The notes under the pieces are model-generated. The model saw only the letters and a program-made list of their open reading frames with translations. It made no database searches and was not told where the DNA came from. The position numbers were made by a program, and so were the translations under genes. DNA of 64,000 bases from Stropharia rugosoannulata (Eukaryota; Basidiomycota; Agaricomycetes; Agaricales; Strophariaceae), in NCBI GenBank assembly GCA_028532985.1, contig JANCIK010000008.1:372001-436000 (forward strand), read 5' to 3'. Below are positions 1-64,000 of the stretch, piece by piece. Positions within the stretch are counted from its first letter, which is position 1, and every line of letters begins with the position of its first letter.

Positions 1-1775
1 GTGACCAACAACTCCTGGAATAACCGGCGAAATGCTGATTTTTCTCCTTCTCCATATGCGACTGATATCTTGACATCCAAAAGTCCAAGTAGCGAGTACG
101 ATGAGTCCTCCTCTCTGGTGACTTGACGTTGAGATGCCATTTGTAAAATTCGACTAACGGATATGTAATCCATCTGTCCAGAGCGACATTTCCCCAGCTC
201 CTCTGCGGTAATACTGGTCTCAGCGGTGACCAGAGATATAATGGCGCTGTCGCTATCTGTTCCAAGCACTTGCCACTGTCGATTGTAAAAGGATACGTTG
301 TGTGGCGCAAGTAGTTCCTGCAACGTCCATCCACGAGTAAACCAGGAGTCATGTATACCATCCCCAAGAGCTTCTGTCTCAGATAGATAGGTGATGCATA
401 TGCGAGAGCCTCGATACCATTTGTACATTGAGCGTATTGATTCGTCAAGCTCGGAACTGCTCTCCTTGTTAATGCAGACGGAATCAACCCAGCCAAGGGT
501 CATTTTGTATTCATCGGCGGCTACGCGGCAGAAGTTTGTGACTTTCTTCCACCCACGCTCATTCTGAAAGCGGCCGTTCCAGGTGTTAAAGACGACCTCT
601 CCAGGAGACTCGCGGATCCACGTATGAGATAAGATGGCGTAAGATGCGACTTCAGATATTGCTTCCGCTACCAGGTTATTTAATTTGTCGCTCCGATCCA
701 AGTAAGTGAAGCCAATATCGCGTAAGCCAAGGGCTTTGTTCCACTCCTGTTGAAACCCTGGGGAAGTAACATTCTTCTGTACGCGTGGGATCAGGATGCG
801 AAATATATCGTCGCGCCCAATTAACTTGATATTGGATCCGTCCGCATCGAATTCCAGCATCCGGATTGGCATATTATTGTTCACATGTGCGCGAGTGCGA
901 TGCTGGATCATCGATGCCAGCTCAATATCCATAACTGGCAATGGGTTGTGTATTAGTTGAAGCGCGCTTGGAGACCTCTCAGGCTTCTGGCTCAGCGCTA
1001 CAGTATACAGGACATTAGTTTGGTCCCCAGAAGTCCATTCGAAGTGTAACATACATTCTCCAGAACGATCCGTGTCGTCCAAACTGGGTCCACTATTGTT
1101 AGATTTGTTTTCTAAAACTGAACCAGTCAGAATCCCCCGTAACAATCGAGGGCGACTCCTTTACCTAAGGGCGTCTTTGATGCGTTGTCTGCCTGCTGTA
1201 TTGCGGCAAGTACACCTACTCTAACGAAATTGTTTAACGCCGAGATGAGTTTGTTCCCTTCATCACTCGCAGCGGCTATTTTATACCGTAGTCCCGTCAG
1301 AGTCAGAGAATCTTTATGGAAAGTTTACACAATCCCACCTTTTCTTAGCTGGGTCTCTAGGTGGTCTATGGATGATATCAGTCAAATAGCACAAAAAGCA
1401 ATTTTTACGTAGCATTGCGTACCATCAGGGATATGTAGATGTGCTGAGAGAGTAGGCTGCATGAGTTTAAGAATGCAGGACAATATCTGTCCTTCCATTG
1501 GGGCTGTAGAGCCTGTGCTACGATATCCTGGAGTTACTCAGTCAGGAAAATGAACGATTAGTGCCTGATAGAGATAAGGCTAGCGCACCGTCGTCGCCTG
1601 GATTATGGGAGTGTGGATCTCGAGGCAATGGCGTATCCATTTCGTGGCACTTGTTTGGAAAGGTATCTGAAATAACGTGGGCTGGTCTGTAGCTTGTATG
1701 AGAGCGAGATGGTTGTGAATTAGGCCTTGACTCGGCTCCAGAGGAAGCTATATACGGGACCGACACGTGTTTCAA
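1..1775 (-). CDS. HET-domain protein HET-A, 3' end outside the window
   Basis: Partial gene of the local HET family (HET domain proteins trigger fungal self/non-self cell death). It is read on the minus strand. Exons by comparison with the four other copies: 1589-1775, 1423-1527, 1339-1365 (27-nt microexon), 1165-1275, 1055-1111, and 1-997 running off the window. Introns all begin GT and end AG on the coding strand and all are phase 1; the last (998-1054, 57 nt) is a multiple of three and stop-free, so it could also be read through. The HET core is visible (YAILSHTWIRESPGE, then GWVDSVCINKESSSELDESI, then WFTRGWTLQELLAP). The frame is open to the window edge. The ATG at 1775 is the only start in frame for exon 1 upstream of an internal ATG (HEMDTPLP), but the N-terminus is the least conserved part, so the start is uncertain. 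It is the only family member on this strand. Confidence 0.85.
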
Positions 1776-4700
1776 TCACTCTGTTCCTATTCCCGCGAGT
1801 GACACTGCTGACAGCCATGCATTTTATAACGGTATAACATGACAAGTGGTATGATATGTGGTATGATATGTGGTTAAATATATCTATCTTAATCAGATAA
1901 AGGTGGGATAAAGATAAGAAATAGCCCTGGGGTTTAAGGAAAACATAGTGCCACTTTAATATGGCTTATATATAGACAATACGAGGCCGTAATCTCAAAG
2001 GCAGACCACAACCATGACGTACACTTGTGGAAGTCTATCATTGATAGAAAAGAAAGTACAGCCATTAGCACAGAACTTTATCCAGACATATTCTTTGTGT
2101 CTCTACAACTAGGTTCAAGATCATGCATCATGGTTGATTTCATTTCATGGCACAAAGGGACAAATTTGAACACCCACGTCGATTGAACATTGAATATTGA
2201 TCACTGCAGCCCTCTGGTTTGTCTTCCGATGATACGGCGGCGGAAATCCAACATTTTTCTGACTCTGAATCTACATGCGAAGAAAGTGACACAACACACC
2301 AACGACAAGGACTAGACATACATTTGTTATGTTCGGTTTGAGATCTAAGATGCGATATATAATTCATTTGTCCAGAGAGAGAATGCTTCTTTGTGATACG
2401 GATTGCCCGTTCAAGCAGCCTAGCCTATGTCATTGTAACCCATGCTTTGTAGTGTATTAGCGATATATCTACATACCTTCTCTTTTTGATCGTAATTCAC
2501 CTACGTTCAACCTTCTTCAAAAATTCATTCAAACATCTCGCATAATTATCGATAATTCTGCAGGCCAGGGTCCGCTACAAAGTACCGGTTCTCATTATTA
2601 ATGACCTTGCCATTGTTAGCCATTCACCAATTGTATAATTATATAGAGACCATACTCGGCTATACGTCCTTCCTGTCCTATCTGGGCTGTCAGTGAGATT
2701 CACCAACACCATCTAGTCACGTCTAGACCCTTGCACAGGAGGAAGAGACAGCGCATTGGCTGAGATCATGCCCGCGGGATTGCATGGTCAGAGCGCATAT
2801 TACTCATTTCAGACTTCTGTCATCAACAAGAAGCAGGTCAATACATCTGGCGCCGCTGATGGTTGTATGTACACCGAGAGCACTGGTCTTCCTGGCTCCT
2901 AAACGTTTCTCTTGGCTTATTTTTGGTAGTATAACCGAGCACTACCAAAGAGATTTTCTGATAGATCAGGGTACCGTGCCGTCGTCGTTGGATAATAAAT
3001 AATAGACACCTCTAGACTGCTCACAGATGGTCCGAAGCAATGAGTACTTATGTAGTTAACATTGTCAGCTCGCCCCCATGTCAGTCAAGTAGCTTCTCTG
3101 AGCCATGTACTACATATTCCCGTCCACGGGTGCCTCTGAACATGAGTGGTTGTTCGGCTTTTCTGTCCCCCATGCAGACGTGGCATTGATGACCTTCTGT
3201 TGCTTCTTACTACCCAGCAACCTCTACTTCCTCACTATCCTTGACTAAATCACCTTCCTGGGCAATGTAAGAGTGCCACCGGCGTTCTTCTCTCCGCTTC
3301 TCAGTTGCTACAAATAGAGACGCGTGCCGGAGCCTTATTCCCCGTCGCGGATTAGATCAATTCAACGAAGCACTTTATGCCTCCAGCCCTACGATAAGAG
3401 AATAATATGTTGATTATTTCCTTCACTTGCATCTTCGAATGAATCAAGCTGCCTGTCATTGATACCCAGTTGAGAAGTAAATATACCATCTTCTACTGAA
3501 CATCAGACACAGCCGTCAGTAGACCGCCGCTACAAATCCCGGTCGTGGTTGTGCCTCGGCTCGTCTCTGACCACCACAATTTACCATATACGGGAGGTTC
3601 GCTTGCATCGCGTTATCTCCAGCAAACCTATCCTATCCACACGAAATTTAACGCATTGGACACCTTACCCTGCTAGTCGAACTGCTTCAATAGAGTCACG
3701 GTCTAAGGTCATCGAAAGTTAAATGCGGGAAGGTGCATATGACTTGTGTGTATCACCTATATCGGTTTATCGTCTCGCGGGTTCCGATGCCAACGTTAAC
3801 TTGTAGCTTATCTGCTGGCCGCTCCTCATTGGACAGCGAGCAGCTACAGTACACAAATATACAGCAGACGGATGGACCTGTTCCGGTATTTAATTGTTTT
3901 CAGTGTCTTCCGTATGTTAGATACAGTTAAACCGAACACGGAGCGGATCCGTATCGCGCAATACATCGTGTATCGTACACATTTACACTTCCCTTTTCCG
4001 TCTCCATTAGTGAAAGTGGATTCACGACCAACCAACCGCTCCGCTTGCGCCGGCCTCGCCGCACGCACATCCCAACTCGCTCACTGGCTCCAATCATTCA
4101 GCAAGCTTCTATGCAGTGGTGCCTTCCGCGAGGGCGTCTCCGTGCCTTCCTATCCCCCGCGGGCCGGACGCGTCTGACGCCCTTCCAGGCTTCTCTGAAT
4201 TTGTCCCTTCATGTCCTCGCTGATCGTGCCTGCCTGTCATCCGCGTTTGTACGCGGGAGGCCCCGGTGCCTCAGGCTAGAGCCGGGAAATTGACTGCGGA
4301 AGCGTCCCATGCATCAGGAAGACGCGCTGTGGAAGCGCGAAGCGCGAGTCTGCTGAGCGAGACCAGCGCCACGTTTCGCGTTCATATTCGTCGCAGGTCG
4401 GGCAGGCTGGCAGCGCGACCTGCCTGGTGGAGCGAATCGCAATGATGGCGTGGTTCGTTCGCGAATCGCATGGCCAAGATACAGAGTGACTAGATTTTGC
4501 CCTTCAAACAAGCTACCCGATTCCCTTAATGTGCATTATATGGACCCGTATCGGAATGCAGCGGTGTCGCAGTCGGAGTATGCCCGCCCGCAGTGTACAC
4601 GCGTTCACAAGTCCGAGCATGAAAGCGCGTTTATTACCAAAATGAGAAATATGGCGTACATACGTGCAGCCACAGGCTCGCCTCATCCGCCCATCCTTTA

Positions 4701-7700
4701 TCATTGCGCCATTCTGCCACGAGGCGCGTGTTTGAGCGGGACGGGTACGCGGACGGGCGTGGCGCCATAGGGTAATGCCTAATCCTACTTAATTCGGCTT
4801 GGGCTCGCGCCACGCTTGCCCACACAGCGCGGGTTGCGGATAAAGGAGCACATCGCGCTTTATCCCTATTCTCGCGCCTCTTCTTCGGGTAGGGGCTGGC
4901 TGTACATACTGCACACTGCACCGCAGGTTCGCATCGCGTTCCCATATATGCCGGCGGGAAGCTGCACTAGTCCAGGGCCGTCCGCGCCTAAGTGAACGCC
5001 CGCCCAAGCTGTTGGTCCCGTCGTCGGAGTTTCATTTTGCACCCTCGAAATTTTCCGGGTCGGGGCAATGCAGTGTCATACAGTCTGATACAGTACAGCT
5101 TTCGTATCGGTATAATCATCAGCATAGTATTGTCTAGTACCGATAGTGAACACGCCAGCGCACTAGTGGCTCGGTCAAGTAGGCCAAGGCGAGCGTGGCA
5201 CACACAAGTGCAGCCACGGGCGACTGTGTTAACATTTGCTTCGTTTTCGCCGGAACTGCGAAATTATAATGCACCGCATTACATTCTGTCACATTCTGTC
5301 TGAGCTAATGAATCACGCCATATGAATGTTGCTTGCATTACATACATATGTACCACATTTGCAACACCCCGTCAAAACACACCGGAGCACCATCATCAGC
5401 CTCCACTTGGCCTCCACTAGCCTACATAGTCCAGGGCAGCTCTGGCACATGCTAACAACTGCACCGGGTCAGGTCTCAAGCACCAAGTTCCTACCGAGCG
5501 AGGGACCACCCAGTTTGCAGCTGTGACCTCCAACTCTCCCATGCATACTTATGCATACACAGACACACACAAGCTCAAACGGCCCGCATAAAAAGCCCCC
5601 GCTTCACAGATAATCGCTCTCCTGTGATAATATGGGTCCAGTGAATCCCGAAGACAGTAAACGTACCAAGGGGTGCATGTCGGCCGGGCGCAGCTCACGA
5701 TGCACAGTGACTCGCTTCTCAATTGGTTCTGCAGACTCTCGGAGCTCGGGCTGCCGGAACCGGCATAGTCTACCATTCCGGCTCCGGCGGAGAACAGCCC
5801 TCTTAACTCAGACTAGCATATGCGACACGGTAAATGGTTCGTGGAGTCGAAGCAGCATGCATGCAAGCCAGCAAGTCAGTTCGTTCCTGGCACGCAGTCA
5901 AGCGGGCAGCCAGTTCAGGCAGACTCCGACAGGTTTGAGTGACACCCCGTTGGCAGAGGCGATGGAAGACGCGCGTATGCAGGGTATTACTACGTAGAGC
6001 AAGTAAATTAAAGTCGGGTATGTAGGATAGAGCAGAGCAGAGTACGCACCGAATTTGGGCCGATGAAGTTGACAGTCCCGGTGTGTATATTCTTGATTCT
6101 GTACGTGTACCAACGAGCGGGTGCAGCCGTTAGCTCTCTGCTTACCTTTGTGGGCCCGGCGCGACAGGACACCTCACACACATGCGAAAATCATTAATCA
6201 GATATAAATGTGAATGCCAATAAAAGCATATACATAATACATGTACATATTGGTAAGTCTTTTTGTCATTGCCGGCGCCTAAGCCCGCCTAATGCTAGGA
6301 ATCTCCCCCCATTGGATCAAACGCCATTTAGATGTATCATGTATCAGAATTCATCCTTGAGTTACCGTAGATTAATACCCATACAATACTGCCCAATGCT
6401 GAGCATACATGCTGCGCTTGGCGTACGCACGCACGTACAAATGCTTGCAGGCATGCAGGGGACACGGGCACACGCCCTGAGCTGCCCTGAATGTCGCGTG
6501 CGCAGCGGGCGCTCGGCAGGAACTCAGCAGGCCTCAGACATAATATTCCCGCTGAACTTATGTCCTTCCAAGGAATTAGAAACTCGTGTACTACATATGT
6601 AGAAGGCTCGGCGCCTCGCCCACGGCTGCATCCGTTCTAAGAAGAAATGAAGAAAGCAGTATACGCACGCACCCGCGCAAACAGAACTGTGCTTACACCT
6701 CTCTCCCTCTTTGGTCGGCTTCGGGCTGGCAAACGCATATGCGTGGTCCGTTTCCAACGAAGTAATTGCCCTTTCAGAAAAAAATATGTATAATAACCTC
6801 TGCCCTTTTACGCGGCTCGGCAGGGCCTAGGGTCTACCGTCACTGCTTACCGACACCGACAGGGTCTGATCAGCGCGTGAACAATAGGCATCGAACAAGC
6901 CGGGCGCATTATTTTATGTACATATTGCACTGCGCCTGGGAGATCCTGGGAACCGTCAGTCGAAGTTACGAGTGGATCAGCCGTCGGCGGCGGCGGAGCT
7001 TGGGAGAGAGGAAAGTGAAGGAAGAGATATGATGCGGCTATGCGATGACGCTGCGCTAACGGTTTATTAAGGGACCGGTGTCAAGCCCTGCTGCCTGCTG
7101 AGTGTAGCCGGGTCGCGAACTACCTTGTGTGTTTTATTTTACTGCAGACATCGTGTATGCACGGGCCGCAGTGAAAGACGGACGGAAGGACATACAGACA
7201 GGCTAGTCAAGTTAGCGAGCAGGCTGTCGAGCAGCCCGTTCGTTTTTTTTAAAAAAAACTCGTGAGTATAGTACAGCAAACCTCATAGAATGGGAGATAG
7301 ACGGTGCCGCTGGTGCAATCACTTCGCGATACACAAGTAGCATTGAAAAACCTAGAGCAGTCCGCACATGCATCAGTCACCAGTCAGATAGGTGGGTTAG
7401 ATGGGTTGAATAGGTAAATCACAGGCCGGGGTATTAGAGTAAAATAAGGAGTAAAATAAGGATGGACACAGGTACATCATACGTGCCGTGTGTCTTCAGA
7501 GTAGATAGAACTAGACTATCACTATTCATAGATCAAGCCGTATGTACTGAGCACTCCCCTGCTCTAAACCATATGGTGACCGTATGCAAGTTAATACTCC
7601 AGATAACCGCTATTCTTAGCCTAGCAGAGGCACCGCGAAGAAAGCCCGGCTGGGAGGGAGATAGGTTCCGTGGCCCATCCGTGCGCACTATAACCATCTG

Positions 7701-10700
7701 ACCCAGAGCGCGTGGAATGGGTACAAGTATAGCTTGAACCTGATCAGCGGTGGGGTGGGGTGGGGATTACCCATCCGCGCCCCCCGCACGGACCTCAATA
7801 TAGACCACAGGTACGACATCGATGTACATAGACTGGATCAGATCCAGGGTAGGAAGTTGGAACCGTATGCGTGCGCTCTGCGTTATTCCTGTTTGTATCT
7901 TTAATACGCTATTCAAATATTCATATCTGTATCTCTCTACGCATGCGGTGTTCTATTTCTGTATGTGTGCGTGCGTGCGTGCGTGAATGCGCATGTGGGT
8001 TGAGCCTGTTCTATTCCGTTCCATTGTACTCTATCATATTCTATTCTATGCACATACGCATAGTATTCTATGTATGCACTTATTAAGTCTATTTCGATTC
8101 CAGGGTGCCACTGCTCACTGCTCAGTCTATAGTCTTGCGCCCACTACGCATAGTGTTGCATACTATTTATGCCAGAGGTTATACTATACGCGGAGTCGGC
8201 TTGCATGGTGCGGACCACTGCTTCGTGATGAGGCCCGCGAGGGGGACGACGTCATCCGGTTTGTTTCGGTAACGAATCAGGTACGCATGCGTAGAGGAAG
8301 CGGAGAAACAGCGAGGCTTCAGCGCACCGCGGGTGCGCGGGATAATGAATTGGAACATTAAATTATCCGTTGAGTCATTAAATCAGGCGTTGAGACAAAT
8401 TGGATGAGCCGTTGGGACATTGAATGGGCGGGGAAAGCGAAGGGCCCGAAATTATATTCAGGGCGAGGGAGCGGAACTGTGCGTGGAAGAGCTCAACGCT
8501 CAGGGGAACGAAGCACGATCTAGAAGGGAAAAGAAGGGAGTTTACGAAGGCGTTGATATGGGGAGCACCAAAGGCCGGTTGGGCAGACAAGGCAGGGGCA
8601 GGGGCAAGAAGGGGAAAGAAAGAAGGGGTACGAAGTCGAGATTCGGGAGGGCGGAAGGCAGAAGTTAGGAATCAGGGGTGTTGTAAGGGGAAGGCCGAGA
8701 AGAAGCAACGCCCTGCCCCGCTCACGATATCCCCGGTACGCGCTACCCAGCGCACCCCAGGCCGGGAGGGCGCGCGCCGGGTCTGGCTCGTACCGGATGA
8801 GGACCGCGGATGGTATGGATGTACCAGAAGGTACCACGTGAAGCCAGGAGTCCGCTGGGTGCCCTGGTCCATACATACTGCTCGATCGAGTCTCTCCATC
8901 CCCTGGACCGTGAGTGGGTGCGTATGTAGGTGGATCGATGGGTGGTTGCAGCGCTGGCCAGGGTTATTGTATACATTCTATTCAACCTTATCTGACTCGG
9001 ACGCGCGCCTATTGTCGCGTCGTATACCGTGCATACACCAATCTCTTTTGTCGTGTTGTATGTTATTCAAGTTCCATCATGGGCGGGGTCTACTCTATGA
9101 CGGGGTAGATAATTGTCATGCTCTATACATAATGCATTATACCGGGCCTATTGTCGCGTTCCGTGGAAGTTAATTGTCTGTCGCGTCGCGTGGTATTGTA
9201 CATACATCTGTTCTGTATACACTACATTACAGTAGAATACAGTGTTGATTCAACCCCCTTCGCATCCGTGGCCAGGACAGATGATATCATCCCCGCAGAG
9301 TCACGGACGGCCACCACCACGGACGACAAATCTTCATGCATGTACATACACAATTAACTAGCGCTGGCTCACTCACTCAGCATCCTGAAAGTTATTGTGC
9401 TGGACCGGCGGGGGTAGGCTCCTGGCTACATACCATTGACCCGTCCCAGCGCGCGCGTGCGAGCTGCGTACGTAACATTCATAGTATGCATACGCGAGGC
9501 TAGCACCGCACCGCATTGCGGTTCGGTTCGCCCTGTGGTAGCCTATGGGCAGCGGCGCGTACGCGTACGCGTTCCTTACACCGCACCGACCGTCTCTTGC
9601 ACCGGACAAGTTAGTACTGACCGTTACCACCACCACCAGCACTGCATCACGTCGCTTTAGCCTGCTTCATCTTTTTGATTTTTAATTTTTAATTCACCCA
9701 GGGACCAGCAGAGGTGAGGACTCATCATTAATCATTAATCAGGCCTCAGGCCTAAGGATGCACCTCGCATGGACTCGTACCGGTCGCTTCTTCACTGAAG
9801 TCTGAGGCCCGGTGAGACTCAACCCGCGCGCTTTCCAGGCACGCCGTTGTTCAGTCTTCTTTAGTCTTCTTTACTCCTCTCTAGTTTTCTCTACATACTC
9901 TTCTCTACGTACGTATGTACATACATGCATAGTGTCGGCCGGTCATCCACCTCCAGCCTGCAGCCTCCGCTGCATATCCAGCCGTACTATCAATGACCGC
10001 TGGTGACCGCTGGTGGATCTGCGATCTATGACCATCCACTAGTCGCCGGAGGTGGGTGGCCGGTGGTGGTAGTTTTATTGTACTAGTGGCCAGCATGTAT
10101 CAATATCAGCACCAGCATCAGTATCCGTATCAATATCGACATCACAATATCAGCACCAGTGTCAGCATAGGCCAACACCACAGGAATGCAGGCACAGTGT
10201 GCCTCAGAATAAAGATTAGGCCAGTCGCCACGGTGCTTGGTGGTGGTGCTTGGTGTTACATATGTAGGTTCTGGTGGTTCTGGTGGTTCTGGTGGCTCAG
10301 GCCGGATTAATTGAAATCAGGTGCATAATCATTATGCATTAACGTTTTATTAGAAATTGGTTATTCAATGGTTATTGGTTATTGATCGAACGAACAAATA
10401 ATCGAATTATTCTTACACATGGTTACTAGAAATAATAGTTTCCATGTACGCATTACGATTACACGCGTCCGTGTGGAGGTCTATCCATAGATCCGTCCAT
10501 CGGCAAAATGGAGGAGGATTGTGGAGGACTGGAGGACTGGAGGACTGTGGGGGACCAGGCAAGTCCGCCGTGTATTATTTTTATGATGGCCTATTATGTT
10601 GTATGTGCCTATTATCTATCCCCTATTATTCCTATTATATTATACCTACCTACCATATGATCATACCTATTATGCGCCTCTAGAGGCCTGTGGTGCCCTG

Positions 10701-11460
10701 TGGGTATATATATAACCCGGGTGGGTGGGTGGGTGTCTTTATCGCTCAAGTGAAAGCTCCTGCCTTCCCCTCTGTTAGTACGTGCCCTCTCTGGTACTTC
10801 CTATTCTGAGTTCTTACCAGTTCTTACCCGTAGTCCAAGCACGTAAGCGAACAAAGTAACCTATAAACCAACCAACCCAACCAACCAACCACCCAGCCAA
10901 CAAAGCAACCCACCCAACCAACCGAACAAAGCAACCCAAGCGAACTAGTCCCAGCTCACCCGAACTATCACCCGACCGAAACGAACGAATTGATTGATAG
11001 CGATAACCCGAGAATACACCCGGCGTTCCCACCCCTTGTCACTTGAGTCTTGCATATATCATATCATAAGTATATATCAGGCCGGTTATATATCAGCCCG
11101 TTTACTTATATATCCGACCGTTTATATATCAGACCGTTTACTTATATATCAGGCCCTTCCTTGTCACCGTCACTGACCCATCCACCGCTTCGCTTCGTAT
11201 TGCTTCGCGTGCCTTGCCCAGGCTCGAGCATACTTAACCTACCCGCACCGCCGCACCCTTATCCCCACCCACCCCACCTACTCCACTTCCCTCGACTCTC
11301 CATTCCCTTACTTTTTTCGTTTCGTTCGTCCCGTCCCTTTCTGTTGACGACGACGACGACGTGTAAACGCTAGCTAGCTTAAGAGCTACCATCACCGTCG
11401 ACGCTACCACCACCACCACCACCAACACCACCACTACCACCGACATAAAGACAAACAACG
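1776..11460. other. long gene-poor interval with simple repeats
   Basis: No coding gene can be supported in these 9.7 kb. Open frames are short, overlap on both strands and carry no recognisable domain. Seen here: a short tandem of TGGTATGATATG near 1843-1880; a run of T followed by A forming a small palindrome near 7242-7260; GGGGTGGGG runs near 7750; hexamer-type ATCAGCACC/ATCAATATC repeats near 10085-10180; TTCTGGTGG triplet repeats near 10268-10300; AACCAACC repeats at about 10860-10935. The 249-codon frame at 8424-9173 has a biased, low-complexity composition with no homology I recognise. Spliced genes with very short exons cannot be excluded. Confidence 0.5.
11055..11160. repeat. AT-rich tandem repeat upstream of the peptide-precursor gene
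   Basis: About five imperfect copies of a unit resembling TATATATCAGGCCGTTTACT lie in tandem roughly 300-400 bases upstream of the start codon of the secreted repeat-peptide gene. The units alternate TATATATC with [A/C]G[A/C]CCGTTTA. They might be promoter elements or simply a minisatellite. Confidence 0.6.
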
Positions 11461-12522
11461 ATGCGCATCGCAACCGTACTAGCAGCCGCCTCCGTCCTCC
11501 TCGCGTCCGTGCACGCCGCCCCCGCCCCCGCGCCCGTACCCGCACCCGTACGTCCTTTCCGTGGTATAACGTATGGTATGGATAGACGCTGACCGTGTTC
11601 CGTTCTCTTTCTCCCTCCCCTCTTCTTCGTCTTATCATTATCATCCCTCCACGCCTTATCCTCTCGTCACGCCCACGATGACGACTCCCGCTACGCCCGC
11701 GCCCACGACGATGCCCGTGCCTACACCCGCGCCCTGCTTACCGCCGCCCCGTTCCGATACTGATACGGAAACTGATCCCGATGTCGATGTCGATGTCGAT
11801 GCCATTCCGCCCGGACCCGGACCCGGACCCAACCCCACTCCTACCCATACTGTCATGTCCACTCGTCACTCACCCCCGTCGCCCGCCCCCGTCGCCCGCA
11901 TCGCTTGCCGCCGCCGCTCGCCGCCCCGCTCGCTCACGACGCCGCCGACCCACAGAACGCCGACGCGGCGCCCGGGATGCCGGTACAAGGCTGGAAGAGA
12001 GAAGCCGATGCCGAGGCTGGGTATCCCAGTCAAGGATGGAAGCGCGAGGCTGGGTACCCCAACCAGGGATGGAAGCGCGAGGCTGGGTATCCTAACCAAG
12101 GATGGAAGAGAGAGGCTGTGGCGGGGATGCCGACGCAGGGGTGGAAGAGGGAGGCGGAGGCGGAGGCTGAAGCAGAGGCGGGGTACCCTAACCAAGGGTG
12201 GAAGCGCGAGGCGGAGGCGGAGGCGGGGTACCCTAACCAGGGATGGAAGCGCGGTACGCCCGTGCGGGACTGGAAGCGCGAGGCGGGGATGCCGACGCAG
12301 GGATGGAAACGCGAGGCGGGATATCCTAACCAGGGGTGGAAGCGCGAGGCGGAGGCTGAGGCTGAGGCTGAGGCTGGTATGCCGACGCAGGGATGGAAGC
12401 GCGAAGCGGAGGCTGGGTACCCCAGCCAAGGGTGGAAGCGCGAGGCAGAAGCGGGATACCCGAACCAGGGATGGAAACGCGAGGCTGAAGCGGAGGCGGG
12501 ATACCCTAACCAGGGGTGGTAG
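11461..12522 (+). CDS. secreted Kex2-processed repeat-peptide precursor (alpha-factor-like layout)
   Basis: Two exons: 11461-11547 and 11956-12522, joined in phase 0, predicted 217 residues. Exon 1 encodes a signal peptide (MRIATVLAAASVLLASVHA, then Ala/Pro-rich). Exon 2 encodes 14 tandem units ending in QGW-KR: seven GYPNQGW, two GYPSQGW, three GMPTQGW, one GMPVQGW and one degenerate GTPVRDW. Each KR is a Kex2-type dibasic site; all units but the first and the degenerate one begin with 1-5 acidic-Ala dipeptides (EA, once EADAEA, once EAVA), the substrate of Ste13-type dipeptidyl aminopeptidases. The last copy ends directly at the stop codon, as in alpha-factor precursors. The start follows an A/C-rich leader (ACAAACAACG-ATG) typical of fungal 5' UTRs. 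Function is not known: pheromone-like signal, KEP-type secreted peptide, or a ustiloxin-type RiPP precursor are all possible, but no UstYa-like tailoring gene or receptor is visible nearby. Confidence 0.85.
11548..11955 (+). other. 408-nt intron of the peptide-precursor gene
   Basis: Exon 1 runs into an in-frame TGA at 11590 and must be spliced. The donor is GTACGT at 11548. From 11585 to 11953 there is not a single AG; the first one is the acceptor CCCACAG at 11949-11955, which restores the exon 2 frame exactly. At 408 nt it is much longer than the 50-66 nt introns of the HET genes. Confidence 0.7.
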
Positions 12523-15500
12523 GCGCCCAACGCCACCACTACCACCTCTAGCGCCCGAGCTGTCCATTAATCCCCCCGACCTCCTTCCTCATTCCCGCCC
12601 CTAGACACCTTAATAACCCCCTTGGCCTCGTCACCCCTCATCATCTCGCCCTCTGCACGCCCACGCCCTCCCTCACCTCACCACCGTACCACACCGCTCG
12701 AAGACCAGCGCCGCGCCGCGCGCCGCCGACGGCACCATCTGGCATGCATGCATGCATGCGTCATGTCTCATGTTGTCTCACGTCCCATGCATCATAATTG
12801 CACGCATCCATGCATCACGCCTGTCACAGCCGCCCGCGCCCGCGCGTCCATGTGCATTGATGACTTGATCCCAGCCTAACTCAAAAACGTCGCGTGCGCA
12901 CCCACGCCCTGTCACCCCCGCCCCGCCTTCTTCGCCTCTCTCCATCTTCTCCACCCCCATCCGCCTTCTCTGCCCCCCTCGCCCCGCTTGACCTGTCCAC
13001 CCCTCTCCCACTCCCTCCCTTCCCATGTCCACATGCTCCAGGCATCCTGACGTTCCACCATACACCTAACGTTATCTCGTCCATCATCCCGGTCCATCAT
13101 CACCGTCCATCATCACCGTCCATCATCAACACAACACGGCCCCGTCGGCCCCGGCCCGGCTTGGCTTTATCACCTCTTTGTCTCTGCCCGGTTTATCCTT
13201 ATTGTAGCCCCACCACATCCCACGTTCCTTCCTTTCCTATTCCGTTTCCTTAACAGACCAGACCAGGCCAAGCTAGCTTACTTGTGCAGATTAATACCCC
13301 CCCGCCTGCCCGCCCGTCAGTGCGTAGCCTTATCGTATCCGTATTCCGTACTTCGTGTTTCCGTGTTCTAGTGCCTGTTCATTATTCTGCATGTTCGTCT
13401 CCGTGTCCGTGTTCATTCTCGGTCCACCGTACTCTCACTGACCCCATTCGTAGCCTTACTCCGCCATTACCGCGCCCTACGGCGCTGTCTTACTTACTCA
13501 CCCATTACCCCCCGCCCTCTTTTTTTTTTCTTTTCGTTTACATACTGAGTACATCATACAATGTTGACTATTTGACAATTGTTGACGATTCGTTTTGTCC
13601 GTATATGTTCGGGATTCGAATACTTATACATGATTCAGTTCAATACTTCAGAGTGCTTCGTCCGAGCCTGTGTCCCGTGCCCGAGCCCTGGTCCGAGTCC
13701 GCGCCCCGACCTTGCAAGTGCACGCGCAGTGCGCACTGCCGACCGCTCGCCTGCCCAGTGCCCAGTGCTCGCGCTTGTGCCTGTATGGTACGTACGTGCT
13801 TGCCTGGTTCCCCTGGTCCCTCCTGGTTTACCGTTGCGATTACCCGCACCACGCCCGCACGACGCCCGCGCCCGACCGACCGACCGCACGCAGCCGCACG
13901 CACGCACACGTTTATTTTTCGGTCTGCGTGACGGATTGCGTTTATGACGTATGAGCGGCGCGTGATGATCGATGACGTCTTCTTCCCGACTCCCGAGTCT
14001 CTTGCCGTCCGTCCGTCCCTCGGCCTGTCCGTCCTTTGGTCTGTCCGACTGGAGTGTCGAGTGTCGAGTCTCTCATCTCATCCCTCACTCCTTCGCTCAC
14101 TCCTATGCTCCCTCACTCCTTCACTCCTTCGCTCCCTCGCTCCTTTGCTCACTCCTCTCGCCTCTCCCTCCCTCATCTCTCACCTCTCAATTTCACGGCT
14201 CCTTATCCACTCGTGCTACTCACGTACACAATCAACTACCCTTGGATGGCTGCCTGAACTTTCTGAAATGTCTGAACTTGCCTGAACTGCCTGAACTGCC
14301 TGAACTTTCTGAACTTTCTGAACTTTCTGAACTGCCTGAACTGTCTGACCTTGCAAGATGGCGGCATTGGCTGTACTTACCAGATGGCAGCATCAGCTGG
14401 CTGGCTGGATGGATGGTTTGTATTGCGCTCTGGCGCACTCTACCACGTAGCTCTACCCTCCACCCTCTACCCTCTACCCGCTCTGCGCCGCTGCCTGCCT
14501 GTTACTCGTAGGTCTGTTACTCGTAGGTTATTCAAGGCCGGCTCGGCTCTTACCGGCTCTCGAGCACATTCTTACTGGGTCTGTCTCTTCCTTCCTCGCT
14601 CGCTCCCTCACTCTGTCATCGCGACTCGCAACGACTTCAAGTACATACATAATGCTAGTAATACAAAGTCTCAATCTTCAAGCTTCAACACCAGACCAAG
14701 AGTTCAACGCCAACGCCAGCCCAATTCAAAGGCCTCCATCGATCCGAACTTGAAGCCTGACGTGCCATCCGCACACGCATGTTTATTTACATTAAAGTTG
14801 GAGTAAGAGAATTGACTGTCCTTGACTCGATGTCTGCTTGTAGAGTAGAATACATTGACTGTGTTTAAATATTTTAATTTCGCCTTTAATTTTTTCTTGA
14901 CTCTGCTATAATTTCACCCTGACTTGCTCATGTCCGGGCCGTCGGTATGGGTATCGGTACGTTGCGGAGTAAGAGTACAAGTAAATGCGGGGACTCGGAG
15001 TAGACGTACCCACTTAAAAACACACGGCGCTCGGCGCGTCGCTCAGTCGGTATCGTTCCAAAGCGGGCGTGGTGTATGTAGCATTCACCTTTACTTTACT
15101 TTACTTTACTTCTTCTGTAGTTCCGTGCCACGTCCCGCCTGCAGCTGAGCGCTGAGAGCCTGCACAGGCGCACGGGCACATGCGTGTCGTGTGGTTATGT
15201 ATTGGGCCTTGGCCCGGCGCTTCGGGTTTCCCAGCGCGTCATTCAATACCAATGACAACAACAATTCGCGGACACGGCGGGCGGCGTATTTACGTTATCC
15301 AGTACCTACAAGCACGCGCTCGTGCTGTCCCATACATACAACGTAACGAATACATACAGTACAGCCGAGACAATAGAGAAGGGCTTACGTTGGCGCTAGT
15401 GGTGGGCAGGTGCACGCACCGTGGCTTTGCATTGTATTGTATTGTATTGCGCTTCTGGAATCTGGACTGTACAGGCAGTGCGGATAGGTTAGGTATGTAC

Positions 15501-16813
15501 GACGAATATATTATATTATGCCTTGCTGTACACGGTTACGGTTATGGATACGGACCCTTGCGGATATATCCATACATACATACAAATTCTCAGTATCTTG
15601 TATACTTTCCATGTATGTATGCGTATCCGCAAAAGGACTAGCTGCGCGCCCTGCGCGCCATGTGCGCACTGCATGCGTTCCCTGCCGCCGTGCAGGGTTT
15701 AACCACCGTTTGGTGCAGGGTTCGAAAACGAAACGCGTGCTGTGCGGTACGCGAGATGCCACACGCCGGTTGCACTTCCATGTTATATGTATAGGCTCTT
15801 TTTATCACTGTTGAAGTTCGCAGCGGGTGAGCATAGGTGCTAGATATGTATATCGACTAGAGACGGGGATCATGTATGACTAATCCATTGCAGGCCCCCA
15901 ATAATGGCTATGCAGCAGGTGTTAAGTTGCTGCTGGGATTAAAGCTGGCGGGGCCGGGGGGATGTGTATATAATAAACCTAGACCAGCACGGCGCGGGTT
16001 CGAGAGTCTGAAGGAAATGGGCGCATGTGTGCGTCGGGTGGGGGATGAAAAAGTTGTGGAACAGACTGCATGCGTCAGGGCCCGGCCAAGCTGTTTGATG
16101 CGCACATATACTACTGCGGTAAACAAGTCTGCTGGCAAGAATGTGAAGACAGTGAACCAGTAGCATCCTAAGAGAAATATTGTTCATATGTAAGTAGTAA
16201 GCTACGACTACAAATGTATTCACGTTACCGTACGCGTCTACGACGCGCCGCTGTATGCTCGGCGGGTAGGATTATTTAATGACTTATTAGACTCAGTAAT
16301 TTGTCAAGTTTTGCCTGTGATTCTCATGAAACTCTATAACCGACCCGCAGTAGTTGCTATGTCATTAAAATAGGATTAATATTCATATTATAACATATAC
16401 AGGCTGATACGGGTTCAGAAGGAAACCCACCAGGTCAGACCAGGTCCTTCCGTTGGCTTAAATTGATTAATTAGGTGGTCATTTATAAATTATGTATAAA
16501 GTTTGTACCAAACGTACCGTTGTTAATAGGTTGTCATCGGCCAATCCTCGGCGGTCCTATTTCTGGAGATAGGGCTAGGAAGGGTATACATAGCCATTGA
16601 CAATTAGCCTCCAGCCAGTGGTCACCATGTCGACAGTCGACAGAACCAAGTTTGTTCCGAGGTTGGCTCGGATTCCCATCACATATTATGGCAGATCACG
16701 CACAGCACAGCGTTCGCACAAGCTCTTGATCCACGACCACCTCGAGTCGTTCCGCTCCAAGTGGCAAGCCAGCCTACGTGATATCTGATAGTAGACCAAG
16801 CAAACTTCAAGAA
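12523..16813. other. pyrimidine-rich intergenic region between peptide gene and HET-B
   Basis: No supported gene. The plus strand is strongly C/T-rich to about 14200, which opens long meaningless frames on both strands (for example 13284-13931). Simple repeats: CATG repeats near 12745; TCCATCATCACCG repeats near 13090-13125; (CTTTA) near 15090; (TGTAT) near 15430. The part 12547-14560 has a shortened, diverged copy at 36303-37260. Confidence 0.5.
14250..14355. repeat. minisatellite of CTGAACTTT / CTGAACTGC units
   Basis: About ten consecutive 9-base units, alternating CTGAACTTT and CTGAACTGC, with small variations at both ends. Read on the minus strand it gives a Ser/Gly/Glu repeat, which I regard as a by-product of the repeat and not as a gene. 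Confidence 0.85.
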
Positions 16814-19109
16814 ATGGATACGTCATGGCCTGACGTTGCACAATGTCGTAATCCAGGCGATGGTACGCAGGACTTATCTCCCCGAGTCCCGTCCTACACC
16901 GCTACTTGTTCTTCCTCCTGACCGGACATATTTAGGAGATCGTGAAACAAGCTCTACGGGGTCACTTGAAGGGCAGCTACTGTCATGCATTCTAAAGCTC
17001 ATGCGGCCTACAATCTCAGAGCATCTAGATATGTCTGATGGTATGCAATGACGCATAAAAACTCCGTTTTGAGCTACTAAAGCTGATGCTGTCCATAGAC
17101 CGTGTTGAAGCCCAGTTACAAAAAGGTGGACAGTTTAAACTTACCCAAAAGGTTTTTTGTTCTGACGGGACTTCGATGGGAAATAGTTGCCGCAAGCGAT
17201 GAAGGGAACAGACTCATCTTTGCGTTGAACGGTTTCATCAAGGCGGGTGTGACCGCTGCAATTCAGCGGACGGACAAAGCGCCGGCGAGAATATCGCCTT
17301 CAGGTAAAATCAATCCGCAATTGACACGAAGGATTTTTATTTTTATTTATTGTAGAAGATAATATGACGAATACAGGACCCAGTTTGGATGGCACAGATT
17401 GTTTTGACAAACGTAGTTACTTCGACGGGTCATCTGAGGCTAGAGCTAATGCACTGCACGCTATAGAACCGGACGAGAAATCTACGGCAGCGCAAACAAA
17501 TGCGGTTCAACCACATATTCCCGTGGAAGTTCAGCCTACTGAACTGGAATCGATGGTTCAGCGACTCACTCGAGCTCATGTATTCAATAACATGCCAATC
17601 CGGATGCTGGAATTCGATGCGAATGGATCCAATATCAAGCTCATTGGCCATGATGCCATGTTCCGCATCCTGATGATACGCGTACAGAAAGAAATCACTT
17701 CTCTGGAGTTTCAGCAGACTTGGAAGAAAGCTCTTGGCTTACGGGACTTGAATGTCATTTGGTATAGGCACAGGTCAAACAAAATGCAGGAAGTAGTGGC
17801 AACAGCTATATCTAAAGTATCTTCTTATGCCATCATGTCTCATACATGGATTAGAGAATCTCCCGGGGACGTTGTCTTCAAGTCCTGGAACAGCCGCACT
17901 TCTAATCCTCGCGGGTGGGAAAAAGTCAAAAACTTCTGCTGCGTTGCCGCCAACAAACACAAGATGACACTTGGCTGGATGGATACTATCTGCATCAACA
18001 AGGAAAGCAGCTCCGAGCTCGATGAATCAATACGTTCAATGTATAAATGGTATCGAGAGTCTACCATATGCATCACATACCTGACTGAGACGGAATCTCT
18101 CGGGGACGGCACACACGACTCCTGGTTTACTCGTGGGTGGACTTTGCAGGAACTACTTGCACCAAACGAGATGGTCTTTTACAATCGCCACTGGAAGTTA
18201 CTTGGAACAGATAAAGACAGCGCAATTATATCATTGGTCACTGCTGAGACGACTATTACTTCAAAGGAGATAGAGAAGTGTCGTTCCGGCCATAAAGATC
18301 ACATACCCATTAGCCGCATTTTACAAATGGCATCTCAACGTCAAGTCACCAGACAGGAGGACTCTTCGTACTCATTACTTGGACTCTTAGATGTCAATAT
18401 ATCGGTCGCATATGGAGAAGGAGAAAAATCAGCATTTCGCCGGTTATTCCAAGAGTTGTTGGTTACCAGGAAGCATGTAATCGACCTCTTCAATCGGCAA
18501 TATTACTGGGACGACAGCCTTGTTCCTTCATCTTTGAAGAGATACTCTTCGAGGCTGTCCATCTTGCCCGAGGAATATGAGCGGAGTTTGCATGACTATC
18601 AACCTCCTGAGCCCATCACGCTGACCCATCTTGGTGTACGGTGCCAATGGCTTCTTTTCCCGTCACTCGCAGTTAAAAAGGGCACTTTGAATGACCTATA
18701 CACTCCTAAAGGACAGTACTCTGCTCGAATTTTATCGAACGTGATATTGACAAATGGGGACGAACTGCATCTCGTCTATAATCTTCTTGACGACAGACTA
18801 TACGGCGGCCAGAGCGAGTACATTCATTCCCTCAGTGGCGTGTTACCCATTTCCATTAGACAGCCTACATATGCAGTGCCAACGTTCACTCTCAAGGGAG
18901 ATGTCTTGATACTGGCCAGATTTTCAATGGGAATTGCTTTTTACACACCAGATCGGCCTGGAGCAGTTCACACCAGCAGCAATATACAACTAATGTCGGT
19001 AGACCGTCCGGATTGGTTTGAACTGGTAAATTCCACTAATGGTTCTTGGGAAATACCTATGCGAGATTTAGAATGTCATGGAATGCAACTTGTTACTCTT
19101 TATCTATAA
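16814..19109 (+). CDS. HET-domain protein HET-B
   Basis: Six exons inferred from the family pattern: 16814-16862, 16936-17040, 17099-17125, 17187-17303, 17356-17412, 17467-19109; predicted 665 residues. Every intron starts GT, ends AG and is phase 1. N-terminal part (about 120 residues): SLEGQLLSCILKLMRP... and AASDEGNRLIFALNGFIKAG, conserved in all copies. Middle: MPIRMLEFDANGSNIKLIG. HET domain about residues 230-345, with SYAIMSHTWIRESPGD, GWMDTICINKESSSELDES and WFTRGWTLQELLAP. C-terminal region of about 300 residues with no domain I can name. The last intron has an unusual donor (GTAGTT) and is a multiple of three, so retention would not break the frame. The codon aligned with the start of HET-E is ATA here, so I start at the next in-frame ATG; the true start may differ. 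Confidence 0.85.
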
Positions 19110-19744
19110 CCTTTGTAGTCCACCTTGTAGAATCCATGTTGAAACAAACGACGGAGGGCGGAAAAGGGGATGTATCATTACGAGATATATGTAGATATAG
19201 CTATGATTTCATAAGTACCCTTATGTATGCTAGCTAGGAATCATTACAAAAATCTCGGTAATGCAACAGGATATCCCAGATATGCTCTGTCATTAACTGC
19301 ATAGCGCATCTGCGGCTTGTATTACTCAAGGCCGACGTTGTACTCTACAATAATTTCTTGCCTTTATTTGTTGATGCAGCAGCTATGGACAGGAACTTAC
19401 ATCCCTATATAGCGCCTGTTTGACTAGTACTTGCTGTTACTCTCTCTCGCCTCTACTCCTGTCGTACTATTTTTACTATGCAGTGCAAATGTGGACCCCG
19501 CATGTCATTCTGCATCAAGTACTATCTTATGTACGTGCTGACTTTTTTTGACGTGGCAGGTGTTGTCTCTATGCGCCTCGATATACATGCCTCGCCATAA
19601 ATATGTCCAGCAGAAATGATTCAAACAGTTTAAAACAATTAATGCTGATATAGCATATATATATGCGAAGGTTACGCTACTCTAAATTTATTCTATTATA
19701 ATTGCGTACGCGTGGATGAAGCCGTGGGTTCTTTTATGTAACAT
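19110..19744. other. 3' flank of HET-B
   Basis: No gene. It contains a stretch (around 19490-19600) resembling the distal 3' flank of the HET-C unit near 34690-34800, including the shared GGTGTTGTCTC motif, so it is the end of the HET-B duplication unit. Confidence 0.5.
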
Positions 19745-20290
19745 TCTCCCTGAATACTTCCTCAGTCCACGAAAATGTAGTCAATTATGAGTCCTTTAAT
19801 TGTCTCCCTGTTTCCGCTTGTAAAATAGCTCGTACACGCAAACAGCTACCACCTTTTAAGAATACAATATGATCGTCCAATTGGTTAATATTTAATGCAC
19901 ATTGCAGAACTGCGGCCTAGCTCCGTTAGTTGTTCAAGGGGCTTGATCAGGTATTATCGTGGATGGACAACCAGCGCACTGTGGTTAAATGTCATATCCT
20001 GTCTTCGGCTAAAATTATTTCTGTAGTTGGGATGGCAGCGTGCATAGCTATTTTATTTCAACTTCGCCGTGGGAGTCCATGGAAGCCATACCCGGCGGTC
20101 GGCAGGTACGAGATTTGTCCACGGCAATTCACAATGTCTGAATGGGTTTGAATTGGCAACCAGACAGCAAGTCTATTCCGATCACTCAGTCCCCCGCAGC
20201 ACAGTGACAGAGGTACAGCACGTGTCAGCCGCATGTTCGGCGCATTAAGTACTCGAACAATCACGAATGCAAGGCCTTTTCGCCCACCAT
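19745..20290 (+). repeat. orphan copy of the HET 5' flanking region
   Basis: Homologous to the 5' flank of HET-D (37691-38210) over most of its length and in part to that of HET-C (28047-28170). It ends abruptly at CGCCCACCAT, where element 1 begins; the HET gene that should follow is absent. It is the remnant of a further HET unit, truncated at the transposon boundary. Confidence 0.85.
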
Positions 20291-22352
20291 TATGGCGGTC
20301 CATGTGTACTTTTATTCCGCGCAATTTTTTGAGCAATCTTGTGCCCCGCAGAAAAGTTGAATGCCCCGCGGAAATTATAAACACCCCGCAGAAAATTGAA
20401 GTGCCCCGCAGAAGTTGAAATTCCGCGCGCGCAGAAATTCGATGTCCGAAATCTGCGCGGGGTGAGTTTTTTGAGTCAAATACATGTTTTTTGTCCAGAA
20501 GCATGCATAGAAATGCCCGCGCGGAATTTTTACACTGCGCGCAGAAATTTAATGCAAGGTGTGTGTTGCGCGCGCAGAAATTGAGAAATTGACTTGTACT
20601 CACATTTTTGACGTGCCGACGTGCCGGAGCTGGGATTTGATGATGTAAGTGATACGGTCGGCATCACGGAGCTTGGCATTTCGTACTTTAAAAACACCGT
20701 GGAAACTTGAAAGCAAGGGTAAGGTTGACATTAATGGCGCCCGTCTACTTGCCATTGAAAATCTTGTAATCGTTTTGCTTATTTCAAAGATATACCAGAC
20801 CCTTTAATGTGTGAATTATCTACCTAAGTCAGGTATAACATCTGGTTGAGTGGTTGTAGTTGGGTTATATTCAAATGCACCCGAGGATGCCAATCTTTAC
20901 TATTACTAAACCAAGGTAAAAAGAACATTTTGCAGAGAAAGTACATAGGGATTTATTAATCTTATACATTAGCTTGCTGTAAGCTATAAGGAGGGGATGA
21001 CAATTGTATAGTAGGCTCTCCACTCGCTGCCAGGAGGCCAATTTCACACGCATTTTCAGAGTCCGATGTATGAGCTCCGTGATGCCGACTAGTGTTGCCG
21101 CCACAGTGCAGTCACTGTGAAGTCACTGTGACTGCACTGTGATATTTCGAACTCCGCCACACTTCACAGCGTAATGCAGTCGCTGTGAAGCACTGTGAAG
21201 TCACCGCTACATCCTCGCTCTTATCTTCGCTTGATCACCACTTATCTGCGTCCACCCCACCTACCTTGCGTCTACATTCTACTTTCTGAATCCTGGCCTT
21301 ATTTATTGTCTGAATCCTCGGCATGGCTGATCTCATAGGAGCTTGACGTTGTTGTGACCTAGAATGGCTCAAGACCGCTCATTCACTTTGTTAGTTTTGT
21401 TTCAATGATCAATGAGTTTTCTCGTCCCCAAATTTGTGAGGTTATATAAGAAGAGAGGAAGGATCAGTTACGCTATAATGAGTCATTATCTATATCAAAC
21501 TTTCCTGCAGTCTGCAATGGCTGCAGACAGCCTTCATCTGTGCAGTTGTGCTTGTTAGATAGTTACCCGGCTTTGGCCACCAATCCACTTTGGCCAAGAC
21601 CTCAACCTCAGGTCCTCAGATATCTACTCAACATCAAACCCCTTGACGCCCGAGTCCTCAAAACCTCAATATGGTCTACCAGCTTCTACCAGCTCAATTG
21701 GTTCCTCTTGCCGCTCTTTGCCCGCCCTCAGCCGCCCTCTCCTGTTTCGTTCCAACCCCCGAGGGCACGTCACGTGAATACTTCAATTTAAGTAACGGTT
21801 AGGCGGCGGAGGTTCAAAATCAACTCAGAATGGTTAAATTCACTGCTTGGTAATCGCTTTGTAATCGTTCCCTTTATCCTCACAGTACTGTGAAGTGCAC
21901 TGTGATGACTGTGAAGTGGCTCACAGTCAATCAAAAATCACTTCACTGCGGCTGCACTGCACTGTGGCGGCAACACTAATGCCGACCGTATCACTTACAT
22001 CATCAAATCCCAGCTCCGGCACGTCGGCACGTCAAAAATGTGAGTACAAGTCAATTTCTCAATTTCTGCGCGCGCAACACACACCTTGCATTAAATTTCT
22101 GCGCGCAGTGTAAAAATTCCGCGCGGGCATTTCTATGCATGCTTCTGGACAAAAAACATGTATTTGACTCAAAAAACTCACCCCGCGCAGATTTCGGACA
22201 TCGAATTTCTGCGCGCGCGGAATTTCAACTTCTGCGGGGCACTTCAATTTTCTGCGGGGTGTTTATAATTTCCGCGGGGCATTCAACTTTTCTGCGGGGC
22301 ACAAGATTGCTCAAAAAATTGCGCGGAATAAAAGTACACATGGACCGCCATA
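20291..22352. mobile_element. long-TIR DNA element 1 (2062 bp) with hAT-like insertion
   Basis: Inverted repeat of 383 bp: left arm 20291-20673; right arm 21073-21089 plus 21987-22352, split by a later insertion. The arms look identical by eye. Termini TATGGCGGTCC; TA at both ends could be a TA target duplication or part of the element. Each arm carries several subterminal units of the type GCCCCGCAGAAAxTTGAA, changing inward to GCGCGCAGAAATT. No transposase is visible, so it is non-autonomous. The 181- and 252-codon frames crossing the arms are by-products of the inverted repeat. The family's superfamily is not clear to me. Confidence 0.85.
21090..21978. mobile_element. non-autonomous hAT-like element (889 bp)
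   Basis: 23-bp perfect terminal inverted repeats beginning TAGTGTTGCCGCCACAGTGC. The 8-bp target duplication ATGCCGAC is at 21082-21089 and 21979-21986. TAG-type ends and an 8-bp duplication are the hallmark of hAT elements. Both subterminal regions are dense in CACTGTGA and its complement, the usual form of hAT transposase binding sites. No transposase frame. It sits in the right arm of element 1 and so is younger than that arm. Confidence 0.9.
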
Positions 22353-22407
22353 CCGCCATAGCGTGCATACCTATTTTGTTTCAACTTCGCCGTGCGAGCC
22401 CATGGAA
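22353..22407 (+). repeat. short fragment of HET 5' flank between two elements
   Basis: GCGTGCATACCTATTTTG and following bases match the HET-D flank near 37957-38000. The rest of this flank resumes at 28047, after element 2. The fragment shows that element 2 split the 5' flank of HET-C, with loss of roughly 75 bases relative to the other copies. Confidence 0.75.
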
Positions 22408-22924
22408 TATGGCGGTCCATTTGCACTTTTATTCCGACATTGATTCATTAAGTATTTTTGTGGTTTTGTATTGTATGAAAACTATTTTCCGATGTCCGCA
22501 ACTTAAAAAACTGCACGCACACTTTAACTTAACATGCGCGCAACTGAAAAAAGTGTGCGCACATATAAATTTACCATGTGCGCACAAAAAAGTAGGCAGC
22601 GCATCTATGAGTTTCATGTACACACCTCTAAAAAATGATCTGCAACCCATCAGTGCTGCGCGCACAATTGCAAAATGTATGACTGGTGTAAAATCTAAGC
22701 GCACCTCAATTTTTGGCCCGGATATTGGCAGCTCGGCTGCTACGCTCGCCGACTCCGGCATGGCCATAACAGCCGGCTGCCTAGTGTCAAACTTCTAGCT
22801 TTCCTTGCCCATGGCTACTCCCTGGCAGTAGCACAGGTTGGTGTAAACATATCCCACTTTTACTGAACCATAGCTTTAGGTGAAGATGCTTGGTATTTGT
22901 CCTGACTCCTGCACCCTGAATACC

Positions 22925-23134
22925 TATTGAGCGCAGTGTATAAAAGATAGAATAGAATTAATTTATGGAGGCTCTACGAGCTCCCTTATATATGTAGTGT
23001 ACATACTTCGAGAACTATCTACAATGTACTCATGTAGAATGAAAGGTATATGACTAATTGTATTTGTAAGTCAGATGAGTAAGTCAAAGTAATTATGACT
23101 TGAGGTGCTGAATATTCGAGCACCTACTCCAACA
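22925..23134 (-). repeat. 3' LTR of the Copia element
   Basis: 210 bp, identical by eye to 27408-27617. It is preceded on the coding strand by the polypurine tract. Confidence 0.95.
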
Positions 23135-26100
23135 CTCCCCCTTGCTCGGATATTACACCTATCATATGTGTGAAATCATGGTGCTTTACCCCAGCGAGTC
23201 CTTTGGTGAATATGTCGGCTACATTCTCGTCTGTACTGATATAGACAGTGTTGAGTGTGCCGTTCTCGACGTGATCTCGTAGGAAATGATGAGCTATGTC
23301 AATATGTTTAGTGCGTGCATGAAACTCGGGGTGATGCGCAATTGATATAGCCGCCTGATTATCAGAGAAAATTGTCGAAGTTGTTGGGACTGGGAAGTCG
23401 AGTTCTTTAAGTAATGAGCGATGCCAAATCACTTGTTTGGCAACATGTGTAGCAGCAATATATTCCGCTTCAGAGGTCGAGAGTGCGACTGTGGCTTGCT
23501 TCTTCGAACTCCATGCTACAGCGCCGCCTGCGATGAGTACGGCATATCCACTGACGGATTTTCTGTCCGCATCGTTTGCCCAATCGGCGTCGCAATATGT
23601 ATTCAAGTCCATAGTTAGTAGGTCATCTGATCCGCCATAGGTGAGCCGGTGTGTTCTAGTTCCTTTGAGGTATCGAAATAATCGTTTGACAGCTGTCCAG
23701 TGCGCTGCCTTAGGGTTGGAGGTATACTGAGCAAGTTTATTGACAGTATAAGCGATATCGGGGCGTGTTCCAAGTGCTAGGTACATTAGGCATCCAATAA
23801 GCGTTGCATATCCGAATGATATTATTGAGTTGCCTTCCAACTCCCCCTCGTTGTCGGGATCTAGATAATCGTCGAGTTTGACGTTAGGATCCATGGGTGT
23901 GCCAACAGGATTAATATTTTCCATGTGAAATTTATTCAGCAATGCTTCAATGTAGTGCTGCTGTGATAGGGTAATGATATGGTCCTCCTGTTGTATTTTA
24001 ATTCCCAATAGAATCGATGGTTTTCCTAGTGACTTGGTGTCGAAGTGTTTATTGAGTTCCTCCTCAATTCTATCGTTCTGAGCATCTGTGTTTGATATAG
24101 AAATAAAATCGTCAACCCAAACAAGTAGGATAGTAAAGTCGTCGCCGTTCCGTCGAGTATAGCAGCAGTAATCAGTCTTGAGTTGCGTAAACTTCAATTC
24201 CTCGAGTGCACGATTTAATTCGTGGTTCCAGACGTTCCCAGCTTGCTTCAGACCGTACAAAGAGCGTATAAGCTCGTATACTTGGGTTGTTCCATCGGTA
24301 TATCCTGGGGCTTGTTGCATATATATTTGCTCCTTCAATTTTCCATGTAGATAGGCTCCCTTGACATCAAATTGTCGAAGCTTCCAGTTGTTTACAGCTG
24401 CGAATGCGAGTAGGGTGCGTAATGTTTCAAATCTCATGACTGGTGCAAATGTTCCATCATTTGAGTAATCGGTGCCAGGTTTCTGAGAGAATCCCTGCGC
24501 CACAAGTCGCGCCTTATATTTGATTATATTTCCTTCTCGTCACGCTTCTTTGCGTAGACCCAACGACATCCTACGGGTTTCCGATCACCTGGTAAGTCCG
24601 CAGTCCTCCAAGTACCCATTTTCAGCAATGTCTTCATTTCTTCGTCCATAGCAGCCCTCCATTCACTCGCCTCAGGTCCTGAAATAGCCTCCTCATATGT
24701 CTTTGGTAAGTCCATATTAATTTCGTTTGATATAAGCGCTGCTTCATTTAACAGGTTCTCCCAGAGCTGTTCTACTGCCATGTTGGTTCGCTCAGATGCT
24801 CTCCCTTTCGCCTTAGATGACTCAGTAGGTCTTGTAATATCCACTGGATTGGTCGGTGCGGGAGACGCAGCTGGGGATGGGGTGTAACGAAGTGAAGGTA
24901 TGCGAGACTGTGGATTATTAATCATCTTGTAATCCAGAGGTTCATTCCGAGTGCGTAATTGTCGAGGATGTGGAGTGACGACAGGTGGTTCGGATATTGT
25001 ATTTGTTGTGGAGTCTTCAGGGAATGTATCGCTTTTTGGTGTAGTTTGCGAGGCTGGAATGTCCGTGATCTCCCCCTCAGGCCGCAAACTTGGTACTTCA
25101 GTTACTTCTAGCTCATGTACTTCGTCATTTTCATTGAATGCAAAGTTCCGTGAGACCTTGATAGACCTGTGCTTCACGTCGTAGTACCTTATCGATTTTG
25201 ATCCATCCATGTATCCCACAAATACCATCTTCTTCGTCTTCGGTGCAAGCTTTGATCTATTTTTGGATTCATCCAGTATCCATACATCACTGCCAAACTC
25301 GCGAAGATGTGCAACATTTGGCTTCTTTTTGTGCCATGCCTCGTAGGGTGTCATTGCTTCGAGTGCTCGTGTAGGTGCGCGGTTTCGTAAATATACAGAG
25401 TGCGAGACAGCTTCATCCCATAGATATGCAGGTAGGCCCTTTTCAATTAGCATAGCTCGTGCCAATTCCAGTTGTGTCCGATTAAATCTCTCGGCTACTC
25501 CATTCTGTGATGGTGAGTAAGGTGCTGTGGTCTGGATCTCGATTCCTCTCTCCTCAGCCCATTTCTTCAGCTTCTCGTTGACTAATTCCTTCCCGTTGTC
25601 AAAGCGCATCCACGTTGGGAACTTTCCAAATTTCTGTTCTAATTTTAGACAGTGTCCTGTGATCCGGTCGTATGCACTGTCCTTGCCGCGGAGAAATAGC
25701 ACAGTAGTGTACCGTATTGCATCATCCGTGAATGAGATATAATATTTCCATTTTCCTATGGATTCCACGGGTGCAGGTCCCCAAACGTCGCTCATGAATC
25801 CTTCGCCTGCAACAGTTGCTCTATTTTGAGCTTCCTTTGGAAATGATCGGTGGCTAAATTTAGCTTGAATGCAAGACTCGCATGTCTTCGAGGGAATGGA
25901 TGACTGATCCACGTCTAAGCCATCCACCATATTCTCGGTGATCAGACGCTGAAGAGATGTCATAGATATGTGGCCGTAACGACGGTGCCACTGATCCCAC
26001 GAAAGCTTGTTGGCAGAGGCATAGTTTGTCCGTTCCTGTCCTAGTAGCTGTGCGCGTGCATCCAGAATATATAATCGGTGTGCCTTGTGTCCGATCCCCA

Positions 26101-27322
26101 TGATCGTGTTATTTTTGTCCTTCAATATACACAGTCCATCTTTGAATTCCACGTGTCCTTTTGCATCGTCTAGTCGACTGACTGACAGTAAACAATTTGG
26201 CGCCTCGGGAACGTGCAGTACATCTCGCAACTGATGGCGTTTGATGGTTCCGTTTACTGACATGTGCACGATCACTGTGCCTCGTCCTTGCGCCTTTGCT
26301 GAGCCTGGACCTATACCCGAAATTGTGGAGTTTGAGAGTGGATAATATTCTGTGAATGCGTCTCGAGCCGTGCAAATATGTGATGTGGTTCCGGAGTCCA
26401 GTAGCCAGTCATACTTTGAGATCTCCTTTGTAGTGTATCCCATGTACGAGAATTCATTGAGTCCCGAATTTGCGTCCGTTTCCTTTGCTTGATGTGCACG
26501 GTTCCCACGACTAGGTTTGCTTCGTCCCTTTGGACCCTGACCTTCCTTTCCTCCACCTTTAGCCCAACACTCCGTGGATATATGCCCCTTCTTGTGGCAA
26601 TTATAGCATTCCTTTTCGCTATTTTCCTTGGCCTTGAATCTCCCTGAAGATTTATATCCTCTGGCTTGTAGTGATGCACTTGTATTATCATTAGTTCTCC
26701 CTTTACGACGTCGATCTTCCTCCAATAAAATTGCTATGAGCTCGTGTGATTTTAGAACGGGTTTATTCCCACTTGATCCGAGATAAGATGAAGTGTAGTT
26801 GTCCCACGACTCTGGAAGTGAAGTGATGAGGATCATGACAAAGTCTTCATCCGAAACTATGTTGTCCATGATGTGTAGCTCCTCCTGTAAGCGCCGTAAA
26901 CCTGATACATGCTCTACCATGTCGAATCCCTCCTCGGCTGTAGCTCTGTATAATGCCCTTCGAGTGGCAAGAATTCCCAATCTGCCTTTAGATTCCTTGA
27001 CTGTGGTAAGCTGTTCCCACATCTGCCGTGCTGTAGTTGCGCCGCTGATGTGTATCATTTCCGCATCTCCAATTGACAGTTCTATTCTGGTACGTGTCTT
27101 GGCGTCGCCATCGCGCCATCTCTTCTGTGCCGCCAACTCTTCCGTAGTTGGTGTCTTCTCATCTGCTGATCCTGGCATCTTCGAGTCCGCCTCGATATAT
27201 TGATCCAGTCCAAGGTCACGAAGTACCGCAAGCATGCGTCGCTTCCACGGCATCCAATTAGTGGCCTTCAGTAATTCCATTCGGTAGCCTCCCGATGTGT
27301 ACGTAGTCTCGTCCGCCATCAC
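23124..27322 (-). pseudogene. Copia gag-pol polyprotein with one frameshift
   Basis: The first frame (27322-24524, 932 residues) holds in order: Gag; a CCHC zinc knuckle at residues 239-252 (CYNCHKKGHISTEC); the aspartic protease at about 309 (LLDSGTTSHIC); integrase with the HHCC region near 450, acidic residues in SDVWGP and RFDNG and the glutamate in NGVAERFNR; and the start of reverse transcriptase (VGCRWVYAKKRDE). The second frame (24503-23124) continues at once with the rest of reverse transcriptase (LLVWVDDF active site) and RNase H (DAD, SEAEY, SDNQAA). The two frames differ by one base at about 24525-24535, where one base of a G run appears to be missing. This could be a real mutation or a homopolymer sequencing error. 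Everything else looks functional, and the LTRs are identical, so the element is young. Confidence 0.92.
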
Positions 27323-27407
27323 GTCGAGTAGTTATATATAGATGAGAGTAAATATAGAGTAAGAGATTTGATGTTTGATTTAGTTACGGGTGCCGGGGCT
27401 CATAACC

Positions 27408-27617
27408 TATTGAGCGCAGTGTATAAAAGATAGAATAGAATTAATTTATGGAGGCTCTACGAGCTCCCTTATATATGTAGTGTACATACTTCGAGAACTA
27501 TCTACAATGTACTCATGTAGAATGAAAGGTATATGACTAATTGTATTTGTAAGTCAGATGAGTAAGTCAAAGTAATTATGACTTGAGGTGCTGAATATTC
27601 GAGCACCTACTCCAACA
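27408..27617 (-). repeat. 5' LTR of the Copia element
   Basis: 210 bp, identical by eye to 22925-23134. The initiator-tRNA-type primer-binding site lies just inside (about 27396-27407). Confidence 0.95.
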
Positions 27618-28046
27618 ATACCCTTCTTGCAGCTGCTCGGAGTTGGCTCGGAGAGCCTGTGAACAGGATCGCAGACCAATCACAACCCATACATGACAAA
27701 GCTTAGGTAAGCCGGCATGCCCTACCACCGAGATGCCATTGTCCTGGCCGAAAATATAAGTGCGCTGTTTGTATTGTGTTTGTACCTTGTGAAGCATTTT
27801 TTCAGGTGCACGCACGTTGAAATTATAGTTGCGCTGCATTACCTCATATGTGCGCTGCTCTTTTATACGTGCGCGCATGGTAAACTTATATGTGCGCAGA
27901 CTTTTTTCAGTAGCACGCGTGCTAAGTTTAAGTATGTACGCACTTTTTAAAGTTGAGGACATATCAAAATGGTTTTTAAACAACATAAAACCGCGAAAAA
28001 ACTCAATGAATCAATGTCGGAATAAAAGTGCAAACGGACCGCCATA

Positions 28047-28214
28047 GGAACCAGACGGCAAGTCTATTCCGATTACCTAGTCCCCCGCAGCACAGTGACA
28101 GAGGTACAGCACGTGTCAGCCGCATGTTCGGCGCATTAAGTACTCGGACAATCACGAATGCAAGGCCTTTCCACCTACCATCGCTTCGGTCCCCTAAACC
28201 AGACAGCCTGCAAT
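28047..28214 (+). repeat. 5' flank of HET-C
   Basis: Matches 20156-20290 and 38083-38230 closely (AACCAGACGGCAAGTCTATT onward). It is a shared proximal promoter region of the C/D-type HET genes; the upstream part is displaced by element 2. Confidence 0.8.
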
Positions 28215-30535
28215 ATGTCTTCCATTTTCCGTACCTCAAAGGATAAAGCCAAGCGCACGATGAATACGCCGTTGCGCGATGATACACATTCCCGTAATCC
28301 AGGAAACGGTACGCTACTCTTAATCAGCTGTCTTATACATGTCGTTTATTCTTCTGATTGAGTAGATCTACAAGATTACGACACAAATTCTACGACGTCA
28401 CTGGAGGGACAGTTACTCTCTTGCATCCTCAAGCTCATGCGGCCTACGATCTCAGAACATCTGCATATGTCCGATGGTACGCAATGCCACGCAGAAATTG
28501 TGTTTTCGGCTCCTAAGCTGATGTTGTTGATAGACCACATAGAATCCCAGCTACGAAAAGGTATGCTTTTATAGGCTTACACTACGACTTCTCTGACCGT
28601 CACCGAAATAGCTGCTGCGAGTGATGAAGGAAAAAATCTCATCATAGCACTTAACAACTTCATCAGAGTGGGTGTAGCCGCCACAATACAACACGCGGAC
28701 AACGCATCAGTATCGCCGCCTATAGGTACTATTGATGCTCAATTGATATGAAATATTCTGATTGATTTTATTGTAGAGATGAGAGCCGAGAACGCAGGGC
28801 GTAGTTTGGGCGGTACAGATGATATTGGAAGATGTACGTTACTTCAGCTGCTCGTCTGAGGGTGGAACTGATGCGCTATACACCTATAGCTTCGAACAAG
28901 GTGTCTACGGAGCATACCACTGCGCTTCAACTTCGTATTCCCAAGGAAGTTCAGCCTACTGAGCTAGAATCGCTGGTTCAGAGGCAAACTCGTGCGCATG
29001 TCTACAATAATATGCCAATCCGGATGCTGGAATTCGACGCGGATGGATCCAATATCAAACTCATTGGGCGCGACGACATATTCCGCATCCTGATGATGCG
29101 CATGCAAGAAGAAATTACTTCCCTGGAGTTTCAGCGCGACTGGAACGAAGCTCTTGGCTTACAGGACGTGGATGAAGTTTGGCTGAGATACAGGTCAGAC
29201 AAAATGCATGAAATAGTAGCCACAGCAGTATCTAAGATTTCTGTGTACGCCATCTTGTCTCATACCTGGATCCGAGAATCTCCTGGAGATATTGTCTTCA
29301 ATGCCTGGAACAGCCGCTCTTCGAATTCTCGCGGGTGGGAAAAGGTCAAAGGATTCTGCAGTGTTGCCGCCAACAAATATAATGTGACACTTGGCTGGAT
29401 GGATACGATCTGCATTAACAAGGAAAGCAGCTCGGAGCTCGACGAATCAATTCGTTCAATGTACGAGTGGTATCGACGCTCTCACATATGCATCACATAT
29501 CTGTCTGAGACAGAGGCGCTTGCGGAAAGTGCGCGCGACTCCTGGTTTACTCGTGGATGGACGTTGCAGGAGCTACTTGCGCCGAAGAATATAGCGTTTT
29601 ACAATCGGTACTGGAAGTTACTTGGTACAGATAAAAACAGCACGATGATGTCTTTGGTCACTGCTGGAACTACTATTACCGCAGAGGAGATGGAGATGTG
29701 TCGTTCTGGACGCAAAGATCGCATATCCGTTAGCCGAATTCTACAGATGGCATCGCAACGTCAAGTCACCAGAGAGGAGGATTCGACGTACTCGTTGCTT
29801 GGACTCTTGGATGTCAAGATATCGGTTGCATATGGAGAAGGAGAACAATCAGCATTTCGCCGGCTATTCCAGGAGCTATTGCTCACCCGGAAGCATGTAC
29901 TCGATCTATTTAACCGACGATATGACGGGTATCCCAGTCCTAGCCTTGTCCCGCCATCTTTGAAAACATACTCTGAGAGATCGACAATGTTTGACACGGA
30001 GTATAGACGGGGCCTGGCAGACTATCAGCCTCCTGAACCAATTATTCTAACTCATCTTGGTTTACGGTGCCAATGGCTTCTTTTTCCGTCGTTGGCCGTT
30101 CCAATTGGTCCTTCAGCTCACCTGTACACTCCGAAAGGAAAGTACTTTGCTCAGTTTGAATTTACTATAACATTGCAAGATGGGGGCGGATTGAGGCTCG
30201 CCTATAATCTGCTCGACCACAGAATTTACGGCGCCCACAGTAAATACATACATTACCTGAGTGACGTTATACGTGTATACAATCAACAACCAACATTCGC
30301 AGTTCCCACCTTCACTTTCAAAGGAGATGTCTTGTTACTGCCCAGACGTTTGATGGCGATCAAGCTTTACTCACCAGATAGGCCTGGGACGGTTCACACT
30401 GGCAGTGAGATACACATTTTGGGGTTGACTTGGCCGGTTGATTTTAACCTGTCAAATGGCACTGGTATTTGTCGGGAAATACCTCTAGAGGAGCTAGAGC
30501 CAAATGGGATGCAGCTTATTACACTTTATTTGTAA
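28215..30535 (+). CDS. HET-domain protein HET-C
   Basis: Six exons: 28215-28308, 28375-28476, 28534-28560, 28612-28725, 28777-28833, 28890-30535; predicted 679 residues. The start MSSIFRTSKDKAK is conserved in HET-D. All five introns are GT-AG and phase 1; the fifth (28834-28889, 56 nt, GTACGT...ACTGAT...TATAG) is required, because the N-terminal frame otherwise meets a stop, and splicing it joins the frames perfectly. The long frame starting at 28832 therefore begins inside an exon/intron boundary and its ATG is not the start. N-terminal domain residues 1-131 with SLEGQLLSCILKLMRP and AASDEGKNLI; HET domain about residues 250-365 (YAILSHTWIRESPGD, GWMDTICINKESSSELDES, WFTRGWTLQELLAPK); C-terminal region unassigned. 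Role by family: triggers incompatibility cell death. No frame break is seen. Confidence 0.9.
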
Positions 30536-31340
30536 TTGTAGTCTACTTTGTAAAATACATACATATCCTGGATAGCCGGACACAGAAAGACGGACGACCT
30601 CTCCGCGGCCAGACCAATGCGCGCACCAGAGCAGTGGTTTTCTCGGCGTCTCGGCGGCGCAGACACAGCACACAGCCCACGGGCCTGTGTCATGTATCAC
30701 AGGTGCGTCCTATCCCTCATCTGGGCTGTGCAGCGGGTACGCGATGTTGTTGTGGGAATGGGGCGGGTCCGGTCAAGAGACGCGGCGAGTAGGCGAAATA
30801 TGGTGTGCGAGGTATGCGGGACGAGGTCGCTGAATGCGTGCGGAGTGCGGGACGCATGTGTAGTGACCAAAATACAACGGGACTTATATTAAAGGGAAGG
30901 AAGGGTGGGTTGCGCCGTTCCCAGTGATACTAATGTTTCCCGCTTGTTGCTCGGTGCTCGTGATGGGCCGGGACAATTCAAGGCTTCCCATAAGTCGTCG
31001 CTGCTCTGCGGTGCGTCGACTGGACTGCAAGCGTGACATCATGTTAGGCTGGGTGCTGCATCACGCTGAAACCGCAGTGCGAAGAGTGGGCGCCGTTAGT
31101 ACTTTAGTCTCGTGGATATTGCCACTGTGCTCCCGTCATGGCTGAGTCTGTCAGTGCGTCATTCCCTGGCAGCACTGTACCTGGGACCTGTAAAGTAATA
31201 CATTTAAGCGCCGAATTACTCCTGCGCTTTTTTGTTGTCTTCTTTCTGTTCTTCTTTACCTCTGGTTCTGTGTTCTGCGTACAAATACAGTACACGCTGA
31301 TCCACCTCTCCGCGCACCAGGGCAACGTGTCTGCGTGGCT
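30536..31340 (+). repeat. 3' flank of HET-C, shared with HET-D and HET-E
   Basis: Close match to 61887-62690 and, with deletions, to 40556-41175 (for example AATGCGCGCACCAGAGCAGT in all three). It contains no gene. The shared flank shows that whole units, and not only the coding parts, were duplicated. Confidence 0.85.
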
Positions 31341-34300
31341 CTTTTCCCCGTCCGTGCATCCCATTACGTTAATCCTACCCGCTCACCCTGCTCCTCGCTC
31401 CTCCTCTGCCAGCATGCCCGAAGCTGCACGTAGCAGGCCTCCGTCTCTGTGTTCGTTCGTACCCCGCGCGCCCGGCTTGCCTGTGCCGCGTGCTATGATC
31501 CGGGACGTGGGAAGACGGAAGAAGACCGATCCAGCCAGAGATGCAGCATATCTTCTCAGTTGCCCTTGGTCTGATTCGTACACCTCTCTCTGCTATGTCC
31601 TGACCTGTTTCATAATCTTCCTTGAGGAGCCTAGTATATATAACTGCGCACCATTCAGTTCCATTGTACCTTGGTGCGATGAACGCGGGAAGGAAGATAG
31701 ACATATTCTCGTAAAATCATCCGTATTGGGTCAAACTGATACATCCTACTGGTACTAGTGTAAATGAAATCCCTATACGCGATCCAGAACTTCACCCCCG
31801 TTAGAATATAGCACGGTGGGTAGGCACTTCCCTGATATCTGTTACCTCCGCCTTAGGATCTGAAGTTTGCGCGCAACTCGCGAGAAAGGCCTGCCTGTAA
31901 AATATATGTTTTGAAATAAAAGAGGTGCAGTAAATTTTAAACTACTAGAAAATACATAGATGTACATTGTTGATATTATCTCGATAACGATTTTTCGGGG
32001 AAAAAGTACCTACATACCGGGGCATCATCCGATCCATCTGCAAATGGAGTGTAGACAGACCTCCGCAATTGTACAACAGACCTAGATCATATGCAACTAA
32101 ATATGTTTTGCCAATACTGAATCACGGACATGGCTTGCGTTTCAGTAAGCTAGCAATACTTAGGTTTCGCGCAGGGCACTTCAATTGTCGTCGTGCACAT
32201 TGCTCAAGGATAATTTACGTTGCAATAATCCTTGCAATGCCGTGAGTCAAGCCGGCGATGGCATGATTGTCGGAGCTTGAATTAGAGCCGTGGTCCTGAT
32301 TGGTAGATCCTGTTTTTACTTGTTTCCTTCGAAGCGTACTGAACGACAAGTTGACGAACAGTTACCGTATTAACCTAGGCCTCACCTTCTTGCACTCCCT
32401 CGTCTCTTATCGCCCAAGCACCCGAGGTAGGTCCTGTATCGACACCGCACAACGTTGTCCACCCACATCCGTACACAACACGCCTTAAACCCCACTACCA
32501 TCCGCATGCCGAGTCCTCAAATCCGCGCGCATATATCCCCGTCCCCGCCTCATACAGGCTATGCTGTGCTCCCACTCCTGCTCTCCTTTCGAGCTCCATT
32601 CACGCGTACCAAAAATGTACGCAGTTCTCGCCTTCAGCAATGGGAACCACGAGCTTGCGCAATGCCGCATGAATTTCGTCCCTGTTTGGATTGCCTACGG
32701 CCGCTCCCGCACTGCACTTCTCGAGTCGGTGTGCTCCGAGCTGAGCGCTACATGTCCCGCCCACCCAGGTCCTATTTAACCCAAGTCTGTCCATGTCCCT
32801 CCCCCCTATCTTGCAACATGGTGCTCCCTCCACAAACTGCCCTACCGTCACTTGCTTCAGTGGCATGCACGCATATCCAAGCCTTCCCCTGGCATACATG
32901 CCTATGTTTCCACCCCTCGTCTCCTCCTTGTTGCACTTCCCTCTCCCCATGTCCAACTGTCACTCTCCCGCCCCTCCGTGCCGTCCGCCCACTTTGTCCT
33001 AGTCTTCTGCATTGTCCTACCCAACCATTTCCCGCTCATCCCGAGTTTGTTCAGGCTCCTCGTGCCTATCTCCATCCCTGGCTCCCGACTGTACAGATGC
33101 CCTCTCGCCACAGCCGCAGTCAGACCACGAGCACCCCACGGCATGCACACCATGAGAACCACCCAGCCTTGTCCCTCCGTCCCCACTCCCCCGCTTCCAT
33201 GTTGAGGTTATGTTAACCCCGACCCATTTTTCTCCGCTCTGCTCCAGCCTCCGCTTGGGCCTCTGTTCGCGCTTGGCTCACACTCCCGTGTACCACCGTG
33301 TCCCCGTCCTCCGACTCCACGTACCTCGCCTTTCGCAGTTTCCTGCATTGACACACAGCTTGAACCTAAACATGCACGCACTACACCTAAACTGTACTCG
33401 CAGACTCACCGGCATCACCACCACAAGCCTCAGACCGCGTGGCAGCGGAACACACCGCTCTCTTCTCTACCTGCAAACATGCTGTGCCTATGCATAGTGA
33501 GATGCATATATGGCACTGGGTTCTTGTGTAGTCGGTATGTTACATCTATGATACCCTCCATGGAGTTCTAAGTCCAGAGTTTTGCGTGTGCAGTCTGCAC
33601 AGAGGGGAATGATGGTGGTCTGGGCGACGCGTGTAATTGAGGGAGATGGGGAGGAACAGGGAGAGCCCGGGAGGACAGATGAAACGAGGAAGGAGACAGT
33701 GACTGAAGGATGGAGGATTAAGATAACTGAGGGAGCATGTGCAGGAAGGGGGACCATCAAGGCGACAAACGCATGCAGGAGGGAGGCTGCTAGGGGACAA
33801 AGGATGGCCGCGGCGAGGCGTGGGAAGGCGAGAGTAGACCTATCCCGCTGGAGCGGCGCAGCAGACTTATGCTATGCAACATAAGTCACTGAGATGCTCA
33901 CCCTCTGTTGATTATATAAGAAAAAGCACCGTACAGTGTATCTTCCCCGTCCCCACGGCACGGATATGCGTTGGCAGAGGTCCCATCAACATCCCGCGCT
34001 GTTAGGTTTCATCTGTGCACAGGTACCTCGGTACGTTGAATTGTCAATGTAACCGCCTCCCGCGCCTCACTTTCACTCTATAGCCCTATGGTCTCGCCTT
34101 GCGCAGGCCTTAGTATAACACCCAGTCTTATCCATGCCCTGAGCCTGAATGTGCGCGCCGGGCATGACTTACAATGAAGTGGCTAGTCAGCTTGGTTAAT
34201 TGTATGAGTATCATTATATGTATAGTACGCTCGCTCCTCCTCTTGTGTACTATGAGGAGATGATCTAACATCCATGTACATAAGAGAAAGTGCAGCACAA

Positions 34301-35147
34301 ATATCAACGGGTGACATCGTGGGCACAGGGAAAACAGATACGGACATGCATTTCACTTAAAAGAGAGGCAACGAGGAGGTGTAAACTATTGGGCGAGCAT
34401 ATCCAATGGGGCGGGCATAATCGAGGCCACTGCGGGTGGTCAGGCATGTGTACTTAACTTTAAGTATGGGACAGCCAGAGCACGGTGCCCACTGCGGGAA
34501 GGAATAACTTCGGGTAAGTGTAGGAGGGGATGCGCGGGACTACGGAAAGATAGGGTGTGTGAGTGATGTTCGCGCTTCGGACATTGCGCTTCCCAATTCA
34601 CGCGTCCTAGTAAACTGGTGTATTCTGATTGAGTAAATCCGTATAAGCTCAGCCTAACGATCCTCTTCCTCTCACCAACCATGTAGTACTATGTGAAGTG
34701 CAAACGTAGTTGGGACCTCATGTAATTCTGCAGTACGCAGTGACCTGTCTCTGTTCAGGTGTTGTCTCCATACGCCTCTCATTCTAGTTTCCCCTTCACT
34801 GCAGGGGATGTTTGTGTCGACAGGGCCGTCTCGGTGCCTAAGTCTACCATACATATATTTTCCTTCTTTTTTTCACTTTTGATCTACAGGTCTTCGCCAA
34901 AAAGGAAGGTTAACGAGATGCTGAATAATTTATTCAAACGAATTAATACTGGTATAATGTATGTACGCTACTTTAACATGTGAGATCATTCTAACTTTCC
35001 TAGGCGTACATGTATTCATCAAGAATACTTAACGAACTTTATAGTTCTATACTATGGCGTTGATGTCTGGACTGGATGTCTAGACTGGATAAGGAAATGA
35101 ACATCACAACATAACTCTGTGTCAAGTAAGTAGAACTTACGGAGATT
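31341..35147. other. non-coding part of the HET-C duplication unit
   Basis: C/T-rich sequence with no gene I can support; open frames such as 32455-33216 reflect low purine content. Stretches near 32560-32680 and 34750-34810 match the shorter 41330-41620 interval downstream of HET-D. The interval 34960-35060 is the paralogous empty site of the large insertion at 41717. Confidence 0.5.
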
Positions 35148-35315
35148 TTACTTGAAAGGGCACTTTGGCGCGTGCGATCCACGTTTGCCACAGTGGCAGC
35201 ACTGGGGCTCGCTGTAAGTTGCACGGATTATGACCGGAGGTGCCGATGCCAGAGCTGTCTTGACAGAGCTTGCTGTGGCCGTGGTGGTGGTGGTAGTTGT
35301 AGTGGAGGAGCTCAT
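35148..35315 (-). CDS. 55-residue zinc-knuckle-like protein, copy 1
   Basis: Small frame starting MSSS followed by a Thr run and ending in a cysteine/histidine motif CCHCGKRGSHAPKCPFK and the stop. The Cys/His spacing (C-x2-C-x5-H-x3-C) is one residue off the retroviral-type CCHC knuckle. A second copy at 52850-53017 keeps the frame, the length and all Cys/His residues. A TATA-like box (TATAAAAG on this strand, 35424-35431) lies about 110 bases upstream of the ATG in both copies. A GTAAAA overlapping the stop could be a splice donor extending the protein by some 15 residues in this copy. It could be a real gene or a domesticated gag fragment. Function unknown. Confidence 0.5.
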   Translation of the reverse strand: MSSSTTTTTTTTATASSVKTALASAPPVIIRATYSEPQCCHCGKRGSHAPKCPFK

Positions 35316-35423
35316 AGTTGTAGCTTTAGTTTGCCTTTTAGATGGAAGGTTTACTCGGTTTACTCGTGGTCTGTTCCGAGAAGGGGGAGCTCGAAGTATG
35401 GGGGTGAGTGTATATCAGGAGAG

Positions 35424-35431
35424 CTTTTATA
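35424..35431 (-). promoter_or_regulatory. TATA-like box of small zinc-knuckle gene, copy 1
   Basis: TATAAAAG on the minus strand within CATATAAAAGC, conserved in position in copy 2, followed by a C/T-rich then A/C-rich leader up to the ATG. Confidence 0.5.
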
Positions 35432-36302
35432 TGTACGGTAAGCTTGCTTGTGGATGCTTTACATTGTTCACGAAATGAGAGATGCGGAGGTGGATGGCCA
35501 GTTGCTTTGCCTTACTCATTTGGAGGTGGACCGAAAAGCCATAGTTAGGTAGGGACACCGTAAGCAACACGGATACGAACCGCAGGTAAGCGCACTGCAC
35601 TTGGTCACAACTGCCGTGAGTCCGGCAGCTTCCAGCAGGTGGGCGGAGATTGAATGAGGTGTTGTTCATGGGATTCTACTTATTCACTGGGCATGCGTCG
35701 CGACCCAAAGACCGACGTTCTTCACGCGAGATGCATACCTCGGTTTGCTTGCTACCCCCCTCATCTCCACGGACATGAAAGATGTAGTGGGAAGTATTGG
35801 GCGCGAATAGGCTGGAAGACATAGTATATTTGGTCCAGGTACGTCCATAGCTCACCCAGGATGACTGTGACTTCCTTCTCATCGTACGGTCGAATAGTAA
35901 GCCTAGCAGGCTCCGTTCATTCTCTCTCGTGCATAGTTTCTCCCTCGGGTCTCGGTCGCTCCAGCTCTTCTGTGATAATACGACTGATGTCATTCCTCTC
36001 CTCACCCTCTCCCCCTTGACTGCATCCCTTCTTCACTTCCCCGCAGACTGCTCAGTCAGAAACACTCTCCCTCGTCAATTTTTATCGGCTTCATGTCTCC
36101 TTTCTCAATATTGCGCCTCCCCGCTTCCTCTAACAGATTCCCGGGCTACGTTGACCTACCCCGAGACGCTCCCCGGGTGCATGTAGTGCAGATGAGCCTA
36201 TGCGGAGCCGCGTCAGTCCTTTTGGTACCGCTGATGGCCGGTCCCCTCGTTTTTAAAGGCTCTCCCTCTGTGTTGTATGTGCTTCTCGTGTGACTCACCG
36301 CC

Positions 36303-37260
36303 TGAGCTGTCGAGCAATCGCCCCGACCTCCTTCCTCATTCCCGCCCCTCGACATCTTCACAACCCCCTCGCCCTACATAGCACTGCGCGCCGTTCTCTG
36401 TCCTCATACCTCGCCCACCTGACCTGACCACCCTCTCCCGCTCCCTCCCTTCCCATGGCCTCATGCTCGCACATATGCCCATCCACTATCGCCCCCATAA
36501 TCACGGTCCAACATCACGGTTCAACACGACCCCGCCGGCCGTCCGAGTCTCCGCCCTGGCCTTGCAGACGGTAGATGCACACTGCAGACCGCTCACTCGC
36601 ACATGCGCCTTGAGCGACCCACTGGGTCCCTGCCAGGGTTTGCCGTTGTGATTACCCGCGCCCGCACCCGACCGACCGCACACAGCTGCACGCAGGTACG
36701 CACGCGCTCGTTTTTCAATTAGCGCAACTGACTTCGTGTATGTTGTATGTCGTATGTCGCTGAGCGCGTATGTATGACGTGGACGTCCTGTCTTCCCTCC
36801 TTCCCTTTCTCCCGAGTCTCCTGCCCTCCGTCTGTCCTTTGGTCTTTTTGTCTCGAGTATTGAGGGTTGACTCTCTCATCATTCCCTCCCTCATCCCTCC
36901 CCTCTCGCTTTTCCCCTCTCGTCTCTCGCCCCTCACTTCTCGTCCCCCTTTATTCCTCCCTTATCTCTCGCGCACTCACCTCTCTATTTCTTATTTCTGA
37001 CCTCTCCTTATCGACTTGTGCTAGCCACCTACCAGCTGAATTATCTTGCCTGGCTGGCTGGCTGGATGGATGGCTTGTGTGTGTGTATGCGCTGGTACGC
37101 GCTCTGCCTTGGCCCTCGGATGTTACTCGTAAGTTATGTAAGGTTGGGTCTTACTGGCTATGCCTACTCTGCGTGAATCTGCGTGGCTCTACGTGGCTCT
37201 ATTGCTCTTACTCGTAAGTTACTGGCTCTTCGTCGCTCACTCGCTCTTCCTGACTCCCTG
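36303..37260 (+). repeat. diverged copy of the 3' flank of the peptide-precursor gene
   Basis: Matches 12547-14560 in the same order: GACCTCCTTCCTCATTCCCG, then CTCCCTCCCTTCCCATG, then a CCCGACCGACCGCAC block, then CTGGCTGGCTGGATGGATGG. The match begins about 30 bases after the precursor's stop codon. The precursor gene itself is not here. Confidence 0.8.
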
Positions 37261-37690
37261 CCTCTCACTGCCTCTTTTTACCTGGGCAGGACAACATAAT
37301 TTCCGCGACTACTAGATGCCTTCGCGCAGGACGATTTCAGGTGTACATGTCTGTAGACATGACCAACTCCGTGCCAGTGTCTGTGTCCGCGTCCGCGCAT
37401 CCGTGTCCATGGGTGACAAGACTGGGCTGGGATAATGTGGGCCAGGTGGTATGATGTCTTATCATGTCAATGCATGCACTCTATCGATCTACCTAATGCC
37501 CCGATACTCCACAAAGTTGTCCTGATACACTTCTGAGTACTCAAAACAACTAGGGGTGAAAACTTGGATACAATTGGCAGTTAACGATTCCCCACTTTCG
37601 GTTTACGATCCACAGTTCAGTTAGAGTCAGCGTACAGACTTCCTCAGTCCACGCAAATCGATTTAATCTAATTATTAGTTTTTTTTAATT

Positions 37691-38247
37691 CTCTCCATGA
37701 ATACTTTCTCAGTCCATGAAAATCTAGTCAATTGTTACTTCTTTTAATTGTCTCTCAGGAGCTGCAATTAAGACAGCCCACCAGTCATTACTCGTACACG
37801 CAAACAGCTATCACCTCTTAATAGTACAATGTGATCGCACAATTGGTTAATATTAGATACACATGAGCTTGATCAGATACAGTCGTGGACGTCTCGCACC
37901 GTGGTTAAATGGTATATCCTGTCTTTGGCTGAATTATTTTTGGAGTTGGGATGGCCGCGTGCATACCTATTTTGTTTCAACTTTGCCGTGGGAGTCCATA
38001 AAAATCATACCCGGCGGTCGGCATGTTCGAGATTTGTCCACGGCAATTCACAATGTTTGAATGGGTTTGAATTGGGAACCAGACGGCAAGTCTATTCCGA
38101 TCACCCAGTCCCCCGCGGCACAGTGACAGAGGTACAGCATGAGTCAGCCGCATGTTCGGCGCATTAAGTACTCGAACAATCACGAATGCAAGGCCTTTTC
38201 GCCCACCATCGCTTCGTTCTCCTACAAGCAACCAGGCAGCCTACAAT
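37691..38247 (+). repeat. 5' flank of HET-D
   Basis: Homologous to 19745-20290, and in its last 170 bases to 28047-28214. It is uninterrupted here and is therefore the best view of the ancestral C/D-type promoter region. No clear TATA box is evident next to the ATG. Confidence 0.85.
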
Positions 38248-40555
38248 ATGTCTTCCACTGTTCGATCCTCAAGGGATAAAGCCAAGAGCACGGTGAATAT
38301 GCCGTTGCGCGATGATACACGTTCCCATAATCCTGGAAACGGTACGCTACTCTTATCACCTGTTTATTCATCTGATTGAGTGGATCTACAAGATCACGGC
38401 ACAAATTCTACAACGTCACTGGAGGGACAGTTACTCTCTTGCATCCTGAAGCTCATGCAGCCTACGATCTCAGAACATCTGCATATGTCCGATGGTACGC
38501 AATACCATGCAAAATCTGTATTTTCGGCTCCTAAGCTGATGTTGTTGATAGACCACATAGAATCCCAGCTACGAAAAGGTATGCTTTTATAGGCTTACAC
38601 TATGACTTTTCTGACCGTCACTGAAATAGCTGCTGCGAGTGATGAAGGGAAAAATCTCATCTCAGCGCTTAACAACTTCATCAGAGTGGGTGTAGTCGCC
38701 TCAATACACCTGGCGGACAACGCATCGGAATCGCCACCTTTGGGTATAATTGATCCACAATTGATAGGAAAAATTCTGATCGATTTTACTGTAGACATTA
38801 AAGGCGAGAACACAGGGGCTAGTTTGGGCGGTACGGATGATTTTGGAGAACGTATGTTATCTCGACTGGTCATCTGATGGGAGTCGAACTGATACACTGA
38901 CACTGCACGCTATAGAGACTGACAGGCGATCTACGGAGCCTATAAATGCGATGCAACCTCATATTCCCAAGGAAGTTAAGCCTACTGAAATGGAATCGCT
39001 GGTTCAGCGACAAACTCGTGCACATGTCTATAATCATATGCCAATCCGTATGCTGGAATTTGATGCAGATGGATCCAACTTCAAGCTGATTGGGCGCGAC
39101 GACATATTCCGCATCCTGATGATGCGCGTACAGAAGGAAATTACTTCCCTAGAGTTTCAGCGCGACTGGAACGAAGCTCTTGGCTTACAGGACGTGGATG
39201 ACATTTGGCTGAGATACAGGTCAGACAAAATGCATGAAATGGTAGCCACAGCAGTATCTAAGATTTCTTCGTACGCCATCTTGTCTCACACCTGGATCCG
39301 AGAATCTCCTGGAGATATTGTCTTTAATACCTGGAACGGCCGCTCTTCAAATCCTCGTGGGTGGGAAAAGGTCATAGGATTCTGCAGCGTTGCCGCCAAC
39401 AAGTACAATATGACACTTGGCTGGATGGATACGATCTGCATTAACAAAGAAAGCAGCTCAGAGCTCGACGAATCAATTCGTTCAATGTACGAGTGGTATC
39501 GACGCTCTCACATATGCATCACGTATCTGTCTGAGACAGGGGCGCCTGGGGAAGGCGCACACGACTCCTGGTTTACTCGTGGATGGACGCTGCAGGAGCT
39601 ACTTGCGCCAAAAAGGATAGCGTTTTACAATCGGTACTGGAAGTTACTTGGCACAAATACAGACAGAGAAATTATATCTTTTGTCACTGCTGAGACTACT
39701 ATTACCCCAGAGGAGATGGAGATGTGTTCTTCTGGACACAAAGATCACATCCCCGTTAGTCGAATTCTACAAATGGCATCGCAACGTCAAGTGACCAGAG
39801 AGGAGGATTCGTCGTACTCGTTGCTTGGACTCTTGGATGTCAAGATATCGGTCGCATATGGAGAAGGAGAGCAATCAGCATTCCGTCGGTTATTCCAAGA
39901 GCTATTGCTCACCAGGAAGCATGTACTTGATCTATTCAATCGACGATATGACAGCAACGATAGCCTTGTCCCATCATCCTTGAAGGCATACTCTAGCAGA
40001 TCAGTTATCTATGACACCGAGTATGGACTGGACCTGTCCAACTATCAGCCTCCTGAACCGATCATTCTAACTCATGTTGGTGTACGGTGCCAATGGCTTC
40101 TTCTTCCGGCGTTCGCCGTTCCAGAGGGCGCTTCAGATGTCTCATACACCCCAAAAGGAAAGTACTCTGCTCAGGTTGCAACGACTGTGATATTGGCAAA
40201 TGGGGGCAGAATAAAAATTGTCAATAATCTGCTTGACCACAGAATATACGACGACCACAGTAACTATGTAGATCCCCTCAGTGACGTTTTACAGATTTCC
40301 CAGCGACACTCAACATACGCAGTTCCCACCTTCACTCGCAAAGCAGATGTCTTTTTACTGCCCGAAGATTGCATGGCAATACGGTTATATACACCAGATA
40401 AACCCGGAATGGTTCACACTGGAAGTGAGATACAAATTTTGGGGTTGGGTTGGCCGGCTCATTTTAGCCTGTCAAATCGCACTGGTATTTGTCGGGAAAT
40501 ACCTCTAGAGGAGTTAGAGCCAAATGGGATGCAGCTTATTACACTTTATTTGTAA
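38248..40555 (+). CDS. HET-domain protein HET-D
   Basis: Six exons: 38248-38341, 38393-38494, 38552-38578, 38630-38743, 38795-38851, 38916-40555; predicted 677 residues. It starts MSSTVRSSRDKAK. All introns are phase 1, GT-AG; the fifth (38852-38915, 64 nt, GTATGT...CTATAG) is not a multiple of three and must be removed to join the N-terminal part to the HET part. Microexon 38552-38578 encodes the central DHIESQLRK. HET domain about residues 245-360 (SSYAILSHTWIRESPGD, GWMDTICINKESSSELDES, WFTRGWTLQELLAPKR). Closest to HET-C along its length; the C-terminal part after about residue 480 is more divergent, as in other fast-evolving incompatibility genes. No frame break. Confidence 0.9.
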
Positions 40556-41175
40556 TTGTAGTCTACTTTGTAAAATACATATATATCCTGGATAGGCGGA
40601 CACAGCAAGACGGGCGGCCTCTCCGCAGCAAGACCAATGCGCGCACCAGAGCAGTGGTTTTCTCGGCGGCTCAGACACAGCACACAGCGCACGGGCCTGT
40701 GTCATGCATCACAGGTGCGTCCTTTTCCTCATCCTGGGCTGTACAGCGGGTACGCAATGTTGTTGTGGCAACGAGGCGGGCCCGTTTGAGGGACACGTCA
40801 GATAGGCGAGATACTCGGGCTGCGCCGTTCCCAGTGATGCTGATGTTTCCCGCTTGCTGGGCCGTGACAATCCCTGTCATAAGGCTTCCCATAAGTCGTC
40901 GCTGCCCTGCGGTGCTTTGACTAGACTACAAGCGTGACATTATGTTATGATGGGTGCTGAGTAACGCTGAACCCTCAGCGCGAGGAGTGGGTGCCGTTAG
41001 TACTTTAGTCTGGGGGATATTACCAATGTACTCCCGTCATGGCTGAATTTGTCAGTGCATCATTCCCTAGCAGCAGGGGACCTGTAAAGTCACCCGCTGC
41101 ATTTTGATAAAGCATTTGAGCTCTGCGTTACTCTTATGCCCCTTTGCTATCATCTTCCCCCCGTCCTAGCATCCC
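40556..41175 (+). repeat. 3' flank of HET-D, shared with HET-C and HET-E
   Basis: Same family as 30536-31340 and 61887-62690, with deletions (for example after 40800). No gene. Confidence 0.8.
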
Positions 41176-41799
41176 ATAACGTTAATGCCACCTGCACACC
41201 CTACTCTGCGCACCCCCTCTGTCCGCATGTCCGAAGTGTCCCACGGCAGGCCTCCTTCACTCAGTCCGTTCGTCCGTTCGTACCCCGCGCGCTCGGCCTG
41301 CCTGTGCGATGGGGCTGCTCCGTGATACTCTTGGTTCCTACTCCCACTCTCTCGAGCCCCATGCCCACGTACCGGTAACCCAAAGTGTACGCAGTGCTCG
41401 TCCTCGAGCTTGCGCAATGCCGCATACTTTCGGGCCCGTTCCAACCACCTACAGCAGCTCCCGCGCCCCCGGCTCCCGCTCAACTCAAGTCTGTCCATGG
41501 CTCTCATTCCAAACACAGTTCGGCCTGCATGTCGTTCTGTAGCACTGTCTCGAGTCGGGTCAGATGTTGTCTCCATGCCTCTCTCGTTCTAGTTGCCCAC
41601 TCACTGCAGGGGTTTGCAGAAATAATTGATTCAAATGAATTGATACTGGTGTAATGTATGTACGCTACTCTAACATGTGAAATTTATTTTATCTTGACTA
41701 TGCGTACATGTATTTAGGGCACAGGAAAAAAGCAGTGAGCCGTGCGTGAGTGCGTGAGAGTGCGTGAGAGTGCGTGAGTGATGCGTGAAAGTGCGTGAG

Positions 41800-42380
41800 T
41801 ATGGTGAGTTATTTGCACATTTATTCCCACATCCCCCCCCCTCTCACAACGACATGAAATTTTATTGTGTTATGATTATGACTTATGTATAACATTTAAT
41901 CATAATGGTATACATCTTTCTGATTTATCCAAACTGTTATACTCGTAGAAATAGACCAGAAACGATCACATTTTCTTGAATTCAGTGCCATCATTTAAAT
42001 TTCCCACGAGTGTTCCCCCCCCTCACTCGACTGTTCCCCCCTCCCACTCAAGATGTCAAACCTCAGATGACTAAATTAGCCAAATAAATATCACTTTCAA
42101 GTGTTGAATATGCTATTTACGAGTATTTTACTATTAACAAGACCTTCAGAATAACATAGTAGGTTGATTCTGTAAAGTAGCAATATAATGATTGCATCAT
42201 TGGTACATGAGATGGATATAATATACAGTTTATACTACATAGAGTAAAATTCCTGTATATAACTACTAATTACAGGGCATTAGAAGTTAAATTAGAGATT
42301 GAAGTCTTTTGAGAGCGAGGGGGCGCACTCCGATCAGGAGGGGGGGGACGTGGGAATAAATGTGCAAATAACTCACCATA
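41800..42380. mobile_element. TATGG-terminus element, copy i (581 bp)
   Basis: TIR beginning TATGGTGAGTTATTTGCACA and continuing to about 31 bp. Near-identical to 63286-63873. Flanked by GCGTGAG on both sides, although the surrounding DNA is itself made of this motif, so the duplication is not proof. No coding capacity. Confidence 0.85.
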
Positions 42381-43000
42381 GCGTGAGTGGTACGTGAGGA
42401 TGCGTGAAGGTGCGTGAAGGTGCGTGAGGCTGAGTGGAAGTGAGAATGAGTGAGTGAGAGTGAGTAGGTGCGTCAGTGAGTACATGAGTGAGATAAATGA
42501 TCCACACAGAAATCTTTGATGTAGAACTGAAGGCAATACAATTGTGACCATAACAAATATTTTCGTTTCCGAGCCTAACATCTTTCATGCTATTAGTTCC
42601 AATGTGTTACAAATAGTAATTCTACATGATATAAGTCTAAAAGCCTTATGGGTGTTTGATTAAGTTAAATTTTCAACTGCACAAAAACACAAGAAAAACC
42701 ACTCAGTATCCAAAACTGAGCTGAAATAGTTGACTGTGAGTCATGTATTATCCGAATTTCTGTCTTATATACAATCTGTCCATGTATTATTACACTAACT
42801 CGATATGATTTACTTCTTATAAGATAACTGTACTCGAACTTAAAGCACTACTGACTAGTCTGTTGTAGTAGACGAACAAGTAAGTGACGATGCGTGAGGT
42901 ATCCGGTATTATGCATAACAGTGGTGTGGCTGTGTGAAAGTGCGTGAGGCTGTGCAAAGTGCGTGAAAATGCGTGATGGATTAGTGCAAATGCGTGAAAG

Positions 43001-43749
43001 TATGGTGAGTTATTTGCACCATATTCTCACGTGCCCCCCCGGACTGATTTGAGTGCCCGCCCCCCAACTCAGAGGGCCGTAACTCATGGGTCGGCAGTTA
43101 ATTGCTTCAGATGGTTCCTATTGTGTAAGCGTTGGATAATATCGACTCTAAATGTATTTTGTAGCATTTTTTCTCTGTCTAATTTCAAATTATTGATGTA
43201 AGGCAGTCACAACGTATAATCCAATTTCTGTTTCGATTCTGGAGTACCTTTAAGTGTATTATACATAAATAAATTATAAAATACATATACTGTTAGAATC
43301 AAGTGAGGAAGACACTATATTCCCTGTGATTTCTGCATAAACTTGCTTGTTGTTGTAGCATCAGGAAATTGTCCTGGTCATTCTGCTTATTATCATCGAT
43401 TTGTTTCAAATAAAATACACATAACTAAGTTAGCCCTTAGCTATATACACTTATATGACATTGAAACCACATATTCAAATTTGTTGCTCTGAGTCGGGGC
43501 GGGCAAACTTGAATGTCGGGTAAATCAGGCGTGGGAATTCATCAGCCTCGGAAAGATGGCAGTGAAAATCGAGTGAATATTGAGCGAATACATATAATTT
43601 CATTGAGAATTTCACGAAGGGGGTTAGAAATATAAGTATGCTTGTGTACTTAAGTGATCCTTGCAAAGTACAGCACGATGGAAAGTGGTCTGGCTTGCCG
43701 AGTTGGGGGGCGGGGGCGCGTGAGAATATGGTGCAAATAACTCACCATA
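43001..43749. mobile_element. TATGG-terminus element, type iv (749 bp)
   Basis: TIR starting TATGGTGAGTTATTTGCACC then ATATTCTCACG and a run of C; the same first 19 bp as copy i but a different subterminal sequence. TGAAAG occurs directly before it and again after the end of the adjoining cluster at 52663. No gene. A further start of this type is at 63914. Confidence 0.8.
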
Positions 43750-44065
43750 TATTCCCACATCCCCCCCCCTCTCACAACGACATGAAATTTTATTGTATTA
43801 TGATTATAACTTATGTACAGTATTTAAACATAATGGTATACATCTTTCTGATTTATCCAAACTGTTATACTCATAGAAATGGGCCAGAAACGGTCACATT
43901 TTCTTAAATTCAGTGCCATCATTTCAATTTCCCACGAGTGTTCCCCCCCCTCACTCGAGTGTTCCCCCCTCTCACTCAAAGTGTCTGTTGGAGTTGGCCA
44001 AGCCAGCATCGGTGATGGAGCTCATTAATTGGAATGGACATTAGTAATTAGATTACTAATCTACC

Positions 44066-44601
44066 TGTTAGGACTTCGAAGACAGAGTCTATAAGTCCTT
44101 GACAATCGATCTAATCTCCGTGTCGTAAAGTCAAAGGTTCAAGGTAATCTCTTGACGAATGTCTTGTCAAGTGACGAGACAGAGTCGTGAAGAGAGAGCT
44201 AGTAGACTTATGAGCCCTAAGTCTAGGAAAGGTTAAGAGAAGTAGATTCTCAAAGAACTAACTGGAGAGTTAGCTCAGTAGCTACTACATCTTATATACC
44301 TATCGACGTATGGTATAAATAGTCGTGCGCGTACATGGAGTTCAAAGGGGAATAAGGGCGCGGTAAGAAGTAGGTAAAATGTGGGTTCCTATGCCATGGG
44401 TGTGGGACAGGGTTCCACGAGTGTGAGAGAGAGAACACGTAGTTGTTCTCTCCTTGGCGAGAAGGTGTATATGTAGAAATACAAGTGCGAAGTTGTTCGC
44501 TTAAGTAAAGGAAAATGGGGCGATATGATAAGATAAGATGAGGGTAATCATATCGTGATAAGATAAATGTAAAGAAAAAAGATAGTACCGGTTTTGTAAC
44601 A
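44066..44601 (-). repeat. 3' LTR of the Gypsy element
   Basis: 536 bp, identical by eye to 51680-52215. Confidence 0.95.
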
Positions 44602-44635
44602 TTACCCCCATATTAGGATCAATGCTCTGCATGGA

Positions 44636-46300
44636 TCAAGAGTCGTTGGTCCACTCCGCGAGGATATCGTAGAGGGTCGGAAGGTTATCACCAGTGATTT
44701 CTTCGGGGTTCGTTGGGGGGTCAGCAGGGGTTGGGGAGGAGTCGAACTGCGCGATGAGTTCGCTTATGTCTTCAGCAGGAGTGAAGAAGGGCGAGGACCC
44801 TCTTGAGGGTATCTCGATTGGTCTTAATGTTGGAGGGGAACGTTGGTGGACTCGTTCCTGGGGGAGTAGAAGTCGAGGGGGAAGCTTCCAGTCTTCTGGG
44901 AGCAGGGTACAGGTGAGAACGAGGTGGCCGACCTGGTTACAGCTTCCACAGGGATGTCTGCAGAGGTGGGTTTTATGACCGTACGACCCGCAGTTGATAC
45001 ACATGGTCTGCCCAGGCTCGGGTGATGACCTTGGGTTGCGTGGCGGGAGTGAGTGTCGTCGAGCAATTCGTTGGTATTGGCCGGGGAGCATAGCTCTTCC
45101 CACTTGTTCCTGTAGTAAGCTTTCGACCGTTTCTGTATACGGTGTTGGTTCTAGACCAACTGGTAGTGTCGGGGCGTGCGTTGGTGGGATTTGGGTTAGG
45201 ATTTCGTACGGAAATCTGTTTTCTATCTCCTCCAGACATGGTGAGAGTCGAATGAGTCGTGGTACGGGGGAGGGTGATGGAGAGTTCTCTAGTAAATCCT
45301 CTTCGGGTGTTCTTGGCAGTTGGATTCGTCGCCGAGGGTATGGGGAGAACTGTTGTCTGGATCTGGTTGGGTATGGTTGCGCTCGGATCCCTATGGGAGC
45401 GTCTTCTTCTCCCGATGATTCCTCCGTGTTTGCGAAGTTGGGGTAGGGGTGGTGGAGGAATCTTCGTGAGTATTGCACTACAGGGTCTCGCCTTGCGGGG
45501 GCGGTTGTGAGGATGGTGTGTCGTTCGGTCAGGAGGCGGGTTTGGAAGTCTGGGTGTCAGTTTAGGTGTTCCCAGAGTTGTTCCCTTGTTCGGGTGAGAA
45601 TAGATGTTTCTACCTGATGTCTTTCGAGCGTTCTGTTGACATCGTCCAGGTGGTTCATTGTGGGGATTAGTACTCCTGGAATTCGAGCGGTCGTCCTTTG
45701 GAAGCTTATTCTGGGGTCAATCATCTCGATGAACTCATCAAGGGAGACGTATGGTTCGGGAGATATATGTGGGTCAGGAGATTCGATGGGTATGGACATG
45801 GGGGATGGAGGGTCAATCTCGATTTGTTCGTCGTCGTCCGGGGTGAGCTGGTGTTGGTTTTGGTTCGCTCGGATGTACAAGCGAACTCCGGTGAGGGTGG
45901 CACGGAGGTTTAGCCTACTTGCGAGGCTTTCTGCCGATTCGGGTTCGAACCACTGATTGGCAAGGGAGAGGAGGTAATCGATTTTGTTCAGCCTTTCCCG
46001 GTAGCTCGCCTGTAGGAACTGTGAACGTGTCTGCCCTGTCTGATGTGGGTCTAGCGAAATGGGGGTGCCGTACACGGCCGCGATTTCGGGCATGGGATAA
46101 GGCCATTCATTGAGATTTGGATGGGTTATTTCGTCTGTGGCTAGTGCCAGGCGGTATCGCATGATCCTTCCCAGTATGATGTAGCGAGCTCGTTCTCCAG
46201 CGCAGTAACTCCCATCGGTAAGGGGATTGAGCTGGTCGGTGAAGCGAGCGAGGGTGTCCTCGAAGCCGGTGAGGTGCGAAGGTGGAGTGGAGGAGGTCAT
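44636..46300 (-). pseudogene. extra 3' ORF of the Gypsy element with two zinc knuckles
   Basis: One frame of about 555 codons split by a TGA at 45557-45559 (one transition from CGA); the part after it continues in the same frame. The first half (MTSSTPPSHLTGFEDTLARFTDQL...) is rich in charged helices, Gag-like in character but not recognisable. The second half is Pro/Ser-rich and carries two perfect C-x2-C-x4-H-x4-C knuckles in tandem (CINCGSYGHKTHLC, CGSCNQVGHLVLTC). Its position between pol and the 3' LTR is where some Gypsy lineages carry env, but no membrane segment is seen. It could be a second nucleocapsid-like or RNA-binding protein. Confidence 0.75.
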
Positions 46301-46382
46301 CTTTATCGCTTTGGTAGATTGTTGGAGAATGAGTGGACGTTCGCTCTGGGGGTTTTTAAGCTTCTTTGTTATCTTATCTATT

Positions 46383-46709
46383 TTAGGTTATCAGCACGCC
46401 TCTTTCTCCTCTCGCTTCCTTTTCCCTCAGGTCTTCTTCGACTCCTGCGAGGTCAGCCACGATGTCTTTGTAAATTTCTTTTAGCGGGTCCGCTGACCCA
46501 CTAGTTTCGCTGTGTTCTTTAAATATCTTGACTAATTCCAGCGCCTGATGTAAGTCCTGGGTTCGCAATGGCCATGGGACGTCTTCTGGTGAGAGCGGAG
46601 GGGTCCTCATGCCGCGCATTATGGGAAAGTGGGGCGTTATGGTGGGAGTTTTATTAAACCAATTAAGTATCGTTTTCCTGCAGTAGCGGTAGAATTCGGT
46701 GAAGGGCAT
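46383..46709 (-). CDS. small frame between pol and the extra ORF of the Gypsy element
   Basis: 108 residues, MPFTEFYRYCRKTILNWFNK..., starting 6 bases after the pol stop and in another frame. Its acidic C-terminal half (KEIYKDIVADLAGVEEDLREKEARG) is probably helical. No known domain. It is probably an accessory frame of the element. Confidence 0.5.
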   Translation of the reverse strand: MPFTEFYRYCRKTILNWFNKTPTITPHFPIMRGMRTPPLSPEDVPWPLRTQDLHQALELVKIFKEHSETSGSADPLKEIYKDIVADLAGVEEDLREKEARGERGVLIT

Positions 46710-46714
46710 TTTGT

Positions 46715-49700
46715 TTATAGACGGTGTTGGGTTCGGTACTTGTTAAGTATGCCTGAGGCGTTCTTCAGGTTTGCTGGCGGCTCCCAGGAGTCCTCGTTGG
46801 CGTCGTAGCCCTTCCATCTGACCAAGTATTCAGTTCTTTTGCCCTTCCTTCTATGGTGCATAATTCGTTCCACTTCGTATTCAGATTCCCCGTCGATTAA
46901 TTCAGGGGGTGGTGTTGCGTAGTTAGGTCCGTGGGCCTCGGTTTCCTTATACGGTTTGAGTAGTACGATGTGAAACACGTCGTGGATTTTCCAGTGAGCT
47001 GGTAACTTTAATTTATACGTAACAGGGGAGAGCACCTCCGTGATCGTAAACGGGCCGACGTTTTTCGGGGATATCTTCTTCGATGCGTAGTTCATCTTAA
47101 GGTTACGGGCGTCGAGCCAGACTTTATCTCCCTTCTTATAGGTTGGCGAGTCGTGCTTGGTCCGCTTGATCATTCTTTGTTGCGCTAGTTCGTGAGCAGC
47201 CAGCACTTCTTCTCTGTCTTTCTGAAGCGTCTTGAATCTCTCTTCTGCTTCTGGGAACTTCGTGTATTTGTATGCGGTTGGGATAGCGATGGGGTTCACT
47301 CCCATCTGTAGCTCGAATGGGGTTTTCTGGCGGTCGGCATGTCTTCAGCTGTTATGGGTAAAGTCCAATGTTCCCAGCTTTCGGCTCCATGTGGTTGGGT
47401 TATTTACGCAAAATATGGAAATATAGGCTTCAATTTCTTGGTTGAAGCGTTCCACCGTCCCATCGGTCTGTGGGTGGTACGCAGTGGACAGTTTCTGCGT
47501 GATGCCAAGTAGTTTCATGAATTCCCTGAAGACCCTTGCGGTAAACCTAGGGTCTCGATCGCTGGTAATCGCGTCCGGTAAGCCGTATCTTCTGAACAAG
47601 TTGTCGATCAAAAGCTGTGCGATCTCCTCCTCGTTTGCCGTTTTGTTGGTTTTTATGGTAATTAGCCCCTTAGTAGATCCATGGTCCACTATGGATAGAA
47701 TGGCATCATACCCGTCACTGTTTGGGAGGTCGGTTATCAGATCCCAGGCGCAGTTTGCGAACGGTCGGTTGGAGGTAGGCGCTTTGATTGGGTTTAGAGT
47801 TGGTTTGTTCGGGCGCCTGTTTATTTTAAACTCTTGGCAGGTGCCGCAGCCTTTACAATAGTTTTTGACAAATACCGCCATTCCTGGCCATCAGTACGCG
47901 TCCCTAATGTTGTTGAGTGTTTCAATTTCTCCCGGGTGGCCCGCGGTCAGGTTGTCGTGGTAGCGTTGGGTGATTTTCCTTCTGAGTAGAAGGTTGTCGG
48001 GTATGTACTGCTTTTCTTGGTAAAACAGTCCTATTTCGCTACCGCTTTGTTCAAGCATCCATTCTGGGACTTCTCTTGCTCCTTTTCCGGTGGGATCATT
48101 TATTAAATCGATAATCCTGTGGGCAAAGTCATCGGTTGTCAGTGCCTGGGAGATTTCGTCTTGGAGTTCTAGATCTATGTAATTGATCTCAACTTCCTTA
48201 TCGAGGCTGAGTTGTCATATGGATAGTTTTGATAGAGCCTCGTTTTGGTATTCGATCAACCTTGCAAATAGATCTCCCAGCAACATTGTGACTTTTTCGT
48301 CGTTTTCATCATTTAAGGGGATGTGGTCCGGCCTTCTGGATAGCGCATCAGACTGTATCATCTGGGTTCCTGGAGTGTGTTTCATCTCAAAGTCGTACTG
48401 CGACAGGAGTAGTAGCCATCGTGCCTGTCGTCCGTTTAATTTCTGGGGAGTACGGTAGTACGTAAGGTTTTTGTGGTCGGAGAGGATTAGTAATTTATGT
48501 GGTCCTCCCATCACGTAGTGTCTCCATTCCGATAACGCACGAATTATGGCCAGTAGTTCCCTATCGTATATCTCGTACTTCCTTTCCGTTGGGGAGAAGG
48601 TTTTTGAGATGAATGCGCATGGATGTTTTTGTCCATTGGTATCTAATTGCATGAGGACGGCACCGCTAGCGTATTTTGATGCGTCTGACTCAATGGTGAA
48701 CGGCCTGGTTTGGTCTGGCATGGTAAGCACCGGTTGTTCTGTAAAGCGTTTTTTGAGTTCTATAAACGCCTGTTCTGTTTCTTCCGTCCATTCGAATTTC
48801 TTGTCCTTTTTGAGGAGTTCATTGAGCGGTCGTGCTATCTCGGAGTAGTGACGAATGAATTTTCTGTAGAAGTTTCCAAATCCTAGGAAGGATCATACTT
48901 GTTTTACGGTTGTCGGGGTTGGCCATTCTAGTAATCCGGCAACTTTCTTAGGGTCCATGGCTATCTGTCCTTCCGAAATGATCATTCCGAGGTATTCGAG
49001 TTGCGTCATTTCAAACTCGCATTTCTCTGGTTTGAGATAGAGATCGTTTTCCTTCAGGATTTCTAGTACCATTCGTGTATACTGTTCGAGATCTTCCTTG
49101 GTTTGGGCGAAGATTAGGATATCGTCCATATAGATGATGACATAATTCTTTCTGAGCGGTTCTCTGAATATATTGTCCATCATGGCTTGGAAGGTCGCCG
49201 GTGAATTACACATTCCGAAGAACATGACTTCTGGTTCAAATAGGCCAAATTTCGTGGTGAAAGCCCCTTTCCATTGGTCTCCTTCGTGAATCCGTATGTT
49301 GTTGTACCCCGAGCGAAGGTCCAGTTTTGTGAAGCATTTGGCTCCTTTCAACTTGTCCAATAGGTCCGAGATTAAGGGGAGCGGGTACGCGTTTTTAACC
49401 GTATGATCATTTAGGTATCTGTAATCCTGGCAGGGTCGCAGTTTTCCATCTTTCTTTCCGACGAAGAAAAAGGGGGATCCCATAGGCGAATTGGACAGTT
49501 TGATGTATCCCTTAGCCAGATTCTCGTCAATGAATTTACGAGTCTCTTCCTCTTCTCGAGGATTTAACGGGTAGATTTTGAATGACTTGGGTTCGAAGGT
49601 GTCCTTTAGCTCGATCTTGTGGTCCCATGGTTTCCTTTCCGGTAGTCGATCAGCCGTTTGCTTTTTGAAGATGTCCAGGAAGTCGTGATATTCTTCGGGT

Positions 49701-50323
49701 ATCATGTCCTCAAGTGGTTTAGCTGGTTTGTCGTCTTTTGCCAGTTTGTGGGAGTTGGTAGTTTTAGCGCGTATCCATGTTTCCGCTTCTGGGTGTTCAA
49801 GCGCCGTGGTTTGGATGACTGTTTCCAGTAGCTCCCATTTGTTGCCAGTTTGTCCGTTGTCCGTTGCCGTAGTTGTCTCATCCTGTCTCCAGGAAATTTC
49901 CCCCGTAACCCAATTGATGTCTGGGTTGTGTTCATTAAGCCAGGGGTGTCCTAGAATTATGTCCTGCCGTCCTAGTCCAGTAACAAAGAATTCCTCTGTG
50001 AAAGTACGTCCTAAAGCTATAAATGTTAGTACCACTTTGTGCCTGATGGTCCCTCGTTTGTTCAGCATTCCGTCCACGTTCTGTACTTTGAGGGGTTGTT
50101 CCAATTTGGTCGTTTCAATTTTATTCTTTTGCACGTAGTTTTGATTGATAAACGATCCTTTTGCTCCGCAGTCGACGAGGGCATTGTTTTCAATGATTTT
50201 GTCACTCATACTTTCGATAGGGAATTTTATGGGTAAAGTTGTGTATTTTCGTTCCCTATCTACTTGTACATTGTGAATCAAAAAATCCGGAGAAACATAC
50301 ATTGAACTATTTCTCCTTTTCAA
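46715..50323 (-). pseudogene. Gypsy pol (PR-RT-RH-IN-chromodomain) with four in-frame TGA
   Basis: The protease motif is ALVDCGAKG at about residue 51 (family usual is D-S/T-G; Cys here is odd). Reverse transcriptase carries YVIIYMDDIL at about 394-403; RNase H follows (TIESDASKYASGAVL, DRELLAI, SDHKNL); integrase has the H-H-C-C finger (YHDNLTAGH...CKGCGTC) and acidic triad (AWDLITDLP, TSDRDPRF, TVERFNQE). The C-terminal chromodomain is YEVERIMHHRRKGKRTEYLVRW with WEPPANLKN. TGA codons at 48893-48895, 48215-48217, 47891-47893 and 47345-47347 fall where relatives have Arg (three) or Trp (one); each is a single transition. There are no frameshifts across about 1200 codons. The natural stop is at 46715. 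Confidence 0.9.
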
Positions 50324-51525
50324 AAATTCTGTTCGTCGTCAGAGTCCGGTGCTGCTGTGGCTATCCTGGCGCATTCTTTGAAGAACGCGGTGGCGTCTTT
50401 TTCGTTTTCCCATTCCATCTGTCTGACGAATTTCTTAGCAGAGTTGAAGTTGAACTTCTGCGGCTATTCGGCTTTCTTCGGGGTTTCTTTTTTGTCGTTG
50501 TTCCACCATGGTTTGGTGGTTCGGTTCGTGCCTGATGAGGAAGAGGCTTTCTTTGGGCAATCTTTCGCGAGATGCCCGGTTTGTTTGCAGTTGAAACATG
50601 CCCCCTTGCGAAGGAGCTCTCCTCTTTCTGCATAGGTGAGGGCTGCGACAGCCTTCTCTTCGTTCTGTTCTCTGGTCTTCTTGACCTCGATGACATCGAT
50701 GTCCATCGTGAAGGGATCTTTAGCGGCTTTGTATCCGCCAGAGTTGGTTCGTCGATAGGTCATGTTCTTGACCTCGTTCATCCTTTCTCGGGCCTGTTTG
50801 TAGTTGCGTTCCTGTCTGATGGAACACTCTTTCCAGTCGGCGTAGGTTTCGGGTGGGGACTCGTGGAAAAGGAGTTTCCTCCAAGCGGCGGGGTTAAGCG
50901 CCTTGCAGAAGAGGTCGACCTTTCTTCCATTATCGGTGATCCTGGCTTGGTCGGTCAGGATTTCGAATTTCGTGATGAACTCCTGGATTGGCATGGATCC
51001 CTGTCTGAGTTCTCTTAATTTCTGCTCAGCGTCTAGCTCGAGCTTGGTTCCTGCGAATGCTGCTTCAATCTTATCTTTGAAGTGAGCGTACGAGTCGCTG
51101 ATGACGAAGTTGTCAAGCAGGGTGGTGTTCTGGGTAATGTAATTATTTTTCCAGGGACCTGCGGTTCCGTCCTGCATGTGTCTGAGGGTGAAAAGAATCT
51201 TCTGAGCGTCTTCGGTGTATCTCACGGGGTTCGATGTGAAGTGGAGTTTTAAGTTGATGAGGAACTCGCAGCATTTCTCTGGTGTACCGTTGAACAAGGG
51301 AATCTTCACCTTGTCTTCTTTCTCGGGGCGGGCGTTCTCCGCCTGAGTTCTGGCTATCGTTGCCTCTGTGAACCTTTGTTCTCTTGCTGCCAGGTCGCAC
51401 TGCATTATCTCGAATTGTTCGCGAGTTCGGCGCCAGTATTCTTCGTATTCCGCTGCGGTCGGTTGTGGTGCTGGTGGTGCTCGCGGTCCGGTGGGTTGTT
51501 CGAACATGGGTTGTTCTCCTTCCAT
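50320..51525 (-). pseudogene. Gypsy gag with one in-frame stop
   Basis: Starts MEGEQPMFEQPTGPRAPP; a capsid-like region follows (VKIPLFNGTPEKCCEFLINL, typical of Ty3/Gypsy Gag), then a CCHC zinc knuckle at residues 310-323 (CFNCKQTGHLAKDC). A TAG at 50464-50466 interrupts the frame; the frame then continues for some 47 codons (FNFNSAKKFVRQMEW...) to the natural TGA at 50320-50322. The TAG is one C-to-T step from CAG. Pol begins in the -1 frame exactly at this end. Confidence 0.85.
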
Positions 51526-51679
51526 GTCTGGTCTGAATCTTTCTGGTTCTGGTGATTCCGAGGTTCTGGTTAACTCGGTCGGGGTTGTCGTTTCACTGGC
51601 CCAATATCTGGCTGCCGTGGTGTCGTTGTTTCGGGGTGTTACGAGGTGAGGCTCGTAACGATAAGGGAGTTAGTTCTTT

Positions 51680-52215
51680 TGTTAGGACTTCGAAGACAGA
51701 GTCTATAAGTCCTTGACAATCGATCTAATCTCCGTGTCGTAAAGTCAAAGGTTCAAGGTAATCTCTTGACGAATGTCTTGTCAAGTGACGAGACAGAGTC
51801 GTGAAGAGAGAGCTAGTAGACTTATGAGCCCTAAGTCTAGGAAAGGTTAAGAGAAGTAGATTCTCAAAGAACTAACTGGAGAGTTAGCTCAGTAGCTACT
51901 ACATCTTATATACCTATCGACGTATGGTATAAATAGTCGTGCGCGTACATGGAGTTCAAAGGGGAATAAGGGCGCGGTAAGAAGTAGGTAAAATGTGGGT
52001 TCCTATGCCATGGGTGTGGGACAGGGTTCCACGAGTGTGAGAGAGAGAACACGTAGTTGTTCTCTCCTTGGCGAGAAGGTGTATATGTAGAAATACAAGT
52101 GCGAAGTTGTTCGCTTAAGTAAAGGAAAATGGGGCGATATGATAAGATAAGATGAGGGTAATCATATCGTGATAAGATAAATGTAAAGAAAAAAGATAGT
52201 ACCGGTTTTGTAACA
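51680..52215 (-). repeat. 5' LTR of the Gypsy element with promoter
   Basis: 536 bp. On the coding strand a TATATAAG box (about 51905-51912) lies some 30 bases before the AGTTAGTTCTTT segment ending at 51866, which suits transcription starting at that segment. Confidence 0.93.
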
Positions 52216-52849
52216 CTACCTACGTACAGAATTTTCTAGTAAATACTCCGTAGTGTATTTAAGAGCCCATAGGGCAACCCAATAAACAACCTTTTATTCG
52301 TCTATCTTTCCAATAGTGTCAAACCTTATAACGCCAACTCAATATGGGTAACATTACTAATACATGTTTAATATGCTATTAACAAGATTATATCATCAGC
52401 AAGACCTTTAGAATAGAAAAAAAGATTGATTTTATAAAGTAGTGAAATTGTGATTGCATCATTGGTACATGAGATAAATAAAATATACAATTTATACTCC
52501 ATAAAATGGAAGCTCTGTATGTTACCTTCAATTAGAGGGCTTTACAGGTGGAATCAGAGATTAAAGTGTTTTGAGAGGGAGGGGGCGGACTCCGATCAGG
52601 AGAGGGGGGGACATGGGAATAAATGTGCAAATAACTCACCATAGTGCAAATAACTCACCATATGAAAGTGGCTCACGCACCACTCACGCACTCACGCATG
52701 CCTCACTGCTTTTTCCCTCTGCCCCATGTATTCATCCAGAGTACTTAACGAGCTTCATGGTTTGATGTTTGAGGCATTTCTGATCTATTGGATAAGGAAA
52801 TAAGCATCACAACATAAGGCTGCCTCGAGTAGTAGAACTCACGGAGATT

Positions 52850-53017
52850 TTACTTGAAAGGGCACTTTGGCGCGTGCGATCCCTGTTTGCCACAGTGGCA
52901 GCACTGGGGCTCGCTGTAAGTTGCACAAATTATGACCGGAGGTGCCGATGCCAGAGCTGTCTTGACAGAGCTGGCTGTCGCCGAAGTGGTAGTTGTAGTT
53001 GTAGTGGAGGGGCTCAT
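52850..53017 (-). CDS. 55-residue zinc-knuckle-like protein, copy 2
   Basis: Paralog of 35148-35315: same length, frame and Cys/His pattern (CCHCGKQGSHAPKCPFK), starting MSPS with a Thr run. Only about four residues differ (including an Arg to Gln and an Arg to Cys) despite more change in the flanking DNA. TATA-like box at 53117-53124. It lies in the distal part of the HET-D unit, just beyond the nested insertion. Confidence 0.5.
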   Translation of the reverse strand: MSPSTTTTTTTSATASSVKTALASAPPVIICATYSEPQCCHCGKQGSHAPKCPFK

Positions 53018-53116
53018 AGTTATAGCTTTAGTTTTTCTTTTAGATAGGAAGGTTGCTCGTGGTCTGTTGTGAGGAGGGGTAGTTCGAGGTATGGGGGTGA
53101 GTGAATATCAGGACGG

Positions 53117-53124
53117 CTTTTATA
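53117..53124 (-). promoter_or_regulatory. TATA-like box of small zinc-knuckle gene, copy 2
   Basis: TATAAAAG on the minus strand at the same distance from the ATG as in copy 1, followed by the same TCACTCACCCCCATAC leader. Confidence 0.5.
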
Positions 53125-53376
53125 TGTACTTGAGAGGGTAAGCTTGCTTGTGGATGCAGCACAACATACACTGCATTGACTTTACATTGTTCACAAAAGG
53201 ATGGCCAGTTGCTTTGCTTTAGTCATTGGGAGGTGGACCAAAAAGTCACAGTTTGTTTGGGACACCGTAAGCAACACGGATACTACTGCTGTGATTCCGG
53301 CAGGCTGCGGCACGTAAGCGGAGAATGAATTGAGTGTTGATTCCGTTGGAGTATTCCTTGCGACCGCCTTTCTTCA

Positions 53377-54174
53377 ACTGAAGCCAATCCACCCAACAGT
53401 TTTTCGAAAACACGTGGCATGTTTGTCACGGGATATTTTTCTCATACGCAAAGTTGCGAACTTGACAGATCAGACTGATGCGCCTGTTGTACCGCGGTAT
53501 GCCTTAAAAATCATACCTCTCCACCATATGATACAGACTATATGTGATGCACTCACCAAATCTGGTTTCAAGTGTGACTTCCCATGTGCCTGAGGGAAGG
53601 ATAAGGTCTCAAAACGGCTGGAGGATAATACTACGGCATATGAGGGTGGGCATGATTGAAAAAAAGTTGTCCACATTTACTTTGCATTTACTACACTTTG
53701 TAATGTAAACACATTTTTTACTTTATAAATACAGGGATAATCTATTTACTTATATGCATGTTGGTATCTGGATGTAGTGAGGTACTTAAATACTAGTTTT
53801 TGCCAGACACTGGTCCCTAATCCAGGCTCCAGCGCAAGAATCGCACAGACTAGAAGTAGTGCGCATGCCGTAGCCCGTGCATCAACTGTGCATAGCCACA
53901 AATTTCACGTCTCTAATCGCAGGTTGGTCACGGGTCGCGTGTAATGGTACGTATAAGGTTGGAGTATGCATACGTCTTCGATGGGAACCGGAAAAAACGA
54001 TGGGACCTCACTACATACCTCAATGGTGAAGAGATATGATTTTTTAAGGCATACCGTGGTACAACAGGCGCATCAGTCTGATCTGTCAAGTTCGCAACTT
54101 CGCGTATGGGAAAAATATCCCGTGACAAACATGCCACATGTTTTCGAAAAACTGTTGGGTGGATTGGCTTCAGT
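53377..54174. mobile_element. 798-bp TIR element with 9-bp target duplication
   Basis: Inverted repeats of about 150 bp starting ACTGAAGCCAATCCACCCAA. 9-bp target duplication CTTTCTTCA at 53368-53376 and 54175-54183. The paralogous HET-C unit is unoccupied near 35710-35720. No coding gene; the open frames in the arms are mirror images. A 9-bp duplication with long TIRs suggests a non-autonomous Mutator-like element. Confidence 0.88.
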
Positions 54175-54183
54175 CTTTCTTCA

Positions 54184-57100
54184 CCCGAGATGCATAGCTC
54201 GATTTGTCTTCAATTTACTTTCTATCTCTCTCATCTCCACCGACCTCTAGAGCTCTATGGTTCAATGGAAAGGATTGGGCGCGCATAGGCGGGGAGACGT
54301 AGTAAACTCGGTCTAGGTATGTACGTAGCTCACCCAGGATGGCTGGTTTTCTTTGCATAGTACAGTCAAATAGGCTTAGCAGAATTTCTCTCATTCTCCT
54401 CGAACACGCTGCTACGTCCCACCTTATGCGCCCCGGAATGACTTCACGCCATGGCGTGCAGTGGTACCAAAGTCCTGTAGAGTAGTAGGGCATATTTACG
54501 CCCCCTTTGACCCCTGTCTCATCCGTTTGGATTCAGCCCGTCCATTCTCTCGTGCGTACTCTCTCTCGGCATCTCAGTCCCTTCGTCTCTGCTGTGCTCA
54601 TTCCAATAATAACATTCCTCTCCCCACCTTATTCAGCCCCCCTTACACCACTGTATCCCATCCTCACTTCCCCGCCCTAAAGTCTTTCTCATTCAGAAGC
54701 AATCTCCTTCGTCAATGCTTATTGGTTTCCTGTCTCCCTTCTCAATATTTCCCCTCCCCACTTACTTGCCCTGATGCACGGACCACATTCACCTGCCCCG
54801 AGACACTGCCCGGGTGCATATATGCGCCATAACATACAGTTGAGCCCATGACAAGCTGTGTCAGACCTTTTGGCTCCACTGTTCGCCCCTCCCCTCATTT
54901 TTGCTCTCCCTCGACGCTGTATGCACTTCTCGTGTGACTGATCTCATTCCTAGTACATATTCGTATATGCTCCCTGCATCCCACGCTGTCTCAAATTTAG
55001 TGTTCACGTCCACGATACCCTCCCTCGTTCAATTTGACTTTCAGACCTGGCACACTTCCTGGTTCTTGTTTGCCTGGCTGGGTCTTTCCTTCCTGTTCGG
55101 CGCCCCATGCCATGCACTTTTCTGTTGAATTCTTTCTTTGTCCCTTTTTTGCGCAGTGTACCCGCGACCGGTTATGTGGGCGACTGACCTTTGTTCTGGC
55201 ACGAACAAATACCAAAGGAGTATGTTGAACTGTTGAGGTGCGTATGTGGTCCCTAAATGTCATGGCGTTCTCTGACGTATATGTAGCCAGTAGAAATTTT
55301 CCTGCCCTCCAACAAGCGTCGTCTCTTCGTAGCTTTCTCTTTCTCATTTACCCTCCACGTCACTCGCTCTTATCAGACGTGACTGTCTTTGTACGTATGC
55401 AAGTCTATTCTGCGCTTTATTCCGTGCTCTTAATGGACTGGTTCTGTAGGGCAGCACTACCATCTTCGTAGTTCGTCCCTGCTTCTACCGGTGTGCTTTC
55501 CCGCAGCTGACGTTCATCTCCCTACCAAAGCACTAGTATCCCCGGTCTGTCTCCTTATTCACGCTCACACCTTCGCTTTTAGTGTACAAGCCTTGTTGTC
55601 CCCTTCTCACAATACACACCTTTCGGCTTTCAGGTGCTCACATCAGCCCTCCCCCATACTGGTCTTATCGGCTTGTCGTGTCACAAGTTGTGCCTTGTTA
55701 GATCCCTTGTCAATGCGCTCGTCCACCAGGCTCCTCGCATGTCCTCATGCTCCTCCGAACTTCTGCTCCTTTGTGCAGGGCCCTGGACACTCTGTCTCGC
55801 TGGTACATGCGCTTCTTGGGTGTTTAGCCTCTGCCACTAGAAGCACGACTGACAGTATAGGCGCTCACCTATCCTGATGCGGGTGTTCTCCCTATAACTC
55901 CCCTTTTTGCTATCCCGTCGCACTTCTCCTGCCGTGCCTCCCATCGGGGATATCTCACTCTGTTCATATGCAATTCTAATACATTCTACTTTGCGGGGAT
56001 TTCTCAATTAGAGTCGTCAAGATATAAGGGGAGAGTCGCCTATCCAGTTGTACCGCCAGTCATAGGTTTCTATGTGATGTTGTACGATGTTCAGCCTGAC
56101 CACACTAAAGGCCGCAAATGCAGATAAAAGAATGTTTTGTGCATGATGCATATGTCAGGAACATTAGAGGGTCCGAATGGTGAATGGAACACGAGGTTGA
56201 CCCTGGGACTTATTATGATGTTGACGAAGACAATAACTCTTAAATCTTGCTGGTTTCTCATGTTGCTCCTTTTCTGCCGTAGCTCCACTCACTGATGCGC
56301 CTTGTTCCGCTGTATCCGCCTTGTTCCAGTTTTTACGCATCTCGTCTCAAAAATGCCGCCCTGTTGTGCTAGGTGGTGCATCACGTTCAGGCCACAGCAC
56401 GCAAGATCTTCCCATCCCAAACTCGGTTCCCATCATCATCCTCCGCTTTCACCCCCGACTAACATGCAACTCAGATATACGATCACAGACGAACCTAAGT
56501 TATATAAGAATGCATGCCCACATCTCAGTGTCTTCTACACTGTGATCTAAGGGGTAGAAAGGGGAGAGAGGACAACAGGGCGAGCACTTATTAACGCCCG
56601 TGCCTCATTCTGCCTCTATAGACTCGCTTCAGTATCCTTCGACCATGGACCGCAGCTCGGATACAAAACTAGATGCCGTCCACTCACCACGCCGGTCTTC
56701 TTTCCAGGTCGCAAGTACATCGTATCCTTAGTCAATGCCTCTTTTCCGCCTCTGCGCGTACACACGCCGCTGCATCATGTCCCATCGTATCAATCACCAG
56801 GAGAGGCCCCCACCTGACCGCTCACTCTGCCTCTCGCTCCCCTCGGCCCACGTCATCATGTCAAATGTATGTATCAGGCCAGGCCGTCACTCAGTCCGTT
56901 CGTCCGTTCGTCCGTTCGTCCGTTCGTCACCCGGCCACTTTAAACACGCGCGCCTGTTTCCACAAGCGTCCCCACTCCTTACAGGCCATGCCCCACTCCA
57001 CCCGCCCACCCGGCTCGTCCGCTACCCTATCATTATGCACGACTCTTTCCTGCCCATCCAGGCCGTACATGCGCAATGTGCTAGTCTTCTGCAACGGGAA

Positions 57101-58187
57101 GCAGCGAGCCGTGCTCCCCGCGCGTTGCTCGCGGTCCCGTGAACAACTCTGACCCCTTTCTCCTACCTACTAGAACGACGCGAGATGGAGGCCGACAGAG
57201 GAAGCGCGAAGGAAGATCGTTACAGGGAGGAAAATAACGGAGGAGCGTCAAGGAAGGACACGTACGTGAGTGGGAGGCCGTGGTTGCCCCTTTGCACGGC
57301 CACCAGTATGTTGCCTTGTGTCTGTCTCCCGAACCTCACCCTCCGTCCGCCCCCCTACCGCTCCGCCTCCTGCAGTCCCGGTAACATCTTGGCCCTTCCA
57401 GATCCATCCTATGTTTCACCTGCACCCGGACGCGCCACGGCTCGTGGTATATTTTCCGGGAGCGTCATTTGATAGTGAGACGCATAACCCGAATTTATTA
57501 GGTCGTAGCACCTTCAAGAGTATTCGACTCTGCGTGTCGGGACGACCAGTCCGCGTCTGAATCCGCTTCCGAGGCAGAGCCGTATTTCATCATTAATAGC
57601 GTCTTTAAGCTCTGGTAACGGTAGGCATCATGATCAGACCCTACCCCAGGGCCCAACACATCGATCTGGACGCAAGTAAGAAGTAATGTATGCTGTGCAC
57701 ATTCACAATAATACTTGATGTGATGATAGTAACTGCATAGGAAGCTTGGGAAGTCATCATGGAGATCAATATGGAGTGTGAGTGTAAAGACAAGGTTGAA
57801 GGAGGGTGAACCTCGGGGATGGAGGTCAAGGCAGAGGTGAAGGGGCGGATATGGTTTCAGGAGAGCTAAGCAGAGCTATGTCCTCAAGTTTTCAGCTTCA
57901 GCTTTGCTGGTTGTAACAACTGTTCAATCCTTCAGTATCGTACATGTACATCTGTACCGTGATTTAAACTAAAAGATATTATGCCATTGGCCAATCATCG
58001 GCGGTCCGGCAATCCTATTTTTGGAAGGGAAGGCTATACGTACAGCTATTATAAGGCTCCAGCCAGTGGTCACCAGATCAACACAGCCAACTTCGGATTC
58101 CAATCGCATAGCACAGCATGTCGGACAACGCAAGACTTAATCCACAACCACCTCGTTCTACGACAAGCGACTGCCCCAATCTGTACA
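54184..58187. other. non-coding interval between the HET-D unit and HET-E
   Basis: No supported gene. To about 54830 it is paralogous to 35720-36200. The rest is C/T-rich with short frames only. An octamer tandem (CCGTTCGT, about five copies) lies at 56896-56936. From 57975 the sequence resembles the region upstream of HET-B (CCAATC[A/C]TCGGCGGTCC in both), so HET-B and HET-E share one type of 5' flank and HET-C and HET-D another. Confidence 0.5.
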
Positions 58188-61100
58188 ATGTCTGATGCTG
58201 GCACACGAGAACTGCAAGAAATGGATACACCGTTGCATATTGATCCGCAATCTCCTAATGCGAGTGACGGTATGCAGCACTTATGTCCTATCTTACAACG
58301 CAAATCATTCTCCTGCCTGATCAGGTATATCTAGGAGATCATGACAAAGACCTCACGGCGTCACTGGAAGGGCAGCTATTGTCTTGCATCATCAAGCTCA
58401 TGCGGCCTACGATCGCAGAACATCTGCATATGTCTGATGGTACGCAATGCCATGCACAAAACTGTGATTTCAGCGCCTAAGCTGATGTTGTTGACAGACC
58501 ATATAGAATGCCAGCTGCGGAAAGGTATGCTTTTATAATCTTACCGCACGACTTCTCTGACCGTCACCGAAATAGCTGCCGCAAGTGATGAAGGGAACAA
58601 ACTCATCTCGGCGCTTAACAATTTCATTAGAGTGGGTGTAGCCGCTGCAATACAACAGGAAAACAACACATCAGAACCGACACCTTTAGGTACTGTTAAT
58701 CCTCAATTGATATGAAATATTCTGATTGATTTTATTGTAGAGATGAGAGCCGAGAATGCAAGGTGTAGTTTGGGCGGTACGGATGGTTTTGGAAGATGTA
58801 TGTTACTTTGGCTGCTCGTCTGAGGGTGGGACTGATGCGCTATACACCTACAGCATCGAACAAGATGTCTACGGCGCATACCTCTGTGATTCAACTTCTT
58901 ATTCCCAAGGAAGTTCAGCCTACTGAGCTAGAATCGCTGGTTCAGAGGCAAACTCGTGCGCATGTCTACAATAATATGCCAATCCGGATGCTTGAATTCG
59001 ATGTGAATGGATCCAATATTAAACTCATTGGGCTCGACGACATATTCTGCATCCTGATGATGCGCATGGAAGAAGAAATCACTTCCCTGGAGTTTCAGCG
59101 TGACTGGACCAATGCTCTTGGCTTACGGGACTTCCATAACACTTGGTATAGGCATCGGTCAACCAGAATGCACGAAGTGATAGTGACAGCAGTATCTAAG
59201 ATTTCTTCGTACGCCATCTTGTCTCATACCTGGATCCGAGAATCTCCTGGAGATATTGTTTTTAATACCTGGAACAGCCGCTCTTCAAATCCTCGCGGGT
59301 GGGAAAAGGTCAAAGGATTCTGCAGCGTTACCGCCAACAAATGCAAAATGACACTTAGCTGGATGGATACTATCTGCATTAACAAGGAAAGCAGCTCGGA
59401 GCTCGACGAATCCATTCGTTCAATGTACAACTGGTATCATCACTCCCGTATATGCATCACATATCTGTCTGAGACGGAAGGACTTGGAGAAGGCGCACAC
59501 GACTCCTGGTTTACTCGTGGATGGACATTGCAGGAGTTACTTGCACCAAAGAATATAGTGTTTTACAATCGGGGCTGGAAGTTACTTGGCACAGATGAAC
59601 ACGGCACAATTATGTCTTTGGTGACTGCTGGGACTGGTATTACCGCAGCAGAGATGGAGATGTGTCATTCTGGTCAAAAAGATCGCATCCCCGTTAGCCG
59701 TATTTTACACATGGCATCGCAACGTCAAGTCACCAGAGAGGAGGATTCATCGTACTCATTGCTTGGACTCCTGGATGTCAACATATCAGTCGCATATGGT
59801 GAAGGAGAACAATCAGCATTCCGTCGGCTATTCCAGGAGCCTTTGCTCACCAGGAAGCATGTACTTGATCTATTTAATCGACAATATGACAACAACGACA
59901 GTCTTGTCCCGTTGACAGGCCTGCGTTTATACCAAGGCTGTAAGTGGCCACAGCGAGCGGTTTGGGCTGGAGTGCAGGGGTACAGCGGAGCGGTGATTAG
60001 CCTGATCAGTTGTCTCAGCGCTCAGCGCGTGCATCACAAATCATCACGCGTGTGCTCAGCGGGCGGTTGTGTGGGGTTCAGCGGACTGTACGGGTCATAA
60101 GTACACAGTTGGATTACCTGGAATAGCCGTCAGCGGAGCACATAACGGTTACTGTCGTCCCAGCGGAAGGCAGGAGTACAGCTGAGCGGAAAATATCAAA
60201 GGCGACGAGCAGGACTGTGTGTAGACGGCGTCCCAAAAAGGGCTCAGCGGAACACATCACGAAGGCGAAATTTGCCTAAGTCCACTCGTCAGGTGACCGT
60301 GGCGCGCGCGCTGGAGCGTGTGATGCCCGAGGGAATGAATAATGCACACAGCACGGACTCCGCTGGGGAACTTTGGCAGCGGTAACCAGGCCTCGATGAC
60401 CAAGAAGGAACCGCCCAGCGGGGTTAAACGGCGTCTCGGCGGAGGCTGGCGGCGCAACGGGATCAGGTCGCGCTCAGCGGAGTAGTCATCAAAAAAAAAC
60501 GCCCAGCGGAGGCACATGCGCTCAGCGGACCTTTGGTCCGGCGTTGCTAGTATTTACTCTCCACCTAAATTAGTACACAGCGCGTCTATATAAACTTGTA
60601 ATTGTAACTACGGAAATTAAGCAATTGTCTACCCACTAGATCTGTGTGTTGGGCTCCGTCCCAGACCGTCAGCGGGCTGTGTCTAGCTTTTGTTAGGGTT
60701 TTAACTGTGAAGTGTATTGTGAATTATAGAAGTTTTGGATAGCTTCTGGCCACCGGGTCATTTGGAGAGCTCAGCGGGGAGTCAGTGCAACCGTGTACGA
60801 AAACTCGCGCTGTAGTGTTTTGAGATTTGAGACTGCACCACCGGGTGAACGAGGTTCTGGATAGCCTCAGCGGAATAGGACTTTGGATAGTCAGCGGAGC
60901 GAGGCACAATTGGGAATACCAGCTTGTGTGAGCATCTGCATCGGTCACCGGACCTCAAACCCACTCAGCGGAATAAGCCCCGCGGAGCCACCATCAAAAC
61001 TATACATTACTATCGATACCCTGCGCTCAGCGGAGGTCGCCCAGACATTAATCTGAGACTTCTAGAATTAAACCCCTCCTTAAAAAACGAACTTGCAGGC

Positions 61101-61886
61101 ACTGTACAGCGGACATCTGGACTGAACTTACGAGACTCTTAAACATCACAGTCGCTCAGCGGAGAGGACCAGGAAAAGCGTAGACATCTATATTCCGCTT
61201 AGCTGAAGAGCGTCGCTCGATCTAGGGGATAGGATCTCGCTCCGCTGGGGTTGTGTGTGTTGTGTTTCTTGTGATTCGAGTCTAGCCCCGCGGCAGACCT
61301 CTCACCGTCATCCTTGAAGGCATACTCTAACAGATCGAAAATATTTGACAAGGAGTATAGACTGGACCTGGACTATCACCCTCCTGAGCCAGTCATTCTA
61401 ACTCATCTTGGTGTACGGTGCCAATGGCTTCTTTTTCCGTCGTTGACCGTTCCAAAGGGCACTTCAGATGTCCGATACACTCCAAAAGGAAGGTACTCTG
61501 CTCAGATTGCAACAAATGTGGTATTGCCAAATGGTGACAAATTGAAAATCGTCAATAATCTGCTCGACCACATAATATACGGCGACTACAGTAACTACAT
61601 AAATCCCCTCAGTGACGTTTTACACATTTACTTTCAAAAACCAACATACGCCGTTCCAGCCTTCACTCTCAAAGGAGATGCCTTGTTACTGCCCAGACAT
61701 TTGATGGCAATAAAGCTTTACTCACCAGATAAGCCTGGGACGGTTCACACTGGCAGTGAGATACATATTTTGGGGCTGAATTGGCCGGCTGATTTTAGCC
61801 TGTCAAATGGCACTGGTATTTGTCGGGAAATACCTCTAGCCGAGCTAGAGCCTAATGGGATGCAGCTTATTACACTTTATTTGTAA
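58188..61886 (+). pseudogene. HET-domain gene HET-E, disrupted by a 1.39-kb insertion
   Basis: Exons by family pattern: 58188-58269, 58335-58439, 58498-58524, 58576-58689, 58741-58797, then 58854 onward. The fifth intron (58798-58853, GTATGT...CTACAG, 56 nt) is needed for the frame. The HET domain is intact (SSYAILSHTWIRESPGD, WMDTICINKESSSELDES, WFTRGWTLQELLAPKN). At 59912 an insertion starts in the C-terminal region; the coding sequence resumes at 61309 and runs to the stop at 61884-61886 in a compatible frame. With the insertion the protein ends at 60100 in foreign sequence, losing the last 190 residues. The start (MSDAGTRELQEMDT) is one of two candidates. It might still yield a truncated HET protein. 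Confidence 0.88.
59913..61304. mobile_element. CAGCGG-rich insertion in HET-E
   Basis: 1392 bp with imperfect short TIRs (TGACAGGCCTGC at the left, TGAGAGGTCTGC as complement of the right) and the direct repeat CCGT at 59909-59912 and 61305-61308. It contains about 19 CAGCGG in one orientation, mostly as CTCAGCGGA, and two in the opposite one. No long open frame. A DNA transposon derivative with 4-bp duplication is the simplest reading; the superfamily is open. Confidence 0.75.
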
Positions 61887-62690
61887 TTGTAGTCTACTTT
61901 GTAAAATACATCCCATATAGGCAGACACAGCGAGATGAGCAGCCTCTCCGCGGCCAGACCAATGCGCGCACCAGAGCAGTGGTTTTCTCGGCGTCTCCGC
62001 GGCTCAGATGCAGCACACAGCGCACGGTCCTGTGTCATGCATCACAGGTGCATCCTTTACCTCATGCTGGGCTGTACAGCGGGTACGCGATGTTGCTGTG
62101 GGAATGGGGCGGGCCCGGTCAAGAGACGCGGCGAGTAGGCGAAATATGGTGTGCGAGGCATGCAGGACGAGGTCGCTGAATGCGTGCGGAGGGCGGGATG
62201 CATTTGTAGTGACCAAAATACAACGGGCCTTATATTAAAGAGAAGGAAGGGTGGGTTGCGCCGTTCCTAGTGATACTAATGTTTCCCACTGGCTGCTCGG
62301 TGCTCGTGATGAGCCAGGACAATCCAAGGCTTCCCATATGTCGTCGCTGCTCTGCAGTGTGTCGACTAGACTGCAAGCGTGACATCATGTTAGGCTGGGT
62401 GCTACATCATGCTGAAACCGCAGTGCGCAGAGTGGGCGCTGTTAGTACTTTAGTCTGGTGGATATTGCCACTGTGCTCCCGTCATGGCTGAGTCTGTCAG
62501 TGCATCATTCCCTGGCAGCACTGTACCTAGGGCCTGTAAAGTAATACATTTAAGCGCCGAATTACTCCTGCGCTTCTTTGTTGTCTTCTTTCTGTTCTTC
62601 TTTGCCTCTGGTTCTGTGTTCTGTGTACAAATACAATACACGCGGCCGAGCCACTTCTCCGCGCACCAGGGCAACGTGTCTGCGTGTCTG
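61887..62690 (+). repeat. 3' flank of HET-E, shared with HET-C and HET-D
   Basis: Close match to 30536-31340, ending near the sequence CGCACCAGGGCAACGTGTCTGCGTG present in both. Confidence 0.85.
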
Positions 62691-63285
62691 CGTGCCTCTT
62701 GTAAGGAGCGCTATTTGCTTGCGCTTAGATCCGGCCAATTTGTGGCATGATTTTCCAGTGGTATGATTTCCTTAAAACTAATTTGCTTGGTGCTTCGGAG
62801 TCAGGCGATAATTCTACATATTATTTAATATTTAAGGACATGCATCAGAAAGTTGTCCATTTAGTATCCGGGTTTCTTAAGTTTTGTTCGGTTTATCTGT
62901 TTCAGGAAACCGTACTTATATCTCAACTTAAGATTAAGCTTCAGAAGCAGTTCAGAAGCACGGTAATATGTATAGAAATGGTAATTATCAGGCTTGATTC
63001 CCTTTTTGGTTTCCGACTTACCATACATGTTTCCGAGGAAAGAGGTTTCCTGTTTTTTGCGGTTTTATTGCCGTTTCCAGGGTGAGAAACCAGAAAAAAC
63101 TAAATGGTTAAATTTCTGATGTGGTGTACACGTAGATAGGCAGTTAATTACCACCCACCTTCGTTTACAGTCCAGGAGCTCGTTACAGTTACCCCAGAAG
63201 ACAGTCCGTCCTGCACAGTCAAAGCACAGTCATTCTTTTAGTCTCCTACCCCTTTTCTTGAGCATCACCCCCAAGACGACCACAC
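62691..63285. other. unassigned interval
   Basis: No match to the other HET 3' flanks. One frame (62747-63085, 112 codons) has no domain I recognise. Several GGTTTCC/GGAAACC motifs in both orientations occur between 62860 and 63110, possibly a small degenerate element. Confidence 0.4.
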
Positions 63286-63873
63286 TATGGTGAGTTATTT
63301 GCACATTTATTCCCACATCCCCCCCCCCTCTCACAACGACATGAAATTTTATTGTATTATGATTATAACTTATGTACAGTATTTAAACATAATGGTATAC
63401 ATCTTTCTGATTTATCCAAACTGTTAGAGTATACTCATAGAAATGGGCCAAAAACGGTCACATTTTCTTAAATTCAGTGCCATCATTTCAATTTCCCACG
63501 AGTGTCCCCCCCCCCTCACTCGACTGTTCCCCCCTCTCACTCAAGATGTCAAACCTCAGATCACTAAATTAGCCAAAGAAATATTACTTTCAAGTGGTGA
63601 ATATGCTATTTACGAGTATTTTACTATTAACAAGATCTTCAGAATAACATAGTAGGTTGATTTTGTAAAGTAGCAATATAATGATTGCATCATTGGTACA
63701 TGAGATGGATATAATATACAGTTTATACTACATAGAGTAAAATTCCTGTATATCACTACTAATTACAGGGCATTAGAAGTTAAATTAGAGATTGAAGTCC
63801 CTTGAGGGGGAGGGGGCGCACTCCGATCAGGAGGGGGGGGACGTGGGAATAAATATGCAAATAACTCACCATA
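63286..63873. mobile_element. TATGG-terminus element, copy iii (588 bp)
   Basis: Complete copy, almost the same as 41800-42380, with both TIRs. It is followed directly by a type iv terminus that lacks its first bases. Confidence 0.85.
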
Positions 63874-64000
63874 ATACACCATATTCTCACGCCCCCCCCC
63901 CCGGACTGATCTGTATGGTGAGTTATTTGCACCATATTCTCACGCGCCCCCCCGGACTGATCTGAGTGCCCGCCCCCCAACTCAGAGGGCCTTAACCTAT
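63874..64000. mobile_element. type iv TATGG termini, fragment plus start of another copy
   Basis: 63874-63913 is a partial type iv left end; at 63914 a full TATGGTGAGTTATTTGCACC terminus starts a further copy that runs out of the window. The same CCCGGACTGAT sequence follows in both and in 43001-43749. Confidence 0.7.

Follow-up and report, generated by a model that had tools for sequence, protein, structure and literature searches.

We analysed a 64,000-nucleotide stretch of the Stropharia rugosoannulata genome (assembly GCA_028532985.1, contig JANCIK010000008.1, positions 372,001 to 436,000), called the window here. We observed that its forward strand carries, at 11461–12522, a gene for a repeat-containing peptide precursor. 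The contig with the window is referred to as C8, and other contigs are numbered likewise. The gene has the following parts.

11461–11547, plus strand: exon 1 (translation), 29 codons, predicted signal peptide MRIATVLAAASVLLASVHA followed by APAPAPVPAP
11548–11955, plus strand: predicted phase-0 intron, GTACGT...CCCACAG, 408 bases
11956–12522, plus strand: exon 2, with 14 heptapeptide cores, Lys-Arg sites, Xaa-Ala/Xaa-Pro spacers and TAG
11974–11994, plus strand: core 1, GMPVQGW, with eight XA/XP dipeptides and no Kex2 site between it and the predicted signal-peptide end
12019–12246, plus strand: cores 2–7, GYPSQGW, GYPNQGW, GYPNQGW, GMPTQGW, GYPNQGW, GYPNQGW
12253–12273, plus strand: core 8, GTPVRDW, without EA spacer; the same peptide occurs in a paralogue on C3
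12286–12519, plus strand: cores 9–14, GMPTQGW, GYPNQGW, GMPTQGW, GYPSQGW, GYPNQGW, GYPNQGW, the last abutting the stop

Translation from the ATG at 11461 to the TAG at 12520–12522 with the GTACGT donor yields 217 residues, in agreement with the start, stop and protein length of a first-pass annotation of this DNA. The intron at 11548–11955 is deduced from the sequence, and its length counts against the model. Five GT donors are in frame with the acceptor at 11955. The donor consensus GTANGT is matched best at 11548, which also keeps the hydrophobic start whole; splicing from 11536 instead would cost VPAP and leave 213 aa. The last AG before the acceptor is at 11584 and the next only at 11954. 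The 368 bases from 11586 to 11953 thus hold no AG, compared to 9.5 expected from base composition, and they form the longest AG-free run on either strand of the 64-kb window. An acceptor at 11954–11955 fits this gap, and an internal exon within 11586–11953 was ruled out because the stretch has no AG acceptor. The N-terminus is hydrophobic on inspection of the translation alone, and signal-peptide cleavage is predicted after residue 19 from its composition and the −3/−1 rule. The overlapping frames 11573–12604 (plus strand) and 11866–12567 (minus strand) were taken as by-products of the GC-rich repeat.

The most frequent core is GYPNQGW (7 of 14), followed by GMPTQGW (3), GYPSQGW (2), GMPVQGW (1) and GTPVRDW (1). 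The cores are of three kinds, GYP[NS]QGW (9), GMP[TV]QGW (4) and GTPVRDW (1), and positions 2 and 4 are coupled: all nine Tyr cores carry Asn or Ser, and all four Met cores carry Thr or Val. The first-pass annotation had described 14 copies of G-[YM]-P-x-Q-G-W and a mixed set of peptides. The number of cores and the Y/M and N/S/T/V variants are as described, but the motif fits only 13 of the 14, since core 8, which had not been set apart, reads GTPVRDW. The last core was correctly placed at the stop, as the protein ends in ...GYPNQGW. All 13 KR sites lie between cores, each directly behind Trp.

We observed Ala or Pro as the second residue of all 37 dipeptides, 29 of them in spacers and 8 in the leader. 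The leader is the 16 residues past the predicted signal-peptide end, and the count hinges on cleavage after residue 19. All spacers are even in length, from zero to five dipeptides, and EA follows 12 of the 13 KR sites, the exception being the site before core 8. This register of XA/XP dipeptides is what the predicted Kex2/Ste13 trimming requires. All 14 cores start with Gly-Xaa-Pro, and Pro at position 3 is a stop for DPPIV-type enzymes. In the proposed maturation, the signal peptide would direct the precursor into the secretory pathway, Kex2 protease would cut behind each Lys-Arg, a Kex1-type carboxypeptidase would take off the basic residues, and a Ste13/DPPIV-type dipeptidyl aminopeptidase would remove the EA, DA and VA dipeptides and halt at Gly-Xaa-Pro. 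The products would be linear secreted heptapeptides with a Trp end. Given the unbroken dipeptide register, release of core 1 could take signal peptidase, a Ste13-type enzyme and a single Kex2 cut behind it, and that of the other cores Kex2 and Ste13. We infer transcription, splicing, cleavage and secretion of the precursor.

The precursor gene is surrounded by a cluster of HET-domain genes spanning ~73 kb. Six of these were recognised by Pfam match and the one at 3–1145 by sequence likeness only. The cluster and the retrotransposon frames of the window are as follows.

3–1145, minus strand: HET gene
17364–19109: HET gene
28832–30535: HET gene
38837–40555: HET gene
58796–60100: HET gene
L060:5836–7584, beyond the window: HET gene
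L061:3120–4790, beyond the window: HET gene
23124–27322 and 46715–51525, minus strand: Copia-type and Ty3/Gypsy-type retrotransposon frames

A search with the HET protein at 17364–19106 gave 3059 matches, and the organisms named among the 120 listed were Hypholoma or Pholiota, at 34–49% identity. On these matches, the host would probably be placed among the agarics close to Strophariaceae. The Pfam scan for retrotransposons was run on frames other than 23124–24503 and 46715–47305. The stretches 20058–20603 (minus strand) and 22040–22798 (plus strand) are inverted copies encoding the same ~104-residue start, perhaps the arms of a mobile element.

The 47.97-Mb assembly, searched in six frames (E ≤ 0.001), returned three places: the window gene, C3:1435839–1436075 and C8:441543–441641. 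The second is an intact gene, unlinked to the window gene. With a predicted phase-0 intron of 63 bases removed, its product has 127 residues and a putative signal peptide, and like the window gene it consists of a first exon, a phase-0 intron and an exon with the repeats. We are less sure of this splicing than of that of the window gene, because the frame is open with or without the intron (148 aa unspliced). The cores of this paralogue are GSSVQDW (2), EAPTEDW (7) and GTPVRDW (1), with RR between them. The two GTPVRDW sequences differ at five bases, all silent and none a replacement, where 17 of the 63 possible single changes in these codons are silent. We therefore rejected the idea that core 8 is a degenerate copy. 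Odd-looking in the window gene, GTPVRDW is actually the core common to both genes. When the C3 protein was the query (E ≤ 0.1), the four matches obtained all fell within the two intact genes. We also rejected the HET genes as functional partners, since a scan of nine frames near the C3 paralogue, picked from its list of open frames, turned up no HET gene. An avidin-family protein is encoded ~15 kb from this paralogue (L067:3757–4260, minus strand).

The third place lies on C8, 57 kb downstream of the window gene, and its frame is broken. The repeats are matched by five pieces of 48–55 bases at 80–88% and by other pieces at 70–93%, and the 3′ flank by 47 bases at 83%. By this likeness, C8:441543–441641 is a decayed duplicate of the precursor gene. 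The decayed copy (L003:1380–1600, C8:441.4–441.6 kb) is ~630 bases downstream of a HET gene, and the gene and its HET neighbour may have been duplicated as a block.

We compared the repeat with 500 order-2 Markov simulations of the locus, in which the maximum number of W-[KR]-R sites per open frame was 0 in 174, 1 in 312 and 2 in 14, against 13 observed. In the rest of the window (1–11400 and 12601–64000), any open frame holds at most one. Across all seven codons of the 13 canonical cores, pS was 0.71 and pN 0.145. The same cores gave pS 0.70 and pN 0.00 at positions 1, 3, 5, 6 and 7, and pS 0.78 and pN 0.47 at positions 2 and 4. These values are descriptive and carry no test, because repeats in one gene exchange sequence and the copies are not independent. 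The contrast is the pattern to be expected if purifying selection had acted on the peptide. A repeat that arose by chance or is decaying, and makes no product, would suit a stretch rich in HET genes and retrotransposons, with a broken copy 57 kb away. However, frame, register and cores are intact across 14 repeats despite the divergence at silent sites, and the simulations reach two sites rather than 13, so that we regard this explanation as extremely improbable. The precursor gene is real and well preserved.

Based on these data, we assign the gene to the secreted KEPs (Kex2-processed repeat proteins) of the Trp-ended kind with a STE13 signature, and propose that Kex2/Ste13 maturation of the precursor yields linear heptapeptides (probability roughly 0.8). 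The repeated near-identical motifs (14 cores) with 13 dibasic KR sites between them are those of a KEP. As expected of a KEP with a STE13 signature, XA/XP dipeptides follow the Kex2 sites and the genome has genes of the Kex2 and Ste13 families. At the family level, the genome gave three matches to P_proprotein (PF01483, Kex2-type) and one DPPIV_N locus (PF00930, Ste13-type); three kex2 genes, the same number, have been reported for agaricomycetes (PMC9769878). The alpha-factor-style layout and KEP class proposed by the first-pass annotation are borne out by cores, KR sites and dipeptide register. Its remark that a Kex2/Ste13-style signal would be unusual in a basidiomycete is not supported, as basidiomycete STE13 KEPs were described in 2019 (PMC6339444) and Trp-ended ones, with peptides found by mass spectrometry in mushrooms, in 2022 (PMC9769878).

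Searches for relatives, each scoring the ~8000 best candidates, gave few, which counts against our reading. A single query against 5.8 billion proteins returned five matches at E ≤ 0.001, and a profile of five sequences returned ten at E ≤ 0.01, so that the proteome search suggested by the first-pass annotation did find relatives, in small number. P0002 contains four copies of GSPVQGW alongside EADAAP, EADANP and EAEAAP spacers, and its gene model appears to be wrong towards the end. In P0001 (Termitomyces sp. Mi166), the cores GTPGW, GPPGW and GSPGW come with EP/EA spacers. In P0011 (Stygiomarasmius scandens), the VFRSADW cores are preceded by EDEEKR-type spacers, with XA/XP dipeptides only before the last core. 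P0004, one of the five matches, was dropped as low-complexity and devoid of Kex2 sites, and P0009 from Zasmidium, which we take to be an ascomycete, was dropped as weak (26% identity).

The wider class is well documented. Umemura reported 7878 KEPs in 1345 of 1461 strains (PMC7329392), and in 2019 Le Marquer et al. recognised clear STE13 signatures among the KEPs of basidiomycetes, which they called candidate hormones outside mating (PMC6339444). Vogt et al. used Coprinopsis KEP 490115 as a BLAST query and obtained many basidiomycete KEPs with STE13 motifs and a C-terminal Trp. When a Coprinopsis KEP was expressed in Pichia, Kex2 sites and XA/XP dipeptides were removed to leave Trp-ended heptapeptides, and in 2022 KEP peptides were detected by mass spectrometry in mushroom fruiting bodies, and Trp-ended ones in Pleurotus and Lentinula (PMC9769878). 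GYPNQGW, GMPTQGW, GTPVRDW and GSPVQGW are absent from the literature texts covered; the gene may be listed in figures or supplements, which lie outside those texts.

An alpha-type mating pheromone sensed by a Ste2-like receptor would match the precursor layout, which is of the ascomycete alpha-factor type. We compared the locus with the mating genes. STE3 gave 22 exon-level matches, grouped by hand into seven genes, of which five lie at C10:604797–639169, one on C1 and one on C8; the STE3-like genes outside the C10 cluster are at C1:1515439–1516537 and C8:1962057–1963159. PF08015 (CaaX pheromone) gave five places at E ≤ 1 on C10 and C3, four of them above the cut-off and the C3 place below it. 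The best-scoring place, L053, is inside the STE3 cluster. Three CaaX precursors on C10 end in CVIS (L054), CIIS (L055) and CVIA (L056); L054 and L056 are inside the cluster and L055 is ~1.5 Mb away on the same contig. The window protein ends in ...GYPNQGW and has no CaaX C-terminus. STE2 (PF02116) had no match in the genome, although the control genomes were equally silent. The protein had no Pfam match to MF_alpha or MF_alpha_N by hmmscan to E 0.1, where only DUF6084 was listed (E 0.0097, below the cut-off). Mating pheromones of basidiomycetes are described as prenylated and a-type (PMC6339444, PMC9769878). With five of seven STE3 groups and three CaaX precursors on C10 and the window gene on C8, a mating role is unlikely, and we give an alpha-type pheromone hardly any weight.

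The genome contains UstYa-family genes, and Tyr and Trp occur together in 9 of the 14 cores, as would suit a ustiloxin-type (dikaritin) RiPP, with its Tyr/Trp cores closed into rings by UstYa-family oxidases. A STE13 signature leaves room for cyclisation, because a DUF3328 (UstYa) gene was found near 17 of 76 homologues of STE13-signature basidiomycete KEPs (PMC7329392). However, among 22 exon-level UstYa matches, a lower bound, the closest on C8 is ~279 kb from the precursor gene, compared to an average of 3.09 genes from the KEP gene in that survey, and the closest on C3 is ~497 kb from the paralogue. In addition, 5 of the 14 cores have no Tyr, and the precursors of toxic cyclic tetrapeptides and epichloecyclins are reported to lack a STE13 signature (PMC6339444). 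Cyclisation is unlikely given the missing Tyr and the distance to the nearest UstYa match, and we consider a dikaritin very improbable. The genome check proposed by the first-pass annotation gave no STE2 match, as in the control genomes, and 22 UstYa matches, none near the gene, and its doubt about a ustiloxin role was supported within these lower-bound counts.

Returning to a KEP with linear, Trp-ended products, the peptides would most likely serve as a secreted non-mating signal between cells of the fungus, a signalling step whose chance we put at about even. By their sequence, the peptides may be directed at the fungus itself or at another organism. With precursor and maturation unchanged, the products could instead be Rep1-like surface peptides or outward effectors or defences, a reading we find possible but rather unlikely. 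KEP roles are varied, and six Coprinopsis kep knockouts had no phenotype. Since these looked normal in axenic culture, their authors favour roles in biotic interactions (PMC9769878), and we counted this against self-signalling. On the other side, Rep1 is reported without a STE13 signature (PMC6339444), and the Coprinopsis peptides tested had no antibacterial activity (PMC9769878). In our judgement, peptides of seven residues that are neutral and keep a Trp at their end also look neither amphipathic nor repellent.

While viewing the neighbours of the C3 paralogue, we observed an OPT transporter gene at C3:1446603–1448574 (L070:471–2586), ~10.4 kb away with several genes in between. It was not predicted beforehand. 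It is the strongest exon-level OPT match, a rank affected by exon length. By our own estimate for 48 Mb, the chance of an OPT gene within 12 kb of either precursor is ~1–2%, and with 14 OPT loci in the genome (hand grouping) a chance neighbour is quite possible. No OPT gene was found near the window gene, the closest on C8 being ~1.5 Mb away. Qsp1 of Cryptococcus is reported to act through the predicted OPT protein Opt1 (PMC7537855). We tentatively suggest, as a long shot, that the C8 and C3 precursors release the identical GTPVRDW plus private peptides as a second, unlipidated signalling channel beside STE3/CaaX. By analogy with Qsp1, GTPVRDW might then be imported by an OPT transporter or perceived by an unrecognised receptor.

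Mushrooms have alpha-factor-like precursors though their own mating pheromones are lipidated CaaX peptides. The 2022 study found no function for mushroom KEP products (PMC9769878), and titles and abstract openings yielded no further study of basidiomycete KEP function. The window gene is a clean case, with an unbroken register, a strong contrast between silent and replacement differences and one peptide identical in two unlinked genes, which makes GTPVRDW, GYPNQGW and GMPTQGW concrete, cheap probes of what such precursors do.

Like MFalpha1 of yeast and Ppg1-type precursors, the window gene has Kex2 sites, EA dipeptides in variable number and repeated cores. It differs in having no MF_alpha or MF_alpha_N match, in a host with STE3 and CaaX genes, and in cores that are unrelated on inspection. 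With dikaritin precursors (ustiloxin, phomopsin, asperipin-2a) it shares a signal peptide, here a predicted one, and Kex2-separated repeats, but it has STE13 dipeptides, no nearby UstYa match and no Tyr in 5 of 14 cores. Qsp1 is a linear, Trp-ended single peptide without a repeat. Like the predicted products here, Qsp1 of Cryptococcus neoformans is a secreted, protease-matured short basidiomycete peptide, but it has 11 residues, is matured outside the cell by Pqp1 and acts via Opt1 (PMC7537855). Rep1 of Ustilago maydis is likewise a secreted, Kex2-processed repeat protein of a basidiomycete; in contrast to the window gene, it is reported without a STE13 signature (PMC6339444), and its peptides form amyloid-like fibrils (PMC9769878). 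The Trp-ended STE13 KEPs of Agaricomycetes, such as Coprinopsis cinerea 490115 (QYKAPSW, QMRPPSW) and Pleurotus 1091723 (SGVAADW), share with the window gene dibasic sites, a signal peptide, in the window gene a predicted one, XA/XP dipeptides before the core and linear cores of 7–8 residues ending in Trp (PMC9769878). Compared to these, the window gene has the core G-x-P-x-[QR]-[GD]-W, three core kinds per precursor and one core common to an unlinked paralogue, features for which we claim no uniqueness among KEPs. In conclusion, the window gene belongs to a kind of precursor known since 2019.
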